A stretch of DNA of 64,000 nt, from NCBI RefSeq assembly GCF_021729015.1, contig NZ_JAJQQZ010000002.1, positions 434,001 through 498,000 of the forward strand, given 5' to 3'. The translations under genes and the position numbers were made by a program. Position 1 is the first letter of the stretch. Each line of letters starts with the position of its first letter. The DNA comes from Halobacterium rubrum. Its GTDB lineage: Archaea; Halobacteriota; Halobacteria; Halobacteriales; Halobacteriaceae. This document shows positions 1-64,000 of the stretch, in pieces. The notes beneath the pieces were generated by a model. The model searched no databases. It had not been told where the DNA came from and saw only the letters and a list, made by a program, of their open reading frames with translations.

Positions 1-76
1 CGGTTGCACGGCCGCCGTCACTATCCGCGTCTCCGAGCGAGGGCTGGACCCCCGGAGAATCCTGATTCGTGGCTCC

Positions 77-1534
77 TCACTCGACACAGCAGCTCATCGT
101 CGAGGTGTCCCGCCGGAACGCCTGGCAGGCCTGCTTGAATGCCTCGCTGAACGTTGGGAACGGATGAACCGTGTCGATGATGTCGTCAATCGTGAGGCCG
201 AACTTCACCGCCAGCGTCGCTTCCATAATCATGTCGGCGGCACGCGGCCCGACCATGTGGACGCCCACGATCTCGTCGGTCTCGTGGTGCTTGACGACTT
301 GGACGAGGCCATCCGTGTTCTCGACTGCTTTCGCCCGCGGGACGTCCGCCATCTGGACGGTCCGACACGAACAGGTGCCGTACTCGTCCATGTACTCCAG
401 TTCGGTCGTGCCAACGGCTGCGACCTCGGGACTGGTGAATACGACTGCGGGGACCGCATCGTAGTCGATGCTGAGGTCCTCGTCGCCGAAGGCGTTCTTG
501 ACGGCGTGGTTGCCCTCCTTGGCGGCGACCGTCTCCAGTTCGGGTGCGCCGATTACATCGCCGGCAGCGTACACGTCCGGGTTCGTCGTCTGAAAGTGGT
601 CGTCGACCCGGACTGTTCCGTCGCCGTTCATCTCGACGCCGACCGACTCGAGGCCGATGCCCTCGCTGTTGGGCTGGACGCCGGTCGCGACGAACAGCGC
701 ATCGCCCGTGACTGTCCGCGTGGTGCCGTCGACGACCGTCTCGACCGCGACGCCCGACTGCATCGTTTCAGTTCCTCCGTCGCCTGCTGGCGTGCGGACT
801 CGTTGGAACTCGTTGCCAGTCACCACCTCGATGCCTTCCGCCTCGAACACGCGTTGTATCTCTCGCCCTAGCTGGCCTTCCATCCCCGACAGCACTCGGT
901 CAGAGCGCTGGAGAATCGTCACGTCGACGCCAACCCGGTGGAGGATCTGTCCCCACTCGAGCGCGATGTACCCGCCACCAAGCATCACGATGCTCTCGGG
1001 GAGGTCGCGCTCCTCGAGGATGGTCTCGCTCGTGTAGTACTCGATGTCGTCGAGCCCGTCGATGGGTGGCGCCCACGGCGAACTCCCAGTCGCGACGAGC
1101 ACTTTCTCGCCGGTTATTCGTGCGCCCTCGTCGGCGCCGTCGACGACCCTGATGGTTGTGTCGTCGACCAGCTGGCCGTAGCCTTCGTAGATGTCGGTCT
1201 CGAAATGCTCAGCGACATCGACGTAGTTCGACTGCCGGAACTCCTCCACGAGCTCGTCGGTTCCGTCGAGGGCGGCCGCCCAGTCGACCGCCGGTTCGCC
1301 GTCGCTGTACTGGACGGCGTCGAACGGGTTCTCCGCTGGTGTCACGGCGTTTTCGCCGACCGCCAGCAGGTGTTTGCTCGGCACGCAACCGACGTTCACG
1401 CAGGTGCCACCCAGCGGCAGCCCTGTGTTCACCATCGCCGTGGAGAACCCTCGGTTGCTAGCTTCAGTGATTGCAGCAAATGCCGCCGCACCGCCACCGA
1501 GAACGACGAGGTCGTAGGAGTGCGCTGAAACCAT
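77..1534 (-). CDS. merA: Mercury(II) reductase
   Basis: A flavin-dependent cytosolic pyridine-nucleotide disulfide oxidoreductase that reduces Hg(II) to volatile Hg(0) with NAD(P)H. The 485-residue product has an N-terminal dinucleotide-binding LGGGAAA motif (residues 12-18), the redox pair CVNVGC (45-50), a second glycine-rich motif (LGGGY) in the NAD(P) domain, an AAGDV flavin motif, and the vicinal Cys482-Cys483 near the C-terminus that distinguishes MerA from lipoamide dehydrogenase and glutathione reductase. The N-terminal heavy-metal-associated domain of many bacterial MerA proteins is absent. It is transcribed away from the HxlR-type gene at 1612, which probably regulates it. A TATA-like element 26-33 bases before the ATG supports the start. 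Confidence 0.93.
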   Translation of the reverse strand: MVSAHSYDLVVLGGGAAAFAAITEASNRGFSTAMVNTGLPLGGTCVNVGCVPSKHLLAVGENAVTPAENPFDAVQYSDGEPAVDWAAALDGTDELVEEFRQSNYVDVAEHFETDIYEGYGQLVDDTTIRVVDGADEGARITGEKVLVATGSSPWAPPIDGLDDIEYYTSETILEERDLPESIVMLGGGYIALEWGQILHRVGVDVTILQRSDRVLSGMEGQLGREIQRVFEAEGIEVVTGNEFQRVRTPAGDGGTETMQSGVAVETVVDGTTRTVTGDALFVATGVQPNSEGIGLESVGVEMNGDGTVRVDDHFQTTNPDVYAAGDVIGAPELETVAAKEGNHAVKNAFGDEDLSIDYDAVPAVVFTSPEVAAVGTTELEYMDEYGTCSCRTVQMADVPRAKAVENTDGLVQVVKHHETDEIVGVHMVGPRAADMIMEATLAVKFGLTIDDIIDTVHPFPTFSEAFKQACQAFRRDTSTMSCCVE

Positions 1535-1559
1535 CTCGTCGTTACTCTAGAGCGCGAAG

Positions 1560-1567
1560 TAATTATA
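1560..1567 (-). promoter_or_regulatory. TATA-like element of merA, in a shared divergent promoter region
   Basis: The minus strand reads TATAATTA, 26-33 bases upstream of the merA ATG, the expected spacing for a leaderless archaeal transcript. The same AT-rich patch lies about 45-52 bases before the regulator start at 1612 and could also serve that gene. Seen in sequence; promoter activity is inferred. Confidence 0.5.
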
Positions 1568-1575
1568 CTGTAGAG

Positions 1576-1615
1576 TCCGAAGCTATGGAGTAGGTTGGAG
1601 GCTCCGAAGCTATGG
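1576..1615. repeat. 13-base direct repeat overlapping the regulator start
   Basis: TCCGAAGCTATGG occurs at 1576-1588 and again at 1603-1615, exactly 27 bases apart. The second copy contains the ATG of the HxlR-type gene. The ATG in the first copy is in frame but is followed within two codons by TAG, so it cannot be used. The repeat may be an operator for autoregulation or a local duplication. Confidence 0.6.
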
Positions 1616-1956
1616 CAGATACAACCCCATCCGCGCCCAGCTGTGACGTCGACGGGACGTGTTACTGTCCACTGACTGGCGTCATCGACACGCTGAGTCG
1701 GAAGTACGCGATGCAACTGATCAGCGTCATCGGCGCCCACGACTCGCTCCGGTTCGCCGAAATCGAAGCCCACGTCCCGACCGCCAGCTCGTCGACGATC
1801 TCGAAACGCCTCGACGAGTTCGTCGAGGCGGGGCTCGTGACGCGAACGCAGTACGACGAAATCCCGCCCCGAGTCGAGTACGCGGTGACCGACGACGGCG
1901 AGGAAGTCCGGAGACGTCTGGAGCCACTGCTCGAGTGGGCAACAGAGAACAGTTGA
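1612..1956 (+). CDS. HxlR-type winged-helix transcriptional regulator, probable mercury regulator
   Basis: A 114-residue DNA-binding protein with the HxlR pattern: an N-terminal Cys cluster (C11, C17, C19) leading into helix 1, a recognition segment with SSSTISKRLDEF, and the wing ending PPRVEYAVTDDG before a C-terminal helix ending LEWA. Several HxlR and ArsR-like regulators sense metals or redox state through N-terminal cysteines, so Hg(II) sensing by the C-x5-C-x-C cluster is a reasonable inference given the divergent merA neighbour. It has no MerR-type fold. Its start falls inside the second copy of a 13-base direct repeat that may be its own operator. Confidence 0.8.
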   Translation: MADTTPSAPSCDVDGTCYCPLTGVIDTLSRKYAMQLISVIGAHDSLRFAEIEAHVPTASSSTISKRLDEFVEAGLVTRTQYDEIPPRVEYAVTDDGEEVRRRLEPLLEWATENS

Positions 1957-2535
1957 GTGATTCTCGACAGGGATGTTGTGATTTGGAAGTCGAAGAGAAG
2001 TGCCGATCCAAAGCTTCTCGACGCGGGATTCTAGCGAACAGAATCCTTCGTGTCCGGGAGCGCGGCCGTCATCACTCGTCCCCGAACTCGCCGTTGGCCT
2101 CGACAGCGTTCGTCTCGCCAGCGTAAACGGGCTCGAAGTCGTCGAAGACGCCCTCGCGTTGGTGGACTACCTCGATTAAGACTCATTCCGGCGGCAAATG
2201 GTGTGAACAGCGCGATCACAGCATTGTCGCGTTTTCGACGGGGAGACACCACAATCGGCGATAGATTACCTCACGGTCGCCCGTCGGTCATCAGCGAAGG
2301 CACGACAGCACCGACCCGCAACCACAGCATGATTGGACTCTCTACCCCTAATATTCTACCACACAAAATAGAAAATTGTCTCTAAATGCCCTCAAAGCCA
2401 TGAATTATCCAACTATGGGCCCTGGCGGCGCCAATCCAGAAACTCCCATCCCGCAAGCAAGCGATTCTAGAGTGGTTCAGTCTCTGTACTGCGTGGTCTG
2501 AATTTCGTTGTCTGTCGCCTTCACCATATAGACCC
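1957..2535. other. Non-coding stretch with a possible gene remnant
   Basis: No complete gene is seen. A 35-codon open stretch on the minus strand (2072-2180) has halophile-like composition and could be a gene tail, but the plus strand over 2100-2178 reads equally well, ending VDYLD, so direction and identity cannot be decided. The sequence from about 2330 to 2400 is AT-rich, as expected just outside an integrase gene. Confidence 0.35.
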
Positions 2536-3582
2536 ATGACGACCGACCTCGAACCCCTCGACCCAGCGACCGGACGCGAGATGTATCTCGACGAGCGCAG
2601 CCACGAACTCGCCGACGCAACGATTCAATCGCATCGCTACCGACTCAAGCAGTTCGTCCAGTGGTGCGACCAGGAAGGCATCGAGAACCTCAACGACCTC
2701 TCCGGACGAGACGTCCACAGGTTCCGGGTGAAGCGACGGAACGAGGACGATTTGGCGACGGCCACGATGAAAGGCCAACTGGCTACGCTCAGGATGTTCC
2801 TGCGATTCTGTGCGACCATCGACGCCGTGGAGCCAGGACTCGACGAGAAGATCATCTTGCCAACGACTACGGCGGAGGACGCTCGCGAAGAGATGCTTAG
2901 TGCGGAGAGAGTCGAGAAGGTACTCGAACACCTCGAGAAGTATCGGTACGCTCGATTGGAGCACACTCTGTTCGAGGTGCTCTGGCACACAGGCCTCCGA
3001 GTCGGGGCAGCCGTCGGGACCGATGTGGAAGACTACAATGCCGACGAACAGTTTCTCGAACTCGTCCATCGGCCGGAGCAAGGGACATCGCTAAAGAACG
3101 GGAAAGCAAGCGAGCGGTTCGTCGCTCTGAACGACAGAGTCTGTAGTGTGCTGGACGATTGGCTGGAAGTCAATCATCCAGGCACCGTCGACGACTACGG
3201 ACGTGAGCCGCTGTTTGCCACACAGAGATCTCGCCTCAGCAAGAATCGGGCTCGGACTATCGCGTACCAGTATACGCGGCCCTGCATCTATGATGAACAG
3301 TGCCCCCACGACCGCGAAATCGAGGACTGTGAGGCTCAGCCGACAGCATACGCACACGCCTGTCCTTCGTCGCTGAGTCCCCATCCGATTCGGAGAGGTG
3401 CCATTACCTACTCACTTCAATCCGGTATACCAGAAAAAGTCGTGAGTGATCGCATGGATGTCGGTCCTAGCGTACTGGACAGACACTATGACCAGCGAAG
3501 CAAAAAAGAGAAACTAGACCAACGTCGACAGTATCTCCCCGGAAACGGCATCTCTAGTAGCTCGAATCAGAGAGACAAATAG
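2536..3582 (+). CDS. Tyrosine recombinase / integrase
   Basis: A 348-residue site-specific recombinase of the XerC/D-phage integrase class. It has an N-terminal SAM-like core-binding region (about residues 5-105), then the catalytic domain with the first Arg in HTGLRVG, the HxxR box as PHPIRRG, and the nucleophile Tyr in DRHYDQRS. The His/Trp position between HxxR and Tyr is not the usual LGH, as in the integrase at 40373. Between the first Arg and HxxR lies a segment with four cysteines (CIY, QC, DC, AC) that could bind zinc. No tRNA or attachment site is visible next to it. It may have moved the island to its right, which begins with unrelated genes. Confidence 0.88.
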   Translation: MTTDLEPLDPATGREMYLDERSHELADATIQSHRYRLKQFVQWCDQEGIENLNDLSGRDVHRFRVKRRNEDDLATATMKGQLATLRMFLRFCATIDAVEPGLDEKIILPTTTAEDAREEMLSAERVEKVLEHLEKYRYARLEHTLFEVLWHTGLRVGAAVGTDVEDYNADEQFLELVHRPEQGTSLKNGKASERFVALNDRVCSVLDDWLEVNHPGTVDDYGREPLFATQRSRLSKNRARTIAYQYTRPCIYDEQCPHDREIEDCEAQPTAYAHACPSSLSPHPIRRGAITYSLQSGIPEKVVSDRMDVGPSVLDRHYDQRSKKEKLDQRRQYLPGNGISSSSNQRDK

Positions 3583-3780
3583 TGTCATGGCTTTCCCTCA
3601 GACTTCTCGGAGTGGCCAAACCGCCCACATAAATGTGTTAACCCAACCTGGCGTTCACGACGATAACTTCGTCCACAGACCTGAATTCGGTCAAATGAGG
3701 CTGTTGCTCGCCCGCTAATTGCGTCTGGGTGGCTATCCGGGACAAAACTGATTTGGCATCCCAGTTAATTTACTGGATGC

Positions 3781-4227
3781 ATGAGTCTCTGGAGATCGAA
3801 ACGGCGATACGATACTGGTCGCCGTTTCAGCGAGCAAGCTGATGATGCGCTCTACGCGCTCGCCCTTCTCCAGAGCGACGGCACCGTAACGAAGACTCGA
3901 ACGAGTGAACTTCGGGAAGATCTGGAGGAAGGAGAAGCTGTGTTCAGGGCGTTGCGTGACGCTCTTCAGCATCCAGAGAAAGCAGACAGCTACACCTACG
4001 CCTTGGCTCGGCAACTACGAGAGCATTACGGCGAGATCGATAAATACGCAATTGAGCGTCTCAACCGACACTTGGAACTCTTGGACAAGGCCGGAGCCGA
4101 CCTAACATATTATTCCGGCCTTGAAGACGTCATTGAGGCGTTAGAACTCATAGAGGAGTTAGCTGAACAGACGACGGAACAAGACGCGGAACAGTTGCGA
4201 GATTACGTTGCCACGTCGGATTATTGA
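3781..4227 (+). CDS. Unrecognised 148-residue helical protein, first gene of the peptidase cassette
   Basis: No family is recognised. The product is acidic and predicted almost wholly helical, with no signal peptide or membrane segment. A basic start (MSLWRSKRRYDTGRR) precedes a long alpha-helical body rich in Glu, Leu and Ala. It overlaps the putative metallopeptidase gene by 20 bases, so the two are almost certainly co-transcribed and translationally coupled and may form a complex. Possible roles include a regulatory or inhibitory partner of the peptidase, by analogy with two-gene toxin-immunity cassettes, but that is inference only. Confidence 0.7.
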   Translation: MSLWRSKRRYDTGRRFSEQADDALYALALLQSDGTVTKTRTSELREDLEEGEAVFRALRDALQHPEKADSYTYALARQLREHYGEIDKYAIERLNRHLELLDKAGADLTYYSGLEDVIEALELIEELAEQTTEQDAEQLRDYVATSDY

Positions 4228-5302
4228 TCACCGGGAGCGTGATCTCACGGCCCGGTTCGATCATCTTCAGGACGAAATAACTCGCTTCTCTGATCTCTCG
4301 GTCAGTGATTCGTTCGATTCGCGCTTCACGAAGATAGACGAAATCTTCGACGATATCGATCGCCGACGTTCTGACGTCGAAGCGAATCCGGATGTAGATC
4401 CCCTCTATCAGCGGTACCTCTCGAAAGTGTTGTCCGCCGAAGCCAACATCGCGGAACTTGAATTAGTTCTCACACACTTGGAACTGTATTCCAATCACCG
4501 CGACCACTCTCGAGATCGTATTTGTCATGTCCGGAATATTTGTGACGAACTTACGGATTCCTTTGGACTGACGGCGACGTGCCTCCCAGTAATTCGGGAG
4601 AATTATTCGCTCCTCCCTCTCCTCGATAACGAGTACTACGTCATCTACATTCCGAGGGGGCAGGACATTATTCCCACAACGCCGATTCTCGCCCACGAGG
4701 TCGCACACGCGATTCTTGACCAACGGTCAGCCCGCTCTGACCAACAATCGGCACGCTCTGACGACTTCACCGAGCGCTTCGGCGAGCTTCGACGCCAGAT
4801 GAGTACTGCCCGTGCAGAGCGGGATTTCTACGAGAACTGGGATTACTGGTACGATGAGCTCTTCTGTGACGTCGCAGGGTTCTTCGCCTTTGGCCCTAGC
4901 TACGTTTGCGCGCAACTCCACCACCTCCTCACGCGTCGACCCTACAATATCATTCGGAACGTCAGAGTCGAAGACGAATACCTCCATCCTCCTGAGGCAC
5001 TCAGGGCAGAGGTCGTTACGACACTCGCGGATGAGTATCTCCCTGACGAACTCCTTGAGTCACTGGAACACGTCCGCGATGAATACACCGAACATTTAGA
5101 GAGAACCATCAACTCAAAGCCGTCATTCTATGATCAATGGGTCGATGACCAGTTGGTGGACGCTGTCGTTTCTGACGCCGAATCCGTGAACGACGACCTA
5201 GATAACCTCTGCCAGCACTTACTCAATGGGACTGATTATGACGAAGCACCGGACTTCGAGTATCGCCTCAAAGCCAATCAATACTGGCTCGATGAGTATT
5301 AA
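4208..5302 (+). CDS. Putative zinc metallopeptidase with HEVAH motif
   Basis: A 364-residue protein with a clear HExxH zinc-binding motif (HEVAH, residues 163-167) in the hydrophobic context expected for a metallopeptidase active helix. About 50 residues later, WYDELFCDVAG offers Glu217 or Asp221 as a third ligand, as in gluzincin-like families. The N-terminal 110 residues look helical; there is no signal peptide, so it would act in the cytoplasm. It starts with TTG inside the preceding gene. Its stop overlaps the stop of the convergent Argonaute gene by four bases, so there is no room for a terminator. A 21-base imperfect tandem duplication directly follows the HExxH helix. The substrate is unknown. 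Confidence 0.65.
   Translation: MPRRIIDHRERDLTARFDHLQDEITRFSDLSVSDSFDSRFTKIDEIFDDIDRRRSDVEANPDVDPLYQRYLSKVLSAEANIAELELVLTHLELYSNHRDHSRDRICHVRNICDELTDSFGLTATCLPVIRENYSLLPLLDNEYYVIYIPRGQDIIPTTPILAHEVAHAILDQRSARSDQQSARSDDFTERFGELRRQMSTARAERDFYENWDYWYDELFCDVAGFFAFGPSYVCAQLHHLLTRRPYNIIRNVRVEDEYLHPPEALRAEVVTTLADEYLPDELLESLEHVRDEYTEHLERTINSKPSFYDQWVDDQLVDAVVSDAESVNDDLDNLCQHLLNGTDYDEAPDFEYRLKANQYWLDEY
4718..4759 (+). repeat. 21-base imperfect tandem repeat inside the metallopeptidase gene
   Basis: Two 21-base units (4718-4738 and 4739-4759, 17 of 21 identical) encode DQRSARS and DQQSARS, immediately after the HEVAH helix. The frame is kept. It looks like a recent in-frame slippage or duplication that lengthens a surface loop next to the active site. 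Confidence 0.7.
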
Positions 5303-7494
5303 CTCGGGAGGAACCGAAGCTGAGGGCAGTTTTCGAATAGAGTGTGCATTCGACTCGGGTAGCGAATAGTAATCGGGTCACTGATTTTGGAACCGGGCGA
5401 CCACCAGACCAAGAAGGACAGATCGAACACGTCTTTCCCGACGTCAACGATATCAAAGTCACCCGTCCCTGCTTTCCTCCGGATTTGGAACGTTCGCGGG
5501 GTTCCTTGGTACGTGTATTCGCCGCCCGACGGAGACAGTAGAATCGTAGACTCGTCGATACGAGCGTACGCCCCCGTCCGGCAGGCTCTATCCCCATCCT
5601 CAGAATAGAGCCGATACGACGTACTATCCCGGAGTTCAACTGCACTCCAGCTGAAGTCCGAATCGATATATCCGTCTTCCTTCAGGCCCTCAATTGCGGA
5701 CTCGATACCCGCGAGTTCTTCGTTGCCGTACGTACCGTTTCTATGGATTACGAGCGAGTTGATGGGACTATCACTCTGCTCAGTTGCGGCGACTATCCCA
5801 TCGCCGATCAACTTCTCGGCGAGATCGTGATCTGTCACCTGATCGTTTCCGCGGCCGTGTGGGCGATCAGTCCAATCGATTACATCACCCGTCTCGCCGG
5901 AGATTGTGACGGAGCACGCGGTCGTCTGCTGGTCCCCGGTTACGCTCAACCCGATTGCGACGTCAGCGTTGAGGCCCTCCTCTAAGAGGAAGGGGCGGAT
6001 CCCCAACTTCGACGCGAGATCCGTTGCGGTGTTTCGGAGCGAATAACTCTGGTCACGATTGCGCTCCTTTTGATAGTTCTCGTGTCGGAGATGCTGGACG
6101 GGTTTGCCGTTAACAGCGTTGATAACGTCATAGTAGGGTCCGTCATCTGTCATGTACGCGAAGGCACCGGTAACCTTGTCAGCGAAGTCGTTTCTCCATT
6201 CGTCAAATTCGCCTCTGCTTTCGAAGCTCGCGCCACCTGGATGTGCCTTCAGCTTGACGCCGGTATACGTTTCGAGGTAGTCACTAATTGTCTCGAAGGC
6301 CTCGAAGGCTGTCTCCCGAGTGGAGTCTGTATGGAGTACTGCCACCCACGGTTCGTCCATCGGTTTCCGCTTCGGGCCGAACTCCTTGAGATAGTCGAGA
6401 ACGCGGTATTCCCAGTTGGACCGTGTGATTTCCCCGGAACTGGTTAAATCGGAAGCCCCAATCTCGAGTACGACATCTTCTCCGAAACCAAGAGTGGGGA
6501 AATCGAAGGTGTCTATATTGTTACTGATGGGGGCATCTCCTACGTCCGCGTCGTGGTTACCGAGCTGAATGTAGTGGATCGGCCGCTTCCACTCTTTGAC
6601 TTCTCGCCACCGCTCGTCAGCATCGAGTGTCGAGGCCTGTGTGGTTGCCTCTTCTTGATTCGGAATTAAACGAAGCAAGGAGGGCGCGGCGTCGTACGTG
6701 CGGCCGTCAGGACTGTACTTGACTTTGGCGATTAGCTCGCTTGGATCAATTTTCCCGGCGTATTCGCTTCCGTACTCCTCTTCGACGAAGGAGAGTACCG
6801 ATGTCGGTTCACCGTCGATAGTCATCGTCTCGTCAGAGACGGTCGCATCGGAAATCGTATGCAAACGAACAGGCTGTGGCTCGGGGCGATCAAAGAAGAA
6901 GTACCGTTTCCCACCACCAAATCGATTGATTATCTCTGACTCGCCTTGGTCAGCAAGTCGATCGGCGAGGGTTCGTTCGTCGAGGAATTTTCGAGTTGGA
7001 TCCGCACTGAGCATGAATCCCGATCCTTCACGATAGTCAATATTCGTGCGAACCCCACGGTACATCTCATATGTTGCATCATCTCCCCTGACTGTTCGAT
7101 GTGGTTCATCGTCGTAGAAGTTCGCGTACTCGTTGTACTCCCAGTAGTTTAGTACGGAGGTCAGGAATGATCCGAACGATTCCCTGAGGGCTTGAGCAAG
7201 CGCCTTTCGATGGCGTGGATTCTCTGCATCGAGAGTTACGTCTCCTTCTAGCTGTAGCTTGATTCCATCGACGTCTAATTCCTCGGGTTCGTGGTCGTGA
7301 CCGAAGACTGCAAGATGCCAGTCGCCATCCGTTCCTCGGAGGCGATGGGCGTTTCCCCAGGTTCGACTAGCGAGAACGTTCTCGTAGTGATCGAGTTCCG
7401 AGTACGGGTCGTCGGGGAGTTCCGCAGAGATACTGTAGACTTTCGCGGGGACCTCCGGGACAGTGACGGGAAACGAGCTGAGGAACTGGCTCAT
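5299..7494 (-). CDS. Prokaryotic Argonaute, full-length, apparently catalytically inactive
   Basis: A 731-residue guide-dependent nucleic-acid-binding protein of the long pAgo type. The layout reads as N/L1, a PAZ-like region (about 190-280, ending PSLLRLIPN), MID (about 370-500, with VNGKPVQHLR) and PIWI (about 505-731). Two PIWI active-site positions are visible and both are changed: the first Asp of the usual IGxD is Ser517 (IGLSV) and the Asp of HRDG is Asn586 (IHRNG). It should therefore bind a guide and target without slicing, and need a partner effector. Directly upstream on the same strand, 86 bases away, lie a YhaN/Rad50-type ATPase and an Mre11-type nuclease. It differs from the active haloarchaeal NgAgo type. 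The family call is strong; the operon role is inferred. Confidence 0.85.
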   Translation of the reverse strand: MSQFLSSFPVTVPEVPAKVYSISAELPDDPYSELDHYENVLASRTWGNAHRLRGTDGDWHLAVFGHDHEPEELDVDGIKLQLEGDVTLDAENPRHRKALAQALRESFGSFLTSVLNYWEYNEYANFYDDEPHRTVRGDDATYEMYRGVRTNIDYREGSGFMLSADPTRKFLDERTLADRLADQGESEIINRFGGGKRYFFFDRPEPQPVRLHTISDATVSDETMTIDGEPTSVLSFVEEEYGSEYAGKIDPSELIAKVKYSPDGRTYDAAPSLLRLIPNQEEATTQASTLDADERWREVKEWKRPIHYIQLGNHDADVGDAPISNNIDTFDFPTLGFGEDVVLEIGASDLTSSGEITRSNWEYRVLDYLKEFGPKRKPMDEPWVAVLHTDSTRETAFEAFETISDYLETYTGVKLKAHPGGASFESRGEFDEWRNDFADKVTGAFAYMTDDGPYYDVINAVNGKPVQHLRHENYQKERNRDQSYSLRNTATDLASKLGIRPFLLEEGLNADVAIGLSVTGDQQTTACSVTISGETGDVIDWTDRPHGRGNDQVTDHDLAEKLIGDGIVAATEQSDSPINSLVIHRNGTYGNEELAGIESAIEGLKEDGYIDSDFSWSAVELRDSTSYRLYSEDGDRACRTGAYARIDESTILLSPSGGEYTYQGTPRTFQIRRKAGTGDFDIVDVGKDVFDLSFLVWWSPGSKISDPITIRYPSRMHTLFENCPQLRFLPS

Positions 7495-7520
7495 TCTCTG
7501 TGACTAATAGAACAAGAACC

Positions 7521-7528
7521 AATTAGAA
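7521..7528 (-). promoter_or_regulatory. Possible TATA-like element of the Argonaute gene
   Basis: The minus strand reads TTCTAATT 27-34 bases before the Argonaute ATG, within the 86-base gap after the ATPase gene. It could give an independent leaderless transcript in addition to read-through from the nuclease-ATPase genes. Weak match. Confidence 0.3.
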
Positions 7529-7580
7529 GTTTCGGGGGACTTAGATTCGAGGAGTGGTTGTATCGTTCTCTGATAAGTGG

Positions 7581-9938
7581 TTAGCGGGAGATATCTGCTG
7601 ATTGGGTCGCCGACGATAGAGATTCCATCTGGGTGTGTACGAGGTCGTACTCGTTGACCATCGTTTCGCTGACTTCCTGTTTCGCAGTGAGATAGAGAAT
7701 TTGCCAGCCGTCATCGGCGAGTTGCTGAAGGGTCTCGAACCCCTGTCGGAGTCGTTCTGGATCGGCCGCGAGGAATGGATCGTCGAGCAAGAGGAACCCG
7801 GATTCGTTGCCGAGGAGTTGCTGGGCAAGTGAAACACGGGTTGCAAAGTACAATTGGTCTTTCGTGCCCTGGCTCAGCACCTCTGGCGTTAGTATTCGAC
7901 CGTCACGGCGCTCAACGACGATCTCGTGCTCCTCGGCATCGTACGCGACCTCGGTGTAACGCCCACCAGTCACCTGCTCGAACGTTTGGGAGGCCGGCCC
8001 ATCGGGGTCGAACAAGTTCGCCAATTTCTGTTCCTCTTGCACTTCGATCCGATTGAACACGTCCAGTGCTTTACGCGACAGTTCAGCATCCTCCTCAATT
8101 TCGTCGACGACAGTATCCAGGTCAGATGCGAGCATTTCGAGCCCGTCCTTGGACCGAGAATCCAGCCCGAGACTCCGGCCGATAAACGGCTGAGTATTGA
8201 GCTCTCGGGCACGCCGGTCGAAGCCATCCATCTTGTCGTCGTGCTCCGTAAGTTGTGCCTGAAGGTCGTCGAGTTCCTCACCCAGACGCTCAACCTTTTC
8301 TTCGAGTTCCTGGAGTCTGCTTTCGTCATAGGTGTCCGCATCCACGTCGTCAACTTCTACGTCAGCCACGAGTTCGGCCAGATCTTGCTCCCACGCCGTT
8401 GCTTTTGCGTCTGGGTCATCGGCATCGGGAGTGCCGAATCGATCAACGAGACTTTGCTTGGCAGTTTGTCGATCCGAGTCTAATTCCTCCCGGGCGTCGA
8501 CTTGTTCTTCGTACTCATCAATCGATTCGACATCTGCCGCCTCCAATAGATCCTCAAACCTGCCTTCCTGGTCGGTAATCTGTGATTCTAGGTCCGACTT
8601 TTCGCTACGAAGATCACTTAGCTCCCCTTCGGCGTCTTGGAGTTGTTGATCTTTCCTCGTGACGCGATCACGGACTTGTGACAGCTGGCCGTCGAAGGAT
8701 TCGATAGCCGGGGCAACTTCTTCAACGCTCTCGACGTCGAAGCCGGCATCCCGAGCTGTCCGAAGGACTGCCTCACGTGAAGTTTCGAACGCCGTGAGGC
8801 GCTGGCTCGACTGGTAGTAGATGACGCCACTCGCAATCGCTGTGAGCAGAAGTACAGCCCCAAATCCAAGTGCTGGAAGCGACCCAGTGATCGCACCCGC
8901 AACTCCTGTTCCACCTGTCGCGAGCAGGCCCGCAACGGTCACATACTTGGTCAGTGTGAGTCGCCGTTCTGCACCAGTCGCCTCGTTCTGATGGTTGCGG
9001 TACGTCTCTAAGGCGGTGCGTGCGTCATCTACCGCTGATTCCCGTCTTTCGAGTCCGGTCTCGTTGGTTTCGAGATCTTCCAGCGTCGCCTCAATTTCTT
9101 CGACCTCATCCTCTTTCGACTCAATTTGGGATTCGAGATCCTCGAGGTCTGCGCGATCACGGTTCAGGTCGTTCCGGAGTTCTCGGAGTTCAGACAAGGT
9201 GTCACGGTCGAACGATTCGAGGTCGGTGAGTCGGTCACTCGTCGACTGATACGTCTCGAGTTGACCCGAGAGACGTTCGTACTCGGCTGCTGTTTTTGCT
9301 TGCTTTTGCGTCTCGAGTTGGTCACGACTCTCCCGTAGCTGTCGTTTGAGACGGAGGCGACGTGCCTCCAGTTCGTCCAACGATTCTTCCTCGATTCGGG
9401 CTGTGTACTCACGGATATCCTCAGCGAGTGCTTCAGCATCATCGTGGACGTTCCCAGCGTGGTTGTAGGACTGGTCGCTAGAAATGTTGAGACGTGCATC
9501 GGTGAGCCGTCCACGATCCTTCAGCTCCGACTGGATGGCGTTAATCTCGGTCGTGTGGATGTCCCCAAGCTTCTCGATAAGGGACGTGTAGTACTCCTGG
9601 TCGCTGGGTAGGGCCAAGTCGTTGTCTTGAACGACAAATACGCTCTGGAGGTGTCGCGGCTCGATAGCGGAGATATCGCACAACGACGTGTCACCGTCAC
9701 ATTCGTACTGGTCGCCGCCGTTCTCGACGATAATCCGTCCAGTCGGTGCTTCGCTTACCCGGGGAGCGGGATCCATAACCTTCGAGGCCTCGGGTTCGAG
9801 GAGTTGAAGCAGGGCTTCGAGATACAGTGTCTTTCCCGCCTCATTCGGGCCTGAGAGGACTGCCACCCCATCTTCACAGGGTGGCCGACAGTCGTACAGC
9901 GGACCGTACCGATCAATCTCGGCCGTCATGAGACGCAT
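7581..9938 (-). CDS. YhaN/Rad50-type coiled-coil ATPase with transmembrane hairpin
   Basis: An ABC/SMC-type ATPase of 785 residues. The Walker A GPNEAGKT is at residues 30-37, followed by long coiled coil, then the ABC signature LSQGTKDQLYF and Walker B GFLLLDDPF near the C-terminus. Where Rad50 has its CxxC zinc hook, the apex here is a hydrophobic hairpin (about residues 331-375, two membrane-length segments around a Gly/Pro turn), as in the YhaN branch, suggesting membrane anchoring. The start is taken as the ATG one base after the nuclease stop; the 53 extra codons of the longer frame only read through the nuclease gene and are basic and unlike the rest. It should form a nuclease complex with the preceding gene product. 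Confidence 0.88.
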   Translation of the reverse strand: MRLMTAEIDRYGPLYDCRPPCEDGVAVLSGPNEAGKTLYLEALLQLLEPEASKVMDPAPRVSEAPTGRIIVENGGDQYECDGDTSLCDISAIEPRHLQSVFVVQDNDLALPSDQEYYTSLIEKLGDIHTTEINAIQSELKDRGRLTDARLNISSDQSYNHAGNVHDDAEALAEDIREYTARIEEESLDELEARRLRLKRQLRESRDQLETQKQAKTAAEYERLSGQLETYQSTSDRLTDLESFDRDTLSELRELRNDLNRDRADLEDLESQIESKEDEVEEIEATLEDLETNETGLERRESAVDDARTALETYRNHQNEATGAERRLTLTKYVTVAGLLATGGTGVAGAITGSLPALGFGAVLLLTAIASGVIYYQSSQRLTAFETSREAVLRTARDAGFDVESVEEVAPAIESFDGQLSQVRDRVTRKDQQLQDAEGELSDLRSEKSDLESQITDQEGRFEDLLEAADVESIDEYEEQVDAREELDSDRQTAKQSLVDRFGTPDADDPDAKATAWEQDLAELVADVEVDDVDADTYDESRLQELEEKVERLGEELDDLQAQLTEHDDKMDGFDRRARELNTQPFIGRSLGLDSRSKDGLEMLASDLDTVVDEIEEDAELSRKALDVFNRIEVQEEQKLANLFDPDGPASQTFEQVTGGRYTEVAYDAEEHEIVVERRDGRILTPEVLSQGTKDQLYFATRVSLAQQLLGNESGFLLLDDPFLAADPERLRQGFETLQQLADDGWQILYLTAKQEVSETMVNEYDLVHTQMESLSSATQSADISR

Positions 9939-9939
9939 A

Positions 9940-10995
9940 TTAGATCTTACCTCGCGCTGATAGCTGACTGAATACTTCGAGCGTCCGGTCGGTGACCTTT
10001 TCGTTCGTTTTCTCCTCCCAGTCCATCTCCTGGAGTTCCTCTTGGAACGACCTGAACAACGGGTGTGAAAGCACGTGTTCGACGCTCCGGGTCTCATTCG
10101 TCACTGCTGCCGGAGCCGCCGCCGCAGTCAGTTCCTCGTGGAACTCATCCTCATCCACCTCAATGAACCCATCCACGTGGATCGAAGCCTCCGCGGAGTC
10201 GCTTGCGTGTTGGTCCGCCCACCCGGCGACGTCGCCAAGCAACCGCTCTTCATTGCCAGGTGTAACTGTGAATTCTCGTGCGGCGTAGTGATGGGTCTCC
10301 AGCGTCTCGAAGTCGATTCCATGGGCGAGATCAAGGATGCTCACACGCCGTTGCCCAGTTTCCGAGGTGCTCGTCGATGCTGGCGTTCCAGGGTAGGTGA
10401 ACTCGGCCCCGGTTGAAAATGAGACCTTGTGTGGGCTATGGTAGTGGCCCGCCAGATAGTAGTCGAATCCGAGTTCCGAAAGCAGGTCCTCCGTGACTGG
10501 GAAGTAGCGTCTTGTGTCTTCGTCTCCCGTCTCGTAATCATCGAACGGGGCGTCTAGACTACAGTGAAGGAGAAGAACCTCTGTGCCGTCGAACGGCTCC
10601 CTGTCCTGGAGCGACAGCAGGAGTTCGTCGTTCGGACGCTCTCTGTAGGGGAGTCCGGTGATTCGAAGGTCTTCGTCCGCTGCAGTCCAGTGGCTAAACG
10701 GATCCTCGGTGATGACAGTACAGGCATCGCCGAAGAAAACGTCACCACGATATGCATCAATGTCGTGATTGCCCGGAATGAGGACGATATCGAACGGCCG
10801 ATCAGAGAATAGGTCGTTTCGCAAATCGGTCCGGAGCTGTTCCATACTCTCCGGCTGATCGAAGAGGTCTCCACCGATGGTAACGACGTCAATGTCCGCC
10901 TCTTCAGCCCTCCGGAGGAGGGTTCTGAGCGCCACTTCTCGTTCCGGGTCGTCCGGAGTAAGGTGGACGTCAGCAGTGTGGAGAACCCGCGTCAT
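9940..10995 (-). CDS. YhaO/Mre11/SbcD-type metallophosphoesterase nuclease
   Basis: A 351-residue calcineurin-like phosphoesterase, probably a Mn-dependent DNA exo/endonuclease. All core motifs are present in order: D9-x-H11 (TADVHL), GD43 (GGDLFD), N76-H77-D78 (PGNHD), the LLHC histidine and GHYH. The C-terminal capping region is short, and the last 60 residues probably contact the ATPase coiled coil. The ATPase start codon follows one base after its stop, so the two genes are tightly coupled. A TATA-like AATAAATC lies 27-34 bases before its ATG. The pair could be a repair nuclease, but its position directly upstream of an inactive Argonaute suggests that it is the effector of that protein. 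Confidence 0.9.
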   Translation of the reverse strand: MTRVLHTADVHLTPDDPEREVALRTLLRRAEEADIDVVTIGGDLFDQPESMEQLRTDLRNDLFSDRPFDIVLIPGNHDIDAYRGDVFFGDACTVITEDPFSHWTAADEDLRITGLPYRERPNDELLLSLQDREPFDGTEVLLLHCSLDAPFDDYETGDEDTRRYFPVTEDLLSELGFDYYLAGHYHSPHKVSFSTGAEFTYPGTPASTSTSETGQRRVSILDLAHGIDFETLETHHYAAREFTVTPGNEERLLGDVAGWADQHASDSAEASIHVDGFIEVDEDEFHEELTAAAAPAAVTNETRSVEHVLSHPLFRSFQEELQEMDWEEKTNEKVTDRTLEVFSQLSARGKI

Positions 10996-11021
10996 TACAA
11001 ACCAGATACATAACAGGTCGC

Positions 11022-11029
11022 AATAAATC
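11022..11029 (-). promoter_or_regulatory. TATA-like element of the nuclease-ATPase-Argonaute genes
   Basis: The minus strand reads GATTTATT 27-34 bases before the ATG of the metallophosphoesterase, which fits a leaderless transcript covering that gene, the ATPase and possibly the Argonaute gene. It suggests that the CBS-domain gene upstream is a separate unit. Confidence 0.5.
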
Positions 11030-11060
11030 TGTGGTAAGAGATAACGTTCACACTTTTCAG

Positions 11061-11825
11061 TCAGCTGGATTTCATATCTGCATCGGGTAATCGCCTTTGG
11101 AAATAGCCGTGAGCAAATATGAGAAGTTCTTCTTCCAACTCTGAGTCGTATGAATCTGACCTGAAATGGAATATCTTGTTTCGGATGTCGCCGACTTCCG
11201 AGAGGAGTCGCCGGATGAAGTCGCCATTCTCCTCAAAATATACATCGAACTGACTCCAGTTTTGACACATGAACTGCGGATAATGGCCGAAGCTACAATC
11301 GGTGATATCGGCAGGTGTTCTGATGTCCTTTTCGTCGAAGAATTCCTGTAGCGTCTCATCTAAGTTCTCAGGAAATGCATGCCGAATAAGGTCACGCACG
11401 GACCGCTCAACATCCTCAATTAGAAGAAAAGGTTCAATCGAATTCTGCAGGTACTGGAGTAAATCATAGTTGGTTAAAATATCCAATTGAGACTCTTCAT
11501 TTTGAACGATAACATAGGGGCTCTCGCTCAGTAAATCGAAAAGAACGATTAGATCTTCATCCGGTTCAACGACTGGACTGATTTCTTCGATGGCGATTCC
11601 AACTTGCCGTCCAGGAAGGTTCTTATCTGCACCCATCTTCCTCAAGATCGAAAGGACGCGGGAGATCGATCGATAGGAGACCATTCCAACGATTTCATCG
11701 CCTCGTTCGATACCCAGTTGTGTGTAATCGTTCTCGAACATCGTCTCGATAGCCGAAATAAGAGTTGCCTCAGCAGGTACTGTTACCAGTTTATTACAGG
11801 GGACATCTCCAACAGTGTGCGACAT
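11061..11825 (-). CDS. CBS-domain pair with C-terminal HEPN-like domain
   Basis: A 254-residue protein. Residues 5-55 and about 70-125 form a CBS pair, the usual adenine-nucleotide-sensing module. The C-terminal half is helical and carries DIRNKIFHF, an R-x4-H motif of the kind found in HEPN ribonucleases and in Swt1-type HEPN domains, with a second short helix after it. An RNase gated by nucleotide binding is a plausible reading but not proven. The start is the ATG at 11825; a longer frame uses TTG nine bases upstream. It lies 65 bases upstream of the nuclease-ATPase-Argonaute row on the same strand but seems to have a separate promoter, and its DNA is more AT-rich than that of the nuclease genes. 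Confidence 0.6.
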   Translation of the reverse strand: MSHTVGDVPCNKLVTVPAEATLISAIETMFENDYTQLGIERGDEIVGMVSYRSISRVLSILRKMGADKNLPGRQVGIAIEEISPVVEPDEDLIVLFDLLSESPYVIVQNEESQLDILTNYDLLQYLQNSIEPFLLIEDVERSVRDLIRHAFPENLDETLQEFFDEKDIRTPADITDCSFGHYPQFMCQNWSQFDVYFEENGDFIRRLLSEVGDIRNKIFHFRSDSYDSELEEELLIFAHGYFQRRLPDADMKSS

Positions 11826-11892
11826 GGACGCCAATAGTCAGGCATCTGTGTTAGAACTTCTCACTACCAGAGAACACCACTTTGGATGTGTC

Positions 11893-12332
11893 GGCACTGT
11901 CTAGTTGAGGTAATTTGAGAAGCGAGTAGGCCGTTGAGTTTCTTGTCCAAAGATCATCGAGACAAATCTGATTCTCTACGTCGCGTTGTTTGGGTAGCAT
12001 GGCACCAATCCGACGGCTGCGTTCCTCGCTGGACTCCGCGAGAAACACGATCTCTCTGTGACTGCGTTCCTCGTCGATAAGTTCGGCTATCGGACTGCCC
12101 CATTTCGATTAGCGTTGAGCGGCCGGGTCAACTATACCGACGAAAACCTCATCGAGAAGTGGTTTCACACGCTCAAAATGCGGATCGACTGCTTCTACAA
12201 CTCGTGGGTGGGCAGTCGGGCGATCGCACGCGAATGGCTTGAACAGTTTATGCACTACTACAACCACCAGCGACCGAATCAAGCTCTCGATGGAAAAACG
12301 CCGACCGAGGAAGTGCAGAAATAGACAGTGCC
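11893..12332 (+). mobile_element. IS6-family remnant with both ends
   Basis: The left end GGCACTGTCTA (11893-11903) and its exact inverse TAGACAGTGCC (12322-12332) bound a 440-base segment. IS6-family ends typically begin GGCACTGT. Inside are the last ~110 codons of a DDE transposase and a degenerate 5' part with stops, so this is an internally deleted copy that cannot move itself. No 8-base target duplication is visible (flanks GATGTGTC and CTTCACAC). Confidence 0.7.
11998..12324 (+). pseudogene. IS6-type transposase, 3' fragment
   Basis: An open frame after an in-frame TAG at 11995 encodes the C-terminal part of an integrase-core (DDE) transposase: TAFLVDKFGYRTA, then NLIEKWFHTLKMRID and HYYNHQRPNQALDG, the conserved final segment that carries the catalytic Glu. 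The N-terminal catalytic Asp region is missing. The stop codon lies inside the right inverted repeat. Nonfunctional unless complemented by a full copy elsewhere. Confidence 0.75.
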
Positions 12333-12466
12333 CTTCACACGAAATGTGTCGAGGCGGTGGTTTCGTGCCACGTGCCGACATATGCGCCTAAAGCGTCGCT
12401 ATTGCACTTCTTTCGTTTAACAGCTATCCTGAGAGGGGGAGAGAAGCGACCCAGGTACTTTTGTAA

Positions 12467-15076
12467 TTGTCAACCATTGGCCGCAGCGTGCCATTTCAGC
12501 GCGCGAAACCAATCGACCAACTCTACGCAGATGTCGCCGACTACGAGCTGGTCGTCGTTCCTGACGCGCCACTCGCTAGCGCCCTGAACCGCCGCCTCGA
12601 CCGCCCCCACCTTGGAACGTTCGCCACCACGCCACGTCGGCTGGCTGCCGGTCGCCGCGAAGAAGCTGAAGACCGGCTCGCCTTCCTCGAACTCGTCCAA
12701 GAGACGTCCCTCGACTGGAAGCGCGCCGCCTACGCGATCGGGAATATCCTCCAGTGCTGGGAACACCAGGGGCAACTCAACACCGTCCTCGAGTACGACA
12801 CCTACGCCGACGACGCCACGAGACAGGCCCTAGAGCACATCAGTGGCCTCGACACGACGTCGTCCCGCCTCACAGAGTACCAGATTTCCGGCGACCCTGA
12901 CGTCGCAGTAGTCGGAAGGTCCCAGCTCACTACCCTCGAAGAGTCCATCCTCCCGGACGAGTACGACGCCTACGACGCGTTCACCGACGAATCGTTCGAC
13001 TACCCGTCGTTCCACATCTTCGACTCCGCGACGGAGATTGTGGACACCGTCGTCGACGCCGTTACCGAAGAGAACGCCGAAGACGTGGCAATCGTCCTAG
13101 ACAGCTCCAGCGAGTACTCCTCCCTCGTCGAATCTGGCCTCGAAGCCGCCGACCTCCCCTTCTACGGTGGTCCTGGATTTGCCGACCACCCAGACCATCG
13201 CGCCTTCCTCCGCTTGCTCCGCACTGCTCACGCGGGAACCGACACCTGCATTGAAGAGATTCGACCAGTCCTCACCCGGCTCGATGCCGCACCCGGTATC
13301 GAGCACGACGAGAAACGCCTCCACGAACTCGACCACGACGCGGTGTCGTGGGTGGTCGAATTCTGTACCAGTATCGCCGACTACACGTTCGCAGAGGCGC
13401 TGGCTGCCTTCGAGTCGCGAGCGAGCTGTGAGCTAGCTTCCTTCAGAGACGAACTGGACGAGCTAGGTATCGCTGACCAGCCAGTCACCGAGGCTGCCGT
13501 CGACCGCCTAGAGTTCTACCTGCAGACCTACGAGGTGCCGGTCGACCGCGAAAACGAGGGCGTGCTCCTGGCGGACGCGAAATCCGCCGCGTACGTCGAC
13601 CGACCACTCGTCTTCCACCTGGGTCTCGACGAGAGCTGGACCCACAGCGCACCAAAGCGCCCCTGGGTCGACGAAGACGCCCAATACACACGAAACATCC
13701 AGCAATTCCAGCTACTCCTGCAGAGCGGCGCCACACAGTACTACCTCGTCCAGGACGTCGAGGGCGGATCGCCGGTCACACCGTGTCTATACTTCGAAGA
13801 GCTCCTCGAGGAGGACTTCGACCAGTTCAGCGACCTCGACGCCATCCACCACACAACACGACGGGACGAGGACGTACAAGGTTTCGAGAGAGAACCACGG
13901 AACGTCGAGGCTACGGCCGTCCAGACGGTCAGTCAGTCCACCCTGAGCACGTACGTCAACAGTCCGCGCGACCACTTCTTCTCCCGGCTCGTGGACTCGC
14001 CCGACAAGGAGTACTTCCGGCAGGGGAATCTCTTCCACGATTTCGCCGAGTACTACGTCAACCACCCCGACGCCGTCGACGACGACACAATCGAAGCGGC
14101 GGTCGACCTCATCGTCGAGGAGACGCGACCGTTCACGCGGTCCGTCGACGAGCCGACACGCCGGACGAGGTACCGATTCGGCCTCGAAACCATCACCGAG
14201 TATCTCGACGAGACGCTCCCCGAGGACGACTCGTTCCTGACGGCGACCAGCGGCTGGGGAACGAACACCTTTGCCGAGCATTTCGACCGTCCGGTGGACT
14301 CACCCATCACCGAGCGGTGGTTCGAGAACTACGACCTCGGCCTGAAGGGCAAAATCGACCTCGTAGCTGGCCCTACCTCACTCGTCGACCACAAGAGCGG
14401 CAGCCGCAAGCGTGCGTCTCAGGTGGTCAATGCGACGGCTATCGATCCGCCGAGCGACCGTCCGAATTTCCAGGCGCTGGCGTACCTCGCACACTGGCGC
14501 TCCACCAACCCCGGCGAGCAACTGGATTTCACCTTCTTCCACTTCCTCGACCCATTGGACGACGCCGTCACCAGTGAAGCCGCCATCGAGGACGCCCTGA
14601 CGACCGTCACCTACTATCCCACGTCTTTCGCGGCATACGCGCAGTCCCGGGACACGTACGACCGGCTGGTCGAGGACGGCGCGAACAACTGCCAGAAGAC
14701 CTTCTCGAAGGCCACTTACGACGACTACCGCGCGGTCTTCGAATCAGTGCCATTCCCGGAGACGCGAGACAAGAGCGCACTGCTTGACTCGAAGTTTGCC
14801 GACCGCCTGGTCGACGAGATGCAGTCGGTCGTTGGCGAGTACAAGTACGTCACGTCGGGGTGCGAGCAAGCACTCCGGGAACTCGCACGGACTGGTGGAC
14901 GGAACTTCTTCAAGGACGACGTCGACGCGTTCGAGGAGTTCGTCGACGAGCGTATCTCGGAGCTGAACCGGCGCCGCGCTGGCGAGGAGCGGTTCCCCGT
15001 CGACGGCCTCGCTGGCGAGCCGAACTATCGCTACGTGGACAACCGCGACCTCCTCCTGGAGGGCCGTCATGACTGA
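12467..15076 (+). CDS. AddB-like PD-(D/E)XK exonuclease subunit
   Basis: An 869-residue protein paired with an AddA-like helicase. The N-terminal ~450 residues resemble the helicase-like but Walker-less part of AddB/RecC-type subunits. The C-terminal third holds a RecB-family nuclease: an early His-containing helix (GNLFHDFAEYY), LKGKIDLV with the metal-binding Asp, and LVDHKSG with the catalytic Asp and Lys. The four cysteines of the bacterial AddB iron-sulfur cluster are not seen. Translation begins at TTG 12467 or GTG 12488; no upstream ATG is in frame. It overlaps the helicase gene by eight bases. Likely role: double-strand-end resection, or degradation of linear foreign DNA. Confidence 0.78.
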   Translation: MSTIGRSVPFQRAKPIDQLYADVADYELVVVPDAPLASALNRRLDRPHLGTFATTPRRLAAGRREEAEDRLAFLELVQETSLDWKRAAYAIGNILQCWEHQGQLNTVLEYDTYADDATRQALEHISGLDTTSSRLTEYQISGDPDVAVVGRSQLTTLEESILPDEYDAYDAFTDESFDYPSFHIFDSATEIVDTVVDAVTEENAEDVAIVLDSSSEYSSLVESGLEAADLPFYGGPGFADHPDHRAFLRLLRTAHAGTDTCIEEIRPVLTRLDAAPGIEHDEKRLHELDHDAVSWVVEFCTSIADYTFAEALAAFESRASCELASFRDELDELGIADQPVTEAAVDRLEFYLQTYEVPVDRENEGVLLADAKSAAYVDRPLVFHLGLDESWTHSAPKRPWVDEDAQYTRNIQQFQLLLQSGATQYYLVQDVEGGSPVTPCLYFEELLEEDFDQFSDLDAIHHTTRRDEDVQGFEREPRNVEATAVQTVSQSTLSTYVNSPRDHFFSRLVDSPDKEYFRQGNLFHDFAEYYVNHPDAVDDDTIEAAVDLIVEETRPFTRSVDEPTRRTRYRFGLETITEYLDETLPEDDSFLTATSGWGTNTFAEHFDRPVDSPITERWFENYDLGLKGKIDLVAGPTSLVDHKSGSRKRASQVVNATAIDPPSDRPNFQALAYLAHWRSTNPGEQLDFTFFHFLDPLDDAVTSEAAIEDALTTVTYYPTSFAAYAQSRDTYDRLVEDGANNCQKTFSKATYDDYRAVFESVPFPETRDKSALLDSKFADRLVDEMQSVVGEYKYVTSGCEQALRELARTGGRNFFKDDVDAFEEFVDERISELNRRRAGEERFPVDGLAGEPNYRYVDNRDLLLEGRHD

Positions 15077-17936
15077 TCTCGAACCGAACCCGCGACAGCA
15101 GGAGCTCATCGACAGCACCGATGGCATCTACCGCGTCGACGCCGGCGCCGGCACCGGGAAGACGTTCACCGTCACACGCCGCTACGCCAACATCGTCGAG
15201 CAGGACGACGTCACGCCCGAGGACGTGTTGCTTGTGACGTTCACCAACAACGCGGCCGCGGAGATGCGCGAGCGCATCGTCGAGCACTGTCATTACGGGA
15301 TGCGCGAACTCGGTGACGCCCCTATTCAGACGTTCCACTCGCTGTGCCACGACCTCCTCGAAGAGCACGGTCATGCTGCGCCGACCCACCTCGGTATCGA
15401 CGACCGCATCACAGGGTCGACACGGTTGGTCGAGGACGAGCTCGTCGAGGAAGCATTGTTCCAGCAGTTCATCAACCGATTCAGCGACGACCATCCGGAG
15501 TACGACAACGTCTTCCGGGCCGTCTCAGACTCGGTCGAGCTACTGGACCTCGTGAAGCAGTTAGCGGCCAAGGGCGTCTTCCCCGATTCTGAGGGGTGGT
15601 ACCGAGACGGCGAGTGCCACCTGGACGGCGACTTCGAAGCGTTCCAGACGCTGTTCGAGGACGTGAACGAACCACGAAACGGCGGCAGCAAGCAATCTAA
15701 ACTTCGGTCGAAACTCGGGCGGTATGGTCGAAACGCGTGCTATCTCCCCGAGGCACCCGACAAACACGAGGTGCGTGGAAGCGGCAAACAGGTACCTGAG
15801 GACCTCGCCGACGAGGTGTTCCACGCCAACCGCGAACACCTCAAAGCATTCGTTCACGACGTCTACCACGAATACCTCGAGTTCGCGCTGCAGCGTAACT
15901 ATCTGAACTTCGGCTTCCTTCAGCTGTTCGCGTACGTCCTGCTCTGTGAGAACCACCGTCTCAGGAACGAGGTTGCCTTCGAGTACGTGATGATCGACGA
16001 GTTCCAGGACTCCAGCGAGATCCAGTTCAAGCTCGCGCTCCTGCTCGCCGACACCGACAACATCTGCGTCGTCGGTGACTGGAAGCAGAGCATCTACAGC
16101 TTCCAGTACGCCGACGTGGACAACATCGTCCACTTCGAGGACCGCCTCGAACGCTTCGTCCAAGAGCTCAATACGGACCAGGAGCGCGTCGGGTTCTCGA
16201 CCGACTCGGTCACCCCCATCGAGTTGGCCGAGAACTACCGGTCCACGCAGGAGATCCTCGACTTCTCCGAACACGCACTCCTCACGCCTGCAGCGAGCAG
16301 TGACACTGTTGACGAAGCAGAAGTCCAGGACCGCATCGTCTCTCTGGATTCGAACGCGGCCTACGAGAATACGACTATCGAGGCGCTCCAGAGCGAAGAC
16401 GAGCATGAGGCAGTTCTCGCGAAAATAGAGAACATCGTCGGCAACGACGACTACCAGATCGAGGCGGGAGCGGACGATGACGACGCCGAGAATGGAGAGC
16501 TCCGGACACCCCGGTACGAGGACATCGCAGTCGTCACCAGGACGCGTGACTTCGGCCGTGACCTCCTCCAGACCGCCGAGGAGTACGGCCTCCCGATGGC
16601 GTACGAGGGCGGTATCGAGTTGTTCCGCACCGACCAGGCGAAGCTCCTCCTGGCGTGGCTCCGCATCCTCGAAGACGACGCTGACCGCGGCTGGGCGGTC
16701 GTCCTCGAAGACGCGGGCTACACGTTCGACGAGGTTGAGGACATCCTCGAGACCGGCGACTACCCCGAGAGCATGCGTGCGTTCCGCGAGCGCCTCCGAG
16801 AGATGGAGACGCTCGGCGGCGTCGCTCGCCGCGTCTTCCAGCGGTACGGTTACGACGGCGCGACCGCCGACGTCGTCCTCCACACCATCCAGTCCATACA
16901 CGACACGACTACGCTGACACGGGGCGACCTCATTCGATTCATCGAACGCAGCATCGAGGCCGGCAGCACTCACGAAGTCCACACCGGGACGGGTACGGAC
17001 TCGGTGACCGTCCAGACCATCCACGCCACGAAGGGACTGGAGTATCCCATCGTGATTCTCGCGAACATGAACAGTGGCCGCTTCCCGCCGTCCAGCGGTG
17101 GCTCGAATACCATCACGTACGACGACCCGGTCGGACTACGACAACACGAGGTATACTCTAAGGACGCCCACGGTCACCCCCACATCTACGATAATTGGCG
17201 CACTGACGTTCTCCAGGCGTGTCTCCCCCGGAACTACGACGAGGAGCGCCGCCTACTGTATGTCGCCATCACGCGCGCCGAGAGCCACGTCGTCTTCACC
17301 GCCGGCGAAGACCCGAACACATTCCTGGAGGGACTTCCGGTCGATATCGACCCAGTCACGTCCGACCTCGGCGAAATTACGGCGACGGAGACAGAGCAGA
17401 CGACTCTCGATATTAGTGTCCCGACGCCCGACGGTCCAGTAGGTCACACGCCTCACACGCTAATGCGCGACGACGTCTTCGAGGACGTCGACAATGGCCG
17501 TGGAACCGAGTTCGGCAATCAAGTCCACGACTTCGCTGAATTGTACGCTCTCGGCCAGGAGGTAACGCCGTCGAACGACGACGAACGACATGTCGCGACC
17601 TTCCTGGATAGTCTGGATGGGAAACTATTGGTCGAGGAGGACGCCTCGCTCCCGCTAACTGTTGACCGGGGGCAAGTGACGGTCTCGGGCATCGTGGATC
17701 TCATTCACGTCACACCGGATGCCGTGGAGATTGTCGACTACAAGACCGACCGCGGCCGTCATGGAGAACCCGAGTACCGCAAGCAACTCAGTGTCTACTA
17801 CCACGTCGTCAAAGCGGTGTATCCGGACCGCAACGTTTCAGCGAGTATTCTCTACACGGAGAAGGGAAAACGACAGCAGATCGAACCGCTGTCGGTAGAG
17901 ACACTCGAGGACGCAGTTCAAACAGAGGGGGTGTAA
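15069..17936 (+). CDS. AddA-like UvrD/RecB-family helicase-nuclease
   Basis: A 955-residue superfamily 1A helicase fused to a nuclease. Motif I is GAGTGKT (residues 26-32), motif Ia TFTNNAAAEM, motif II IDEFQDSS, motif III GDWKQSIYSFQYAD, motif V VQTIHATKGLEYP and motif VI VAITRAESHVVF. The C-terminal ~200 residues form a RecB-type PD-(D/E)XK domain with VSGIVDLIHV and IVDYKTDRG. Together with the preceding gene it makes a two-subunit exonuclease-helicase like AddAB, for processing double-strand breaks. The start ATG lies within the last codons of the AddB-like gene. The high GC content of this pair is closer to core haloarchaeal DNA than that of its neighbours. Confidence 0.88.
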   Translation: MTDLEPNPRQQELIDSTDGIYRVDAGAGTGKTFTVTRRYANIVEQDDVTPEDVLLVTFTNNAAAEMRERIVEHCHYGMRELGDAPIQTFHSLCHDLLEEHGHAAPTHLGIDDRITGSTRLVEDELVEEALFQQFINRFSDDHPEYDNVFRAVSDSVELLDLVKQLAAKGVFPDSEGWYRDGECHLDGDFEAFQTLFEDVNEPRNGGSKQSKLRSKLGRYGRNACYLPEAPDKHEVRGSGKQVPEDLADEVFHANREHLKAFVHDVYHEYLEFALQRNYLNFGFLQLFAYVLLCENHRLRNEVAFEYVMIDEFQDSSEIQFKLALLLADTDNICVVGDWKQSIYSFQYADVDNIVHFEDRLERFVQELNTDQERVGFSTDSVTPIELAENYRSTQEILDFSEHALLTPAASSDTVDEAEVQDRIVSLDSNAAYENTTIEALQSEDEHEAVLAKIENIVGNDDYQIEAGADDDDAENGELRTPRYEDIAVVTRTRDFGRDLLQTAEEYGLPMAYEGGIELFRTDQAKLLLAWLRILEDDADRGWAVVLEDAGYTFDEVEDILETGDYPESMRAFRERLREMETLGGVARRVFQRYGYDGATADVVLHTIQSIHDTTTLTRGDLIRFIERSIEAGSTHEVHTGTGTDSVTVQTIHATKGLEYPIVILANMNSGRFPPSSGGSNTITYDDPVGLRQHEVYSKDAHGHPHIYDNWRTDVLQACLPRNYDEERRLLYVAITRAESHVVFTAGEDPNTFLEGLPVDIDPVTSDLGEITATETEQTTLDISVPTPDGPVGHTPHTLMRDDVFEDVDNGRGTEFGNQVHDFAELYALGQEVTPSNDDERHVATFLDSLDGKLLVEEDASLPLTVDRGQVTVSGIVDLIHVTPDAVEIVDYKTDRGRHGEPEYRKQLSVYYHVVKAVYPDRNVSASILYTEKGKRQQIEPLSVETLEDAVQTEGV

Positions 17937-17984
17937 TCACAGTCTGCGATTCCGTTGCCGGCAATTCGACATGCCTCCTACCGG

Positions 17985-19154
17985 TCAATGGGCCCCAATG
18001 TCGGACGCGCAGCTGGAACATTGAACGGCGCCATCAATCGACCCGAGTGATCTGTCTTCAGTGAGCTCTTCGTTACAAGAGGAGCAACGGACGTCCTCAG
18101 TTATTCCAACACCACTGCCATATCCAACCGTGATAGAGCAGTCGCCGTCTTCGTACTGAAGCATCAACGTGACCTCTCCCCGTTCGTATTCTACTTGTGT
18201 GAGAGTGAGAGGAGAAATCCGAACATCCAGAGCGTGACGTTCTCGAATTTCACGTTGTCTTTCAGGAAATCCTTGCTCCCGGCGCTTGCGTAACTCAGCA
18301 AGGTCAGTTTCAATTTCTTCGAACTCCGACTTCAGTTCGTTCCGTTCCTCAAGCACTTGGACCCGATCCGCCTGTTCGCTATCATTAATCCTCTCACTGA
18401 GATCATCAATCTTCGAGGAAAGGTTTGAGCGCGTCTCTTCCAGTTCCTGAATGCGTTGCTGCTGCATTTGGCGGAATTCTTCGACCTCCGCATCAGCAGC
18501 TCTGGACGCCTCTTGATGAACCTCGTCAATCCTCTCTTCAATGACCGCCTCAAGGTGACTACGAGCAGATTTGATGGTCGAGCGAACATCCGCAACACCC
18601 ATCTTCGCGGGGTCGCTCTCTGCCGCTTTCTCATCCAGAGAAGTCAACCGAAGAAACGTCTCTTCCAAGTTTGGAAGCCGTTCGTCCGATCTGGCGTCTA
18701 CCGCAATTGCGCGGAGAAGTTCAGTCTGGTATTCGCTGACTGTCTCGATACTTACTCGAAAGAGCACCACAATCGCAGTCCGGTCGTAGTACGGAGTGAA
18801 TTGCGTATCCCGCACCGTTACATCGCTTTCTCGAAGCCAACCAGGAATCTCGATCGGCGTATTCTCTGTCGCTATCGAGATTTTACCCGTTGAGTGCTGG
18901 CTGCTCGCCTCGGACAGAAGCTGTTGGCAGAGTTGGCTCTCGGGATGAAGCGGTTCGCCAGTGGTTTCCTCGTCCGAGGTGCTCCCACAGATGATCCGGA
19001 GGTTTCTCCCAGATAGCTCGGTGTCCGCCGTATCAGGGATAGTAACGTCCCAACTGTCCCCCTGCTTTTCGATTGTACATCCGAGTGACTGAAGATACTG
19101 GTCTGTAAATCGTTCCACAGCCGACTGCGTCACAGGAAGTGCCGCGTCAGTCAT
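17985..19154 (-). CDS. Coiled-coil zinc-ribbon partner of the SNF2 helicase
   Basis: A 389-residue protein. An N-terminal alpha/beta region (about 1-160), a long coiled coil (about 190-310) and a C-terminal zinc ribbon made of two CSSC pairs are visible; the last residues are SDIGAH. No catalytic motif is recognised. The start is the ATG at 19154, which overlaps the SNF2 stop by eight bases (ATGACTGA); the longer frame would add 11 residues. The tight coupling implies a complex with the helicase. It might recognise DNA or the DUF499/DUF1156 proteins encoded nearby; this is inference. Confidence 0.75.
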   Translation of the reverse strand: MTDAALPVTQSAVERFTDQYLQSLGCTIEKQGDSWDVTIPDTADTELSGRNLRIICGSTSDEETTGEPLHPESQLCQQLLSEASSQHSTGKISIATENTPIEIPGWLRESDVTVRDTQFTPYYDRTAIVVLFRVSIETVSEYQTELLRAIAVDARSDERLPNLEETFLRLTSLDEKAAESDPAKMGVADVRSTIKSARSHLEAVIEERIDEVHQEASRAADAEVEEFRQMQQQRIQELEETRSNLSSKIDDLSERINDSEQADRVQVLEERNELKSEFEEIETDLAELRKRREQGFPERQREIRERHALDVRISPLTLTQVEYERGEVTLMLQYEDGDCSITVGYGSGVGITEDVRCSSCNEELTEDRSLGSIDGAVQCSSCASDIGAH

Positions 19155-20901
19155 CGCTTGCACCCAAATCAAAGCCCTCGAACACACCGCTGTTGAACTC
19201 TTCCAGTTTATCCGCGAGGTCGCGCTGCTCCTGAAGGTCGACAGCCATGTCGTCGAAGTCGTTCTCGAGGTCGACTTCGGAACCCGCGTTCACAAGTCGC
19301 TCGAAGATCTCGTCTTCGAAGCTCGTGCCAGATTCCTCAAGCCGGCTGAGAATGGAGCTCAGTTCGCCCACGCTTTGTTGGAACAGATCGATCTTGTGGT
19401 AGAGACGCTCCAGAACGTATTCCTCCACAGTATCGTTCAACGCCATATTGAAGATGTACACGCTTCGCTTCTGACCAATCCGGTGTATGCGGCCGATGCG
19501 TTGTTCGACACGCATCGGGTTCCAGGGGAGGTCGTAGTTCACCATGATATTGCAGAACTGGAGATTCCGCCCTTCACTCATAGCGTCTGTAGAGACGAGC
19601 ACTCCACCTTCCGCCTCGAAGTTCTCGACGATGTCTTCTTTCTCCTGGCTGCTGTGGCCACCGTGGAAGGAGTGTACTGTATAGCCTTCGGCCGCGAGCC
19701 TGTCTAGCACCTGTCGTTGAGTCGCCCTGAACTGCGTGAATGCGATAACCCTCCCTTTCTCGACGTTTTCTCGTGCTTCCTCGACGATATCGAGAAGGCG
19801 CTCTTGTTTCGTGATAGTATCAATGTCATCGATCAGGTCCATGATCGATTCTAACTCGTCTGCGTGGGTGAGCTCCGATTGCTCGTCGAGACGTTTCCCA
19901 ATGGTTACTTCGAGGGCTGCAGGACTGCTGACGACCTCCTTCTGGAGAAGCATCAACACCAGCTTCTGGCCCTGATCCTGGCTGTAGGCGCCTTTAACGT
20001 AGTCGGATACTGCGTCGTACAGTTCACGTTCCTTCGGTGACGGATCGAACTTCCGGGTGTCGATAATGCGCTCGGTGAAATCAATATCTGTGTCGGCCCG
20101 CCGGTTCCGGATCATCACCTTGTTCAGGCGGTCCTGAAGCTCATCCCGGTTAACGAGCGTCTCCTGATTGCTGTTCACGAAGTACTGATGGAAGACGTCA
20201 CGAGTTCCGAAGAGACCGGGACGGAGTAATGAGACGACGTTGTAGAGGTCAGTGAGCTCGTTTTGAATCGGAGTTGCGGTGAGGAAGAACGCGTAGTTGT
20301 AGGAGAGTCGGTCAATCAAATCGTACCGGTCTGTTTCCTCGTTTTTGACGTAGTGAGCTTCGTCCAGAACAAGAACATCCCAGTCACGATTGAGCACCGT
20401 CGCACGATGCCGGTCGCTTTTCGCTGTGTCGATGCTCGCGATGATGTAGTCGTGGGAGTCGAAGCCCTCGAACTCGTCATCGTAGTTGCAGACGAAATTG
20501 AGGCCGAACTTCTCCAGCAGTTCAGCCTGCCACTGCTTGGCAAGCTGTGCAGGTGTGAGGATAAGAACCGAGTCGTCAGTCTCACGGAAGTGCATCTCCT
20601 TGAGAATCATACCGACCTCGATCGTCTTCCCCAGGCCGACCTCGTCGGCAAGCAGGGCTTTCCCATCCATCTCGAAGAGCGCGCGATACGCTGTATCGAC
20701 CTGATGCTCGAGCATCTTCACCGACTCTTCGTCAAGCTGCTTCAGCGACCTGAGTTCAGAGTCTGGCTGTCCGGCCTGAAGACGAACTGCTTGTACCGTC
20801 TGTATATGATCTTCCCCACCATCGGAATCCCCTAACGAGTCGAGAAGCTCGTCATTGTCCTCGTGAGTGACCTCGACGTCAACGAGGTCGTAATCGCTCA
20901 T
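19147..20901 (-). CDS. SNF2/HepA-type helicase
   Basis: A 584-residue superfamily 2 translocase. It has Walker A DEVGLGKT (86-93), motif Ia LTPAQLAKQW, DEAH (180-183), motif III LTATPIQN, and a helicase C domain ending in RIGRIHRIGQKRSVYIF. It lacks large accessory domains, so it is shorter than RapA. It would translocate on duplex DNA with ATP and displace bound proteins. The promoter region faces that of the membrane protein at 21197. SNF2 helicases of this type were noted next to COG1483 (DUF499) and COG1743 (DUF1156) genes in predicted defence loci, and both partners are present here. Confidence 0.9.
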   Translation of the reverse strand: MSDYDLVDVEVTHEDNDELLDSLGDSDGGEDHIQTVQAVRLQAGQPDSELRSLKQLDEESVKMLEHQVDTAYRALFEMDGKALLADEVGLGKTIEVGMILKEMHFRETDDSVLILTPAQLAKQWQAELLEKFGLNFVCNYDDEFEGFDSHDYIIASIDTAKSDRHRATVLNRDWDVLVLDEAHYVKNEETDRYDLIDRLSYNYAFFLTATPIQNELTDLYNVVSLLRPGLFGTRDVFHQYFVNSNQETLVNRDELQDRLNKVMIRNRRADTDIDFTERIIDTRKFDPSPKERELYDAVSDYVKGAYSQDQGQKLVLMLLQKEVVSSPAALEVTIGKRLDEQSELTHADELESIMDLIDDIDTITKQERLLDIVEEARENVEKGRVIAFTQFRATQRQVLDRLAAEGYTVHSFHGGHSSQEKEDIVENFEAEGGVLVSTDAMSEGRNLQFCNIMVNYDLPWNPMRVEQRIGRIHRIGQKRSVYIFNMALNDTVEEYVLERLYHKIDLFQQSVGELSSILSRLEESGTSFEDEIFERLVNAGSEVDLENDFDDMAVDLQEQRDLADKLEEFNSGVFEGFDLGASDD

Positions 20902-20925
20902 GTATCTGCAAAGTTAGCAGGTGGT

Positions 20926-20931
20926 CATATA
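20926..20931 (-). promoter_or_regulatory. TATA-like element of the SNF2 operon
   Basis: The minus strand reads TATATG 25-30 bases before the SNF2 ATG, the spacing expected for a leaderless transcript that would cover the helicase and its zinc-ribbon partner. Confidence 0.5.
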
Positions 20932-21196
20932 CGTTGGGTGCCGGATGGATTTTGATCAGGTCACAGGAATAGCGGGTCAGAACCAGTTCAATCCAGGGAA
21001 GCGACATACTTTTTCGACGCTGGATTGAAGGAGTTCACCTATAGTCTTTCATCGCTATTCTCAGGAATGCTATAGCTGATTCGATGTTTCCCGTTGCCAG
21101 CGATGGGAATCGTCTCTCCGGGGCGTAGAGTAGCGAGAGAAAGCTCAAATCCACAACTCCCAAAGAATAATCTGAGAACGTGGCAGAGCCTTGGGT

Positions 21197-21886
21197 ATGA
21201 CAGATGGTTCATCCGATAACCAACTCTTTCCTGAAATCGGGGCCGAAGCGCATCTCTACCTGAACCACAATCAGACACGGAAAACCGAACAGGCAAATCA
21301 CGCTCTCAAATTACTACAAATTGACCTCCTCATAGCCAGTATCTTGGTCGCCGCCCCCATCCTCTTTCAACTCCGAGGACTCAATCAATTCGAGATTTTC
21401 GTAGTGAACCTCTATACGCTCGGTGGCGCGGTCTTCTGGCTACTATCTGTAGGAGCCGCGACGAGCGCATTCATTAGTTCTCGGGCGTCGCTGAATCCTG
21501 AGCTGACCGTTTTCGAGAACTACCTCAGAGGGGAGTTCGATGATGAAGAGTTTCGAGAGTATCTTGGAGCCATCAGTACCGAGTCGAAGCGCACGAGTGG
21601 GGAGTGTTTTTGGCTGTTGACGATTTCAGCAGCTTTCGCAGTAGTGACCGTCTTGTTCTTCGGGCTGAGCGTTGTCGATTCTGTGACGGCAGGCTCAATT
21701 GCATATCTGCAGGGTCTATGGCCTTTACTTATCCTTGGTCTGTTGGCGTTCCTACCCTCTACAGTACTGGGGATAATTGGACGGTTCCGCCCGAATTCCA
21801 TCTATCTGAACTTCAACTCTAAGGACTTAGACCGCCATCTCGATGAGAGAGGACATTCTGTGGAAACAGGAGAAGACCCTGATTAG
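21197..21886 (+). CDS. Four-helix membrane protein of unknown function
   Basis: A 229-residue protein with four clear hydrophobic segments: about residues 42-60, 68-92, 138-161 and 174-195, paired as two hairpins around an acidic cytoplasmic loop (ENYLRGEFDDEEF). No signal peptide or known motif is seen. The ATG at 21197 is preferred over a TTG two codons earlier. It lies between the divergent SNF2 operon and the DUF499 ATPase gene and is oriented with the latter, 128 bases upstream. Small membrane proteins inside defence loci often act as effectors or anchors, which is only a suggestion here. Its DNA is noticeably AT-richer than the ATPase gene. Confidence 0.7.
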   Translation: MTDGSSDNQLFPEIGAEAHLYLNHNQTRKTEQANHALKLLQIDLLIASILVAAPILFQLRGLNQFEIFVVNLYTLGGAVFWLLSVGAATSAFISSRASLNPELTVFENYLRGEFDDEEFREYLGAISTESKRTSGECFWLLTISAAFAVVTVLFFGLSVVDSVTAGSIAYLQGLWPLLILGLLAFLPSTVLGIIGRFRPNSIYLNFNSKDLDRHLDERGHSVETGEDPD

Positions 21887-21975
21887 ATTCCGTTTATGTA
21901 GTTTCGTCTTGCTCGACCTTAGGCAATCAAAGGCTGGTCCCGAGTTAGATATCGTGCTCTGCAATCACCACAGTG

Positions 21976-21981
21976 TTTAAT
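21976..21981 (+). promoter_or_regulatory. TATA-like element of the DUF499 ATPase gene
   Basis: TTTAAT lies 34-39 bases before the ATG at 22015, which would give a leader of about ten bases. It implies that the ATPase can be expressed separately from the membrane-protein gene upstream. Confidence 0.4.
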
Positions 21982-22014
21982 GGCTCCTGCGAATCTCTGG
22001 GTACGTAACAGATT

Positions 22015-25000
22015 ATGGCAGAAACTGATGCCTTGTCCCAGACGCTCACAGACACGGTCACCCTGAGCCGTGAACTTCGAGAGGAGGGACAGATAGACGG
22101 GCAAGTAAAACTCTACAACGTCGACGACGACGAGGAGTTCGAGTCTGACGCCGACCTCTTCTTCGACCGGACGCTGATGACCCAGGGGCTGCGGGAAGCA
22201 CTGTCGATTCTGCGGGATTCGCTAACCGGCGACGACCCACGTGGGACACACATTCTCTACGGACCGTACGGCAGTGGAAAGTCCCACCAGATGGTGGCGC
22301 TGTACCACTGCTTCGACGACCCGGCCGCGGCCGGTACCTGGGCAAGTGACTCTATTGAGGGCTTCGAGAGTTCACTGCCTAGCGACGCGACTCCAATCAC
22401 TGTCGCGATGCAGAACGAGCAGTACGAGTATCTCTGGGAGCCATTCTTCGAAGCTCTGAACTTCGACCCGGGGACGTACGAGTCGGGAGGTTATCCCGAC
22501 ATGCAGACGATTCAGGACGCCGTAGGCGACGAAACGGTCGCATTCTTCGTCGACGAACTCGAGGACTGGTTCGACACCCTCCAGGGTGACCGAAAGAGCG
22601 CGAACAAGGCGTTCCTCCAGTCATTGCTCGAATCGACGGCCCTCTCGGATCTCGAACTCTACACTATCGTTTCTGTGCTCCGAGAAGGGTCCGAGGTTCA
22701 CGACATTCTCAATCGGGAGCAGGCAATCGAGGTCAACATGAACAATCAGGTGGACAAACGCGAGGTTCTCCGACACCGCCTGATTGACTCAGTGAACGAG
22801 AATGCTGCCCGCGAGATTGTCAACGGGTACTTCGACGCCTACGATCAGTCTGACCACGTCTCTCTCCCCGACAATCTGCTATCAGATATGCACGACCTCT
22901 ACCCGTTCCATCCTGTGCTGCTTGACGCCCTCGAAACCCGATACTATGCCGACGAGGACAACCAGAACACGCGCGGGATGATCTACCTGTTCTCGAAGGT
23001 CCTGCTGCAGATGCAAGACGAGACGGACCTCATCACCCATGGGGACATCGACGCCATCGAGTTCGAGGACGAACTTGCGAAGATCAACTACGAGCGGCTG
23101 AACGCGGCGACGGGTGACATCAAGAGCCGTATCGACACAGACGAGGTCCCGCACGGCCGACGCATCCTGAATACGATTCTCCTCTACTCGCTGAAGCCCA
23201 GTGAGGGCGAGGGTGCAGACGTCTCCGAGATTATCATGGGGGCCTACCAGACGGGCGAGCTCGTCTCCGACGTCGTGCTCAACCTCGAACGGCTCCACGG
23301 CGTCGCGTGGCACCTGCACAAGCTCAACGGGAAGTACGCCATCCGCGACCGGCAGAACCCGAACGCACTTATCCGAAACGCAGCAGTCGACGTCTCCGAA
23401 ACCTCAGCGAAGGCCGAGATAGCGGACTTCATCACCGACATCTTCGGTTCGAACGCGTACCCGGTGGGGTTCCGCACGAACGATATGCGGGACATTCCCG
23501 ACGACCGGGAAGTCAAAGTCATCGTCAAAGACGATCAGTGGACGCAGAAGGAAGTCAAGAAGGTCATCACGAACGATGGACGTGGACGCGAGTGGCGTAA
23601 CACCCTCGTCTTCGTCCAGCCGTCCGGTGACAAGGCCATCGAGTCCGGCACGCGGTACATCGACAAAGCGCGGTACATCGAGGGGGCACGGCAGGTGCTC
23701 GCCGACGAGTCTCTCGACGAGGAGATCCGCGACTCGATCCAGGGGATGAAAAATCAGGAGAAAAGCGAGCTCCAGGAGGAGCTCCAACTCCTCTACGGGG
23801 AGGTGCTCGATGGCGAGGACCTGCTCAACGAGTGGGAGGACATGACCCCGATGGACCTGGACGTCTATGTTGTGGACGACGCGGAGCTGAACGCATCAAA
23901 CATCGCTGGCTCCGCTGCGGCCGACCCATTCGACCTCCAGTCGCACGTCTGGGATATTGCCGAGGACCTGCTCGACCGTCGGGGTGAAATCTCCGTCGAA
24001 GACCTCTATGAGGCGTTCTTGCGGGATCCGGATCTGCCTATCCCCGGCAGCTCCAACGACGTGCTGAACGCGACTGTGAAGGCACTGAGCGACAAACCAG
24101 TGCTCGCTCGCGACTCCGGTGGGTTCCGTGACGACCTCGCCGGCAGTTCCCTGGATACAGTACTTGTCCTGCAGGATGACGTGGACCTCTGGGGTGTCGA
24201 CGACGTCGAACAGGAGATTCGCAAGCGCTTCGGTAGCGGCACGACGGCTCTCGACATCGGGGACTTCGAACTGGGGCTAGTTCAGGACGGTGAGGTATGG
24301 ATTGACGGTGACAGTCACGACGTCGTAATGCGCGCTATCGGTCGGTTGAGTAGCGAGGACCAGTACGTCATCGTCCGCGGCAACGAGATTCTCGAGAAGC
24401 CGCAATCCGACGCTGCATTGCGGGACGTGGGCGGTGCGACAGTCATCGGTGCATCCGACCTGGTAGACCGCATCGAGGGGCAAATTGGCGAGGAAGGATA
24501 CGCGAACCTCGACACCATCATCGGCGACGTACGCGCAGACGAAGCCGTGTTCCTGCCGCCGGATGAAACCGAATCCGTCGCCCGGGAAGCCGTCAACGAG
24601 TTCCTCGTGGACGATTACGTGCTCGAAGCCGGCGGTCGATACCTGGGTTCCCTCGGCGACCGAGAGCCGACGACTGTAAAGATCGTGCCGACGGTGCCGG
24701 ATCGGATCGGTGACCAGATTCTGGAGTACATCGAGGACCTTGAGGCCGGCGACCAGTTCACCGTGAACAAGGTCTCCGAGCGGTTCGACAGCAGCGTCGG
24801 CGAGTACATGGTGCGGACGTTCCTCCTCGAGAACATCGGGAAGGACGAGGAACCCGAGTACGTCGTCAACACGACCGGGTCGGACAAGGCCTCCGACTGG
24901 GTCCCCGGGTATCCGTTCCGAAAGGCCGACACTGACGCCGAGACGTGGCGCTTCGAGTACAACGGCGACGACGTTGCGGCGATGCGCAAGAAGTGGCGGT

Positions 25001-25221
25001 CGAACCACCAGACAGGAAGCGTCGAGTACGGCGACGTCACGTTCATGCTACCCGACAAGGAAGGCGTCCCGGGCGCGCTACAGGGAACTGCCGACGTCGA
25101 ACGTACCCAGGTCAGCGTGACGTTGCGCTCCGAGCAGGACTACACGAAAGTGCAAGACCTGTTCGAGCGGATGCCCGAGGAAGCGTCGAGTCTGAAGGTC
25201 GAGATCAGCTTCCAGAAGTAA
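22015..25221 (+). CDS. DUF499-family (COG1483) AAA+ ATPase
   Basis: A 1068-residue P-loop ATPase. Walker A is GPYGSGKSH (from residue 83); Walker B is FFVDELEDW near 180. The long C-terminal half includes a winged-helix-like part (RRGEISVEDLYEAFL) and ends VEISFQK. This is the organisation of the DUF499 family found beside DUF1156 methyltransferases in predicted anti-phage loci. The DUF1156 gene here lies 5 kb downstream, separated by a Fic gene and four paralogues. The final ~200 bases are repeated in decayed form at 26625-26828. It probably acts as a motor or loader that couples recognition to the methyltransferase or an effector; the biochemical role is unproven. Confidence 0.82.
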   Translation: MAETDALSQTLTDTVTLSRELREEGQIDGQVKLYNVDDDEEFESDADLFFDRTLMTQGLREALSILRDSLTGDDPRGTHILYGPYGSGKSHQMVALYHCFDDPAAAGTWASDSIEGFESSLPSDATPITVAMQNEQYEYLWEPFFEALNFDPGTYESGGYPDMQTIQDAVGDETVAFFVDELEDWFDTLQGDRKSANKAFLQSLLESTALSDLELYTIVSVLREGSEVHDILNREQAIEVNMNNQVDKREVLRHRLIDSVNENAAREIVNGYFDAYDQSDHVSLPDNLLSDMHDLYPFHPVLLDALETRYYADEDNQNTRGMIYLFSKVLLQMQDETDLITHGDIDAIEFEDELAKINYERLNAATGDIKSRIDTDEVPHGRRILNTILLYSLKPSEGEGADVSEIIMGAYQTGELVSDVVLNLERLHGVAWHLHKLNGKYAIRDRQNPNALIRNAAVDVSETSAKAEIADFITDIFGSNAYPVGFRTNDMRDIPDDREVKVIVKDDQWTQKEVKKVITNDGRGREWRNTLVFVQPSGDKAIESGTRYIDKARYIEGARQVLADESLDEEIRDSIQGMKNQEKSELQEELQLLYGEVLDGEDLLNEWEDMTPMDLDVYVVDDAELNASNIAGSAAADPFDLQSHVWDIAEDLLDRRGEISVEDLYEAFLRDPDLPIPGSSNDVLNATVKALSDKPVLARDSGGFRDDLAGSSLDTVLVLQDDVDLWGVDDVEQEIRKRFGSGTTALDIGDFELGLVQDGEVWIDGDSHDVVMRAIGRLSSEDQYVIVRGNEILEKPQSDAALRDVGGATVIGASDLVDRIEGQIGEEGYANLDTIIGDVRADEAVFLPPDETESVAREAVNEFLVDDYVLEAGGRYLGSLGDREPTTVKIVPTVPDRIGDQILEYIEDLEAGDQFTVNKVSERFDSSVGEYMVRTFLLENIGKDEEPEYVVNTTGSDKASDWVPGYPFRKADTDAETWRFEYNGDDVAAMRKKWRSNHQTGSVEYGDVTFMLPDKEGVPGALQGTADVERTQVSVTLRSEQDYTKVQDLFERMPEEASSLKVEISFQK

Positions 25222-25224
25222 CAG

Positions 25225-26385
25225 TCACCGATACTGGAGTTCCTCGACCGGCTTCTGGATAATCTCGAAGACTTCTCTCGCACGGAACACTCGGTTCCGA
25301 CGCTGGCCGGTGATCTCCTCTAAGACATCATCCTCCTGGAGGCGACTTACCGCATTGTTCGCTGTTCTATACGTCATTCCGAGCAGTTCCTGTGCTTCAT
25401 TGACAGTGAGATACGGTTTCGTGAAGATTTCCATGGAAAGTTGTGAGACCGAGTTCGCTTCGTCCTGGTATCGGTCCCGGTATTCGTCCCGTAGGTCGAG
25501 CAGCTCTGACGCCCTTCCGAACGCTTCTTTGGCCTGCTGAGAGATCCCCCTCAGGAAGAACGTCAACCATTCTTCCCAGGCATTGTCTCGGCTGACGGCC
25601 AATAACCGATCAGTGTACTCGTCGCGATTTCGGTTAAAGTAGGAGCTCGGATAGAGATACGACTCTGGCAGAAGCTCGTCATCGCACATCATCAACATGA
25701 TGAGTAAGCGACCCATCCGACCGTTTCCATCCCGGAAGGGGTGAATCGTCTCAAACTGATAATGGACCAGTCCGATATCAATCAGCGGCTGGTAACTTCC
25801 CCCGGTTCGGATGTACGTCTCCAAGTTCTGCATCGCGTACGGAACTGTCGAAGACGGCGGTGGAACGAAGCGAGCACCATCACCGCGACCACCAATGTAC
25901 ACTTGCGTATCCCGGAATTCACCTGGGCGTTTTTCCCCGCCTCGAACGCCGGTCATCAGCGTGTCGTGTAGTCGGCGGACGAGGTCGTTATCGATTCCCC
26001 CCTCCAGTTCATCGATACCCTGGAAAACCGCTCGCACGTAGTTGTGGACTTCCTTCAGTTCATTCCGGGACGCCCCCGATGCTCCGGATTTCCGGCCGGC
26101 TTCGTACTCATACACGTCCGAGAGCGTAACCCGGGTTCCCTCGATCTCCGAGGATACAACCGCTTCCTTGTAGATGAACGGGCTGATGAGCATCCCGGGG
26201 TTCTCGACTCGTCGTCCGACACCGCTGAGCTGACCGACGTTCGTCGTTGCTTCCGCAAAGACGTCAAGGAGTTCCCCGGACAAGCTAACGTCTGGCGGAA
26301 GTGGAGCCGGATCGAACGCGAGATCACCGTCCGAATTCACCAGTTCTCCGGCCATCCCCCCGGACTCGAACCGTTCTACGTCCAT
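25225..26385 (-). CDS. Fic-domain AMP-transferase with winged helix
   Basis: A 386-residue Fic/DOC enzyme expected to transfer AMP to a protein Ser/Thr/Tyr. The active-site box HPFRDGNGR begins at His215, and the self-inhibitory S-x-x-x-E-G helix is present as SSEIEG (78-83), so this is a class II, N-terminally regulated Fic. A winged helix follows near residues 315-385 (TVNEAQELLGMTYRTANNAV). The ATG at 26385 is chosen because it matches the start of the related Fic at 53562; a longer frame begins with GTG at 26460. It runs opposite to the DUF499 gene, with stops four bases apart, and sits between that gene and a decayed copy of its 3' end, which suggests insertion. Confidence 0.88.
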   Translation of the reverse strand: MDVERFESGGMAGELVNSDGDLAFDPAPLPPDVSLSGELLDVFAEATTNVGQLSGVGRRVENPGMLISPFIYKEAVVSSEIEGTRVTLSDVYEYEAGRKSGASGASRNELKEVHNYVRAVFQGIDELEGGIDNDLVRRLHDTLMTGVRGGEKRPGEFRDTQVYIGGRGDGARFVPPPSSTVPYAMQNLETYIRTGGSYQPLIDIGLVHYQFETIHPFRDGNGRMGRLLIMLMMCDDELLPESYLYPSSYFNRNRDEYTDRLLAVSRDNAWEEWLTFFLRGISQQAKEAFGRASELLDLRDEYRDRYQDEANSVSQLSMEIFTKPYLTVNEAQELLGMTYRTANNAVSRLQEDDVLEEITGQRRNRVFRAREVFEIIQKPVEELQYR

Positions 26386-26624
26386 TTGGGGGCGATAGCC
26401 GTTGCCGCATATTGAATCTATCCCCGGTTTCGGTATAATATAGGCCGGTTCCAGAGACACATATAGTACTTTCTGTATGGAAGAGGCCCCGGATCAAACC
26501 CCGATATCATAGCCATATCACACGCCTATTAGACAGAGAGAGCATCGTCTATTGGTATAATAAACCCATCTCTCGGAAGACATAGTGAATCAGATCGCGG
26601 ACTAGTACAATACGCGCCCCGGAA
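26386..26624. other. Intergenic DNA upstream of the Fic gene
   Basis: No gene is seen. The part nearest the Fic gene is AT-rich and includes GGTATAATATAGG at 26430-26442, whose minus-strand TATATTATA could be its promoter with a leader of some 20 bases. The rest separates the Fic gene from the decayed DUF499 tail. Confidence 0.4.
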
Positions 26625-26828
26625 AGAAGGATGTTGAGTACGGTGGCGCACGTTCCGCTGCCAGACAAGGAGAAGTCCGTAGCGCTCTTCAGGGAACCAC
26701 AGACGTCAAACGAACCTGGCGAGCGTGACGCTGCGGTCTGGCCAGGATTACACGAAAGTCTAGGACTGGTTCGAGCGGGTGTCTGAGAGGGTATTGAGTC
26801 TGAAGTTGAGATAAGCTTCCAGAAGTAG
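26625..26828 (+). pseudogene. Decayed copy of the DUF499 ATPase 3' end
   Basis: This segment aligns with 25020-25220: GTTGAGTACGG matches GTCGAGTACGG, GAGCGTGACGCTGCG matches CAGCGTGACGTTGCG, GGATTACACGAAAG matches GGACTACACGAAAG, and the ends AGCTTCCAGAAGTA are identical. Reading frame is lost through substitutions, small indels and stops. It carries only the last ~65 codons. It is either the old tail of a DUF499 gene displaced when the Fic gene arrived with a replacement 3' end, or a remnant of a second gene copy. Confidence 0.8.
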
Positions 26829-26853
26829 TCTCCGAGAGAAATTGCAGCCACAA

Positions 26854-27717
26854 CTACTCGTCGCTTTTTTCGGGCTCCCCGCCATCGATATCGTCTAAAC
26901 TCGCCTGTCCGTCGCCATTACCTCCGTCTGTCCCATCATCGACCTCGTCCTCATGATCATCGTCGAAATCCCCTGCATAATGTTCTGCTAAGTACTTTCC
27001 TACGGTAGAAAGCGCAAATTGACCGTTACCAGCTCGGTAATAGGGAACAAGTTCGTCCCAATCGTAGATTGGACTCTCCAGCCAATTCTTCGCATTCTTC
27101 CGATTGGCGTCGTCGTCCAGTTCCGGAAGGACATCTTCTGGTGATGCGCTCCCTTCCCGAGCGACCACCAGAAACGGGGTGTACTTTTTCGAATCTACCA
27201 GGCGTTCCCAGCGTTTCTTGACCCTGTCAGTCCGGTCAAGCCGATCCTCACTGAGAGTCAACAGTGTATGTTCCATATCCAACTGTTCTATATCACCTAT
27301 ATCGTTTAGGTCGTCTGTATTTTCAATGCGGTTCTGGTCGAGAATCAACGAGTCCTCTTCCTTCCCGTACAAGGCGTGTGTAAGTCCATTCAGAACCGTC
27401 GGTGAAAGCCACGTACTATCGAATTCGAAGTCTTCGGCAGCAGCTTTCAGTAAGTCTTCCCGAAGTTCATCGACCTGTTGAGCTGACTGTTTGAGTGCAT
27501 CGAGCTCGTCCTCCACATCGAGGATTTTCCGGTCCACTCGTTGAACGATTCCGCTGTCCTCCCCATGTTGTTCCACGAACTTCTCACGGCGCTGCCGTAG
27601 TTCCGACAAGCGGTCCTCCAGTACGGCTCGACGCTCTTCGTCAATTTCGTGGTTCAATGCGTCTAGGTATTTCTTTGCGAGTGGCTCGGGGCCAGATTTA
27701 GTTTCATTCACTGCCAT
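26854..27717 (-). CDS. Paralogue 4 of a coiled-coil/winged-helix array
   Basis: A 287-residue acidic protein and the last of four tandem related genes. It shares their layout: a short opening helix with LAKKYLDALN, a coiled coil to about residue 95, a conserved middle block (FEFDSTWLSPTVLNGLTHALYG), and a C-terminal winged-helix-like domain with SPEDVLPEL and QFALSTVGKYLAEHY, followed by an acidic Gly-rich tail. No catalytic residues or membrane segments are evident. It overlaps the gene before it by 14 bases. The function is unknown; the array probably makes hetero-oligomers, perhaps specificity or adaptor subunits for the DUF499/DUF1156 proteins. Confidence 0.82.
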   Translation of the reverse strand: MAVNETKSGPEPLAKKYLDALNHEIDEERRAVLEDRLSELRQRREKFVEQHGEDSGIVQRVDRKILDVEDELDALKQSAQQVDELREDLLKAAAEDFEFDSTWLSPTVLNGLTHALYGKEEDSLILDQNRIENTDDLNDIGDIEQLDMEHTLLTLSEDRLDRTDRVKKRWERLVDSKKYTPFLVVAREGSASPEDVLPELDDDANRKNAKNWLESPIYDWDELVPYYRAGNGQFALSTVGKYLAEHYAGDFDDDHEDEVDDGTDGGNGDGQASLDDIDGGEPEKSDE

Positions 27718-28534
27718 CACCCGTTTTTTCTTCGCTTATGTCATCAAAGCTGAATTGCTTGTCTTCCTCGACCTCTTCTTCAGGGTCTTCAGTTTCTGGT
27801 TCCGCTTCGACCGTCTCTAGACCAAATTCTCTCGACGTATACTCACCGAGAAGCGAGAAGGTCCACTCTCCGTCCTCCCGATAATAGGGATGATACTCGG
27901 AGCTCGTAATCACGTAACGCAGGTTTGCTCCGGGATCATCTGGACCATCCTCGCCAAGTTTTTCGCTGATGCCCCCCGCACTAAGCGGCGAATCGGAACG
28001 GGCGATCGTTCGGGTGATCGGGAGAACCTTGTCCGTGCTCATCTTCTCCCAGACCTCGTCAATCGTTTCGTTCGAATCTACGGCGTGTTCGGCGACCACG
28101 TGGACGTTCTTTGCGATTGTCACCATGTCCTTCTTGGACAGACTGTCCGTATCCTCCGGAATTGCGTGGTCGCCGATGAGAATACGGTCCCGTCGCTCAC
28201 TGAGGAGTGCATGTGTCAAGGCCGAGATGACTGTTTCATCAATCCAGTCACCTTGTGGTGCGAACTCCTTACTGGTGCGGGTGAGTAACTCAGTACGTAA
28301 TTCTGATCGGCGTTCCCCTTGTTCCGAGATTTTCTCCAACCGTTCTTGGAATTCATCCCGCTCCTCAACCGCCATCTCGTGCATCGGGGTTCCCTCCTCG
28401 AACTCATCGGCTTGTTCCTGCCAGTATTCGAGCTCCTCCTGAACCTCGTCTGTGCGGGAAGCCGCGTCACCGTTACATGCGTCGAGATACTCTTCCGCCA
28501 ACTCAACGACGTCCTCCGGGAATTCCTCACTCAT
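27704..28534 (-). CDS. Paralogue 3 of a coiled-coil/winged-helix array
   Basis: A 276-residue acidic protein, third in the array. Opening LAEEYLDACNGD corresponds to LAKKYLDALN in paralogue 4 and LAEDYLSALE in paralogue 2. Then come a coiled coil, the middle block QGDWIDETVISALTHALLS, and a winged-helix-like end (LSAGGISEKLGED, then WTFSLLGEYTSREF) with an acidic tail ending near FSFDDI, close to LDDIDGG of paralogue 4. The ATG at 28534 overlaps the preceding stop by eight bases (ATGAGTGA). The divergence between copies is large, so the duplications are old or the copies have been under diversifying selection. Confidence 0.82.
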   Translation of the reverse strand: MSEEFPEDVVELAEEYLDACNGDAASRTDEVQEELEYWQEQADEFEEGTPMHEMAVEERDEFQERLEKISEQGERRSELRTELLTRTSKEFAPQGDWIDETVISALTHALLSERRDRILIGDHAIPEDTDSLSKKDMVTIAKNVHVVAEHAVDSNETIDEVWEKMSTDKVLPITRTIARSDSPLSAGGISEKLGEDGPDDPGANLRYVITSSEYHPYYREDGEWTFSLLGEYTSREFGLETVEAEPETEDPEEEVEEDKQFSFDDISEEKTGDGSE

Positions 28535-29369
28535 CAGTATCACTCCCCTGTCCTGCGGCCGTCTGGTTCAGTGTCCGCTGGCTCTCGGTCCTTTCTTCAG
28601 AGGCTCCGACTGGTCCTTTCGCATCGTCTGCTTCTACCTCCGCGTATTCTTTTGCGAGGTATTTTCCCGTGGTAGATAGCCGGTAGGTTCCGCTTTCGCG
28701 GTGGTACGGATTGATATCCAACGTAGTCGCATTTTTTAACCGGTTACGCACAGTCTCCCGTTTGAGATCATCGTCATCAACACGCCCTAGCACATCATCT
28801 GGTGTTGCTTCCCCAAGTTTGGCGACGGTCCTGAATGGATGTTCCTTCGTGGTTCCGGCAATGGAGCCCCAGACATCGGCCACGTCTTCAGAACCCCCCA
28901 ACTTATCCATAGCTAACTTGCGAACGACATCGATGATGTCGAAGCGAACGAGGTCATCTAGATTCTCAGCTTCATCAGGGCCGGTTATCTCGGTCTCTTC
29001 CACCACTAGCACTGAATCCCGTTCTCCGATAAGCGCTTGATTCAGAGCCTCGATCACTTCGGGTTTGAGCCATTCCTCGGATAGCGTGAATCCGGTAGCT
29101 GCTTCCAGAACCTGCTCTCTGAGTTCTTCGGGGACTCTCTGTGCCTCCTCAAGCTGCTTGACCCGCTCTTCGGCCTCCTGTAGACGCTCGCCCAACTCCT
29201 GAGTCGCGGGGTCGGACTCGCCGTAGTCGGACTTAAACCGCTCGTACCGTTCTCGAACCTCCGATAAGCGCTCTTTCGCCCCCTCTAGTTCCTCCTCATT
29301 GACCTCACTCTCCAGCGCCGAGAGGTAGTCCTCGGCAAGCTGTCCGATTGGCCGTTCGTCCTCCGTCAT
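28527..29369 (-). CDS. Paralogue 2 of a coiled-coil/winged-helix array
   Basis: A 280-residue acidic protein, second in the array. It opens with IGQLAEDYLSALESE, has a heptad-rich coiled coil to about residue 95, the middle block LSEEWLKPEVIEALNQALIG, and a winged-helix-like domain (ATPDDVLGRVDDDD, then YRLSTTGKYLAKEYAE). The ending of that domain is nearly the same as in paralogue 4 (STVGKYLAEHYAG), making these two the closest pair. Its ATG overlaps the preceding stop by four bases (ATGA). The low-complexity tail is rich in Ser, Thr, Gly and Glu. Confidence 0.82.
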   Translation of the reverse strand: MTEDERPIGQLAEDYLSALESEVNEEELEGAKERLSEVRERYERFKSDYGESDPATQELGERLQEAEERVKQLEEAQRVPEELREQVLEAATGFTLSEEWLKPEVIEALNQALIGERDSVLVVEETEITGPDEAENLDDLVRFDIIDVVRKLAMDKLGGSEDVADVWGSIAGTTKEHPFRTVAKLGEATPDDVLGRVDDDDLKRETVRNRLKNATTLDINPYHRESGTYRLSTTGKYLAKEYAEVEADDAKGPVGASEERTESQRTLNQTAAGQGSDTDE

Positions 29370-30172
29370 GCTTCCACCTCCTCAGGGAGGTCAGGAGCCC
29401 CGTAGTGCTCGCAATAGGCCTCAATAACTCGTTCGCCCATGTCGGTCAACGAGAACTGGGAGTCGGACTTCTGAAGATACGGATCGTTATCAAGGACGTA
29501 GTAGAGGCTGCCGCGAAGCTCGCCACTCTCGACGCCAATCTGATTCTCAAGTTCGCCTTTGGTGAGCGATTCACCAGACTGTTGAAGCACATATAGCGTC
29601 CTGATAATCTTCTCGTCCCGATCGTGGAGGTCTTCCACGTACTGCTCGACATCAACCATCATGTTGGCTTTTGACCGCAGTCCTTCGATCCGGTCCATCG
29701 CCAGATCCATCGCCTCATCAACATCTGCCGTTTCGACCCGAACCGCGTCGGTGTCGATACTTACAGGGTCTCCACTCAGATCTTCCTCCAACGCCATTTC
29801 GATCGCCTCAATGACCTCCTGAGGAATCTCGTCGGAGTACGGGAACTCAACCCCATTCTCTGTAGCGTCAATCGTCTCGTTTAATGGGAATTTGACGTCA
29901 ACTAACGACTTCTGTAGCTCCTCTCGCGTCGTTTCCAGTTCGTCCTCTGATTCAGACAGACTCGACCGCAGCTCGTCAATTTTCTGAGTCTTACCAGAGT
30001 TATCCTGGTCGTCTGCGACGCTAGAGAAGAATTCGCGCGCTTTCTTTTCCGTTTCTTCAGACCCGTTGCCGAACATCTCTGACTGAAGATTCTGCAGGCG
30101 CTCCCGTTTTTTATGAACGTCCTCCTGCAGATCGATCAGTCTCTTTGCCCGCTCAATTATTTCAGCTTCCAT
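29366..30172 (-). CDS. Paralogue 1 of a coiled-coil/winged-helix array
   Basis: A 268-residue protein and the promoter-proximal, most divergent member of the array. It has the coiled coil (about 10-100), the middle helix EIPQEVIEAIEMALEED in the same position as in the others, and a winged-helix domain (SLTKGELENQIGVESGELRG, then FSLTDMGERVIEAY). The start at 30172 is supported by a TATA-like element 26-35 bases upstream; the longer frame to 30226 would lie across that element. The Leu-rich YVEDLHDRDEKIIRTLYVLQQSGE segment before the winged helix looks like a typical MarR/PadR-like entry helix. Confidence 0.8.
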   Translation of the reverse strand: MEAEIIERAKRLIDLQEDVHKKRERLQNLQSEMFGNGSEETEKKAREFFSSVADDQDNSGKTQKIDELRSSLSESEDELETTREELQKSLVDVKFPLNETIDATENGVEFPYSDEIPQEVIEAIEMALEEDLSGDPVSIDTDAVRVETADVDEAMDLAMDRIEGLRSKANMMVDVEQYVEDLHDRDEKIIRTLYVLQQSGESLTKGELENQIGVESGELRGSLYYVLDNDPYLQKSDSQFSLTDMGERVIEAYCEHYGAPDLPEEVEA

Positions 30173-30197
30173 ACCCACACTACACATGCGGAAGTAC

Positions 30198-30207
30198 AAA
30201 TAATTAT
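30198..30207 (-). promoter_or_regulatory. TATA-like element of the four-paralogue operon
   Basis: The minus strand reads ATAATTATTT, 26-35 bases before the ATG at 30172, the standard spacing for a leaderless transcript. It sets the start of the first paralogue and indicates that all four overlapping genes form one operon divergent from the methyltransferase gene. Confidence 0.6.
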
Positions 30208-30423
30208 GCTCTGCATCCATTCCCATGCTGTTCCATGCTCTATACGAAGAGAATATGCGGGGGGGCGGTGGGAGTGAGTAATGGACAGTTACTTTCTACG
30301 AAACTGACGCCACGTCGCTCAACGAATCTTCAGTTGTAGCATCAGTCCAAGAATCGGTTGATGCGCATCAATGAGAGCGCACACTTATGAGGCTCCCTCG
30401 TAATCCCTGCTACATACTGAATA

Positions 30424-33150
30424 ATGTCTGAGCAATCTGACCCTCCACAGGGACGGCAGGAGCGAACAGAACTCCCCATCGAACGCGGGTTCCCAATTGA
30501 ATTGGTGAACGATATCGGTGAAAAGGAAGGACGAGCTAAGCAGTGGTATCGCCCCATTTATACTATGCACAAGTGGTGGGCTCGCCGTCTTGGTTGTGTG
30601 TTCCGGGCGGTTTCTCTATATTCGCTTTTGGATAATGAATCAGAAGTCCAAGTTTCCGATCCTTCACAGGAAAATGAAAAGCTAGATAGTTTCTCCTCTT
30701 CAGCCGAGACGATCCATTCGCTTGTTGAATCTGTTTCTTTGGATGACCCGGTGGATCTGTGGGAACTCTACCCGAAGGACGTGAATGTAGAGGGAAAACG
30801 TGTTTTAGATCCATTTATGGGAGGGGGGACCTCCCTAGTAGAGGCTTCTAGATTTGGTGCCGAAGTTGTCGGGAATGACCTCAATCCTGTTGCTTGGTTT
30901 ATTACTAAAAAGGAGTTGGAGGCAGGTCAAGCTAATGTTGAAAAGCTAGAGCAAGAGTTTGGGAAAATCCAGGACCGAGTAGCTAGTAAGATAACACAAT
31001 ATTACGAGACTACCTGCCCGAATGGCGGTCACCGTGCGGATGTTATGTACTACTTATGGGCAAAAGAGTTGGATTGTACGTCCTGTGGGGAGATGGTCCC
31101 TCTGTTTAACGACTTCAGGGTAGGGAAGGGCCGATACGATAATAAGGACAAATACCACGTCTACTGTCCCGAATGTGAATCTGTGATTTTGGTTGATGAC
31201 TGGCGAGAGGAATGCACTTGTGACTGTGGATATACTTTTGTACCGGAAGAAGGGACGGTATCTGATGGAAAATATTCTTGCCGGTCCTGTGGTCAGCGAT
31301 ATGGAATTATTGACAGAATTGGCGAAAGAGGTGGGTTTGACAAACGTCTGTATGCCATCGAATATTACTGCCCCACCTGCGACAATGAAGGAAGAGACAA
31401 AGAGGAAATAAAGTCCTACAAACCAGCGACCGATGATGACCGGGAGCTATACCAAGCTGCTAAAACAGAGTGGGAAAACAGCGAAGACCTTACCAGATAC
31501 GTCCCAGATGGACAGATTCCGGTGGGGATTAAAACCGACAGTTCTGCTTTTGATGGAGGAATTGGTGGCGGATTTAACGTCCTGAAGAAGGGTTATGAGA
31601 AGTGGGAGGATATGTTTAACAGCCGTCAGCTACTCTGCTTAAGCTCCCTCCTGAAGGAAATAGATCAAGTTGAAGACAAGTCGGCGCGTGAGTACCTCCT
31701 TCTGGCATTCACCGAGTCCCTCAATTATAACAGTATGATGATTGGATATAACGCAGGTCGAAACCATTCTGTTAATATGTTTAATACTAATTCGTTTGAT
31801 CCGCCTCACAAGCCTGCGGAAGGTAACGTATGGGGTACTGAGTACGGTATCGGAACATTCCAATCCACTTGGAAGATGATTATTCGGGGGTGTGAATATG
31901 GTCGGTCCCCAACAGAGCGCTATATGAAATATCCTAAAGAGGATGGAAAGCCTGAGTTCATTACAGACCCGTCCTTGTCTGAACCAGATACCGTGGAGAC
32001 AGGCGAATTCAAGACGTCAATTGGTCGCGATTTCACGCTCCATTGCGGGGATATGCGTGATTTAGAAACTGAAGAGCTGTTTGATGCAGTGATAACTGAC
32101 CCACCCTATTATGATAATGTCATATATTCAGAACTATCTAACTATTTTTATGTCTGGCAACGCCTCATACTTCAAGACGAGTATGGTGAATTCGAATCGG
32201 AGCTGACCAATAGCGAGTCCAGTATTGTAGCAAACCCTGCTGAGGGGAAGGGGGCTGAAGAATTTGAGTCGGAGATCAAGCAAGGATTCGCCAATATCAA
32301 AAGATTGTTGAAAGATGATGGTGTGCTATCCTTCACATATCACCATAGTGACTCCGAGTCATGGGGTGAATTGCTGGAAGCATTGTGCGATGTTGGATTT
32401 GAGGTGACTGCTACGTATCCCATTAGCGCAGATCAAGTGAAATTTGGGAACAACGTAATTGGAAAAGCGGTTTCGTTTGATATCTTAGTCGTTGCTCGCC
32501 CTACGGAGGAGACGACTGCGATGAGCTGGGACTCCCTCCGCCGCGAAATATATCGGACTGCCAGACGGACTCGTAGGAGACTTGAAGAAGATCGAAATCT
32601 CTCACAAGGCGATATTGGCGTGATGGAAATGGGTGACTGTTTCCGAGAATATTCCAAGCACCACGGGAAAGTTCAGCGGGATGGTGAAATAATGAGTGCG
32701 AAGGATGTCGTCCAAGAAATCTACGGCATCATCCAGGATGCTAGTGACATTGGTGTTGAAGATGTGTATGTTGATCTGTTGGATACGGACAATCCTTCGT
32801 ACGACGACGTCAATAAGCTTTGTCGCGGAACTAACGCCACGCCCGAGGAGCTGAAGGAGATGCGTCTATACAATCAGGACGACGGCTTCGAACTCGGCAC
32901 CTGGGACAACGAGAAGCGCCAGGCGTACATCCAGGAGCGCGTCAACGGCGACGACGGCGAACACCTCTCGAACCTCGACAAGCTCCAGTTCCTACGCTAC
33001 CGCTACGAGAAGGGCCAATCCGTTCAGAACTACGTCGAGAAGTGGGACGTCAACGATGACCTGCGTGAGCTCGCCGGCCGACTCGCCGACGTGACCGGCG
33101 ACGAAACGTACACGCGAGTGCTCGGAGACCGCGACATCACGAGCTACTGA
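30424..33150 (+). CDS. DUF1156-family (COG1743) adenine-specific DNA methyltransferase with zinc ribbons
   Basis: A 908-residue SAM-dependent N6-adenine methyltransferase. The DUF1156-like N-terminus (FPIELVNDIGEKEGRAKQWYRPIYTMHKWWARR region) precedes the SAM motif LDPFMGGGT (128-136) and NDLNPVAW; the catalytic DPPY is at 559-562. Between them lie several CxxC pairs (CTSCG, YCPEC, CRSCG, YCPTC) that form zinc ribbons. It probably marks host DNA and pairs with the DUF499 ATPase and SNF2 helicase. Base composition changes sharply near 32.82 kb: codons up to about 800 are AT-rich, while the last ~110 are GC-rich, so the gene looks mosaic. It is divergent from the four-paralogue operon. Confidence 0.88.
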   Translation: MSEQSDPPQGRQERTELPIERGFPIELVNDIGEKEGRAKQWYRPIYTMHKWWARRLGCVFRAVSLYSLLDNESEVQVSDPSQENEKLDSFSSSAETIHSLVESVSLDDPVDLWELYPKDVNVEGKRVLDPFMGGGTSLVEASRFGAEVVGNDLNPVAWFITKKELEAGQANVEKLEQEFGKIQDRVASKITQYYETTCPNGGHRADVMYYLWAKELDCTSCGEMVPLFNDFRVGKGRYDNKDKYHVYCPECESVILVDDWREECTCDCGYTFVPEEGTVSDGKYSCRSCGQRYGIIDRIGERGGFDKRLYAIEYYCPTCDNEGRDKEEIKSYKPATDDDRELYQAAKTEWENSEDLTRYVPDGQIPVGIKTDSSAFDGGIGGGFNVLKKGYEKWEDMFNSRQLLCLSSLLKEIDQVEDKSAREYLLLAFTESLNYNSMMIGYNAGRNHSVNMFNTNSFDPPHKPAEGNVWGTEYGIGTFQSTWKMIIRGCEYGRSPTERYMKYPKEDGKPEFITDPSLSEPDTVETGEFKTSIGRDFTLHCGDMRDLETEELFDAVITDPPYYDNVIYSELSNYFYVWQRLILQDEYGEFESELTNSESSIVANPAEGKGAEEFESEIKQGFANIKRLLKDDGVLSFTYHHSDSESWGELLEALCDVGFEVTATYPISADQVKFGNNVIGKAVSFDILVVARPTEETTAMSWDSLRREIYRTARRTRRRLEEDRNLSQGDIGVMEMGDCFREYSKHHGKVQRDGEIMSAKDVVQEIYGIIQDASDIGVEDVYVDLLDTDNPSYDDVNKLCRGTNATPEELKEMRLYNQDDGFELGTWDNEKRQAYIQERVNGDDGEHLSNLDKLQFLRYRYEKGQSVQNYVEKWDVNDDLRELAGRLADVTGDETYTRVLGDRDITSY

Positions 33151-33243
33151 CGGAGAACTCCACCATCGGCGTCGGGCCACCGATCCCGATTCGACCGTCT
33201 CTGGCAACCACATTTTACGTTCTCCTCCGTCGTTGAGCAGTCT

Positions 33244-33963
33244 ATGTCGCGTTCTGAGACGACCGTTGTCGGTGCCGACGCGTGCCCCGTCGGATGGTTC
33301 GCGACGGTGATCGACGGCAGTGAAATTAGAACAGAGACCCACGAGGAGTTCACCGACCTCTCCGAGAAGTACTCCGATGCGGACCGAATTCTCGTTGACA
33401 TCCCAATCGGGCTTCCGGAGACCAGCCGCCGTCGCTGCGACGAAGAAGCCAGTGATCTGCTTGGTAGTCGAGGGATCTCAGTCTTCTACCCACCATGTCA
33501 AACTGCAGCCGAAATCACGGACTACCAGGAGGCGAGCGACGAACACCGCGACCAAATCGGCCACGGACTCTCGCAGCAAGCACACAACATCGGAGAGAAG
33601 ATCCTGCAGGTCGCTGACGTCGTCGGAAAGCGATACGACGGGGTAGTACGCGAGAGTCATCCCGAACTCTGCTTCGCCGCACTGAACGGACAGCCGATAG
33701 CCTACTCGAAGTCGTCAGCCCCCGGCCGTGGCCTTCGGATGGAGTTACTCGATAACGAACTCGACGACGCCAAAGCCCTCTATCGGGATGCGTGCGATGA
33801 CTACCTGCGCAAGGAGGTCCGCAGAGACGACATCCTCGACGCCATGGTACTGGCAATCGCCGCAAAAGAGGAAGACCTGACCACGGTCCCAGAGAGTCCC
33901 TCGCAGGATGAACCCCGAATCTATTACCCGGACTTCGACGTCCCGGTACTGGACGGCAATTGA
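33244..33963 (+). CDS. DUF429 family protein
   Basis: A 239-residue protein with the DUF429 pattern: an opening VVGADACPVGW, ILVDIPIGLPE, RRRCDEEASDLLG, VFYPP and SQQAHNIGEKI followed by ESHPELCFAALNG. The family is predicted to have an RNase-H-like fold, with acidic residues in the first and second blocks as possible metal ligands, but its reaction is not known. It lies 93 bases after the methyltransferase gene and ten bases before the convergent DUF262 gene's stop. The DNA is GC-rich, like the 3' end of the methyltransferase gene, so both may have come in together. Confidence 0.8.
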   Translation: MSRSETTVVGADACPVGWFATVIDGSEIRTETHEEFTDLSEKYSDADRILVDIPIGLPETSRRRCDEEASDLLGSRGISVFYPPCQTAAEITDYQEASDEHRDQIGHGLSQQAHNIGEKILQVADVVGKRYDGVVRESHPELCFAALNGQPIAYSKSSAPGRGLRMELLDNELDDAKALYRDACDDYLRKEVRRDDILDAMVLAIAAKEEDLTTVPESPSQDEPRIYYPDFDVPVLDGN

Positions 33964-33972
33964 AGCCCAGAA

Positions 33973-35787
33973 CTACGCTTCCGATCCTGCGCTGGACAGC
34001 ATCGACAGCAGGTGCCGTTTGATCCGTTTTCGCCGCTCTGTCACGAACTGGCCGAAGTTTTCTAATTTGTGGTACTCCGGATCCTCAGGGATGAAGTGGC
34101 GCTGATAGAATCCTTCGTTCTGGTTCCGAACCCAGTCTTGGAATGACTCGTCCTGCTTCGTTTCGTTCTCGTTCTCTGTGAGTAGCTGGAGGTTCGCCAG
34201 TTTATCGCGCTCCTCCGTGAACTCGGCAATCTTGCTTTCAGGGAGACCCCGATCTCGAAGGTTCTCTTCTTCCAGTTTCGATGTAGGGAAGATGTGGTCC
34301 TGGTGGTACTGGACACTCCCCCAATCGTTCTCCGGGTAGAGCAGGGTGAGAGCGAGGAAAGTACGCTTACCTCCCTTCTCATTTTCCAAGACGTTTTCGG
34401 CGATTTCCTCGTTAAAGCCGACGACCTTGTTGAGCCCCTCAACCGCTTCGTTGATTTCCTGAAGCGGGAACTGTTCTCCGTCTGCCTTGCTCAGTTCGTC
34501 CCGAATAGTCCTAAGAACCGTGTCAGAATTCCCACTGAGTGTTCCGTTCAGAAGCGTTGTGAGCAGCCACTTCTTCATCGCCTGTTTGGTCTGATGATAC
34601 TCTTCCGCGTTCTGCTGCAGGTGGTCTACTGTCAGCCCGGAATTCTTGAAGTAATACGCAAGTGGGATGACAGCGTTGCGACTTGTGAGCGTATTCTCGT
34701 CAATCCCGAACTGGTTGACTAGTGTTGCAGCAGCCTTGATTGCCGTCCGAATTGACTCCCACTCGTTCTCTATTTTGGAGACGTTTTCTCGGTTGAATTG
34801 TCCAACCCGGTACCGAACTGGGAGGTCGCTGAGCACGAGACAGGACTTGAGGAGGAAATCCTTGTCATAGTTGTTAGTCGAGGGTAGCTGCGTGTTCAGA
34901 TAGTCGACGAAGGACGTCAGCTCCTCCCTCGCATCGTATTTCTCCCAGTTCGCTGTTGCAATCGACAGGAGTAAATCGGACTTCTGGAGCTGGGTTCCGC
35001 CATCATTTGTCCGGATGAAGATATCGAGGACCCTGTCGATGTTCTGTTCCTTTTCCTCGAAATACGTGATGTAGGCTTTGTCGTGAATCGCCCGCCAGAG
35101 TGCCCGGAGATTTCGACCGACGTTTCGTTCACGCTCTCGGTCCAGGTGGTCGGCGTACTGGTCTTTCACCTCGAACACGAGGTCCTCCTGGTCCTCGTTC
35201 TTCGGGTAGTTCAGAATCGCTCCTGCTCGGAACCACAAATCGTCCCCCCGTGTAACTACTCGTTCGTCGTACTGGTCCATCGGCAAGAACGCGAAATCGT
35301 ATCGAGATTGTCGGTCTCCATCTTCAGAGAGCTCCTCTTCCGGATTCGAGGTGATGTTGAGATACAGCCGGGATTTGTTCCAGGCGTCCTCGTTCCGGTA
35401 CCACTTGTAATCCTGTTTGTAGGTGTACGTCCCCTTCAATCCAATGTAGAACGAGGAGAGCCGTTGTTGACCGTCGAGAATCAGCTTGAGGTCTCCAGCA
35501 CCATCGGGAACCACCTCGGAGTTCCGGGACTGAGCGTTCGTGTTGATGTACTTCGTCGTGGTGATGTAGTCCTTGATGAAGCCGTACATCTTGTACTCGT
35601 CCCGGTTCTCGTCGCGAATATCCCAGTAGAGAAACGTACCAATTGGGTAGCCCTGAAGGACCGAATCAAAGAGATCAGTAATTTGATCGCGTTCCCAGAC
35701 GATTTCTCGTTGGATAGCCGGTAGAAGATAATCTTCGTTCTGAATATGGTGAACTGCCTCCGAGATCGTCACGCGCTGATCATACAT
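33973..35787 (-). CDS. GmrSD-like DUF262/DUF1524 modification-dependent endonuclease
   Basis: A 604-residue fusion. The N-terminal DUF262 (ParB/Srx-like) domain has LPAIQREIVW, GYPIGTFLYW and the nucleotide-binding DGQQRL motif (105-110), followed by FIRTNDGGTQL. The C-terminal DUF1524 region has QDHIFP and KLANLQLL with ENENETK, the His-Me-finger nuclease pattern. GmrSD and BrxU-type enzymes with these two domains cut modified (glucosylated or methylated) phage DNA using NTP. Length fits a single-chain GmrSD. The gene stands alone, between DUF429 and a small unknown gene, and is not coupled to a methyltransferase. Confidence 0.87.
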   Translation of the reverse strand: MYDQRVTISEAVHHIQNEDYLLPAIQREIVWERDQITDLFDSVLQGYPIGTFLYWDIRDENRDEYKMYGFIKDYITTTKYINTNAQSRNSEVVPDGAGDLKLILDGQQRLSSFYIGLKGTYTYKQDYKWYRNEDAWNKSRLYLNITSNPEEELSEDGDRQSRYDFAFLPMDQYDERVVTRGDDLWFRAGAILNYPKNEDQEDLVFEVKDQYADHLDRERERNVGRNLRALWRAIHDKAYITYFEEKEQNIDRVLDIFIRTNDGGTQLQKSDLLLSIATANWEKYDAREELTSFVDYLNTQLPSTNNYDKDFLLKSCLVLSDLPVRYRVGQFNRENVSKIENEWESIRTAIKAAATLVNQFGIDENTLTSRNAVIPLAYYFKNSGLTVDHLQQNAEEYHQTKQAMKKWLLTTLLNGTLSGNSDTVLRTIRDELSKADGEQFPLQEINEAVEGLNKVVGFNEEIAENVLENEKGGKRTFLALTLLYPENDWGSVQYHQDHIFPTSKLEEENLRDRGLPESKIAEFTEERDKLANLQLLTENENETKQDESFQDWVRNQNEGFYQRHFIPEDPEYHKLENFGQFVTERRKRIKRHLLSMLSSAGSEA

Positions 35788-35989
35788 GGCTGATAATGTC
35801 TCCGGGGACTCACTAATAGCTTCTTAGCAACCTATAGAGAGAATGCCGCTACAAGCGCTTCATTGGCGAAGTGGTAAACTGAGTTTGAAACTAATTCAGA
35901 GAGGTGGCTTCTAGAGAATGGCGTTACGCAGGAGAGACACCTAGCAGCACATGTTACTTAATGCAGCAGTGGGAAAGATTTGCTAAGAG

Positions 35990-36373
35990 ATGGCAGGACC
36001 AGGCCAAATCCCCGGACGGTACAATATTATTCTCGAAGGGAAGTATGAAGGATTTGATCATCAAATGCCTGTAGAAGAGTTCATTCAACGCCTGAAGGAA
36101 GACAATGTGCCAAACAAGGTTAGCGTGGTCGGACTGGGGCAGGCGTTCACTGATGGGGACCTGATAGACGAGCTCGCCCACGAGATGGATCGCCGAGCAA
36201 ACGATTTGGAATACCAAACGCCGACCGTCCAGTTCGTCGTCGAGGGGTCGTTCCATCGGAGCGGGAAAACGTACGATCTGAGACACGACAATAATCTATA
36301 CCCCTTGCAAGATGTATTCGGTCCACAGCTCGAGCGGAAAGAGGACGGTGACTGGCTCGTCGCGCCGTTCTGA
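35990..36373 (+). CDS. Unrecognised 127-residue protein
   Basis: A small soluble protein with an alternating beta pattern (YNIILEGKY, KVSVVGLG, VQFVVEGSF) and no membrane segment. No family is recognised. It starts with ATG GCA and ends 112 bases before the next small gene on the same strand. It could be a compact alpha/beta fold. No catalytic motif is visible, and its position between GmrSD and McrBC does not prove a role in restriction. Confidence 0.6.
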   Translation: MAGPGQIPGRYNIILEGKYEGFDHQMPVEEFIQRLKEDNVPNKVSVVGLGQAFTDGDLIDELAHEMDRRANDLEYQTPTVQFVVEGSFHRSGKTYDLRHDNNLYPLQDVFGPQLERKEDGDWLVAPF

Positions 36374-36485
36374 GTTTAGAAGAGGCCTGGTTCGGTTTTC
36401 TACAGATATTTCCTTATACCGGTTCGGAGACTCCCAGCCGCGTATAGGTTTATTTAATGATGCGCAATACGCTCTTTACACGCAA

Positions 36486-36929
36486 ATGGCAGACATTCAC
36501 TACGAAACTATTGACAGCGGCGGAGTGTACCTCATCGATGAGATATCACAGCGTTTTCTCGTATACCTGCATCTTCATGGCGGTTCACCCCCTGACGAAG
36601 CGATGAACCCTGTCGGAGTCTCGCAAAAGTCGGAGATACACACGCGTGTGAACGAGAATCTCGGTTCTGAGGCGGCTGGGCTGGTTGAAGAACATGAGTT
36701 CGTCAGAAATACATTAACTGGTGAACAAGACGTCTTCCACTATCGACTAACGGATGATGGAGAATCGTTTGTGTATAATCATAAGGCATCGCTCTCGTTG
36801 CCCGCCGATCTTACGGAGTTAGCAGAGAAAGTAGCAGGGCTTCGTGTTGATCTAGATGATCTCCGGGATATTGGGGATCGAGTTAGAGACCTTGAAGCGC
36901 GGCTTACAGAGTTAGAAGAACAACAGTAG
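36486..36929 (+). CDS. Winged-helix protein with C-terminal coiled coil
   Basis: A 147-residue protein. The first ~95 residues look like a winged helix (FLVYLHLHGGSPPDEAMNP, NENLGSEAAGLVEEHEFV, then a wing with FHYRLTDDGESFVYNH), and the last 50 form a coiled coil with LAEKVAGLRVDLDDLRD and LEARLTELEEQQ, probably a dimerisation element. The start is the ATG at 36486; the extra 58 codons of the longer frame overlap the previous gene and are basic and unlike the rest. It ends 20 bases from the convergent McrC stop. Possibly a regulator of the neighbouring restriction genes. Confidence 0.65.
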   Translation: MADIHYETIDSGGVYLIDEISQRFLVYLHLHGGSPPDEAMNPVGVSQKSEIHTRVNENLGSEAAGLVEEHEFVRNTLTGEQDVFHYRLTDDGESFVYNHKASLSLPADLTELAEKVAGLRVDLDDLRDIGDRVRDLEARLTELEEQQ

Positions 36930-36948
36930 CACGCCTCAAAACACGCAC

Positions 36949-38706
36949 TTATAACAGCTTTAACGGCCCTTCTTTCTCTACCTCACCTGACCCGTCTATG
37001 AAGTAGAGGTCGATCCATTCCTTTCCACGATCTCGGCAGAATACGGGAATGCAAGTCGTTGTATGCTCGTATCGACGGTCGCAGCGAGTTTCAATTTGCT
37101 CTCGAGTCCAACCACCGTCCTGCTCCAGATCATACCGGTTCCGGACATTCCAGGAGTGCTCGTCGGCCGCAGCCTTGAGGACACGAAGGGAGAAATCTTG
37201 AGTGTCCTTGAAGGTGAACGGCCCGCTCATTTCCTTCGCCTCGCTGAGATCCGTCTCCTCGACGCCATCAAGGCAAAGCTGATTCTCTGCAACGGCACGG
37301 AAAGCATCTAATTCTGGATTCTTCTCGGCGAAAATGTCATGCAGGTACGTGTGGAGAACATCGTCGTAGGCTGAGAGGGAGAATTCCCCTTTGGGTGAGA
37401 CGATTTCCAGTTCAGCTCCGGTCTGTGTGACCTGCCGGCGCTTCGGCTCAAGCAATGGACAGAGAAACGCAAGCCGATCAGAGTGGAGAAGGTACGCATA
37501 GCTGAACAGCCGTGAACGTGATGGCGACTCCTTCACTGGATCGTGGCCTTCTGCATAATACTTCGAGTCGAGCACGGCCAGCGTTTCATCGCCTTCCTCT
37601 ACTGCGTGATCGGGTTGATGATAGACCTCATTTTCTCCTTCGAACGGGTTGACAGACGGCGACCTGACAGGAGTGACGTCGTCCAGCGTTTCCAGATGGT
37701 CGTAGGATTTCACGTTCTCGAGCTGGTTCTCTATCACCACCTGGGAGTACTGCTCAAACAGTGACTCCATGTTGAGCACGTAATCCACGACGAGGTCGCG
37801 GTCCCCCTCTGTCGTGGGAGTGCCGAGTGATGAGGCCACTAGGGCCTTTGAGACTTCGATAGCTTGCTGGTAGTAATGGCGCTGCTTCGGAAGGTCTTGT
37901 AGTGAGAAACGCCGATAATCGGGGATCCGGCGTCGACCACTACTTACCTCGAGTTGCTCGAGGTGACGCACTTCTTGGTGGATTTGTGAGAAGATGTGGT
38001 AGTACGCCTGGTGGTCGTACTTCTCCTCATACTGCTGAAAGAGCCGAAGGAGGTGCGTACCCGCGTAGTGGAGGAGAGAGTTCGCCGGATTGTCGTAATT
38101 GACCTCTTTCAGTAGGCAATGCTGCGTAGGTCGACCCTCTGCCTGATTGACGAGTGATTGACCGATGTCGATGACGCCACGCGGCTGCTCCAGATCAGCC
38201 CGTCGCGTCTCGAGGCGGCGTACGAAACCATTGCGATGGATATCTTCGAGACCATTGAGATAGTTGATCGCGAGAATCAGGAAGACGTCCTCAAGATCGA
38301 CGTCATCGGTACGGAATTCGTCGAGAGGAATGCCGTGGTACTCGACAGACCGTTTTCGTCCGTGAACCGCCAGCAGCATGTCGAAGATGTTGTCCCAATC
38401 GATTTTTGGCTCGATACGAAGGTTCGCTCGCGGGGTCAGGCTAACGATGCCAACGTTGTCCCGCGCAGTTACATGCATCACTGGGCCGTCAAGGCGCACG
38501 CGAACTACCCGGTATTCCTTGTCACTATCGTCAAGAGAGGCCTGGGTCTTTACGAAGATGTTGTCGGCTTCCTGATCGAACGATGCACGGCGAAGCTGGT
38601 CGTCGATAGAAGGAGGACAGCCCTCGATGCGAATCTCACCCCGTTCTGGAACGCTGAACGTCCCAGGTTCGTAGGTGTACGATGCGTCGATTTCCGAGAT
38701 GCTCAT
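36949..38706 (-). CDS. McrC-like PD-(D/E)XK nuclease subunit
   Basis: A 585-residue protein of the McrC type, the cutting subunit of a modification-dependent restriction complex. The N-terminal beta-rich part (to about 150) would contact the motor; a helical middle region follows; the nuclease core has Pro365-Asp366 and LDSKYY with Asp380-Ser-Lys382 as the D-x-K catalytic pair, preceded by Glu314. The last ~110 residues form an extra domain not usual in short McrC proteins. Its ATG overlaps the McrB-like stop by four bases (ATGA), so the two are translated together. Confidence 0.86.
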   Translation of the reverse strand: MSISEIDASYTYEPGTFSVPERGEIRIEGCPPSIDDQLRRASFDQEADNIFVKTQASLDDSDKEYRVVRVRLDGPVMHVTARDNVGIVSLTPRANLRIEPKIDWDNIFDMLLAVHGRKRSVEYHGIPLDEFRTDDVDLEDVFLILAINYLNGLEDIHRNGFVRRLETRRADLEQPRGVIDIGQSLVNQAEGRPTQHCLLKEVNYDNPANSLLHYAGTHLLRLFQQYEEKYDHQAYYHIFSQIHQEVRHLEQLEVSSGRRRIPDYRRFSLQDLPKQRHYYQQAIEVSKALVASSLGTPTTEGDRDLVVDYVLNMESLFEQYSQVVIENQLENVKSYDHLETLDDVTPVRSPSVNPFEGENEVYHQPDHAVEEGDETLAVLDSKYYAEGHDPVKESPSRSRLFSYAYLLHSDRLAFLCPLLEPKRRQVTQTGAELEIVSPKGEFSLSAYDDVLHTYLHDIFAEKNPELDAFRAVAENQLCLDGVEETDLSEAKEMSGPFTFKDTQDFSLRVLKAAADEHSWNVRNRYDLEQDGGWTREQIETRCDRRYEHTTTCIPVFCRDRGKEWIDLYFIDGSGEVEKEGPLKLL

Positions 38707-39947
38707 TGCTCGTACGAACCCATCTGACGGCGCTCAGCTTCGAGCTCTCGACTCGCGAGTTCTGCCGCAGGCCCGAGGTCAAACTTCTCGAAGGCCTTGT
38801 CTAGGGCCCGATAGTGCTCTTCGATCTGCTCGATTTGTGGGAAGGCTGCAGAGTTCAGTAGCCTTGGGACGATGAATGTGCGGAACGCCTGTCCGACAGC
38901 TTCCTCGGGGGCATCCATGTACAGCTCTTCGTCTTGGAGTGCTTCACGCAGGAAAACGGTCACGTCGCGATAGTGCATCGGGCCGAATCGCATGATTGGG
39001 CCACGTGACGCCTGTTCAGAACCGTTATTGATGCCGTCGTAATCTGCTTCGAAGAGTTCCAGCAACTCGTCGTTGTCGATGAGTGGAATCTCGCCAAGGT
39101 TCGACTCGATCCAGTCCGTGAACAGTGTCTTCCGGTCTTCATCCTCGTACTCGTCGAGTTCCACCATCGCAAAGCGGCGAGTGATCGCGTTATCTAGTTC
39201 GTTGACGGTCCGGTCAGACATATTCATCGTGCAGATGATGCTCAGGTCCTCGTCGAGCTCTATCGCCTCACCGTCGTCAGTCTCAATCAGCGTCTGATTA
39301 CGATTTTCAATAGCTGTGTAGAGAGGTCCGAAAATCTGGGAGATATCCGCGCGGGTAATTTCGTCCAGAATGACGGCGTAGGGGATTTCGAAATCACGAG
39401 TTCGCTTGACGCCCGATGTCACTGCGCCCAATTCGGTGTGGTAAGTAATTGAGCTCATCCGGGAACCAGAGAGATTCGGCCCGATGCCGCCGACGATGTC
39501 CTTTGCCGTCCAGGATGGTGTCGCAGTGTGAAGCGAATAGCCCACACAGTGACGGAGGGCAAGCTGCTTTGCAAACGTCGTCTTGCCCGTCCCAGTCGGC
39601 CCGTAGAGAACGACCGGTTTACCCGTTTTTAACGCAGTCCGTGCGTTCCGCTCGACATCCTCTGGAACGAGAATTGACTCCGGTGTATCGTCTCCCCGAG
39701 TTATCACCGTTCTCTTGAGATCCCGAGACGCCTTAGGAGACTTCAAAACTGCCCGTCGGATAGGACCTACACCCTGCCCTCCTTCGTGGTGGATGTCCAG
39801 TTGTTGCTCCAGGATGAGATACTCTAGGACATCCTCACTGTCAGCAGACTCAATCGCCTCGACTACTTGGTCGTCAACAGTCCGGAGGACGTTGAGGTTC
39901 TCCTTTGCATCATCGAGGGAGTAACCATCGCCCGAAGACGTGTTCAT
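38703..39947 (-). CDS. McrB-like AAA+ GTPase motor
   Basis: A 414-residue AAA+ NTPase. Walker A is GPTGTGKT (116-123), Walker B AVILDEITRA (191-200), and the McrB-type sensor/signature appears as NMSDRT followed by ITRRF. The ~90 residues before the AAA+ core are short and do not contain a recognisable EVE or DUF3578 modified-base reader, so target recognition may be through this unknown region or the long McrC. With McrC it should form a GTP-driven complex that cuts DNA at modified sites. A TATA-like TTTAAAA lies 24-30 bases before the ATG. Confidence 0.88.
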   Translation of the reverse strand: MNTSSGDGYSLDDAKENLNVLRTVDDQVVEAIESADSEDVLEYLILEQQLDIHHEGGQGVGPIRRAVLKSPKASRDLKRTVITRGDDTPESILVPEDVERNARTALKTGKPVVLYGPTGTGKTTFAKQLALRHCVGYSLHTATPSWTAKDIVGGIGPNLSGSRMSSITYHTELGAVTSGVKRTRDFEIPYAVILDEITRADISQIFGPLYTAIENRNQTLIETDDGEAIELDEDLSIICTMNMSDRTVNELDNAITRRFAMVELDEYEDEDRKTLFTDWIESNLGEIPLIDNDELLELFEADYDGINNGSEQASRGPIMRFGPMHYRDVTVFLREALQDEELYMDAPEEAVGQAFRTFIVPRLLNSAAFPQIEQIEEHYRALDKAFEKFDLGPAAELASRELEAERRQMGSYEQ

Positions 39948-40372
39948 TACCCCCAGGTACTGTTGCGTGATTTAAAAGTGTGCGTGGTGAGGTTAGATTG
40001 GTTTGACATCTGCAACAACGCGGGGTCAAGCATAAATCTCACAGAGATCATCAACAATACCAAGGGACTGTTCCGCATCTAGTTAGAGGTAGAAACGTCC
40101 CTAATAGAGTACGGCATGCCGAAATCGTGTTCCTATTTAGCCTAGGAGTGGCACTTGGTAGATTCTCTCAGTGTAGAAATGGTGCGGATTCCCGTCTCCG
40201 CCCCCGTTTCCCCATGGAACCTATCCGTCGACGGAATCGTGGTCAGCGTTCAGTCCACGGCTTACCGTTGCTGGCAGGGGCGGTGCGGCGGGCTTCCAAC
40301 GCCAGCACCGGTGACGCTCGTATCCGAACCTAGCTTTGCCAGTGAGTTAGCTGTTACTCCCACACCGAGGAA
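39948..40372. other. Intergenic region between McrBC and the recombinase block
   Basis: No convincing gene. It contains the McrB promoter and a perfect 10-base palindrome CGGCATGCCG at 40112-40121. Open frames on the plus strand (40127-40439) have neither halophile composition nor a recognisable product. The segment is a candidate place for an attachment site of the adjacent integrase, but no repeat partner was found in the window. Confidence 0.4.
39971..39977 (-). promoter_or_regulatory. TATA-like element of the McrBC operon
   Basis: The minus strand reads TTTTAAA 24-30 bases before the McrB ATG, consistent with a leaderless transcript of both genes. Confidence 0.5.
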
Positions 40373-41488
40373 TCACCAGGCGTCGCGAACTGACTCGGCA
40401 CGGTCTTCCCGACGACGACGTTTCGAGCGTGGGTCGTAGTGCTTTTCGAGAGTTTGAATCGAGACGTCGAATCGCTGGCTGGCGAGATCGGGACGGAGGC
40501 CACCACTCAGGTGATGGACAATGGCTCCTCGTCGAATCGCGTGGGGATAGTACGAGTACGGACACACGGCTACGTCCGGGTCACAATCCCCCTCACAGTC
40601 TGTCGAATCCGAGTCACTAGGGTGCCATCGGCAGCTCGTTGCCTCGTAGATGGTTCTCCGGAGCGTCGACTGAGATGCTCGCCCCTGACTGGTCGTGAAC
40701 AGTGGGTCGCGGCCATAGATATCTGTGACGTCTTCGCGCTCGTACTGAGTGTAGAGGACGAGCGCTTGGGTGGCAGCATCGTCGAGGAGGATGTTGCGTT
40801 CGCCGTCGCCGCCACGTCCGTGATTCTGGCTGCCATTCTTCAGACGCGTCCCCTTCTCGGGGCGATGACGCACACGGAGCTCGTTGTTTGCGGGGTCGAA
40901 GTCCTGGAGGTCGAGTGAGTGAAGCCCACCGATTCGGAGAGCAGAATTCCAGAGCAATTCGAGCACGGCGTGTTTGAGAGAGCCGCGGCGTTGCTGGCGG
41001 AGTCGTTCGAGAATCATGTCGGCCACGGTGGTGGGGAGGGCCTCGTCGCGAGCGCTCGGTTCGAGCCCGAGTTCGTCCTTGTCGAGGATGCGGTAGACTC
41101 GCTCTGGACAGTGGCCGCGTTTGTTGAGCCAACGCAGCCACCCCCGGACGTTCTTCGTGTGCGTGAGAATCGTCGCGTCAGAGTCGTGGGTCGCCTGGAG
41201 GGCGTCGACGTACTGGTCGAGGAGGTCGGGTGAGATTCTTGCTGGAGTGGTGACGTCGTGGCCTGTAGCGAAGTCAATGAAGGGTGGGATGGTGCGTTTG
41301 TACTGAGCACGCGTTGCCGGGCTTCGGTCCTGGCGACGAGACAAGAACTGCTCGTAGAACTCCGATAGCGAACGAGTGGGACTCGAGGATGGGTCCTCAT
41401 GCTCTGTATTGGTGGCGAGTTCGAGTAGTTCCTTGATGGCCTGGGGGTCGTCGGTTTCGGCAAGGAGCTCGGCTAGGTGCTCCGTCAT
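40373..41488 (-). CDS. Tyrosine recombinase (active-type member of an overlapping pair)
   Basis: A 371-residue recombinase. A core-binding domain spans about 40-155; the catalytic domain has the first Arg in NSALRIGGL, HxxR as YPHAIRRG and the Tyr in EKHYDPRS. As in the integrase at 2536, a Cys-rich segment (SCRWH, DCEGDC, VCPYS) precedes HxxR, and the His/Trp position is not canonical. Its ATG overlaps by four bases (ATGA) the stop of a partner that lacks most catalytic residues, so the two probably work as a heteromeric recombinase. The basic tail (SKRRRRED) follows the Tyr helix. Confidence 0.87.
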   Translation of the reverse strand: MTEHLAELLAETDDPQAIKELLELATNTEHEDPSSSPTRSLSEFYEQFLSRRQDRSPATRAQYKRTIPPFIDFATGHDVTTPARISPDLLDQYVDALQATHDSDATILTHTKNVRGWLRWLNKRGHCPERVYRILDKDELGLEPSARDEALPTTVADMILERLRQQRRGSLKHAVLELLWNSALRIGGLHSLDLQDFDPANNELRVRHRPEKGTRLKNGSQNHGRGGDGERNILLDDAATQALVLYTQYEREDVTDIYGRDPLFTTSQGRASQSTLRRTIYEATSCRWHPSDSDSTDCEGDCDPDVAVCPYSYYPHAIRRGAIVHHLSGGLRPDLASQRFDVSIQTLEKHYDPRSKRRRREDRAESVRDAW

Positions 41489-42396
41489 TGGTTTTCCACG
41501 ACCTCGTTGAGGGCGACTCGCCAGACGTCACTCGGGACGACCGTAGGGGGTTTGTCTGGAGAATCGAGATCCTGTCTTTGCGAGTCGTCTCGAATGGCTG
41601 CATAGCCGTGGGCGGCCTCACTCGCCTGTTTGACTGACCGGCGGAGGGTGGATGTACTGGCCCGTCCGTGACTGGTCGTGAGTAGTGGCTGGCAGTCGCT
41701 GGTTCGAGGATTCTTGTGTTCGTGCTGGAGGTAGGTCTCGAGCACCTCGACGACGTCTGGTGGAAGTTGAGTGGTGCGTGTCTGCTGAAGTCCTGTTCTA
41801 GCGACGATGTACGTGTCCGAGATATTGAGGTGAGCTGCCCTTGATTGAGTGAGGTCTGATTTGTCGAGTTGTCTGACTTGCTCTGGTCTAGCCGTCGCCG
41901 CGAGAATGAGTTCGACGTAGACGTGGGTTCGAGTGCCGTATTCGCGCTCCTGGAGATAGAGGACTAGGTCTTGCACTGAGCGACGAACTGCCGGACTAGG
42001 GTTTACACTGAACTCGTCGACGAGCGTCCGTCGCGTTGCCTCGCCGCAGGAGACATTTTGGAGGATTGGAACGAGAGACATTCGGAGGATGTCGGGGCAT
42101 TCACCGGTGTGATACGCGCCGTAGTTTAGAATCGTATAAATATGGCCGACGACCGAGTCTAGAGTTAGATTTGCCTCGTAGAAGAGATGTTCAGTGAAAC
42201 CTCCTACGAGGTTCGCGAGAGGGATGTTGTTCCCTTCGTCGCAGTGCCATGAGACGAACTTCTGCAGCGTATTCTGGTGAGAGTAGAATGTCGGTTCTGC
42301 GACCTCCTGCCGGAGAGTCCCGAGGTATGTATCGACCGAATCAGTAATAAGAGATGAGGGGGACTGCTCCCCTGCCGAATTGCGGGAGCGAGTCAA
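41485..42396 (-). CDS. Degenerate tyrosine-recombinase partner
   Basis: A 303-residue protein with a recombinase core-binding domain (TFYSHQNTLQKFVSWHCDEG is like the integrase SAM-like domain) and the early part of the catalytic fold (LILAATARPEQVRQLDKSDL corresponds to the first-Arg helix, though the Arg sits in a changed context). The HxxR box and nucleophile Tyr are missing, and the protein ends soon after SHGRASTSTLRRSV, which matches SQGRASQSTLRRTI of its partner. It therefore looks like a truncated paralogue kept as an accessory subunit. The start codon is TTG, lying within the outer arm of a hairpin. The four-base overlap with the active gene supports joint translation. Confidence 0.72.
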   Translation of the reverse strand: MTRSRNSAGEQSPSSLITDSVDTYLGTLRQEVAEPTFYSHQNTLQKFVSWHCDEGNNIPLANLVGGFTEHLFYEANLTLDSVVGHIYTILNYGAYHTGECPDILRMSLVPILQNVSCGEATRRTLVDEFSVNPSPAVRRSVQDLVLYLQEREYGTRTHVYVELILAATARPEQVRQLDKSDLTQSRAAHLNISDTYIVARTGLQQTRTTQLPPDVVEVLETYLQHEHKNPRTSDCQPLLTTSHGRASTSTLRRSVKQASEAAHGYAAIRDDSQRQDLDSPDKPPTVVPSDVWRVALNEVVENQ

Positions 42397-42431
42397 CGCT
42401 GACCACCCTTATTTTGGGTGGAGCAGCGCTG
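42394..42431. repeat. Long imperfect hairpin at the start of the recombinase pair
   Basis: CCACCC (42403-42408) and GGGTGG (42416-42421) pair around a TTATTTT loop; the outer arms CAACGCTG (42394-42401) and CAGCGCTG (42424-42431) extend the stem with a small bulge. The TTG start of the recombinase partner lies in the left arm. It may be a recombination or translation-control site, or a terminator for the gene at 42575. Confidence 0.6.
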
Positions 42432-42451
42432 AGGAGGGAAATACGCGACCC

Positions 42452-42551
42452 AGTACCCACTGAATGCCCATCCCGCGTCGAATATGCGGAGTTATTGGAA
42501 GCGTAGTGGGTACTCAGTGACCACTGGTGAAGGAATACGGTCATTGGAAGC
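42452..42551. repeat. Inverted and direct repeats in the recombinase intergenic region
   Basis: AGTACCCACT (42452-42461) and its exact inverse AGTGGGTACT (42505-42514) are 43 bases apart. ATTGGAAGC is repeated directly at 42494-42502 and 42543-42551. With the hairpin at 42394-42431 this makes a compact, repeat-rich 160-base patch between two recombinase transcription units, the pattern expected of a core site with arm-binding sites. No proof of recombination is visible. Confidence 0.55.
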
Positions 42552-42574
42552 CCGGAGAAATCTAGAAAACGGAA

Positions 42575-43756
42575 TCAGTCTATGAAGTCAGGAAGGCCTG
42601 AGAATTTTTCCTCTATCTCATTCCAATGTCGCTCTCGTGCCTCATCATAATGCTCCTTTGTAACCTCAGTTGTGGAATGGTCAAGTGCGAAACTTCTAGC
42701 CTCTCTACTCACACCTGACTTTGCTAAGAGTTCGTTGAACGTATGTCGAAGTGTGTGAACGTCAACCCTGTAGACACTCCGATAGTCCTTGTCAGTACCC
42801 CAGATCTCTTTCTGTCGTTCAGAAAGCGGGATTTTATCGATCTCCCGCTGTATCCCAGCCCGGTCCGCAGCCTTGTGAACGATTCTGCCTATTTGGTTCA
42901 CTCCAAGGCGCCCTCCCTTCTGACTGGGAAAGAGATACTCGTTGCTATCTTCAACCCCTAACGAAGGTCGTTCAATCTCAATCCAGCGACGCAGAAGCAT
43001 CGTCAGCTCAGAGGGAATATAGCCGCTATAATTTCCACCAGATTTAGTGTTGGTGATATTTACTCTTTGATTTTCCAGATCTACATCGTCAATTTTCAAT
43101 TTGGCTATATCCCGGTTCCGAGGGCCAACCTCCACCGCGATACGAATTATAAGCAAATTTCTGCGAGATGTAACGGCGTTAAGAAACTTCTTAAGTTGTT
43201 TAGCTGTGAGTGCTCTGCGCTCAAATCCTTCTTCAGTCTCATAGTCTGAAGGGTCAATCGCATCAATGATGAGGGCCCTGCTCGTTTCTGCCTCTTCCTC
43301 GCGGTATAATTCGATGTGGTGAAATAAGTTGCAGATATTTTTTCTATAAGTTAAAAAGGTACTGTCAGTAATGTCAATCCAGCAGAGTTCGACAAAGAAC
43401 CTATCAACGTCAGCCAATTCCGCACTGGAAACGCATTTATCGCGATTATAGAGAAATTCTACGAATCTTGCCATGTATCCGGATTGATCTTTCGCAGTTT
43501 CAATCGATATCTTGGAGTCTGCGTTCCGAACTAGATAATCAATAGCATGACCACAACGCGGCTCATGGTTGAGATACGAATCGCGAATCCGTTTCCAATC
43601 AGATCGAGATCGCTCGTCAGCAAATGTATTACAATTTGAGTTAGTTAATTCAACCTCGACAGTAGTTTCTTCATTCTCCTGACCTCGAAGTGATTCACAC
43701 CCGAAGTAGGGTTCCACTCTGTACCAATCCGGTATGCGGTTGTGCTCTTTGGTCAT
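42575..43756 (-). CDS. Tyrosine recombinase of regulator-recombinase cassette B
   Basis: A 393-residue recombinase with all catalytic residues: Arg in VEVGPRNRD, HxxR as HTLRHTF, His in LDHSTTEVT and Tyr in KEHYDEAR. A Lys in the beta-hairpin (NTKSGGNY) is also present. The start at 43756 lies five bases past the regulator stop; the 21 extra codons of the longer frame are only read-through of that gene. The DNA is AT-rich for a haloarchaeon. The closest relative in the window is the recombinase at 44776, with the same HTLRH core and the same position behind a ribbon-helix-helix-type regulator. Confidence 0.87.
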   Translation of the reverse strand: MTKEHNRIPDWYRVEPYFGCESLRGQENEETTVEVELTNSNCNTFADERSRSDWKRIRDSYLNHEPRCGHAIDYLVRNADSKISIETAKDQSGYMARFVEFLYNRDKCVSSAELADVDRFFVELCWIDITDSTFLTYRKNICNLFHHIELYREEEAETSRALIIDAIDPSDYETEEGFERRALTAKQLKKFLNAVTSRRNLLIIRIAVEVGPRNRDIAKLKIDDVDLENQRVNITNTKSGGNYSGYIPSELTMLLRRWIEIERPSLGVEDSNEYLFPSQKGGRLGVNQIGRIVHKAADRAGIQREIDKIPLSERQKEIWGTDKDYRSVYRVDVHTLRHTFNELLAKSGVSREARSFALDHSTTEVTKEHYDEARERHWNEIEEKFSGLPDFID

Positions 43757-43760
43757 TAGT

Positions 43761-44306
43761 TTATTGAGTATCAGCGGGGGGAGATGGGCGGTACAATGCA
43801 CCGTATTCCCCTGCCTCAATGGACACCAATCCTTGCTCGATCAGTTCCTCAACGCTCTCTTGGACACGCGACATCTGAATACCGGAGTTCTCCACGATCT
43901 CACCCAGAGAAAGTGGAGGGTCATCTGAGATAGCGTCGTAGACGCGCTTATTAATCTCAGAATCTGCGGGGGAATAGTCCCCGTTTTTACCAGAAGCTGT
44001 CTCGCCGTCCCAACCTTTTCCCTGATGGGTAGGAGGACAAACTACGGAGTGAATCTGCGAAACTTTCTGTTCCAGTTCATCAACTGAGGACCCCATGTCC
44101 TCAACCTCATCCTCGAGATCCTGCAGTTTCTGTTCGTCATCAGTCGTTACCGACTGATGGAGGTCCCCAATGGCTACTCGAACCGCGTGACTACGATTCG
44201 GGTATCGATACGAGACTATCTCATCTAGTAATTCGTTGTGGTATTCTGTGATGGTGAAGGTGTACCTATCAAATCCCACGTCCTCTGACGAGTCTGAGGT
44301 CTCCAT
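43761..44306 (-). CDS. Ribbon-helix-helix / winged-helix regulator of cassette B
   Basis: A 181-residue DNA-binding protein. The N-terminus reads like a ribbon-helix-helix domain (RYTFTITEYHNELLDEIV, then SHAVRVAIGDL); a coiled-coil linker (about 60-85) follows; the C-terminal 60 residues form a winged helix (LSLGEIVENSGIQMSRVQESVEELIEQGLV). The same order of domains is found in the gene at 45783, so the two are paralogues. Four bases separate it from the recombinase, which it probably controls or assists as a directionality factor. Confidence 0.78.
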   Translation of the reverse strand: METSDSSEDVGFDRYTFTITEYHNELLDEIVSYRYPNRSHAVRVAIGDLHQSVTTDDEQKLQDLEDEVEDMGSSVDELEQKVSQIHSVVCPPTHQGKGWDGETASGKNGDYSPADSEINKRVYDAISDDPPLSLGEIVENSGIQMSRVQESVEELIEQGLVSIEAGEYGALYRPSPPADTQ

Positions 44307-44775
44307 CTACAATTCACCTCTGGACCAAAATCAGGAAACCCGACCTAGCTACCATGGCATCCATCGTCTTCTGTCGAGTGTTCGTTTCTAAGTCGCGGGG
44401 GTTAACCACGCGACCATTGGGCACCCATACCAACACACCGGATACTGTGTGATATCCGATACGAATTCTCATGGTCGTAATTCCCGTTTTGGTCCGCAGT
44501 TATTCACGGACGCAAACTTCTTCAGTGTACCGACCACTTGGATTGTCTCGATAGAAGTTTCAATATTGGTGAATGGCAGGTACACCAATAACTTCTCAGG
44601 AGGAGATGACCACTCAGTAACGGCGACAAAACCCGGTGTCCGCCTCCTTAGTTCGCTAAGGGTATTATTCTATTTTGATTGAGGATATTATATTTATCCA
44701 CATATACCTCCGGTTATTCCGCATACTGAGAAGAGTAAAGATCGATATGTTTTGCGGGTCGGGACTCACCGATAT
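44307..44775. other. AT-rich gap between the two regulator-recombinase cassettes
   Basis: No gene is supported; a 77-codon plus-strand frame at 44449 lacks halophile composition. The part from 44640 to 44760 is very AT-rich. GGGGTTAACC at 44399-44408 gives a short near-palindrome. It probably holds the promoter of cassette B on its left side and may contain a site used by one of the recombinases. Confidence 0.35.
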
Positions 44776-45786
44776 TTACCGAGGCGGATCGAATCGGGAC
44801 CGAATCGTCTCGAATGCCCCCTCTCGACCGTGGGTATAACCCTGAGTTGTTTCGGGGCTCCGGTGATTCGCCACTAATTGCCTATACGGCAATCCCACTC
44901 CAGACTCACTCAACAGCGTGATGTACGAATGTCGTAGGGTGTGCGGAGTGACCCGAGACCACTCACGGTACTCTTCTCCTGTTCCAGCCTCGGATTGCTG
45001 CTCAGGCGGAAGTCGCGACCTTTCAATGGTCTCTTGAATCCCAGCACGCTCGGCAGCCCGCTTGATGATTCGACCGAAGCTCCCGTTGGATTCGAGTTTC
45101 GCTCCGTGCTGACTTGGGAAGACGTACTCACCCAGCCCAGCTCCCTTGAAGGCACCACGATGTTGGCGAAGCCATAGATCCAACTCGAACGCAAGATCGG
45201 CACTTATCGGAACGTCGTACGGTACTGCTCCCTTGGGATCTGCGACATGAATCTCCAACTCGTCCAGGTCAAGATCGGGAATCCGTAGATTCCGGAGGTC
45301 TGAATTTCGCAGCCCCGTTTCGACTACCACGACCGCCATCAAGCGGTTGCGATAGCTATCGAACGCGTCAAATAAGAGCCGGATTTCTCCGCGTGCGAGG
45401 GCGTCTCTCTCGATTGGCTCTGGCGTCTTGTACCGCGAGACGTCAATATCTCGAAGCCGAAGTGGGTCGAGTTGCAGTTTGTCCTGAGCGTCGGTGCGAA
45501 GATGGATGTACCGGTACATCTCCCGCAGGGTGGATAGCTTCCCTTCAATCGTTGACTGCCGGTTTCGGCGTCGAAGGCAGGATTCCAGAAAGTCGAGTAC
45601 GTCAGTGAATTCCGCGCTTAAGACTGCCAACTCATTGTCGTGGAGAAACACGACGTAGGCGGTCAGATGAGAATCGTAGGTAGTAACACTGTTATTGGCT
45701 AACCGAACGTCCTCACACCAACTCAGATACTTCCTCGCATAAGGATCCATGACTCGGAACTCCGAATCACCAGCAGAGGAGGTCAA
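44776..45786 (-). CDS. Tyrosine recombinase of regulator-recombinase cassette A
   Basis: A 336-residue recombinase with catalytic Arg (ETGLRNSDLRNL), HxxR as HTLRHSY, His in VANHRSPETT and Tyr in QGYTHGRE. It starts with TTG overlapping the regulator stop by four bases; an internal ATG at 45750 is the alternative. The core-binding domain is about residues 10-110. It is the last gene of a tightly packed row beginning with a Cas4-like nuclease at 48072, which suggests that the four proteins form one mobile or DNA-processing module. Confidence 0.87.
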   Translation of the reverse strand: MTSSAGDSEFRVMDPYARKYLSWCEDVRLANNSVTTYDSHLTAYVVFLHDNELAVLSAEFTDVLDFLESCLRRRNRQSTIEGKLSTLREMYRYIHLRTDAQDKLQLDPLRLRDIDVSRYKTPEPIERDALARGEIRLLFDAFDSYRNRLMAVVVVETGLRNSDLRNLRIPDLDLDELEIHVADPKGAVPYDVPISADLAFELDLWLRQHRGAFKGAGLGEYVFPSQHGAKLESNGSFGRIIKRAAERAGIQETIERSRLPPEQQSEAGTGEEYREWSRVTPHTLRHSYITLLSESGVGLPYRQLVANHRSPETTQGYTHGREGAFETIRSRFDPPR

Positions 45787-46370
45787 CGCAGACCCCCTCC
45801 ACCAGAGCGACGCTGGGAACCGGCTAGACAGTATCTGCTCGGCGTATCGCCAGTAGCCGTGACGATGCCAAGGTCTACCAGTCTCGTCAGACCCGCATGC
45901 AATTCTTCCAGCTCCACATCGAGTTTCTCGACGAGATCATCAATTCGCAGCGCTCCCGATTGGGCCGCAAGCACAGTGTATATCTCTGCTATCTCTCCAG
46001 ACAGTTCGACGCCTGCTGCAGATATCGTGCCTCCATAGTCGACACCGGAATCATCGGTAGCGAAATCCTCGAGTTGCGACGTGAGGCGGGCTTGGCGGTC
46101 GTCGATTGCGTCGAGGCGTCGAACTACCTGCTGGGCAGCTAACTGTCCTTCACCACGCAACATCGCCTGATGGCTCTCGATTGCCGCGCGAAGACATAGG
46201 CTGACGTTGCCCTGGTAGTGGCTCGCCGCCATCTCCTGGAGCACAGCATCGAGTGTCTCCGTGATGGTGAATTTGCGCCAAACGAACTCTGGCGGCTCAC
46301 CAGCCATTTCGACCCCTCCACGAGAAGCTACTGAGAGTGAGACCGGGCCTCCATCTGAATCGCCTTTCAT
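45783..46370 (-). CDS. Ribbon-helix-helix / winged-helix regulator of cassette A
   Basis: A 195-residue paralogue of the regulator at 43761. RKFTITETLDAVLQEM corresponds to YTFTITEYHNELLDEI, NVSLCLRAAIESH to the second helix, followed by a coiled-coil region (RRLDAIDDRQARLTSQLED) and a winged helix (LRIDDLVEKLDVELEELHAGLTRLVDLGIV). An internal ATG at 46307 would give a start closer to that of the paralogue. Three bases separate it from the gene upstream, and it overlaps the recombinase by four bases. Confidence 0.77.
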   Translation of the reverse strand: MKGDSDGGPVSLSVASRGGVEMAGEPPEFVWRKFTITETLDAVLQEMAASHYQGNVSLCLRAAIESHQAMLRGEGQLAAQQVVRRLDAIDDRQARLTSQLEDFATDDSGVDYGGTISAAGVELSGEIAEIYTVLAAQSGALRIDDLVEKLDVELEELHAGLTRLVDLGIVTATGDTPSRYCLAGSQRRSGGGGLR

Positions 46371-46373
46371 TCG

Positions 46374-46946
46374 TCATAGCGCCTCCCCCTGAAGATCGGC
46401 TGCGGGGACCAGTGGAAAGACACGAGTCCACAGGTCCCAGAATCGTTCGACAGTTCCTGCACTCACCACTGCCTCCGTATCTCCTTCAGTCACTCGAGGC
46501 GAGACGTAAGAACCTGCATCCAATCGATGCTCAGCGAGACTCTGTCCGAAGGCTGAGCGGAGAGAGGCCTCCAGTTCGATGTAGCTGAGTCCGCGTAGTG
46601 TCGCCCCTTGCAGCGGAGTATCACCGAAGGAACGGCGAAGGGTCTGAAGTGTGGCTCGGTCTGGAATGATGAGGACTGTCCCCTGGTATCGGTGTGGTCG
46701 GAGTTCGACAAGCAAAGACTCCAGAAGGTCGGACTCGGAGCTAATACCCCCGACCCCCACCTTCTCAGCTTCAGCTCTGACGAGCGTATTTGGATTCCCA
46801 ACGCCGAGCTCCCAGTACTCGAGGCCCTCCCTGGAAACCGTCGTAGATGCCTCACTGGTCTCTTCAGGGTGCTCTCCGAGCACCAGAAACAGCCAGGTCG
46901 TGCGCTGGTCGTCGAGTTGGAGCCAGCTATGCCGTCTCACATTCAT
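46374..46946 (-). CDS. Unrecognised 190-residue protein coupled to the Cas4-like nuclease
   Basis: No family is recognised. The product has alternating hydrophobic beta segments (TTWLFLVLGEH, GTVLIIPDRATLQTL) and a run of helices, consistent with an alpha/beta fold. The ATG at 46946 lies 20 bases inside the Cas4-like gene; the longer frame would add 45 residues read from that gene. It is encoded between a Cas4-like nuclease and a recombinase regulator in one overlapping row, so a DNA-processing role is likely but cannot be specified. Confidence 0.65.
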   Translation of the reverse strand: MNVRRHSWLQLDDQRTTWLFLVLGEHPEETSEASTTVSREGLEYWELGVGNPNTLVRAEAEKVGVGGISSESDLLESLLVELRPHRYQGTVLIIPDRATLQTLRRSFGDTPLQGATLRGLSYIELEASLRSAFGQSLAEHRLDAGSYVSPRVTEGDTEAVVSAGTVERFWDLWTRVFPLVPAADLQGEAL

Positions 46947-48072
46947 CACCTCCCTGAAGCTGATCACCAGCTGCTGGCCCTCGAAGCACTGCGATAGCAC
47001 CCTCTTTGGGGCAGTCCGGACACCGTGGTGGCTGGGTGACATTCCCGTCCCATTCAACGCTGTTCCAAGAGCGAGAGGCATCGCACTCTGAGCACTCCCA
47101 GTCGTAGACGCCGTGGTCGTCGACGAGGTCCGGGTGTGCGAAAGCGAGGGAAGGCGTCAATCGAGCATCGGGGTACGCTCGGAAGTACGCAACCAGTTTC
47201 TCCCGAGGATACCCAGTGTACCCCGGCAGCAATCCCGTGGTGGTGGCATCAGAGTAGTTCCGGTCGCCCTCGCCACAGCGTTCGCGATACGAGCAGTACT
47301 CACACTCCCACTCGTCTTCCGGAGTTGCCGGTGGAAGCTCTTCCTCAAGACGATGCTGGGTATGGGTGGCGGCCCACTCCAGGAGGACGTCCTCCCAGAA
47401 CGCTTCGTCGAAGTCGACACGGAACGTCTGAATGTCGAGTGACTCGCGGCTGACGTAGACAATCAAGCCAGTCCGGAGTTCGATTCCGTATTCCTCAGAG
47501 AGCCCTACGAGGTAGGCATGGAGCTGTGCTCGATGGGTGCGGTTCGGAGACGTGAGGTTGTCGAGTGTTGCTCTAGTCTTGATTTCCGTTGGGAGAATCG
47601 GGGTTGCCTCTGCATCGACGATGACCGGGTCGGTACTTCCCTTGAACTGTAGCGGGCCCGCGTGAGTGTCGATAGAGTAGTCGACCCAGATCGAGTTCTG
47701 GACGTAGGCGCCCAGATCCGCTGCAGTGTCTTTCAGGAACGGAAGGAGAAGTTCTTCCTCGAGTTTGGAGCCAGTCCAGAAGATGCCGCTGGGGTCCGGT
47801 TCTTCCTCGGGTGCGTTGTGATCACTGTAGAGCTGTCGTCGGTGGCAGCGGAGGAGCTTGCTGGGGCTATGTCGCTCTGAATCCGGTTGATAGCCGGCTT
47901 CGTTGAAGTACGGGGTTCCGTTCTCGATGTTCTTAGCGTACTCTCGCTCGTCGTGCCATTCGTCGAACCGATCTGGCGTGGTCCGATTCAGCAGACAATC
48001 TGCGAGAGGAACTTCCGAGTCTGGACTGTCAGGGATTTCGCCCCCAATTCTTGGAGGGTTCGGGTTATCCAT
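46927..48072 (-). CDS. Cas4-like iron-sulfur PD-(D/E)XK exonuclease with zinc-finger tail
   Basis: A 381-residue RecB/Cas4-family nuclease. The iron-sulfur ligands are Cys76 (LLRCHRR) and the C-terminal triad Cys257, Cys260 and Cys266. The nuclease core has Asp148 (STDPVIV), Glu163-Ile-Lys165 (PTEIKTR) and Gln183 (RAQLHAY). Unusually, a C-terminal extension has two further CxxC pairs (WECSECD, PRCPDC), an apparent zinc finger. No cas1, cas2 or CRISPR repeats are near. It heads the row leading to a recombinase, and could process DNA ends for integration or serve in defence on its own. Confidence 0.82.
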   Translation of the reverse strand: MDNPNPPRIGGEIPDSPDSEVPLADCLLNRTTPDRFDEWHDEREYAKNIENGTPYFNEAGYQPDSERHSPSKLLRCHRRQLYSDHNAPEEEPDPSGIFWTGSKLEEELLLPFLKDTAADLGAYVQNSIWVDYSIDTHAGPLQFKGSTDPVIVDAEATPILPTEIKTRATLDNLTSPNRTHRAQLHAYLVGLSEEYGIELRTGLIVYVSRESLDIQTFRVDFDEAFWEDVLLEWAATHTQHRLEEELPPATPEDEWECEYCSYRERCGEGDRNYSDATTTGLLPGYTGYPREKLVAYFRAYPDARLTPSLAFAHPDLVDDHGVYDWECSECDASRSWNSVEWDGNVTQPPRCPDCPKEGAIAVLRGPAAGDQLQGGDECETA

Positions 48073-48102
48073 GCCCAGACAGAGGACGGGAGAGACGATG
48101 CT

Positions 48103-48507
48103 CTATGAGTCGTTGTCAGTGGTTTCAGAATCCCGCGCTGAATCGTCTCGGATGGAGGCTGAGAACAGTTCGACAGTTGGTGTATTGATGTCGATGAGGA
48201 GGGCAGCGATGTCGAAATTCGGACCCCGAGTAACGGTTTGGCGCTGTGGGTCGTAGATGATGATTCCCGCAGCCGCTAGCGTAGGAAGATGAGTCTGGGA
48301 GAGTGCGTTGTACACATTCCTGTAGGGTTCTCCAGTAGCATGCTTTCTCGGAATTTCCTCTTCGTCGGCAGCAATAGAACGGGCGAGGTTTCGAACCGAT
48401 ACGATAGAGTCGGTAGTCTCCTCGAGGAGTTTGATCACCTGGCGGCGGCGCTCGGTCCGGAGGCAGTGGTAGAGTTCAGAGAGCCTGCCGTTGGTGTCGT
48501 AGGGCAT
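48103..48507 (-). CDS. Small haloarchaeal winged-helix protein, DUF7344-like
   Basis: A 134-residue protein of a haloarchaeal winged-helix type. LSELYHCLRTERRRQVIKLL, NVYNALSQTHLPTLAAAGIIIYD and RQTVTRGPNFDIAALLIDI are almost the same as in the gene at 54820, so the two are recent paralogues. The ATG at 48507 is chosen because it lines up with the start of that paralogue; a longer frame starts with GTG at 48561. It lies 31 bases upstream of the Cas4-like gene on the same strand and may regulate that row. Confidence 0.75.
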   Translation of the reverse strand: MPYDTNGRLSELYHCLRTERRRQVIKLLEETTDSIVSVRNLARSIAADEEEIPRKHATGEPYRNVYNALSQTHLPTLAAAGIIIYDPQRQTVTRGPNFDIAALLIDINTPTVELFSASIRDDSARDSETTDNDS

Positions 48508-48618
48508 TCGGTTTGTTGGAATTCCAGAGGTTCCGGTGTGTGGAGTATCGATATCAGGCACATTAGTTCCTTCGTGGGAGCAAATACATAACAGATGTGA
48601 CAGGGGCAGTTCAACCTG

Positions 48619-48873
48619 ATGGAAAATGGCCCAGGGCGGCCGCCCGAAGTCTCAGACAAAGAGATTCTCCACGTGTTCCAGCAGGCAGGAGATCCGGTCC
48701 TGACAGCGTCCGAGATTGCGGGGGAACTCGATATCGGTCGCCGGGGCCTACTGAGTAGATTGGAGCAACTCGAAACGGAGGGGTTCCTGAAATCGAAGAA
48801 AGTCGGTGGGAGGAGCACGGTCTGGTGGTATCCAGGTAACACCGCCACCAAACCGGTCGAACCAGACCAATGA
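48619..48873 (+). CDS. Small winged-helix DNA-binding protein
   Basis: An 84-residue protein consisting of one winged helix: VSDKEILHVFQQAGDPVLTA, the recognition segment DIGRRGLLSRLEQLETEGFL, and a wing ending STVWWYPG. Such single-domain regulators are common on haloarchaeal plasmids. It faces the gene at 48507 and precedes the PD-(D/E)XK gene at 49012 on the same strand, which it may control. Confidence 0.75.
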   Translation: MENGPGRPPEVSDKEILHVFQQAGDPVLTASEIAGELDIGRRGLLSRLEQLETEGFLKSKKVGGRSTVWWYPGNTATKPVEPDQ

Positions 48874-49011
48874 GCGTGGTAGCGGCTGGGTTAGTTCATA
48901 CGAACACCAGCATATAATCGGACAACAGGCGAGCAAGCGAGTGGTAACCACTAATCTCCGCACAGAGTTGGTGACCCACAGGTTGATGATGACGTTGTCT
49001 CTATCGCCAGT

Positions 49012-50259
49012 ATGGCATCAGCGGCCGGCGGGCTCGCAGAACCGCAGGTCCTCGCGCACGCCAAGCAGCGGCTCTTCCCAGTGGCGGACGAGGCAGAGAC
49101 GTACGCCGTCGTAGATACGCAGTTCTCGACTGAAGAGTGGCTACCGGGCGAACGCATCGAACCAGCAATCCACGAGCAGCTCGCTCCATTCAACCACGTC
49201 AACGTCGGCAGTGGCTATCCCGACCTCGTCGGCGTCCGAAGCCTCGAGTCCGAATTACTGGCTGTTGAACGATTCGGCGACGGCCCGCCACTGATTGCGG
49301 TCGAAGCAAAGGGACATACCGAAGGTGGAGTCGTCGACACGGAACGCGGTATCCTCCAGGCGTACGACCGCCTTCACGAAGCGAACGCAGCCTATCTCGC
49401 AGCCCCGGAGGCGGCCGTTACACAGACTGATCGGTCCTTGGCCCGGGAGCTGAACGTCGGGGTGCTGGGCGTCCAGGATGACGGTGATGTCACGCCCCTG
49501 GAGGTCCCGCGAGTCGTCGGCAACCGAACCACGGACGAGGTTACGGCGATTCGATTCCAGGCGAGCGCTCAGGGAGTGGCGGACAAGTCCTTCGGTCTGA
49601 ACCACCCGAAGAACTACCTCGGGTATCCGCTCGCGCACTACGCAGATGGAGATACGGACCAGCTGCTACGGGAGTACAAAGTCGTCGGCGCTGTCGAGGA
49701 CGCACGCCGCGGGGCTGCCTTCCTCGACCTCATCGAAGAGCAACCAAACCGAGTAGAGTTGACGCCGCTCGGACGAGAAGTAGTTCGGTTCGCGAGAACC
49801 CGTCATGGTTCGGTTGAGGCTGGACTCGCAGAGTTCGAGAACTGGTATCGGTCGTCTCAACGGTTCTACGACCTCGCGCCCGAATGGGGTCAGCTCGCTC
49901 GGCGAATCGTCTTCGCGTATCCGGCGACCCAGTTACTCGTCGAGGAGTTACAGGCGATGCACGATGACTGGATACGAGACCCGTCGTTGGTCGACCTCGT
50001 CGAGTGGCTCCACGCCCACCACCCATCGTTCACCGTCGAGTTGTTCATCCGAGGCGACTCAGACGTTCGTAGCCGCGTTCTGACGTCGGATGGTGAACTA
50101 CGAGAGCAGGCGTTACACGACGGGAACGTCTATCACTCGCCGACCGTCTTCCAGTTGAAGGCGATGCTGTACCACACTGGGATTCTAACTGAACGTGGTG
50201 CAGAGCCGAATAATCTGGAGCCGGCCGCTGATACGTGGATGCTGCGAGAATACGTCTGA
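49012..50259 (+). CDS. PD-(D/E)XK nuclease-like protein with winged helix
   Basis: A 415-residue protein with a restriction-endonuclease-like N-terminal domain: Pro70-Asp71 in GYPDLVGV, then Glu98-Ala-Lys100 in IAVEAKGHTEGG, the D-(x)n-E-x-K arrangement of this fold. Residues from about 220 to 260 form a winged-helix region (YKVVGAVEDARRGAAFLDLIEEQPNRVELTPLGREVV), and the C-terminal 150 residues hold a second helical DNA-binding-like part. No methyltransferase or motor is adjacent. A stand-alone restriction-like or modification-dependent nuclease is the best guess. Confidence 0.72.
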   Translation: MASAAGGLAEPQVLAHAKQRLFPVADEAETYAVVDTQFSTEEWLPGERIEPAIHEQLAPFNHVNVGSGYPDLVGVRSLESELLAVERFGDGPPLIAVEAKGHTEGGVVDTERGILQAYDRLHEANAAYLAAPEAAVTQTDRSLARELNVGVLGVQDDGDVTPLEVPRVVGNRTTDEVTAIRFQASAQGVADKSFGLNHPKNYLGYPLAHYADGDTDQLLREYKVVGAVEDARRGAAFLDLIEEQPNRVELTPLGREVVRFARTRHGSVEAGLAEFENWYRSSQRFYDLAPEWGQLARRIVFAYPATQLLVEELQAMHDDWIRDPSLVDLVEWLHAHHPSFTVELFIRGDSDVRSRVLTSDGELREQALHDGNVYHSPTVFQLKAMLYHTGILTERGAEPNNLEPAADTWMLREYV

Positions 50260-50269
50260 GCGGCTCGAG

Positions 50270-50653
50270 TTAATATTTCAAAAGTCGTACTGCTTTCGAC
50301 CGCCAGTGGCCCCGGATCTGCTCACGGCGCATCCGCACAAGTCGCCGTCGCTTCTGCCCGAAGAGTTCGTTCCCCTTCGCGTCGGTGCCGCGACCGATCT
50401 CCGTCAACAGGCCTCGGTCGTGGCGAGCCGCAGTGAGTGGGGCACCCGTTCTCTCGCGCTCCTCGCCGTCGTGCGCCCGCCACTCCGGCCCGTGATCGAT
50501 GCGCTGTTCGTCGATGACCAGGCCACACTCCTCGCAGACCGTTTCGACTGCGTTCGTCGTGATCCGGCCGTCGCACTCGGGGCATCGGTTTGCGCTTGAC
50601 TCAGCTCGGACGTCTTCGTCGAATCCAGTTTCGTAGATGTCTCTGGTTGCCAT
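50270..50653 (-). pseudogene. Truncated transcription factor B (TFIIB) fragment
   Basis: A 127-residue frame starting MATRDIYETGF. It has the TFB zinc ribbon (CPECDG and CEECGLV), the B-reader region (GPEWRAHDGEERERTGAPLT) and the start of the linker (RRRLVRMRREQIRGHWRSKA), then stops at the point where the first cyclin repeat should begin. A complete TFB has about 300 residues and two cyclin repeats. The missing domains mean that it cannot bind TBP-DNA normally; it is either a relic or, less likely, a short regulator. Confidence 0.82.
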
Positions 50654-50819
50654 CGTTGTCACCGTGTTTCGGGAACCCGCCAGTTCGGCTCGCCCCTGAC
50701 CCATTGAAGGGGGAAATAAACACTAGACACTGTCAGATTCCCGTTTACGGGGGTTCTAGGAAGCTGGATTCGCTGGTCCCCCTATTATTTCATCTTTGAC
50801 TAGCAATTCAGCGGCATCC

Positions 50820-51614
50820 ATGGCAAGCGAGTTATCGAAAGCACAGCTCCAGAGAATCTCTGGGGCAGTTGCACCGTATCGTCACACGGAAGTGAAGCAG
50901 CTGATCGAGTGGTTCGAACTTGAGGAGATGGCTGAGACGGAGATGGAGCTAGATGGGAGTACATCGGACAAGGTCTACGAGATCTTGAAGACCGTTGATG
51001 TCGAGCGGCGACGTGAAATCATCCAATATCTCATCAACGAGGAAGCGCCGCTTCGAGTCGACGTCTTGGAACCACTTGAGGATGCCCTACAGGGTTCAGA
51101 TCTAGAACTTACAGACGGTGTTGACGGATATGAACTGATCAAGGCCGTCTCTGGCCCTGCACAGCAAGTCAAAACCCAACAGCGATCGTATATCGAGGAG
51201 TATGCTCCTTTTCGGGCGGTCGCATTCCTGGAGCGCGCTCGTAAGGAGCAGGCGCAGGGCCGCAATGCGAATGCGTTGTGGCACGGGCGGAACGCACTGG
51301 AAAAGATGACGACTGGAAACTGGCATTACAAAGAGGGACTGGCCGAATTAGCAAAGCAAAACATCGGCTTGATTGACCGCGAGCAGCATCACAATGACGG
51401 GCGGACGTACGATTACGAACTGCTGGCTGCACCATACAACTATTGTTCAACGATCGGTGCCCATCCCCAAAACGTCGGATCGGCCAGTGCATTGCAGGCA
51501 ATGACGGGACTCGTACAGGTCGAACAGGCGATCCACTTCGTGCTCAAAACGGGTGAGGAAGCGAACGATCGTGGAATCACGCTCACCCGCTGGAATTTCA
51601 GTAGATTACCCTGA
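50820..51614 (+). CDS. Unrecognised 264-residue helical protein
   Basis: A soluble, predominantly helical protein with no family recognised. The first half is acidic and repeats helical segments (EVKQLIEWFELEEM, VYEILKTVDVERRREIIQYL); the second has AFLERARKEQAQGRNANALWHGRNALEKM, a helix pair that could belong to a HEPN-like bundle, but the R-x4-6-H motif is not in a convincing place. The ATG at 50820 is preferred over a TTG eight codons earlier. It sits between two pseudogenes, which suggests an accessory gene retained in decaying DNA. Confidence 0.65.
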   Translation: MASELSKAQLQRISGAVAPYRHTEVKQLIEWFELEEMAETEMELDGSTSDKVYEILKTVDVERRREIIQYLINEEAPLRVDVLEPLEDALQGSDLELTDGVDGYELIKAVSGPAQQVKTQQRSYIEEYAPFRAVAFLERARKEQAQGRNANALWHGRNALEKMTTGNWHYKEGLAELAKQNIGLIDREQHHNDGRTYDYELLAAPYNYCSTIGAHPQNVGSASALQAMTGLVQVEQAIHFVLKTGEEANDRGITLTRWNFSRLP

Positions 51615-51621
51615 CGCGCAG

Positions 51622-52062
51622 TCACTCTAATTCGGCTTTTGTCTCCGCTGCCGCATCATTCAGCACCGTGTCCACGAGCGTTCCGTCCTCGACCCGGTGG
51701 CACGGACTTCATAATTCAGGCGGTCCCGCTGTCACCCCCTATCAGCCCGAATTGCTGGATGCTTGGGAAGGAAGGCTCCCAGAGGGCCTGGACAGTTCCT
51801 TCGACCGTCACCTTACCAACCGGGACGTCCGGCACGTCCGCGGTGGACATGATCGCCCCCGGAACCGCCTTCAGTTCCTCGAGGGTTTCCAGCACCGCCT
51901 TCGTGATGTCCCGCCCGCGCTGTACCTTCTCGGCCAACTGCTTCGCGACGACCGCTCTCCACCAGCCGCCCTGCACTTCGTCGCTGATCCGCACGCCTGC
52001 TCGGCCGCTTGCTTGAATGCATCGATGGGTTCGGTCAGGGGCTTACACGAGACGGTCTGTCA
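51622..52062 (-). pseudogene. RPA-like single-stranded-DNA-binding protein, broken
   Basis: Three pieces in different frames read as one former gene. The start TEPIDAFKQAAEQA (about 52060-52010) continues after a frameshift as VRISDEVQGGWWRAVVAKQLAEKV and the OB-fold strand GKVTVEGTVQALWEP, ending in TGA at 51716. A further frame yields CHRVEDGTLVDTVLNDAAAE up to TGA at 51622, like the zinc-finger tail of haloarchaeal RPA-like proteins. An internal stretch of the OB fold is missing. It has lost function. Confidence 0.7.
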
Positions 52063-52158
52063 GTTGGCGTTCCAAACCGAGAAACTACTAGTAGAGATAG
52101 AAGTGCGAATCTCGGAAAGAGAATTACGATAGCAAGCTCTCCCTGATAACCCGGGAGG

Positions 52159-52392
52159 CTACTTGCCCCTAAGTTTCACGTCAGCGATGTATCCGAGACT
52201 GCTGAATACTGCAAATAAGCCAGCAAAAGCCCCGCCTTTGCTCTGCGGATTTTGGGGGATTTCGCTGATGAGATCAGCGATTGTGTCCCAGCCAAGATTT
52301 ACGTTATAGACCATAGCGATTACGAAAATTGCCCCTATCAATGCCGCTACGAGTATACCCCCAATCTTCGATTTACTACCGTCTGACGACAT
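52159..52392 (-). CDS. Small two-helix membrane protein
   Basis: A 77-residue protein with hydrophobic segments at about 10-31 (GGILVAALIGAIFVIAMVYNV) and 54-72 (GAFAGLFAVFSSLGYIADV) joined by a polar loop, and a basic end (KLRGK). No known family. It stands alone with an ATG start. Single-gene membrane peptides of this size can be holin-like, toxin-like or simply unannotated; nothing here decides between them. Confidence 0.6.
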   Translation of the reverse strand: MSSDGSKSKIGGILVAALIGAIFVIAMVYNVNLGWDTIADLISEIPQNPQSKGGAFAGLFAVFSSLGYIADVKLRGK

Positions 52393-52575
52393 AAGCAGAG
52401 CAATTCATGCAGGGAATATGAAACCATCGCGACAGGTAAATCGCTCTTAGGTCATGGCGGTCCAAAGTTGAGGCCCCCAAGAATGGCTAATCCCCGGAAA
52501 ATGAGTTTAATCAAACAATGCGCTCTGCTCGCTGAGAAAATCCAAACTGGATTCTCCCTTCACCGATGCTGTGGT

Positions 52576-53205
52576 CTAATCTCCTGATTGTTGTCCGGAG
52601 GACCGCTCATAGATCGCAGTCGGCAGACCCCGCTCCAATCCGATTTGTAGACGCTTCTGGAGTTCTTGCTTCTTCTCCTCTGTCCCACGTTCTGATTCAA
52701 TAATATCCTCAATTTCACTGTAATGGTCTGCAATGAGATCGTCTACCGATTTTTCGAGTTCTTCCGGCAAGCTGTCCACCATCTCTTGTGTTTCTCCTAA
52801 TTGTTTGCGCACTTCATCAACTCTATCGGGTTCGGGAGTCAATCGGTCAAGATTGTGTAGGTCGAAGGGAAGCCAACTTGAGTTATCATGAACAGTTATT
52901 CCAAACTGTCCGTGTCGAGGCTTGGAATCCGGACCGATATCAGGAATATGCTGATACTCAAACTCTTGAATTAGGCTTTCAACGGCTTCTGGCTTCCAAT
53001 CACCAGATAGGATTACTGTCGCGTGGATATACTCCTCAGAGTGATATTCAACGATGAGTCGGCCGATGAGATTAGATGTAGTATTGAAAATTTGCTCCTC
53101 TTTAGCAACTTCCGAGTAGACACTATACCGCTCAGACCCCTCAGTTCTCGAACCTCTCCGAATAGTCGGCTCTAACCGTTCGTATTCTTCTTCTGTTATC
53201 GACAT
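52576..53205 (-). CDS. Unrecognised 209-residue acidic protein
   Basis: A soluble protein with no family recognised. The first ~130 residues show mixed alpha/beta composition (IGRLIVEYHSEEYIHATVILSG, HGQFGITVHDNSSWLPFDLHNL); the last 80 are charged helices (LPEELEKSVDDLIADHYSEIEDIIESE), probably a coiled coil. No membrane segment. It is isolated, with 183 bases after its stop and 350 before its start free of genes. Confidence 0.6.
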   Translation of the reverse strand: MSITEEEYERLEPTIRRGSRTEGSERYSVYSEVAKEEQIFNTTSNLIGRLIVEYHSEEYIHATVILSGDWKPEAVESLIQEFEYQHIPDIGPDSKPRHGQFGITVHDNSSWLPFDLHNLDRLTPEPDRVDEVRKQLGETQEMVDSLPEELEKSVDDLIADHYSEIEDIIESERGTEEKKQELQKRLQIGLERGLPTAIYERSSGQQSGD

Positions 53206-53561
53206 AATTGAATGTATCCTACATCTCCATGTTCATCAAACATGCCAGTTCGAAGCTAAGGTGGCCCGTATATTTTGATTTCTGCCCTCTGCGATATCCC
53301 AATTCAAGTAGCTTCAAGAAATGGCTCCGGAATTGGCCGATTCCCGGAAGCTACGGTTAATTCTGATAACCGTTGAGAATTTCAGCAGAACCGATTTAGG
53401 CAGCCATACTACTAAACGCAGCAATTCTAATACGCTAGATGATATAATCTCAGAGTATACATTCTAGATTCTATTCTGCATCTGCTACTAGTTCTCCTCA
53501 ACTTTCCATGCATACAGTTCCCGTAGATTCATGCTTCTCTCCGTCCAGCTGTTGTCTATAG
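53206..53561. other. AT-rich intergenic region
   Basis: No gene is supported in either direction. It must hold the promoters of the flanking genes at 53205 (minus) and 53562 (plus). GTATATTTTG at 53270-53279 is the best TATA-like patch but is too far from either start to assign. Confidence 0.35.
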
Positions 53562-54737
53562 ATGCAGCAGGCCGAATTGGATGCTAAGGCCCCTGGCGAC
53601 CTCGTCCCGTACGGCCGTGAGTCGTACTACAAGCCAGATCCCCTCCCGCCCTCCCAAGACCTCGCTCTCAACGAGGACTTCTACGAAACGCTAGCCGCCG
53701 CGACGTTCTGGCTTGGGAAGCTCAGCGGCGTCAGCCACGAACTCGACTTCCCAGCAGTCCTCGAAACCTCGCTACTCCGCAAGGAAGCAATCGAATCTGT
53801 GGAGATCGAGGGCGCCGACGTCGACTACGATGCGCTGTACAGTGTCGAAATACGCACGTTCGACGAAGGCCGGGACGAACCAAGCGAGACCACTGAAGCT
53901 GGCGAAACCAAGGACACCCTTGAGGTCCTCAACTACGAAGCTGCGGTCCAAGATGGCATCGACGCTCTCGATCACGGCAAAGAGTTGAACGTCAAGTTGC
54001 TCCACGACCTTCACGATACCCTGCTCACTGGCGTTCCAGACGACCGCGTCGACACAGACACGATCGGTGCGTACAAGACGAAACCTAACTACCTGGGTGA
54101 CTTCCTCCCGCCTGCGCCAGACGCTGTCGAGGACCTGATGGACGGTTTGTTCACCTACTATCTGACTGGCGGCAGCTACCACCCACTCGTGGACATCGCG
54201 CTGTTCCACTACCAATTCGAAACCATCCACCCGTATGGCGACGGCAATGGTCGGCTCGGACGCCTCCTGATCACACTCCAGTTGTACGATGCAGACCTCC
54301 TCGAACGTCCGAACCTCTACCTCAGTGAGTACTTCAACCGCAACAAGGACACGTACGTCGAGCGCATGGAGGCCATCCGGTTCCACGGTGAGTGGGAAGC
54401 CTGGCTCTCGTTCTTCATCGAAGGGGTTGCGCGCCAAGCCCGCGAATCCGTGGAGAGAACACTTGCGCTCGTCGACCTTCGCCGCGAATACGAGGACGAG
54501 TATGGTGGAAAATCGTACACCAAGAACCAGCTCGCAGTGACACTCTTCGAGCAGCCCTACGTAACGAGCAAGACCGTCCAACGGCTATTCGAGGTCAAGC
54601 AACCGACTGCCTCGCGGGCAATCAATGAGCTCGTCGACGAGGGTGTCCTCGAGGAAGTACCCCGACACGGCCGGAACAAGGAGTATCGTGCCCGGGAAAT
54701 CTTCGAGATCCTTGAGCAACCGCCACAGACGTACTGA
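53562..54737 (+). CDS. Second Fic-domain AMP-transferase with winged helix
   Basis: A 391-residue Fic enzyme related to the one at 25225. The active-site box is HPYGDGNGR beginning at His223; the inhibitory helix motif is SVEIEG (79-84), so it too is N-terminally self-inhibited. A winged helix lies at the C-terminus (TSKTVQRLFEVKQPTASRAINELVDEGVLEEV). Both proteins share a PLPP loop before the Fic fold and similar length, but their sequences have diverged widely. It is GC-rich and stands alone; no antitoxin gene is adjacent, as expected when the inhibitory helix is built in. Confidence 0.88.
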   Translation: MQQAELDAKAPGDLVPYGRESYYKPDPLPPSQDLALNEDFYETLAAATFWLGKLSGVSHELDFPAVLETSLLRKEAIESVEIEGADVDYDALYSVEIRTFDEGRDEPSETTEAGETKDTLEVLNYEAAVQDGIDALDHGKELNVKLLHDLHDTLLTGVPDDRVDTDTIGAYKTKPNYLGDFLPPAPDAVEDLMDGLFTYYLTGGSYHPLVDIALFHYQFETIHPYGDGNGRLGRLLITLQLYDADLLERPNLYLSEYFNRNKDTYVERMEAIRFHGEWEAWLSFFIEGVARQARESVERTLALVDLRREYEDEYGGKSYTKNQLAVTLFEQPYVTSKTVQRLFEVKQPTASRAINELVDEGVLEEVPRHGRNKEYRAREIFEILEQPPQTY

Positions 54738-54819
54738 CCGACCAGAGGAGAGCGGAGAATTTCGATTGCACTGGGTATTTGATTCGTCTGGCCATGCATC
54801 TGCGTTGGCAAATACTCAA

Positions 54820-55215
54820 TCAGCCGTTGTCGGTGCTCTCAGGAGTATCTGCGAACGTGTCTGAGTCTGTAGCTGAGAAGAGCTCGACGGTGGGTGTATT
54901 GATATCTAGGAGGAGCGCAGCGATGTCGAAATTCAGCCCCCGAGCAACGGTTTGGCGCTGTGGGTCGTAGATGAGAATTCCTGCGTCCGCTAGAGTGGGC
55001 AGATGAGTCTGGGAGAGTGCGTTGTACGCGTTTCGATAGGGCTCCCCGGTAGCGACACCGTTTGCCAGTCCTTGCTCCTCTGTTGCAATCTCTTTCGCGA
55101 GGGCTCGAGTAGACAACCGAGGTGCTGGCCCTTCGTTCAAGATTTGGATGACTCGTCGCCGTCTCGCTGCCCGGAGTGCGTGGTAGAGTACCGAGAGTTG
55201 TTCGTCTCGAATCAT
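54820..55215 (-). CDS. Small haloarchaeal winged-helix protein, DUF7344-like, paralogue of the gene at 48103
   Basis: A 131-residue protein. YRNAYNALSQTHLPTLADAG and RQTVARGLNFDIAALLLDI repeat the sequence of the gene at 48103 with few changes, and the DNA is also similar over 54880-55030 versus 48160-48310. This is a recent duplicate or a shared family of island regulators. It is transcribed toward the Fic gene, whose stop is 82 bases away. Confidence 0.78.
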   Translation of the reverse strand: MIRDEQLSVLYHALRAARRRRVIQILNEGPAPRLSTRALAKEIATEEQGLANGVATGEPYRNAYNALSQTHLPTLADAGILIYDPQRQTVARGLNFDIAALLLDINTPTVELFSATDSDTFADTPESTDNG

Positions 55216-55386
55216 CGAATTGGTCGCGGTAGGTCAGTTGAGGCGCTTGATCTCCGGAGATGGATAGATGGGACAGAGGACCACAACTCTGTAGACATAG
55301 AATTTTGTGGTTATAGAGTATTTTTCTATGCTTATAGGTAGGTTTGCGACGCCTGTTAGGGTCGAATTGTCCGTATTAATGGGTAG

Positions 55387-55653
55387 ATGCGTCCCCGTAT
55401 AGAGTGGATGACCCAGGGAGACGAGCGAATCCTCGAGTTCCTGGATGCGAAAGATATCGTTGCGTCTCCGTCCGTCATCGCTGCCAACATCGATTACACG
55501 GGGGAGTACGTATCCCGGCGGTGTAGAAAGCTGGCAGACGCGAAGCTTCTCCAGCGGGTCGACGCGTCGAATTACACCATCACTGACCTCGGGTCAGCGT
55601 TCCTAAGCGGGGACGTCGACGCCGATTCGATCAAGCTTGATGACGAGGAGTAG
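55387..55653 (+). CDS. PhiH1-repressor-like winged-helix protein
   Basis: An 88-residue DNA-binding protein: WMTQGDERILEFLDAKDIVASPSVIAANIDYTGEYVSRRCRKLADAKLLQRVD is the classic haloarchaeal phage-repressor-type winged helix, ending with an acidic tail (SGDVDADSIKLDDEE). Many haloarchaeal viruses and plasmids carry several copies. A fragment of a related gene follows 22 bases later. Confidence 0.78.
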   Translation: MRPRIEWMTQGDERILEFLDAKDIVASPSVIAANIDYTGEYVSRRCRKLADAKLLQRVDASNYTITDLGSAFLSGDVDADSIKLDDEE

Positions 55654-55674
55654 GAGAGAACATCATGTCCGCCT

Positions 55675-55908
55675 GTGGGGCTCACACGCTATGGTTACAT
55701 CCGAGCCTCGAAGTCCCAAATTTCCCGCCGTCTTCGCCTTCTCGCGGAGTACGGGATGCTTCAGCATCTCGGCAACGGCGTCTACGTCATCATCCAACGC
55801 GGCGAGGACTACCTCGCCGGCGACCTCGACGCCGACAACATCGACGACCCGTATCTAGCCAGCGGCCCGGACTATTACGAGACTCCCAACGTGCATGGAT
55901 TCCTCTGC
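55675..55908 (+). pseudogene. Fragment of a related winged-helix repressor
   Basis: The frame reads TRYGYIRASKSQISRRLRLLAEYGMLQHLGNGVYVI, then GEDYLAGDLDADNID, matching the second half of the protein at 55387. The start helix is missing, and beyond about 55908 the frame runs into an unrelated sequence that is coding in another frame. A 5'-truncated gene joined to an Orc1/Cdc6 fragment. Confidence 0.65.
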
Positions 55909-55910
55909 AT

Positions 55911-56252
55911 AGACAAGCAGGCATCGCGTTACTTCGAAACGCGATTGAGCGAGCTAGCGAAAACGACGAAGCGACTGTCACGACCGACATCGTCGACGAG
56001 GTGGAGAACAAGGCGTACGCCGACATGCACGCGCATCGCGTTCAGGAGCTGGATACGGACAAGCGACTGCTCTACGAGATTATTCAGGAGGCTGGTGAGA
56101 TCGACGCCGGGACGCTGCACTCTCGGTACGAAAACCAAGCGCAGGACCCAGTCGCACGGTCGGCTCGGCGGAAGTATCTCGGCCGACTTGGCGACTACGA
56201 CCTCATCGACACCACGGGGAACGGGAAGGGGAAACGGTATCTCGGCAGTTGA
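55911..56252 (+). pseudogene. Orc1/Cdc6 C-terminal fragment
   Basis: A 113-codon frame reads RQAGIALLRNAIERASEND, then the winged-helix part LLYEIIQEAGEIDAGTLHSRY and RRKYLGRLGDYDLIDTTGNGKGK, the end of an archaeal origin-binding Orc1/Cdc6 protein. The AAA+ ATPase region (about 280 residues) is missing, so it is not functional. It marks a lost replicon whose origin would have been close by; no origin repeats are recognisable now. Confidence 0.78.
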
Positions 56253-56383
56253 CTTCCGGTCACGGTTTTCCACATTTTGGCACTATTGAAACTATCAGGT
56301 ACTGGTAGAACCGTCGGTCGGGAGTTTAGAGGGTGTATCTCGCAGCCCAAGTCAGTATACGAACTTCCTCACCGTGACCACAA

Positions 56384-57718
56384 TCAACTATCGCCTTGCT
56401 CGACGAGTTCCATGTAGCGGCGTTCGAAATCCAATAAATCGGTTTCGACCATCTCGGGTAGATACCGGCCCAGTGTCCACTGGGCAGCAGTGACAGCTGT
56501 CCCCGTGACGAATGCCGTGTCACTACTCAAGAGGTAGGAACCGAGGATATTCATTCCAATGCTCGGAGCCATTGAAAACGGATTATCGAGAGCCCGGTCT
56601 GCCCAAGCCTCCCGCCTTCGCTCCTCAAGATATTCTGCTTCAAGAGCCGTTTCAAACTCTCGTTGGGCCTTTTGAAGGCTATCGAGATCAGTCAGCTCAA
56701 CGTTATCTCGATGGATATTATCTGCTATGAGCATGAGTTCCTCTCGCAGGTTCTGTGTGGCGGATTCCTCGCGAAGATCAAGAATGATAGAAGCGTCAAG
56801 CTCGCCGATATCCTGGCGGATTCCCCCAGTAATGTCCGAGAACATCCGCACGGCAAGCGCATCGTTGACGTGCGGTACCTTCGGACCCACGAGGGGTGTA
56901 GATGAGTTGCCAACGTCGCCCTGCATAGATCTCGACATCGATGCTACCAATTCGTCGTCAGCGTGGACTGTTACCAACTCATCGAAGATTCCCTCGAGGC
57001 TGGCGATTTCTAGTGGATGCAACGTAGTCGCGGCGTGGTGATAGGTTGACCCGGTGAGGTGGTAATTGACGTCGGCGTGTTTTTTTAGAGTTCGGTACAC
57101 TTCATTCGGGAGGTTACTCCCTTGTTTGTGGATGAACCGACGAGAGGAGTGACTGATCTCTTCTATACGCTCTTTTAATGAAGTCGGATCTTCACCTCGC
57201 GTACGCAACCGTTGATACAGCGGAGAATCCTCGTCAGCCAATTCGGTGGTCAAACCATTACTGAACCCGGTCCGCATGTCAGAAATATCTCGCGTCATTA
57301 CGAGGTCCGCGTGTTCTTCAAGGAAGCGTGCTCGTTGCTCAAGTCGATGGCTCTGACGTTGGATTTCGGGGTTCTTCGATGTCCACAGCGGGTTGTGTCG
57401 TTCCGGTTTAGAGAGTTTGTTGTGGAGCGCCTCCTCGAACGAATTGTGTGAACGCCCCATGGTGAATACTATCGGCCCGTCGGTGATCAGTAATGGATTC
57501 CGTTTCAGGGCGGTATACGTTTCGGGAGACTTGAGTACGTGGGTTGCTCCGATCGCAACGACATCATTGAGGAGACACAACGCCTTCAGCTTCCGCTCAA
57601 TGTCAGCCGGGCCGATATCGAGGCCGGCTTGACTCTGGATATCCGGATCGCACTCGACGAACTGAACCCTGGCCGGGCCGAATCGACTGTCGGTCGCCGG
57701 TCGAATCCGGTAACTCAT
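56384..57718 (-). CDS. Unrecognised 444-residue protein
   Basis: No family is recognised. The product is soluble for most of its length and mainly helical, with repeated His residues in the middle (HADVNYHLTGSTYHHAATTLH) and a moderately hydrophobic stretch near the C-terminus (about 395-425, SIGMNILGSYLLSSDTAFVTG). It is divergent from the HD-domain gene at 57858, with 139 bases between the starts. The length and single-copy nature suggest a real accessory gene, but the function cannot be inferred. Confidence 0.7.
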   Translation of the reverse strand: MSYRIRPATDSRFGPARVQFVECDPDIQSQAGLDIGPADIERKLKALCLLNDVVAIGATHVLKSPETYTALKRNPLLITDGPIVFTMGRSHNSFEEALHNKLSKPERHNPLWTSKNPEIQRQSHRLEQRARFLEEHADLVMTRDISDMRTGFSNGLTTELADEDSPLYQRLRTRGEDPTSLKERIEEISHSSRRFIHKQGSNLPNEVYRTLKKHADVNYHLTGSTYHHAATTLHPLEIASLEGIFDELVTVHADDELVASMSRSMQGDVGNSSTPLVGPKVPHVNDALAVRMFSDITGGIRQDIGELDASIILDLREESATQNLREELMLIADNIHRDNVELTDLDSLQKAQREFETALEAEYLEERRREAWADRALDNPFSMAPSIGMNILGSYLLSSDTAFVTGTAVTAAQWTLGRYLPEMVETDLLDFERRYMELVEQGDS

Positions 57719-57857
57719 TTTTCCAGTTCATCAGACACTTTCGGGGGCGCGAACAAAAATCCTTCTCGGACTCCCACCTTCTCGTCTCACTCCACCAAGT
57801 GTCCTCTTCCCACTCGCTAACCGCAAGAGTTGTTTTCTTTCTAACTCACATGATACG

Positions 57858-58454
57858 ATGATGGGTCAATTAGAGTTCCTCCTACAGGCGATTGATCTGA
57901 AGGACTTGGCTCGGAAGGGGTGGGAACTTCGCGGAGTCGAAGCCCCAGAGAAAGTAGCTAGCCATTCGTGGGGAGTGACACTGCTGACGATGCGTTTCGT
58001 AGCGGAGACAGAGTTGGACGAGCTCCGCGCGATGAAGATGGCCGTCATCCACGACCTTGCCGAGGCCGAAGCGGGTGACAGGGCAATCGGTGAGGTATAT
58101 CAGGAAGTCTCGCAGGAACAGAAGGTTACAGAGGAAGTGGAGGCTTGGGACAACTTCGAAGAGATTGGCGACATCGGTAATTGGCGTGAACTCTGGGAGG
58201 AGTTTGAGAATGAAACCTCAACAGAAGCTGAGTTCGTCGCCGATATGGACCTTCTCGATATGTGTCTGACTGCCCTCAAATACGAACGGCAACAACGGTA
58301 CGACTCCTCGAAGAACACTGATGATTACGACCACTTGGATGGGTTCTTCGCCACGGCCGATAAGAAAATCCGGACCGAAATCGGTCGCGAAATCTACGAG
58401 TCGATCCGCACAGAATACCAAGAGGCCAAACGTCAGAATTCAAGCGACACGTAG
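57858..58454 (+). CDS. HD-domain hydrolase, HDDC2/YfbR-like
   Basis: A 198-residue metal-dependent phosphohydrolase. The HD ligands are His36 (ASHSWGV), His65-Asp66 (VIHDLAEAEAGD) and Asp129 in VADMDLLDM. This is the pattern of 5'-deoxynucleotidases of the YfbR/HDDC2 group, which release nucleosides from dNMPs. Some HD proteins in defence loci deplete nucleotides, but nothing here proves such a role. The start is ATG at 57858, with a second ATG in the next codon. Its stop abuts the stop of the convergent gene at 58455. Confidence 0.82.
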   Translation: MMGQLEFLLQAIDLKDLARKGWELRGVEAPEKVASHSWGVTLLTMRFVAETELDELRAMKMAVIHDLAEAEAGDRAIGEVYQEVSQEQKVTEEVEAWDNFEEIGDIGNWRELWEEFENETSTEAEFVADMDLLDMCLTALKYERQQRYDSSKNTDDYDHLDGFFATADKKIRTEIGREIYESIRTEYQEAKRQNSSDT

Positions 58455-58829
58455 TTAGTTTCTACTCGTGGAATCCCCGTCTCCTGCCTCAGCTTTCGCT
58501 TCTTTCCAGCTGCCCAGTCGTCTGGCGATTGTGTTCGCGGATGGACTACGACCGCTACGCTTGTACTGGTACATCGACGGCTCCTCACCGAACTCTTCGG
58601 CAGCGGCCTGCAGCGCCTCGATACAGTCCTCTTTCGTGTACTGGATACCTGGCTTCTCGTCGGCGTCGACGTGGTCCAGGGCGGTCGACCACTTCCCGTA
58701 GCGGGCGATGATGGTGTTGTACGACGGCGAGATGTCGAGGGCTTTGTACTCCTCGACGGTCGGCTTGTGGCCGAGTTCGTCGGCGGCCTCCTGGAGAGCT
58801 TCGAGACACGTCTCTCTCGAAATCGACAT
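58455..58829 (-). CDS. Protein with two homing-endonuclease-associated repeats
   Basis: A 124-residue protein made of two copies of a ~50-residue motif: CLEALQEAADELGHKPTVEEY with SYNTIIARYGKWSTAL, and CIEALQAAAEEFGEEPSMYQY with SANTIARRLGSWKEAK. This is the repeat found beside HNH homing endonucleases, thought to bind DNA. No nuclease domain is attached. It may be the detached DNA-binding part of a homing enzyme or a small regulator. Confidence 0.8.
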   Translation of the reverse strand: MSISRETCLEALQEAADELGHKPTVEEYKALDISPSYNTIIARYGKWSTALDHVDADEKPGIQYTKEDCIEALQAAAEEFGEEPSMYQYKRSGRSPSANTIARRLGSWKEAKAEAGDGDSTSRN

Positions 58830-58997
58830 TCAAATTCCAAGGTGGTTGCGGAGACAATAATAGTATTGCTCGGTGGTTTGATTTCTATCAGGCAGTACCT
58901 TTGGTCACTCCGAGTTCGCTTCTTCTAGTCGCGTTTTGAAACTGATAACCGACATTCCTTGAGTAGATCCGCCTCAGAACATGGTTGAAAGACAACC

Positions 58998-59004
58998 TAT
59001 ATTA
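58998..59004 (+). promoter_or_regulatory. TATA-like element of the gene at 59028
   Basis: CTATATT lies 24-30 bases before the ATG at 59028, consistent with a leaderless transcript. Confidence 0.5.
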
Positions 59005-59027
59005 CGCCACGGGGGAAGCCGAAGACA

Positions 59028-60038
59028 ATGTATCTCTATAGCCCTGATGAGATTGACCGGGAGCGAGCCCACCATCAGGCCGTTATCCAAGGCGCCGACG
59101 ACGTCGACGTGAAACGCATCGGGAACCTCGGCGAGCTGGCGTTCGAGCAGTTCTGTCGCGAGTATCTCCCCGTCGAGATGTGGAACTGGAAGAACGAAGA
59201 AGCCATCCGTCGATGCAACCCCGAGAGCTTCTCAGGCCACGATTTCGAGGTCTTCGATTACACCGTCGACGTCAAAACGTCCCGTGACGTCTCCGCCTTC
59301 CAACCCGAGACGCTTCTGGACAACGACCCCGACGACGACATCCTCGTGATGGTGTGGCACCGTGATAACGAGGATGCGCTCATCATGCTCGGTTGGGAGC
59401 GTACCGAGACGCTAAAATCGAAGGTCCGAACACAGGACGAGTATTCCGGCGAGGAGCCGGAGAAGCTCGCGCATCTCGCGACGCGCCCGATGAACGAGTT
59501 ACACGATCTCGGGCCGAACACCGCCCACCTCAACCAGAAACCCGAGAACCCCTTCCAACCCGGCGACCGCGTCGTCAAATCTGGAGACGAGGATGGCTCG
59601 GTCGGAGTGGTTGTCGAGGTACTGCCACCCGAGGAGAACGCGACGCTGTTCGGTCAAGAAGTCGAGGGTGAGGTCGTTCGCGTCGCATTTCCCGAAACGC
59701 TCGACGAGGGGCCCGGTGATTGGCGGGAGATCCATCCGGCGAAGCTGGCGTCGTACTGCGTCGATCAGGACATCCAGCTCTACGACTACAAGCACACCAG
59801 CCTCGAGTTCGCCGACCAGCCGTTCACGATGGGTGACTACGTCATCAAGCCCGATTACGACGACCCCGACCTCGCCATCGTCACTAGCGTCGACGGCGAT
59901 GAGATGACGGTCGTGTTTGAGCACCTCATCCAGAAGGACTACCTCCACCCGCAGCGCCTCGAAGACGTCTGCGAGAAACACGACATCAGCCAATACTCGT
60001 TCAAAAGCGAGGAGATGGCGTTCGAACCCCAGTACTGA
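59028..60038 (+). CDS. PD-(D/E)XK nuclease-like protein with SH3-like tail
   Basis: A 336-residue protein. The N-terminal part has a restriction-like core: Glu36 and Glu40 in the first helix (GNLGELAFEQF), Asp72 (GHDFEVFDY) and Asp81-Val-Lys83 (VDVKTSR). The C-terminal 150 residues contain two similar beta-rich modules (PGDRVVKSGDEDGSVGVVVEV and MGDYVIKPDYDDPDLAIVTSV), an SH3/KOW-like repeat. It lies 89 bases upstream of the MCM gene on the same strand. It could be a nuclease acting with the helicase, or a stand-alone restriction-like enzyme. Confidence 0.72.
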   Translation: MYLYSPDEIDRERAHHQAVIQGADDVDVKRIGNLGELAFEQFCREYLPVEMWNWKNEEAIRRCNPESFSGHDFEVFDYTVDVKTSRDVSAFQPETLLDNDPDDDILVMVWHRDNEDALIMLGWERTETLKSKVRTQDEYSGEEPEKLAHLATRPMNELHDLGPNTAHLNQKPENPFQPGDRVVKSGDEDGSVGVVVEVLPPEENATLFGQEVEGEVVRVAFPETLDEGPGDWREIHPAKLASYCVDQDIQLYDYKHTSLEFADQPFTMGDYVIKPDYDDPDLAIVTSVDGDEMTVVFEHLIQKDYLHPQRLEDVCEKHDISQYSFKSEEMAFEPQY

Positions 60039-60091
60039 ATCGGCACTACTCTTCTCTGAGAGCCGGGAATCGGCTGAAAACGTTTCCCACC

Positions 60092-60101
60092 AATAAATTT
60101 A
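60092..60101 (+). promoter_or_regulatory. TATA-like element of the MCM gene
   Basis: AATAAATTTA lies 26-35 bases before the ATG at 60127, the spacing of a leaderless promoter, so the MCM gene can be expressed apart from the nuclease-like gene upstream. Confidence 0.5.
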
Positions 60102-60126
60102 CCCCACTGACATCTCTGTAAGGGAT

Positions 60127-62208
60127 ATGGCTCAGGCCGCTAATCAGGAACTCGTCGACCTCTTCGAGGACTTCTATCGACGATATTACAGCCAGGAGGT
60201 ATCGAAACTCGCACGCGAGTATCCTCGCGAGTCGAAGTCCCTCCTAATTGATTGGAGAGATCTCTACCAGATGGATCCTGATCTGGCTGACGATTACATC
60301 AATCATCCCGACCAGATTCAGGAGGCCGCCGAGGAGGCCCTCCGGCTGTACGACCTCCCCGTCGACGTCAGCCTCGGACAGGCCCACGTACGAGTGTGCA
60401 ACATGTCTAGAACGGCGAAGATAGGTGAGATAGACTCTGAGAAGATCAACAAGCTAGTTTCGATAACAGGGACGGTTGACGTCGCGTACCCGACCGAGAG
60501 CAGCGTGGAACGAGCGGTCTTCGTCTGTCAGCGGTGTGGCGCTGCAACCGAGATTCCACAGGCTAACGATAAAGATTCGGACATACAGAAGCCGTACCAG
60601 TGCGAGTCCTGCGAACGGCAAGGCCCCTTCAAACTCGATAAGGACCGATCGGAATGGGTAGACGAGCAGAAGTTCAAGATTCGTGAATCTCCTACCGGAG
60701 ACAAGGACGGAAAGGATATCGAGAGTATCGTCGCATTCGCTGAGGACGACATAGCAGGAACTGTCGACCCCGGGAACCAGGTCACGATAGTCGGAGTAGT
60801 CCGGAAGAAGGAGCCCGGTGAGCACACTTCGGCGTCGATTTCGGACAAGTACATCGAGGTGAGCAGCATCGAGCCCGCTGACCCCCTCGAAGAAATCGAG
60901 ATTTCCTCGGAGGAGGAACAGCAGATTACGGGGCTGGCTGACAGTAAGGACATCTATGAAAAGCTGGTCTCTTCCCTCGCCCCGTCGGTACAGGGGTACA
61001 GAGAGCAGAAACTCGCCCTGCTCCTGCAGCTTTTCGGTGGCGTCGACAAGGAGCTACCTGACGGTGCAACAATCCGGGGTGACATCCACGTCTTCCTCAT
61101 TGGAGACCCGGGGTCGGCGAAAACTCGACTGCTCCAAGCCACGACGAAAATCGCGCCTAAGGCCCTCCGAACGAATGGAACCCGGACTACGAGCGCGGGC
61201 CTAACCGCAGCGGCGACTCGGACCAGTAGCGGCACGAGCGCGTGGGAACTCGAAGCCGGACCAGCTGTTCTCGCGGACGAGGGACACCTCGCTGTCGACG
61301 ACCTCGACCACATGCCCGAAGATGTACAGGCGAACCTCCACGAGCCGATGGAGGAACAGACGGTCTCTGTCTCGAAGGGCGACGCGAACGAAGTCCTCTC
61401 GGCACGGACGTCCATCACGGCAGCTGCCAATCCCAAGTACGGTCGGTTCGACCAGTACGAACCGATTGGAGAGCAGATCGAGCTGGCGCCCGCGCTGATG
61501 TCCAGGTTCGATCTCATCTTCACCCACACCGACGAGGTCGATGCAGAGTCTGATTCGAAGGTCGCATCGCACATCCTCGACGTGAACCACGTCGGCGAAC
61601 TCAGGTCACGGAATACGACCGAGGCCAGCGAGGAGTCAGACGAGCTTCTGGAAACCGCCGAGCCTGAGATTGAAATTCCCCTCCTTAGGAAGTACATCGC
61701 GCATGCTCGTCGGAACTGCTTCCCCGAGTTGACACCAGACGCGAAGGAGGCCATCGAAGCGTTCTACGTCGACCTACGGTCAAATGGTGCCGACGAAGAC
61801 GCTCCAGTTCCGGTCTCGGCACGGAAGGTCGAGGCGGTAGTCCGTCTGGCGGAAGCCTCTGCGCGTATGCGTCTCTCGAACACTGTCGATCAAGAAGACG
61901 CCGACCGCGTCATCGGACTCGTTCGGAGTGCGCTTCAAGACATTGGGGTAGACCCTGAGACGGGTGATTTCAATGCCGATACGATTGAGAGAGGAGTCTC
62001 GACGGAGAAGCGTGAGGAGGTCCTGAATTTGAAAGACCTGATCAAACGGATTGAAGACGAGAACTCAGACGGAGCGCCAATTGACGAAGTCGTCCGGCGA
62101 GCGAAGGCAAATGGTATCTCTGAGGAGACAGCGAGAGCGGATATTGAGAAGTTGAGAAACAAAGGAGAACTCTACGAACCGAGAGAGGACGTGTTCCGGT
62201 CAATCTGA
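60127..62208 (+). CDS. MCM replicative helicase, divergent extra copy
   Basis: A 693-residue AAA+ 3'-5' DNA helicase. The N-terminal domain has the zinc-binding cysteines C134, C137, C159 and C162; the motor has Walker A GDPGSAKT (326-333), Walker B with Asp384-Glu385 (VLADEGHL), sensor 1 in AAANP and the arginine finger SRFDLIF (Arg460); a C-terminal winged helix ends the protein. Walker B departs from the usual LIDEFDKM, and the segment GLTAAATRT replaces GLTAAVVRD, so this is not the standard chromosomal MCM but an element-borne type. All catalytic residues remain, so it is probably active and used for replication of the element. Confidence 0.92.
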   Translation: MAQAANQELVDLFEDFYRRYYSQEVSKLAREYPRESKSLLIDWRDLYQMDPDLADDYINHPDQIQEAAEEALRLYDLPVDVSLGQAHVRVCNMSRTAKIGEIDSEKINKLVSITGTVDVAYPTESSVERAVFVCQRCGAATEIPQANDKDSDIQKPYQCESCERQGPFKLDKDRSEWVDEQKFKIRESPTGDKDGKDIESIVAFAEDDIAGTVDPGNQVTIVGVVRKKEPGEHTSASISDKYIEVSSIEPADPLEEIEISSEEEQQITGLADSKDIYEKLVSSLAPSVQGYREQKLALLLQLFGGVDKELPDGATIRGDIHVFLIGDPGSAKTRLLQATTKIAPKALRTNGTRTTSAGLTAAATRTSSGTSAWELEAGPAVLADEGHLAVDDLDHMPEDVQANLHEPMEEQTVSVSKGDANEVLSARTSITAAANPKYGRFDQYEPIGEQIELAPALMSRFDLIFTHTDEVDAESDSKVASHILDVNHVGELRSRNTTEASEESDELLETAEPEIEIPLLRKYIAHARRNCFPELTPDAKEAIEAFYVDLRSNGADEDAPVPVSARKVEAVVRLAEASARMRLSNTVDQEDADRVIGLVRSALQDIGVDPETGDFNADTIERGVSTEKREEVLNLKDLIKRIEDENSDGAPIDEVVRRAKANGISEETARADIEKLRNKGELYEPREDVFRSI

Positions 62209-62408
62209 CCCGTATAAGTAATCAACTTTGTTGGAGACGTTTCCAGTAGGATTCAAAATCGGCTCTCGGTCATCTTGAGATAATCGAGAAAAGGGAAATA
62301 GTATCTCAGGATGAAGCAGTAATTGAAACCAGCAAGCTCGACTTGACTTGCGAAAGGAATACCCGGTGCCGTTCCCGACGAGTTTCGTGACTGGTTCAGA
62401 TAATTCTC

Positions 62409-63131
62409 CTACGTGAGGGCTTGTGGATGGAATACAGACACCACAGTTAAGGAGGATTCAATGCCAGTGTCATTTGACAGAATGTCCCCTTCATCGGTAC
62501 TGATGAATGCGATCTCCTCGATACCATCTGTATCTGCGAGACGATAGGAGTCTAATAGAATGTCTCGATCTGCCTTGTTTTCTATTAGATTATCCAAATC
62601 CCGGTACTCGGGCTCATATTGCTGACTATACGAAGATGGCCGATCACGAAATACATTCAGGTCAATCGGCCGTTGGGACTCGTCTCGGAGCGCTCTGACG
62701 AAGTCCGTTGGATCCTCAAAACATTCGTCGATATCGCCAACATTCGCGGATAGAGCACGTGTATTGTCTGATTGCGAGAGGCCGATGTAGAGATTAGGGA
62801 TGTGGCTTACTAATCTCAACACTCCGCGAATAGAGTCATCATCAAACTCGCTCCGGATGAAGTCAATAATATCCTGCTCTGCATTCACACCACCATCTGT
62901 GTCACAGTCCTCAAACACTTTGCGAGCGGCTTGTTTCGCAAGTCGGCGCTGTTTATTGACTACGTCCTCCGCTTCATCAAGGACAGCTTCGCTTGTGTGA
63001 ATTGCAGCTTCAGCGTATGGATTGGCAGAGGTGTATTCGCTAACAGGGTCCCTCTGGTTATCCCATTCAACAGTGTAGCCAATTAGAATATTCGTGTCTA
63101 TGAAGTGGTCTTCCGGATATCTGCCGGACAT
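62409..63131 (-). CDS. PIN-domain nuclease-like protein
   Basis: A 240-residue protein with PIN-like acidic sites: FIDTNILIGY at the N-terminus, a Glu in SEAVLDEAEDV, and the C-terminal DRDILLDSYRL plus AFISTDEGDI. PIN domains cut RNA with a metal cluster bound by three or four acidic residues. It is longer than VapC toxins (about 130 residues) because of a helical insertion. Its first base overlaps the stop of the gene upstream, so they are coupled; that partner is not a typical VapB antitoxin. Confidence 0.75.
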   Translation of the reverse strand: MSGRYPEDHFIDTNILIGYTVEWDNQRDPVSEYTSANPYAEAAIHTSEAVLDEAEDVVNKQRRLAKQAARKVFEDCDTDGGVNAEQDIIDFIRSEFDDDSIRGVLRLVSHIPNLYIGLSQSDNTRALSANVGDIDECFEDPTDFVRALRDESQRPIDLNVFRDRPSSYSQQYEPEYRDLDNLIENKADRDILLDSYRLADTDGIEEIAFISTDEGDILSNDTGIESSLTVVSVFHPQALT

Positions 63132-64000
63132 CAGTTGTCCTGCTGAAGGCCTTCAACCACTTTGCCCCATCCCGACTCTTGTGGAGACTGGAAATCCGTT
63201 GGTCCGTCCGAATTTCCTTCAAGTTCTTGTGCGACGAATTCACGGAACTGCTTGATTTCTGCTTCGAAGGATTCCTTTTTCATCATGTAGTCTGACTCCC
63301 ACCCTTCCAGATCGTCTTCGTACTCCGGGTCATGTTCAACCATCCTGAGCCGATAGCAGAAGAGTTGCCAGAACGATTTGGCTAATTCGTTAAACGTTCC
63401 AGACCCGTGGCGGTCGTCATCGACGACCTCCAGGTACCGTTTGGCGACCGTATAGAAGCGCGAGTAAAGCTTGTTGACTTCGTTGAATTGGTCGCCCACA
63501 GGAAGGTATGCCTCCGCAGTCCCGATTAGGTTCGAGATTTCTTCGGTACTGTAGTGCCAAGGAACACCCTGATCGTATTCTTCGACTGCATCCATCACTT
63601 CGAATTTGAAAAAGCGCTGGAATTCGTACGGAGCGTCTTCGTAGACTTCCCCCAGCTTTTGCTCTAGGTCCGCATAGATATCGTAGTCCTCTTCCAACAC
63701 TCGCTCAAGAGCGGCAGCAGCAGCGGTATAGCTATCACCCGTAAACTCCAAATCTGGACCTTCTGGTGCTTGCTTGAATTTCAGCCCCCCATCGACACTT
63801 TTCTCGGTTTCCACAGCACCAAGATCTCGTGCTCGGTTCACAGTGCTCTGGACTTCATCTGATACTGGTCCATCAAGATACCAGTAATAGGGAAGCTGTT
63901 GAGCTATGTCGTTATCATCGTCAAGACGCTTCTTGAGATAGTAGAATACCTTCTGGACGTCCAAGTAGTATAGATAGGTCTCCTCATCCAACTCGTCTAG
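63131..64000 (-). CDS. Unrecognised partner of the PIN gene, 5' end at window edge
   Basis: The frame is still open at the window end, so the N-terminus may be missing; a TTG at 63991 is the only start visible. The product is helical and acidic. Its beginning (VQKVFYYLKKRLDDDNDIAQ, then YYWYLDGPVSDEV) is reminiscent of the Panacea/SocA or YwgA type of domain, known in some antitoxins, but this is a weak resemblance. The gene overlaps the PIN gene by one base, which suggests a two-gene toxin-antitoxin or defence module. Confidence 0.6.
   Translation of the reverse strand, partial: LDELDEETYLYYLDVQKVFYYLKKRLDDDNDIAQQLPYYWYLDGPVSDEVQSTVNRARDLGAVETEKSVDGGLKFKQAPEGPDLEFTGDSYTAAAAALERVLEEDYDIYADLEQKLGEVYEDAPYEFQRFFKFEVMDAVEEYDQGVPWHYSTEEISNLIGTAEAYLPVGDQFNEVNKLYSRFYTVAKRYLEVVDDDRHGSGTFNELAKSFWQLFCYRLRMVEHDPEYEDDLEGWESDYMMKKESFEAEIKQFREFVAQELEGNSDGPTDFQSPQESGWGKVVEGLQQDN

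Follow-up and report, generated by a model that had tools for sequence, protein, structure and literature searches.

Four overlapping open frames (minus strand, 26854 to 30172), encoding proteins of 268 to 287 residues, lie between the ATPase and methyltransferase genes of a DUF499/DUF1156 system in the haloarchaeon Halobacterium rubrum. The question raised by this locus is what such an array is for, and whether it belongs to the system that encloses it, as an earlier note on this DNA had proposed in describing a hetero-oligomer of duplicated subunits dedicated to DUF499/DUF1156. We analyzed the array within a stretch of 64,000 nucleotides (here called the window), to which all coordinates refer. 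The reading that we favor, by a modest degree, is that the array encodes an autonomous DNA-binding module that regulates its own expression, probably forms a hetero-oligomer, and is likely to have a role in defense. The genes concerned are the following:

19147 to 20901: SNF2 helicase, part of the DUF499-centered BREX-related (Hma) core
22015 to 25221, plus strand: DUF499 ATPase (HmaC-like), one wall of the slot that holds the array; Pfam DUF499 9.9e-11, PADLOC HmaC 1.2e-18
25225 to 26460, minus strand: SoFic-type Fic protein, downstream of the array; PADLOC SoFic 7.9e-112
26854 to 27717, minus strand: P1, body, 287 amino acids; alternative GTG start at 27720; orthologues about 60% identical; structural model with pLDDT 77
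27704 to 28534, minus strand: P2, body, 276 amino acids; alternative GTG start at 28543; orthologues 54 to 58% identical; P2/P0 lineage
28527 to 29369, minus strand: P3, body, 280 amino acids; orthologues 56 to 62% identical in genomes G141 and G242; P3 lineage in the tree
29366 to 30172, minus strand: P4, "head," 268 amino acids; long helices and a predicted C-terminal winged helix, without the acidic tail motif
30424 to 33150, plus strand: DUF1156 adenine methyltransferase (HmaB-like), the other wall of the slot; Pfam DUF1156 3.4e-7, PADLOC HmaB 2.1e-32

The array is transcribed in the order P4 (from 30172), P3, P2, P1 (to 26854), and with the preferred starts the overlaps amount to 4 bases for P4/P3, 8 for P3/P2, and 14 for P2/P1. 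The four homologous, overlapping genes described earlier were found as such. The start of P4 at 30172 is shared by its orthologues, which are 62 to 69% identical, and is preceded at a distance of 38 bases by a conserved promoter box.

The common layout of the proteins comprises an N-terminal helix, a coiled-coil hairpin, a "WLxxxVIxALxxAL" block, a predicted winged helix, and an acidic tail. Both motifs to which the earlier note had drawn attention could be located: the opening-helix motif "LAxxYLxA" in P1, P2, and P3, and the "WLxPxVIxALxxAL"-like middle block in all four proteins, with the most diverged version in P4. When P3 was used as a query against the genome, it retrieved P1 (E = 2.6e-36) and P2 (E = 3.1e-12). 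At the level of profiles, P3/P1 matched P2/P0 (P0 being a body found in other arrays) with 100% probability over 274 columns, and P4 matched P3/P1 with 95.7% over most of its length and P2/P0 weakly, the agreement between P4 and the body profiles being clearest at the winged-helix end. Judged by these alignments, the four proteins are homologous beyond chance, P1 to P3 clearly so and P4 more distantly.

For P1, an input of seven sequences (all four from the window, together with three from QS_9_68_17) gave a structural model with a pLDDT of 77 and a pTM of 0.69. The model begins with a short helix and an antiparallel coiled-coil hairpin, continues with a small middle domain, and closes with a winged-helix-like end of the topology helix-helix-helix-strand-strand-helix and a disordered acidic tail. 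The model of P4 was poor and confident only over its winged-helix part. Fold searches of the array proteins returned nothing significant; the leading matches of P4 were mostly winged helices of the ArsR/MarR/DtxR type, with E-values that are not significant, and the archaeal RPA32 subunit showed a weak profile match to an array protein. It is from the P1 topology, these nonsignificant fold matches, and the weak RPA32 match that we predict a C-terminal winged helix.

Over their whole length, the array proteins have no significant match in Pfam, NCBIfam, PADLOC, PHROGs, or the PDB, in agreement with the earlier remark that the family was not recognized. The anti-phage models of PADLOC gave only weak coiled-coil-type matches to large proteins, neither receiver nor HalX domains (Pfam) nor a WYL domain were found, and Pfam, PADLOC, and NCBIfam showed no substantial resemblance to HmaA-C, PglZ, iSTAND, or DUF3780. 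None of the known families and systems tested fits, and the array appears to represent an undescribed family, although its building blocks (winged helix, coiled coil, operator repeats) are individually commonplace and its function is putative. An independent description may exist elsewhere, as the comparison covered the 2023 state of PADLOC and the open-access literature.

Does the array belong to the DUF499 system? The locus is that of the DUF499-centered BR/Hma systems, whose ATPase, methyltransferase, and SNF2 helicase genes are all present in the window; as far as the accessible portion of their description goes, the core of such systems consists of these three components plus DUF3780 (Type-2) or PglZ and iSTAND (Type-3), and array-like paralogues are not mentioned (PMC12839542); the array proteins match no published component and are missing from nearly all such loci. 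Among the 391 genomes of the class, 78 carry DUF499, about 38 of the 391 with copies that are 80 to 90% identical, and in only one of the 78, that of the window, does DUF499 adjoin an array. The DNA fetched around the seven other arrays contains no DUF499 or DUF1156 genes, and in genome G134 an array and a DUF499 system are both present, on different contigs. In 16 relatives, the gap between DUF499 and the methyltransferase measures 1.1 to 5.0 kb and is filled by GmrSD nucleases, DUF3644 (PDC-S19), DitA, HNH together with a Dam-type methylase, PHP-AAA (Ppl), an McrB-like ATPase, a DUF6036 nucleotidyltransferase, a transposase-like gene, or a few unknowns, some relatives having short ORFs only. 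The survey of related DUF499/DUF1156 loci that the earlier note had called for thus turned up other genes or short ORFs, and its proposal of a dedication to this system does not hold. Because the 16 relatives hold unrelated cargo at this place, the gap is, on sequence comparison, a variable cargo slot of mostly defense-type content, of which the array and SoFic are together one occupant. SoFic is absent from the other array loci; it shares the slot and is not part of the array module.

The profile search seeded with all four proteins, which had likewise been suggested, was positive in 5 of the 391 Halobacteria genomes, and family-wide searches added three further arrays, giving eight in all with that of the window, which is the only one among the 26 genomes of its own family. 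A search of genome contigs with P3 alone gave no match, and one with the P4 alignment retrieved only QS_9_68_17, which we take to be the same contig as G327. Outside Halobacteria, two weak partial matches were all that 393 genomes of the phylum returned. Spread by viruses or plasmids was considered and rejected, as scans of viral contigs and tblastn against plasmids were negative.

The array-bearing genomes span several families, and the order of the genes is constant. A single P4-type head is the first gene in all eight arrays, followed by four bodies in G134, G141, and G242, three in the window and G424, two in G327, and one in G416 and G435. In a tree of 30 proteins, the heads form one clade (support 100/100), and the bodies fall into the lineages P1, P3, and P2/P0. 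The tree identifies orthologous slots P3, P2, and P1 common to the window, G134/G141, and G242; P0, the additional body of G134, G141, and G242, is sister to P2; the minimal arrays, G416 and G435, each have a single body, which is nearest to the P1 slot; and G424 has a body duplication of its own. On this tree, duplication of body genes has happened repeatedly, and the copies were retained. The possibility that the window once had P0 as a fifth body was also considered, and no remnant lies between P1 and SoFic. Between G134 and G141, the dN/dS values of the array genes range from 0.085 to 0.17, a sign that they are under purifying selection. Given that every array has a head exactly once, we infer that head and bodies act together. 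The part of the earlier proposal that saw duplicated subunits, which probably work together, is therefore supported by slots that correspond one to one across families, by the single head per array, and by purifying selection, and the dedication to DUF499/DUF1156 is contradicted.

The promoter of the head gene carries direct repeats, located in the window as follows:

30204 to 30239, minus strand: promoter-proximal repeats AGCATGG, AGCATGG, and AGCATAA, beginning 67, 57, and 38 bases before the P4 start codon

Three words, GCATAA, AGCATA, and TAGCAA, are found repeatedly upstream of head genes, and AGCATAA/TAGCAA repeats occur in most array promoters and are rare in 456 control upstream regions. 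GCATAA is found in 6 of 7 distinct array promoters; among 462 upstream regions taken as a control from the same DNA, some arrays still included, its frequency is 2.8%. Word counts with controls were preferred to motif EM, which over-fitted with a loose prior, and, leave-one-out aside, the motif was tested on the same promoters in which it was found. For leave-one-out, each array was scored with words selected after that array had been left out, against a background of 180 AT-rich upstream regions. None of these controls came up to G134, G242, or G416, with 6-mers or with 5-mers. One control (6-mers) and four (5-mers) reached the score of the window, seven and one that of G424, and seven and 11 that of G435, respectively; G327 scored zero because its promoter carries the TAGCAA variant only. 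The distance from the beginning of a box to the start codon is 38 bases in the window, G134, G141, and G242, 39 in G435, and 40 in G327 and G416 (seven of the eight arrays), and neighboring boxes are spaced by 10 to 41 bases, often about 20. Throughout the 1.26 Mb examined, clusters of three boxes stand solely before arrays (window, G134, G141, G416, and G435). When whole genomes were scanned for tandem GCATA pairs, G416 and G435 had them at the array alone, and elsewhere the pairs were no more frequent than a reversed-pattern control. The simplest reading is that the repeats are a putative operator for the array's own winged helices; it is these conserved promoter repeats alone that point to specific DNA binding by the array proteins. 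The -38 box overlaps the archaeal promoter core expected for a leaderless transcript and may therefore owe some of its conservation to core promoter sequence.

The N-terminal domain of the bodies (approximately the first 150 residues, without the winged helix) also occurs outside arrays. As a stand-alone protein, it is encoded before a T2SSE/T2SSF pair (a PilB3-like ATPase and a PilC-like protein) at L040 and L043 and, judged by gene sizes, also at L041. In three response regulators (L042, L044, and L045), the only ones among the 391 genomes, it follows REC-HalX, and the hhalign probability between the N-terminal half of the bodies and the REC-HalX-linked domain is 99.6%. HalX itself is a domain of unknown function (PMC5847659). 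This distribution suggests a protein-interaction or signaling domain that has been joined to a winged helix in the arrays. At the other end of the bodies, a tail motif may be worth following:

26887 to 26907, minus strand: PIP-like tail motif QASLDDI of P1, residues 271 to 277, a lead only

Comparable motifs are QFSFDDI in P2 and QRTLNQT in P3, and a loose PIP-like tail motif is present in 22 of 22 body proteins versus 28 of 203 background ORFs, a set that includes array proteins. FEN1 of the same genome ends in QTGLDQWT and an Nre protein in QSDLSEFA; body tails such as DASLDEF and SDLTNF resemble these ends, and the window copies are without the aromatic residue. We treat a PIP-box in the body tails as a lead only.

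How should the array then be read? Its position between ATPase and methyltransferase genes invites the view that the proteins serve the DUF499/DUF1156 (Hma, BREX-related) restriction system, either as subunits dedicated to it or as its interchangeable sensors. However, adjacency in the window alone among so many DUF499 genomes, seven arrays without such a system, unrelated cargo in the relatives, and other components in the accessible account of the published core (PMC12839542) make this very unlikely, and a dedicated DUF499 subunit was rejected on distribution. A structural or motor-associated assembly, such as a pilus-like scaffold, is suggested by the stand-alone N-domain genes beside (or, at L041, presumed beside) T2SSE/T2SSF pairs; yet the arrays were not seen to have pilus genes as neighbors, and their proteins carry an additional, predicted winged helix, so that we hold it to be highly improbable. 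The promoters would also suit a mobile-element module for replication or partition, in which winged-helix proteins act on iteron-like direct repeats by their own gene. Indeed, tandem direct repeats beside a predicted winged-helix gene, often about 20 bases apart and in outline like iterons or centromere sites, are found upstream of most arrays, and integrases lie near some. But no ParA-, TubZ-, or replicase-like gene was recognized among the neighbors scanned, and some arrays are on large contigs (742 kb for the window, 2.4 Mb for G424). Head-and-body expansion is not known among Rep genes, which we also count against this reading, and we consider it improbable.

A set of local transcription regulators for neighboring cargo genes (for example, the divergent helicase in G134/G141 or the divergent methyltransferase here), without a defense activity of its own, deserves more credit, though we doubt it. 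It agrees with further TAGCAA boxes at -142, -229, and -251 of the head gene in G134/G141, towards the divergent helicase, and with the body N-domain in REC-HalX regulators; against it, neighbors vary between arrays, most arrays have no boxes before other genes, and as many as five regulators per promoter would be unusual. Known regulators offer partial likenesses. Like ArsR/MarR/DtxR-type repressors, the array proteins have a predicted C-terminal winged helix (from nonsignificant fold matches) and repeats before their own gene that suggest autoregulation; unlike them, they have 170 N-terminal residues forming a coiled-coil hairpin and a middle domain without known relatives, an obligate head with variable bodies, and direct rather than inverted repeats. 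A few haloarchaeal REC-HalX regulators (PMC5847659) carry a homologue of the N-terminal half of the bodies after HalX, whereas the array proteins lack receiver and HalX domains. With BrxR/CapW-type regulators, which are WYL-domain proteins, the array shares its encoding in defense loci, an analogy of function only (PMC9122601, PMC9122588).

Returning to the autonomous DNA-binding module, its observed basis consists of common descent, fixed order, slot conservation, duplication confined to bodies, position in the cargo slot, and array-specific promoter repeats. Built on this, the helical N-terminal halves would hold head and bodies together as a hetero-oligomer, with the winged helices lined up on DNA; the complex would bind the repeats before its own first gene, thereby restraining its own expression, and might act against, or compete with, foreign DNA by DNA binding, be it sensing or silencing. 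This last step, a cellular role in defense against or competition with foreign DNA, is the least certain, and we hold it to be possible but slightly short of an even chance. It draws on the slot's other occupants, which are mostly defense genes, and on the restriction-type or mobile-element genes near some arrays: Eco57I/DrmMI-type methylases beside those of G416 and G242, and an integrase beside that of G327, with a divergent helicase adjoining those of G134 and G141. It is weakened by G424 and G435, where no recognizable defense genes were found near the arrays. The module contains no enzyme, and any nuclease or killing step must hence come from other proteins. It is tempting to speculate about an archaeal immune or conflict system of a new type, in which an enzyme-free, ordered hetero-oligomer of a head and up to four diverged winged-helix bodies coats or silences foreign DNA, is tuned by body duplication, and is possibly tethered to the sliding clamp via the PIP-like tails, a picture that we find rather unlikely.

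The array thus defines a new gene module with a testable logic: a head that comes first, bodies that can be expanded, and promoter repeats of its own. Its setting shows that a common haloarchaeal DUF499 defense locus contains a hypervariable cargo slot, so that it would be wrong to assign to the system everything that lies between the DUF499 core genes, and this slot is a place in which to seek new archaeal defense genes.

In the window and in the related DUF499/DUF1156 loci retrieved from relatives (L112-L131), the interval between the DUF499 ATPase and DUF1156 methyltransferase genes (25222-30423 in the window) is a hypervariable cargo slot, filled for the most part with defence-type genes. 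The haloarchaeal locus around it is highly conserved, the DUF499 ATPase and SNF2 helicase remaining near 90% identical across families. The DUF1156 methyltransferase (30424-33150) behaves differently: among L112-L125, most of the relatives with about 90% identity in DUF499 share just 62-66% with it in this enzyme, whereas the copy of genome G127 (L123) reaches 92%. From this comparison the methyltransferase seems to undergo independent exchange.

Further genes of the window are as follows.

5299-10995, PIWI/Argonaute-type gene, adjoining AAA/LmuB-like gene and an unknown gene
12467-17936, PD-(D/E)XK protein, then UvrD-type helicase-nuclease (AddAB-like pair), flanking the DUF499 locus
17985-19187, 400-residue protein that weakly matches a DksA/TraR-type zinc finger, its gene overlapping that of the SNF2 helicase
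33973-39947, GmrSD-type (HEC-05) nuclease gene and McrBC pair

McrBC was found again close to the methyltransferase in most relatives checked, and the UvrD-type gene keeps its position in L122, L123 and L131. About 12 kb from the array of G416 lies a gene 79% identical over 365 residues to the window's PD-(D/E)XK protein. In loci whose helicase shares 85-90% identity, the 400-residue protein shares 46-59%, and so it evolves much faster.

The arrays of G134 and G141 are both followed downstream by a TFB-like gene and are divergent from an XPB-like helicase, with additional boxes of the promoter variant TAGCAA in between.

L033 (G134), 11891-13678, XPB-like helicase
L035 (G141), 11313-13100, XPB-like helicase

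The N-terminal domain of the array's body proteins also occurs outside arrays. In L040, L041 and L043, a homologue stands alone ahead of PilB3-like and PilC-like genes, with a 4-base overlap in the L043 gene set. In L042, L044 and L045, REC-HalX response regulators carry a C-terminal domain homologous to the N-terminal half of the bodies; this regulator domain is undescribed.

What the first reader, a model, noticed from the sequence alone, without database searches (positions are those of the whole stretch)
32780..32880. Abrupt base-composition change inside the methyltransferase gene
Codons before about 32.8 kb often end in A or T (for example GAT AAT GTC ATA TAT TCA); after about 32.85 kb nearly all end in C or G (GAC GGC TTC GAA CTC GGC). 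The reading frame is continuous. It suggests that the last ~110 codons, with the DUF429 gene after them, come from a different source by recombination, perhaps changing interaction or target specificity.
Basis: seen in the sequence. Interest (0 to 1): 0.5.

Follow-up and report, generated by a model that had tools for sequence, protein, structure and literature searches.

The report
Defence methyltransferase with a swappable body
The sudden change in base composition inside this salt-loving archaeon's DNA-methylase gene marks where a freely exchanged, AT-rich front part joins a GC-rich tail that tends to stay with the rest of a virus-defence locus, so the locus can apparently swap its recognition part while keeping its connecting part.

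Summary
In the MTase gene (30424-33150) GC at third codon positions jumps from 46% to 86% at 32833 (codon 804), far beyond synonymous shuffles. The gene is the DUF1156 methyltransferase of a DUF499 / SNF2-helicase / McrBC-like defence locus found across haloarchaea.

The step is not peculiar to the window: all 43 main-clade loci examined, window included, show a rise toward the 3' end, at codons 600-804 (median 695). It is a recombination boundary. Tail identity (codons 806-908) follows the core genes (rho 0.45-0.64, Mantel p 0.001, 27-39 loci each); codons 1-690 do not (rho -0.11 to 0.07). Of 29 locus pairs with DUF499 genes at least 93% identical, 27 have bodies under 75% identical. Halobacterium sp. 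KA-4 and genome G340 share a body with 8 differing codons up to codon 751, then differ in 32 codons in the tail, beside cores 95-96% identical.

DUF429 is occasional cargo. A changed methylation target and a docking role of the tail are inferred.

The parts
30424..32832 (+). MTase exchanged part: DUF1156 N-terminus, methylase core and variable Cys-rich insert (putative target-recognition region), low GC3
   Evidence: PF06634, N6_N4_Mtase hits; GC3 0.44-0.50; middle about 50-60% aa identity to homologues; invariant Cys pairs 218/221, 248/251, 286/289, 316/319; uncorrelated with core genes up to codon 690
32773..32878 (+). junction: GC3 changepoint 32833; similarity breakpoints at codons 784-818 in the window, 793 in the G156 allele
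32833..33150 (+). MTase tail, core-linked helical C-terminal region, GC3 0.86
   Evidence: AF2 models
22015..25221 (+). DUF499 ATPase, HmaC-like (core)
   Evidence: PF04465 E 9.9e-11; HmaC E 1.2e-18; cluster C1 in 36 of 47 sources
19147..20901 (-). SNF2-family helicase, DrmD/HmaA-like, no nuclease fusion seen (core)
   Evidence: PF00176, Helicase_C; DrmD, HmaA; C3 in 31 of 47 sources
17985..19187 (-). conserved 400-aa protein of unknown function; only weak hits (LmuB, PbeC, archaeal SMC-related)
   Evidence: C6 in 23 of 47 sources
35990..36373 (+). conserved 127-aa protein, unknown (core-linked by Mantel test)
   Evidence: C5 in 28 of 47 sources
36949..38706 (-). McrC-like protein (core; apparently mosaic itself in the window)
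   Evidence: PF10117 E 1.8e-12; C2 in 32 of 47
38703..39947 (-). McrB-like AAA ATPase (core)
   Evidence: AAA_5; McrB model E 3e-11, below its cut-off; C4 in 29 of 47
33244..33963 (+). DUF429 gene, variable cargo behind the MTase
   Evidence: PF04250 E 8.8e-49
33973..35787 (-). GmrSD/DUF262-type nuclease gene, variable cargo
   Evidence: PF03235, HEC-05 E 1.7e-198
26633..26825 (+). degenerate duplicate of the last ~198 bp of the DUF499 gene, between cargo genes
   Evidence: 75.8% to own DUF499 3' end

Best explanation
The methyltransferase gene is a two-part mosaic. Its first ~790-800 codons (DUF1156, methylase core, Cys-rich insert that is probably the target-recognition region) belong to an AT-rich pool of alleles exchanged between haloarchaea independently of the rest of the locus. 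Its last ~100 codons (in other members up to ~150-200) tend to descend with the DUF499 ATPase, SNF2 helicase and McrBC-like genes. Exchange most likely occurs by homologous recombination that ends in the strongly conserved 3' part of the MTase gene; the other end lies outside the gene, in the variable stretch behind DUF499 (in the KA-4/G340 pair about 50 bp before the start codon). The composition step is the exit point. SHOWN: the step, the mosaic, the (loose) linkage of the tail to the core, the free assortment of the body, and one very recent swap caught between two genomes. INFERRED: homologous recombination as the enzymology, a change of methylation motif by the swap, and a docking role of the tail. 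NOT DETERMINED: whether the join was made in this lineage or arrived ready-made.
For: Changepoint beyond synonymous shuffles. 43 of 43 main-clade loci have a GC3 rise toward the C-terminus, median codon 695, range 600-804; tail GC3 correlates with core-gene GC3 (rho 0.50-0.75), body GC3 does not (-0.03 to 0.22); tail above body in 43 of 43. Mantel tests on 42 distinct loci (27-39 with the partner gene): tail vs DUF499/McrC/SNF2/McrB rho 0.64/0.51/0.59/0.45, p 0.001; codons 1-200 and 200-690 vs the same genes -0.11 to 0.07, p >= 0.28; tail vs body -0.10; body vs codons 1-200 0.55. Protein level, 29 loci: tail vs DUF499 0.41 (p 0.005), body -0.02. Sliding windows place the family-wide switch at codons ~720-770. 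Of 29 pairs with DUF499 DNA identity >= 93%, 27 have bodies < 75% (56-75%). Recent swap: Halobacterium sp. KA-4 vs G340: helicase+DUF499 96% over 5383 bp, McrC-like 95%, unrelated sequence between DUF499 and MTase, MTase with 8 differing codons in 1-751 and 32 in 752-908. G156 vs KA-4: DUF499 96%, McrC-like 96%, codons 200-690 58%, tail 94%; break at codon 793, gain 29.9 vs maximum 8.1 in 300 permutations. Converse: L044/L065 body 94%, core 82-88%. Window: excess synonymous mismatch to the main clade 0.22 in codons 700-793, about 0 after; permutation p 0.0008, best break codon 818.
Against: AU tests on the short tail did not reject trees that keep the window with G156 (p 0.34) or outside the main clade (p 0.31); the test on codons 690-790 gave p 0.08. 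The amino-acid changepoint in the window alone is not significant (p 0.30), and when the same statistic is run on each of 42 main-clade members as control, the window's amino-acid value (2.27) is below the control median (3.16) and its synonymous value (4.62) is exceeded by one control (L005, 5.8): the window alone does not stand out, the case rests on the family. Tail linkage is loose: in the 29 pairs with DUF499 >= 93% the tail is 85-100% identical, median 90%, and L042/L043 share the whole MTase gene, tail included (100%), with DUF499 96% and SNF2 86%. At protein level tail vs SNF2 (p 0.058) and vs McrB-like (p 0.16) are not significant. GC3 step (median codon 695) and linkage switch (~720-770) do not coincide exactly. 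The window's own DUF499 has no near-identical partner in the sample (76-83% to the main loci).
Confidence: 0.85

Rival explanations
1. One reading: the tail with the DUF429 gene was imported into a resident AT-rich gene.
For: DUF429 of the closest type also follows the MTase in G283 (78% aa); in the tail tree the window falls among main-clade tails of other families, though the inner branch is weakly supported.
Against: The tail, not the body, follows the core genes and has host-like GC3; DUF429 was found in 1 of 70 other fetched loci and is absent behind the G156 allele; identity to G283 drops to 62% between tail and DUF429.
Confidence: 0.1
2. No recombination: the domains need different codons or were shaped by expression or selection on synonymous sites, giving a composition step in all homologues.
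For: All 43 main-clade loci have a step; it lies near the end of the methylase fold (last long Rossmann-like strand 686-693 in the model).
Against: The step position varies over 200 codons; some distant members are GC-rich along the whole gene (L061 78-88%, L062 70-88% per segment); body and tail identities are uncorrelated; the KA-4/G340 junction at codon 751/752 cannot come from selection on codons.
Confidence: 0.04
3. GC-biased gene conversion: the conserved tail recombines often and gains GC, the diverged body cannot recombine and stays AT-rich. This would explain the composition without an AT-rich donor pool.
For: Tail is the most conserved and GC-richest part; its GC3 follows that of the core.
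Against: Does not by itself explain why bodies assort independently of the core. Not exclusive of the main reading; not tested.
Confidence: 0.15
4. The window inherited a ready-made mosaic allele as one piece (the G156-type gene), so no recombination happened at this point in this lineage.
For: G156 has the same allele type: 86% DNA identity over the whole gene, its step at codon 788; window-G156 identity is about even along the gene, 78-92% per 40 codons; AU test does not reject window+G156 in the tail.
Against: G156's tail is closer to KA-4/G340-type tails (94%) than to the window's (about 89%), and the break positions differ (793 vs 804-818). Compatible with the main explanation; only the place of the event changes.
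Confidence: 0.4

Closest known systems
DUF499-centred BREX-related (BR) systems / Hma (PMC12839542: passages and sections 26, 29, 33 read; PMC8565338: passages read)
   Same: DUF499 ATPase, DUF1156 N6-methyltransferase with a Cys-rich (Zn-finger-like) insert and a conserved helical C-terminal region, SNF2 helicase
   Different: Haloarchaeal locus adds McrB/McrC-like genes; helicase is short without nuclease fusion; no PglZ seen among the 16 window proteins scanned with Pfam; the terms recombination, Mcr, haloarchae and Halobacteri do not occur in the main text of PMC12839542
Type I R-M hsdS and H. pylori target-recognition-domain movement (PMC3983042: abstract and outline seen; PMC7394358: search listing only)
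   Same: Recognition part swapped by recombination in conserved flanks while the rest of the system is kept
   Different: Here the exchanged unit is nearly the whole methyltransferase, across genera, and a short C-terminal tail goes with the core
BREX PglX/BrxX
   Same: Methyltransferase as specificity factor of a multi-gene defence system
   Different: According to PMC12839542 (section 26) canonical BREX MTases carry the TRD at the C-terminus; here the C-terminus is the conserved, core-linked part
Patchy R-M genes in Halobacteria (PMC6471742: passages read)
   Same: Frequent horizontal transfer of modification genes in haloarchaea
   Different: From the passages seen it treats presence and absence of whole genes; DUF1156 is not mentioned in its text

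Membership tests
DUF499-centred BREX-related / Hma system | DUF499 AAA+ ATPase | tested here: met
   PF04465 40.6 bits vs cut-off 23; HmaC E 1.2e-18; NCBIfam DUF499_antiphage hit far below its cut-off
DUF499-centred BREX-related / Hma system | DUF1156-containing N6-methyltransferase | tested here: met
   PF06634 30.7 bits vs cut-off 24; HmaB E 2.1e-32; NCBIfam DUF1156_antiphage below cut-off; N6 specificity itself not tested
DUF499-centred BREX-related / Hma system | SNF2-family helicase in the locus | tested here: met
   PF00176 and PF00271; DrmD and HmaA models
Type-1 BR | nuclease fused to the helicase C-terminus (79% of taxa according to PMC12839542) | tested here: not met
   584-aa helicase, Pfam shows only helicase domains
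Type-3 BR | PglZ and iSTAND in the core locus | tested here: inconclusive
   no PglZ among the 16 window proteins scanned with Pfam; the 400- and 127-aa proteins have no assignment, iSTAND not tested by fold
BREX | PglZ plus BrxC (DUF6079) core | tested here: not met
   no PglZ among the 16 window proteins scanned; ATPase is DUF499, BrxC only a weak PADLOC hit (E 2.9e-4)
C-terminal triad of HTH domains of BR methyltransferases | three HTH-like domains, the second a winged HTH | tested here: inconclusive
   AF2 gives helices from 702 to 898 with short strands at 816-824, but Foldseek found no significant match (best E 1.2)
TRD-swapping specificity genes (works like) | recognition region exchanged between otherwise like loci | tested here: met
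   that the insert is the TRD is taken from PMC12839542, not tested
TRD-swapping specificity genes (works like) | swap changes the methylated motif | not testable with these tools
   needs methylome data

The most novel reading that the evidence does not exclude
Haloarchaea keep a common, genus-crossing pool of AT-rich methyltransferase bodies that plug into a largely co-inherited defence core through a conserved 3' tail, which acts both as homology for recombination and as the protein's docking part. Recognition specificity of a multi-gene defence system would thus be a shared, swappable cassette, and the composition step is its visible seam.
Probability: 0.45. Interest if true: 0.7.

Novelty: new variant of a known kind. 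Interest (0 to 1): 0.54.

Why it matters
Specificity swapping is well known for bacterial Type I systems. Here the same logic appears in a DUF499/DUF1156 defence locus of archaea, across genera, with nearly the whole methyltransferase as the exchanged unit and a short tail that goes with the core. It points to a testable interface (tail with DUF499 ATPase), explains a composition break inside a defence gene, and gives natural pairs (KA-4 and G340 share a body; KA-4 and Haloglomus halophilum or G156 have like cores and different bodies) in which methylation motif should follow the body.

Tried and rejected
AU tests on the 103-codon tail: too short to place the window and G156 (p 0.31-0.34); a clade of window, G156 and L005 was rejected at p 0.037; codons 690-790 gave p 0.08. 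Changepoint for the window alone: amino acids p 0.30, codon positions 1+2 p 0.085, synonymous p 0.0008; controls on main members are as high or higher for amino acids. Site-specific integration: no tRNA in the window and only short chance-like repeats in 27000-36500; the window's genome has one MTase match of this family. Plasmids: 59 records at E <= 1e-50 (25 listed), full-length haloarchaeal matches at most 65% identical, so plasmids carry this family but no donor was found. HTH identity of the tail: not confirmed by Foldseek. The full model's 50 listed Foldseek matches are nearly all of methyltransferase fold, none at E <= 0.001. Synonymous identity of the tail looked very high at first (60-89% in codons 803-856 for the 30 rows shown), but much is shared codon bias (expected 60%, observed median 69%); that argument was replaced by comparison with main-clade pairs and by Mantel tests. 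Rows left out: Mantel tests used main-clade loci only (tail DNA identity to the window >= 80%): 29 of the 40 named loci, 65 of 70 sources had the gene, 55 were distinct, 42 of these main. More distant relatives were excluded because several have several MTases or other layouts; two of them have a reversed step (L057_14101, L062) and several are flat. The single-locus GC3 test covers the 42 main loci plus the window only.
Full report
CHECK OF THE OBSERVATION. The gene at 30424-33150 has GC3 of 0.32-0.62 in overlapping 50-codon blocks up to the one starting at codon 776 and 0.78-0.92 from codon 801 on. A one-break model puts the break at 32833 (before codon 804), with GC3 46.5% before and 85.8% after; the gain (32.1) is far outside 2000 shuffles among synonymous codons (maximum 8.8), so amino-acid content does not cause it. 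The frame is continuous. The window has 55% GC in a genome with about 70%: five 20-kb samples have 68-71% GC and 49 long ORFs in them a median GC3 of 0.78. The tail therefore looks like the host and the body does not.

WHAT THE GENE IS. The product has DUF1156 and N6/N4 methylase domains and matches HmaB and DUF1156 MTase models. In the same locus lie a DUF499 ATPase (HmaC-like), a SNF2 helicase (DrmD/HmaA-like), a 400-aa and a 127-aa protein of unknown function, and McrC- and McrB-like genes. In 46 named loci fetched with this MTase plus the window, the DUF499 cluster occurs in 36 of 47, McrC-like in 32, helicase in 31, McrB-like in 29, the 127-aa protein in 28, the 400-aa protein in 23 (several loci are cut by contig ends). 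The genes between DUF499 and MTase and between MTase and McrC differ from locus to locus; of 27 loci with DUF499 followed by the MTase on one strand, 7 have no gene of 100 aa or more between them and 20 have some. In the window these extra genes are Fic and four consecutive 279-288-aa proteins upstream, and DUF429 and GmrSD downstream. The system fits the DUF499-centred BREX-related (Hma) kind of PMC12839542, with an added McrBC-like pair; its subtype is not settled.

THE STEP IN THE FAMILY. 60 distinct full-length homologues were aligned with the window. The middle (residues ~200-600) is about 50-60% identical to the window, the C-terminal ~200 residues 76-98% in the 42 main-clade rows. The same contrast holds between other pairs, so high tail identity alone is no sign of recombination in the window. 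GC3 rises toward the C-terminus in all 43 main-clade loci of the larger set (window included), at a median of codon 695 (range 600-804); the window (804) and the allele of genome G156 (788) are the only ones at or beyond 780.

EVIDENCE FOR RECOMBINATION. (a) Window and G156 are outsiders to the main clade before the break and ordinary members after it: protein identity to the main clade is 84-88% in codons 701-803, where main members are 92-96% identical to one another (medians), but 89-98% in the tail against 91-96%. The codon-level excess mismatch of the window falls from 0.22 (codons 700-793) to about 0 (best break codon 818, p 0.0008 for synonymous sites; amino acids p 0.30); for G156 p 0.0002. 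(b) Among 42 distinct loci (27-39 with the partner gene), tail identity correlates with identity of DUF499, McrC-like, SNF2 and McrB-like genes (rho 0.64, 0.51, 0.59, 0.45; all p 0.001), codons 690-790 weakly (0.20-0.29), codons 1-690 not at all (-0.11 to 0.07). Body and tail are uncorrelated (-0.10), while codons 1-200 and 690-790 follow the body (0.55, 0.60). With first and second codon positions only, tail vs DUF499 is 0.41 and body 0.05 (27 loci); on proteins the tail is linked to DUF499 and McrC (0.41, 0.36) but not significantly to SNF2 and McrB-like (p 0.058, 0.16). Sliding windows show the change-over at codons ~720-770. (c) GC3 of the tail correlates with GC3 of the core genes (0.50-0.75), that of the body does not. 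(d) Of 29 locus pairs whose DUF499 genes are at least 93% identical, 27 have bodies of 56-75% identity; the two others have identical MTase genes. (e) A recent swap: Halobacterium sp. KA-4 (L069) and G340 (L156) have helicase and DUF499 at 96% over 5383 bp and McrC-like at 95%, unrelated sequence between DUF499 and MTase, and an MTase that is nearly identical from about 50 bp before the start codon to codon 751 (8 differing codons) and then differs in 32 of the last 157 codons, about as much as the core. (f) G156 against KA-4: DUF499 96%, McrC-like 96%, codons 200-690 58%, codons 690-790 73%, tail 94%, break at codon 793 with gain 29.9 against a maximum of 8.1 in 300 permutations; KA-4 against the Haloglomus halophilum plasmid: 97% over 5380 bp of helicase and DUF499, McrC-like 96%, body 68%. 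Conversely L044 and L065 share the body (94%) with cores at 82-88%.

RESULTS AGAINST. The AU tests are inconclusive. The single-row changepoint statistic of the window is not exceptional among main members: for amino acids it is below the control median, for synonymous sites one of 42 controls exceeds it. Tail linkage is loose: 85-100% identity (median 90%) in the 29 like-core pairs, and in L042/L043 the whole MTase gene with its tail is shared while SNF2 is 86%. The window has no near-identical core partner (DUF499 76-83% to main loci). The GC3 step and the linkage switch of the family differ by some tens of codons. G156's tail is closer to KA-4's than to the window's (94% vs about 89%), which suggests at least two exchanges at nearly the same place, but the tail tree cannot prove it.

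MECHANISM. The region from codon ~700 on is well conserved (median 82-89% DNA identity among main loci), a natural place for homologous recombination to end; the other end lies before the MTase start, since DUF499 is core-linked along the part tested (codons 1-1040) and the MTase start is not, as the KA-4/G340 pair shows directly. A degenerate copy of the DUF499 3' end at 26633-26825 is a plausible scar. The exchanged part holds the methylase core and an insert of roughly residues 170-530 with invariant Cys pairs; PMC12839542 describes such an insert as the target-recognition part in this kind of MTase, so the swap probably changes the methylated motif. The tail, in the same paper's scheme part of a C-terminal HTH triad (not confirmed here by fold search), goes with the core and may dock the MTase to it. 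These functional steps are inference.

DUF429. Relatives are common in haloarchaea (200 of 391 genomes at E <= 0.001). The nearest (G283, 78% aa) sits directly behind an MTase of this family, a second (G247, 68%) 1.6 kb behind one (coordinates). Of 70 fetched loci of this system only G283's holds one. It is best read as occasional cargo.

LITERATURE. Searches: DUF1156 with DUF499 (1 paper), DUF1156 (3 papers), haloarchaeal R-M with recombination (20 of 136 listed), BREX/PglX with recombination (15 of 43 listed), haloarchaeal defence with homologous recombination (12 of 33 listed), DUF499 with domain swapping (12 of 19 listed). No listed title or abstract start describes this mosaic; only open-licence papers are held, lists were capped, and four papers were opened in part (PMC12839542, PMC8565338, PMC6471742, PMC3983042).

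Noticed in passing
window 26633-26825: Degenerate duplicate (75.8%) of the last ~198 bp of the DUF499 gene, between the Fic gene and the next cargo genes; a 96-bp fragment of the same gene end lies in L045 3834-3927.
   Followed up: partly
window 36949-38706: The McrC-like gene looks mosaic itself: codons 61-300 are 61-64% identical to main-clade loci, codons 301-540 67-77%; a second boundary near 37800.
   Followed up: no
window 26854-30226: Four consecutive minus-strand genes of 279-288 aa that look alike by eye (charged, helical-looking); the one tested has no Pfam hit.
   Followed up: no
L007/L138 (G012) and L059: MTase open frames end near residue 760, just before the tail; G012 has no tail match, L059 has a tail fragment at 3665-3883.
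   Followed up: no
G018:C1:379994-384833: MTase gene split into three pieces separated by about 1.1 kb each.
   Followed up: no
G130:C3:30013-30078: A weak 66-bp match (E 7e-4) to the MTase 3' end lies about 1.2 kb downstream of the gene.
   Followed up: no
L048 and L056 (Halorussus ruber): Two to three MTase genes of this family in one locus around the DUF499 gene.
   Followed up: no
window 40373-41488: Tyrosine-integrase-like gene (SAM-like N-terminal domain E 8.9e-6, catalytic domain below cut-off) beside the McrB-like gene, at the edge of the defence locus.
   Followed up: no
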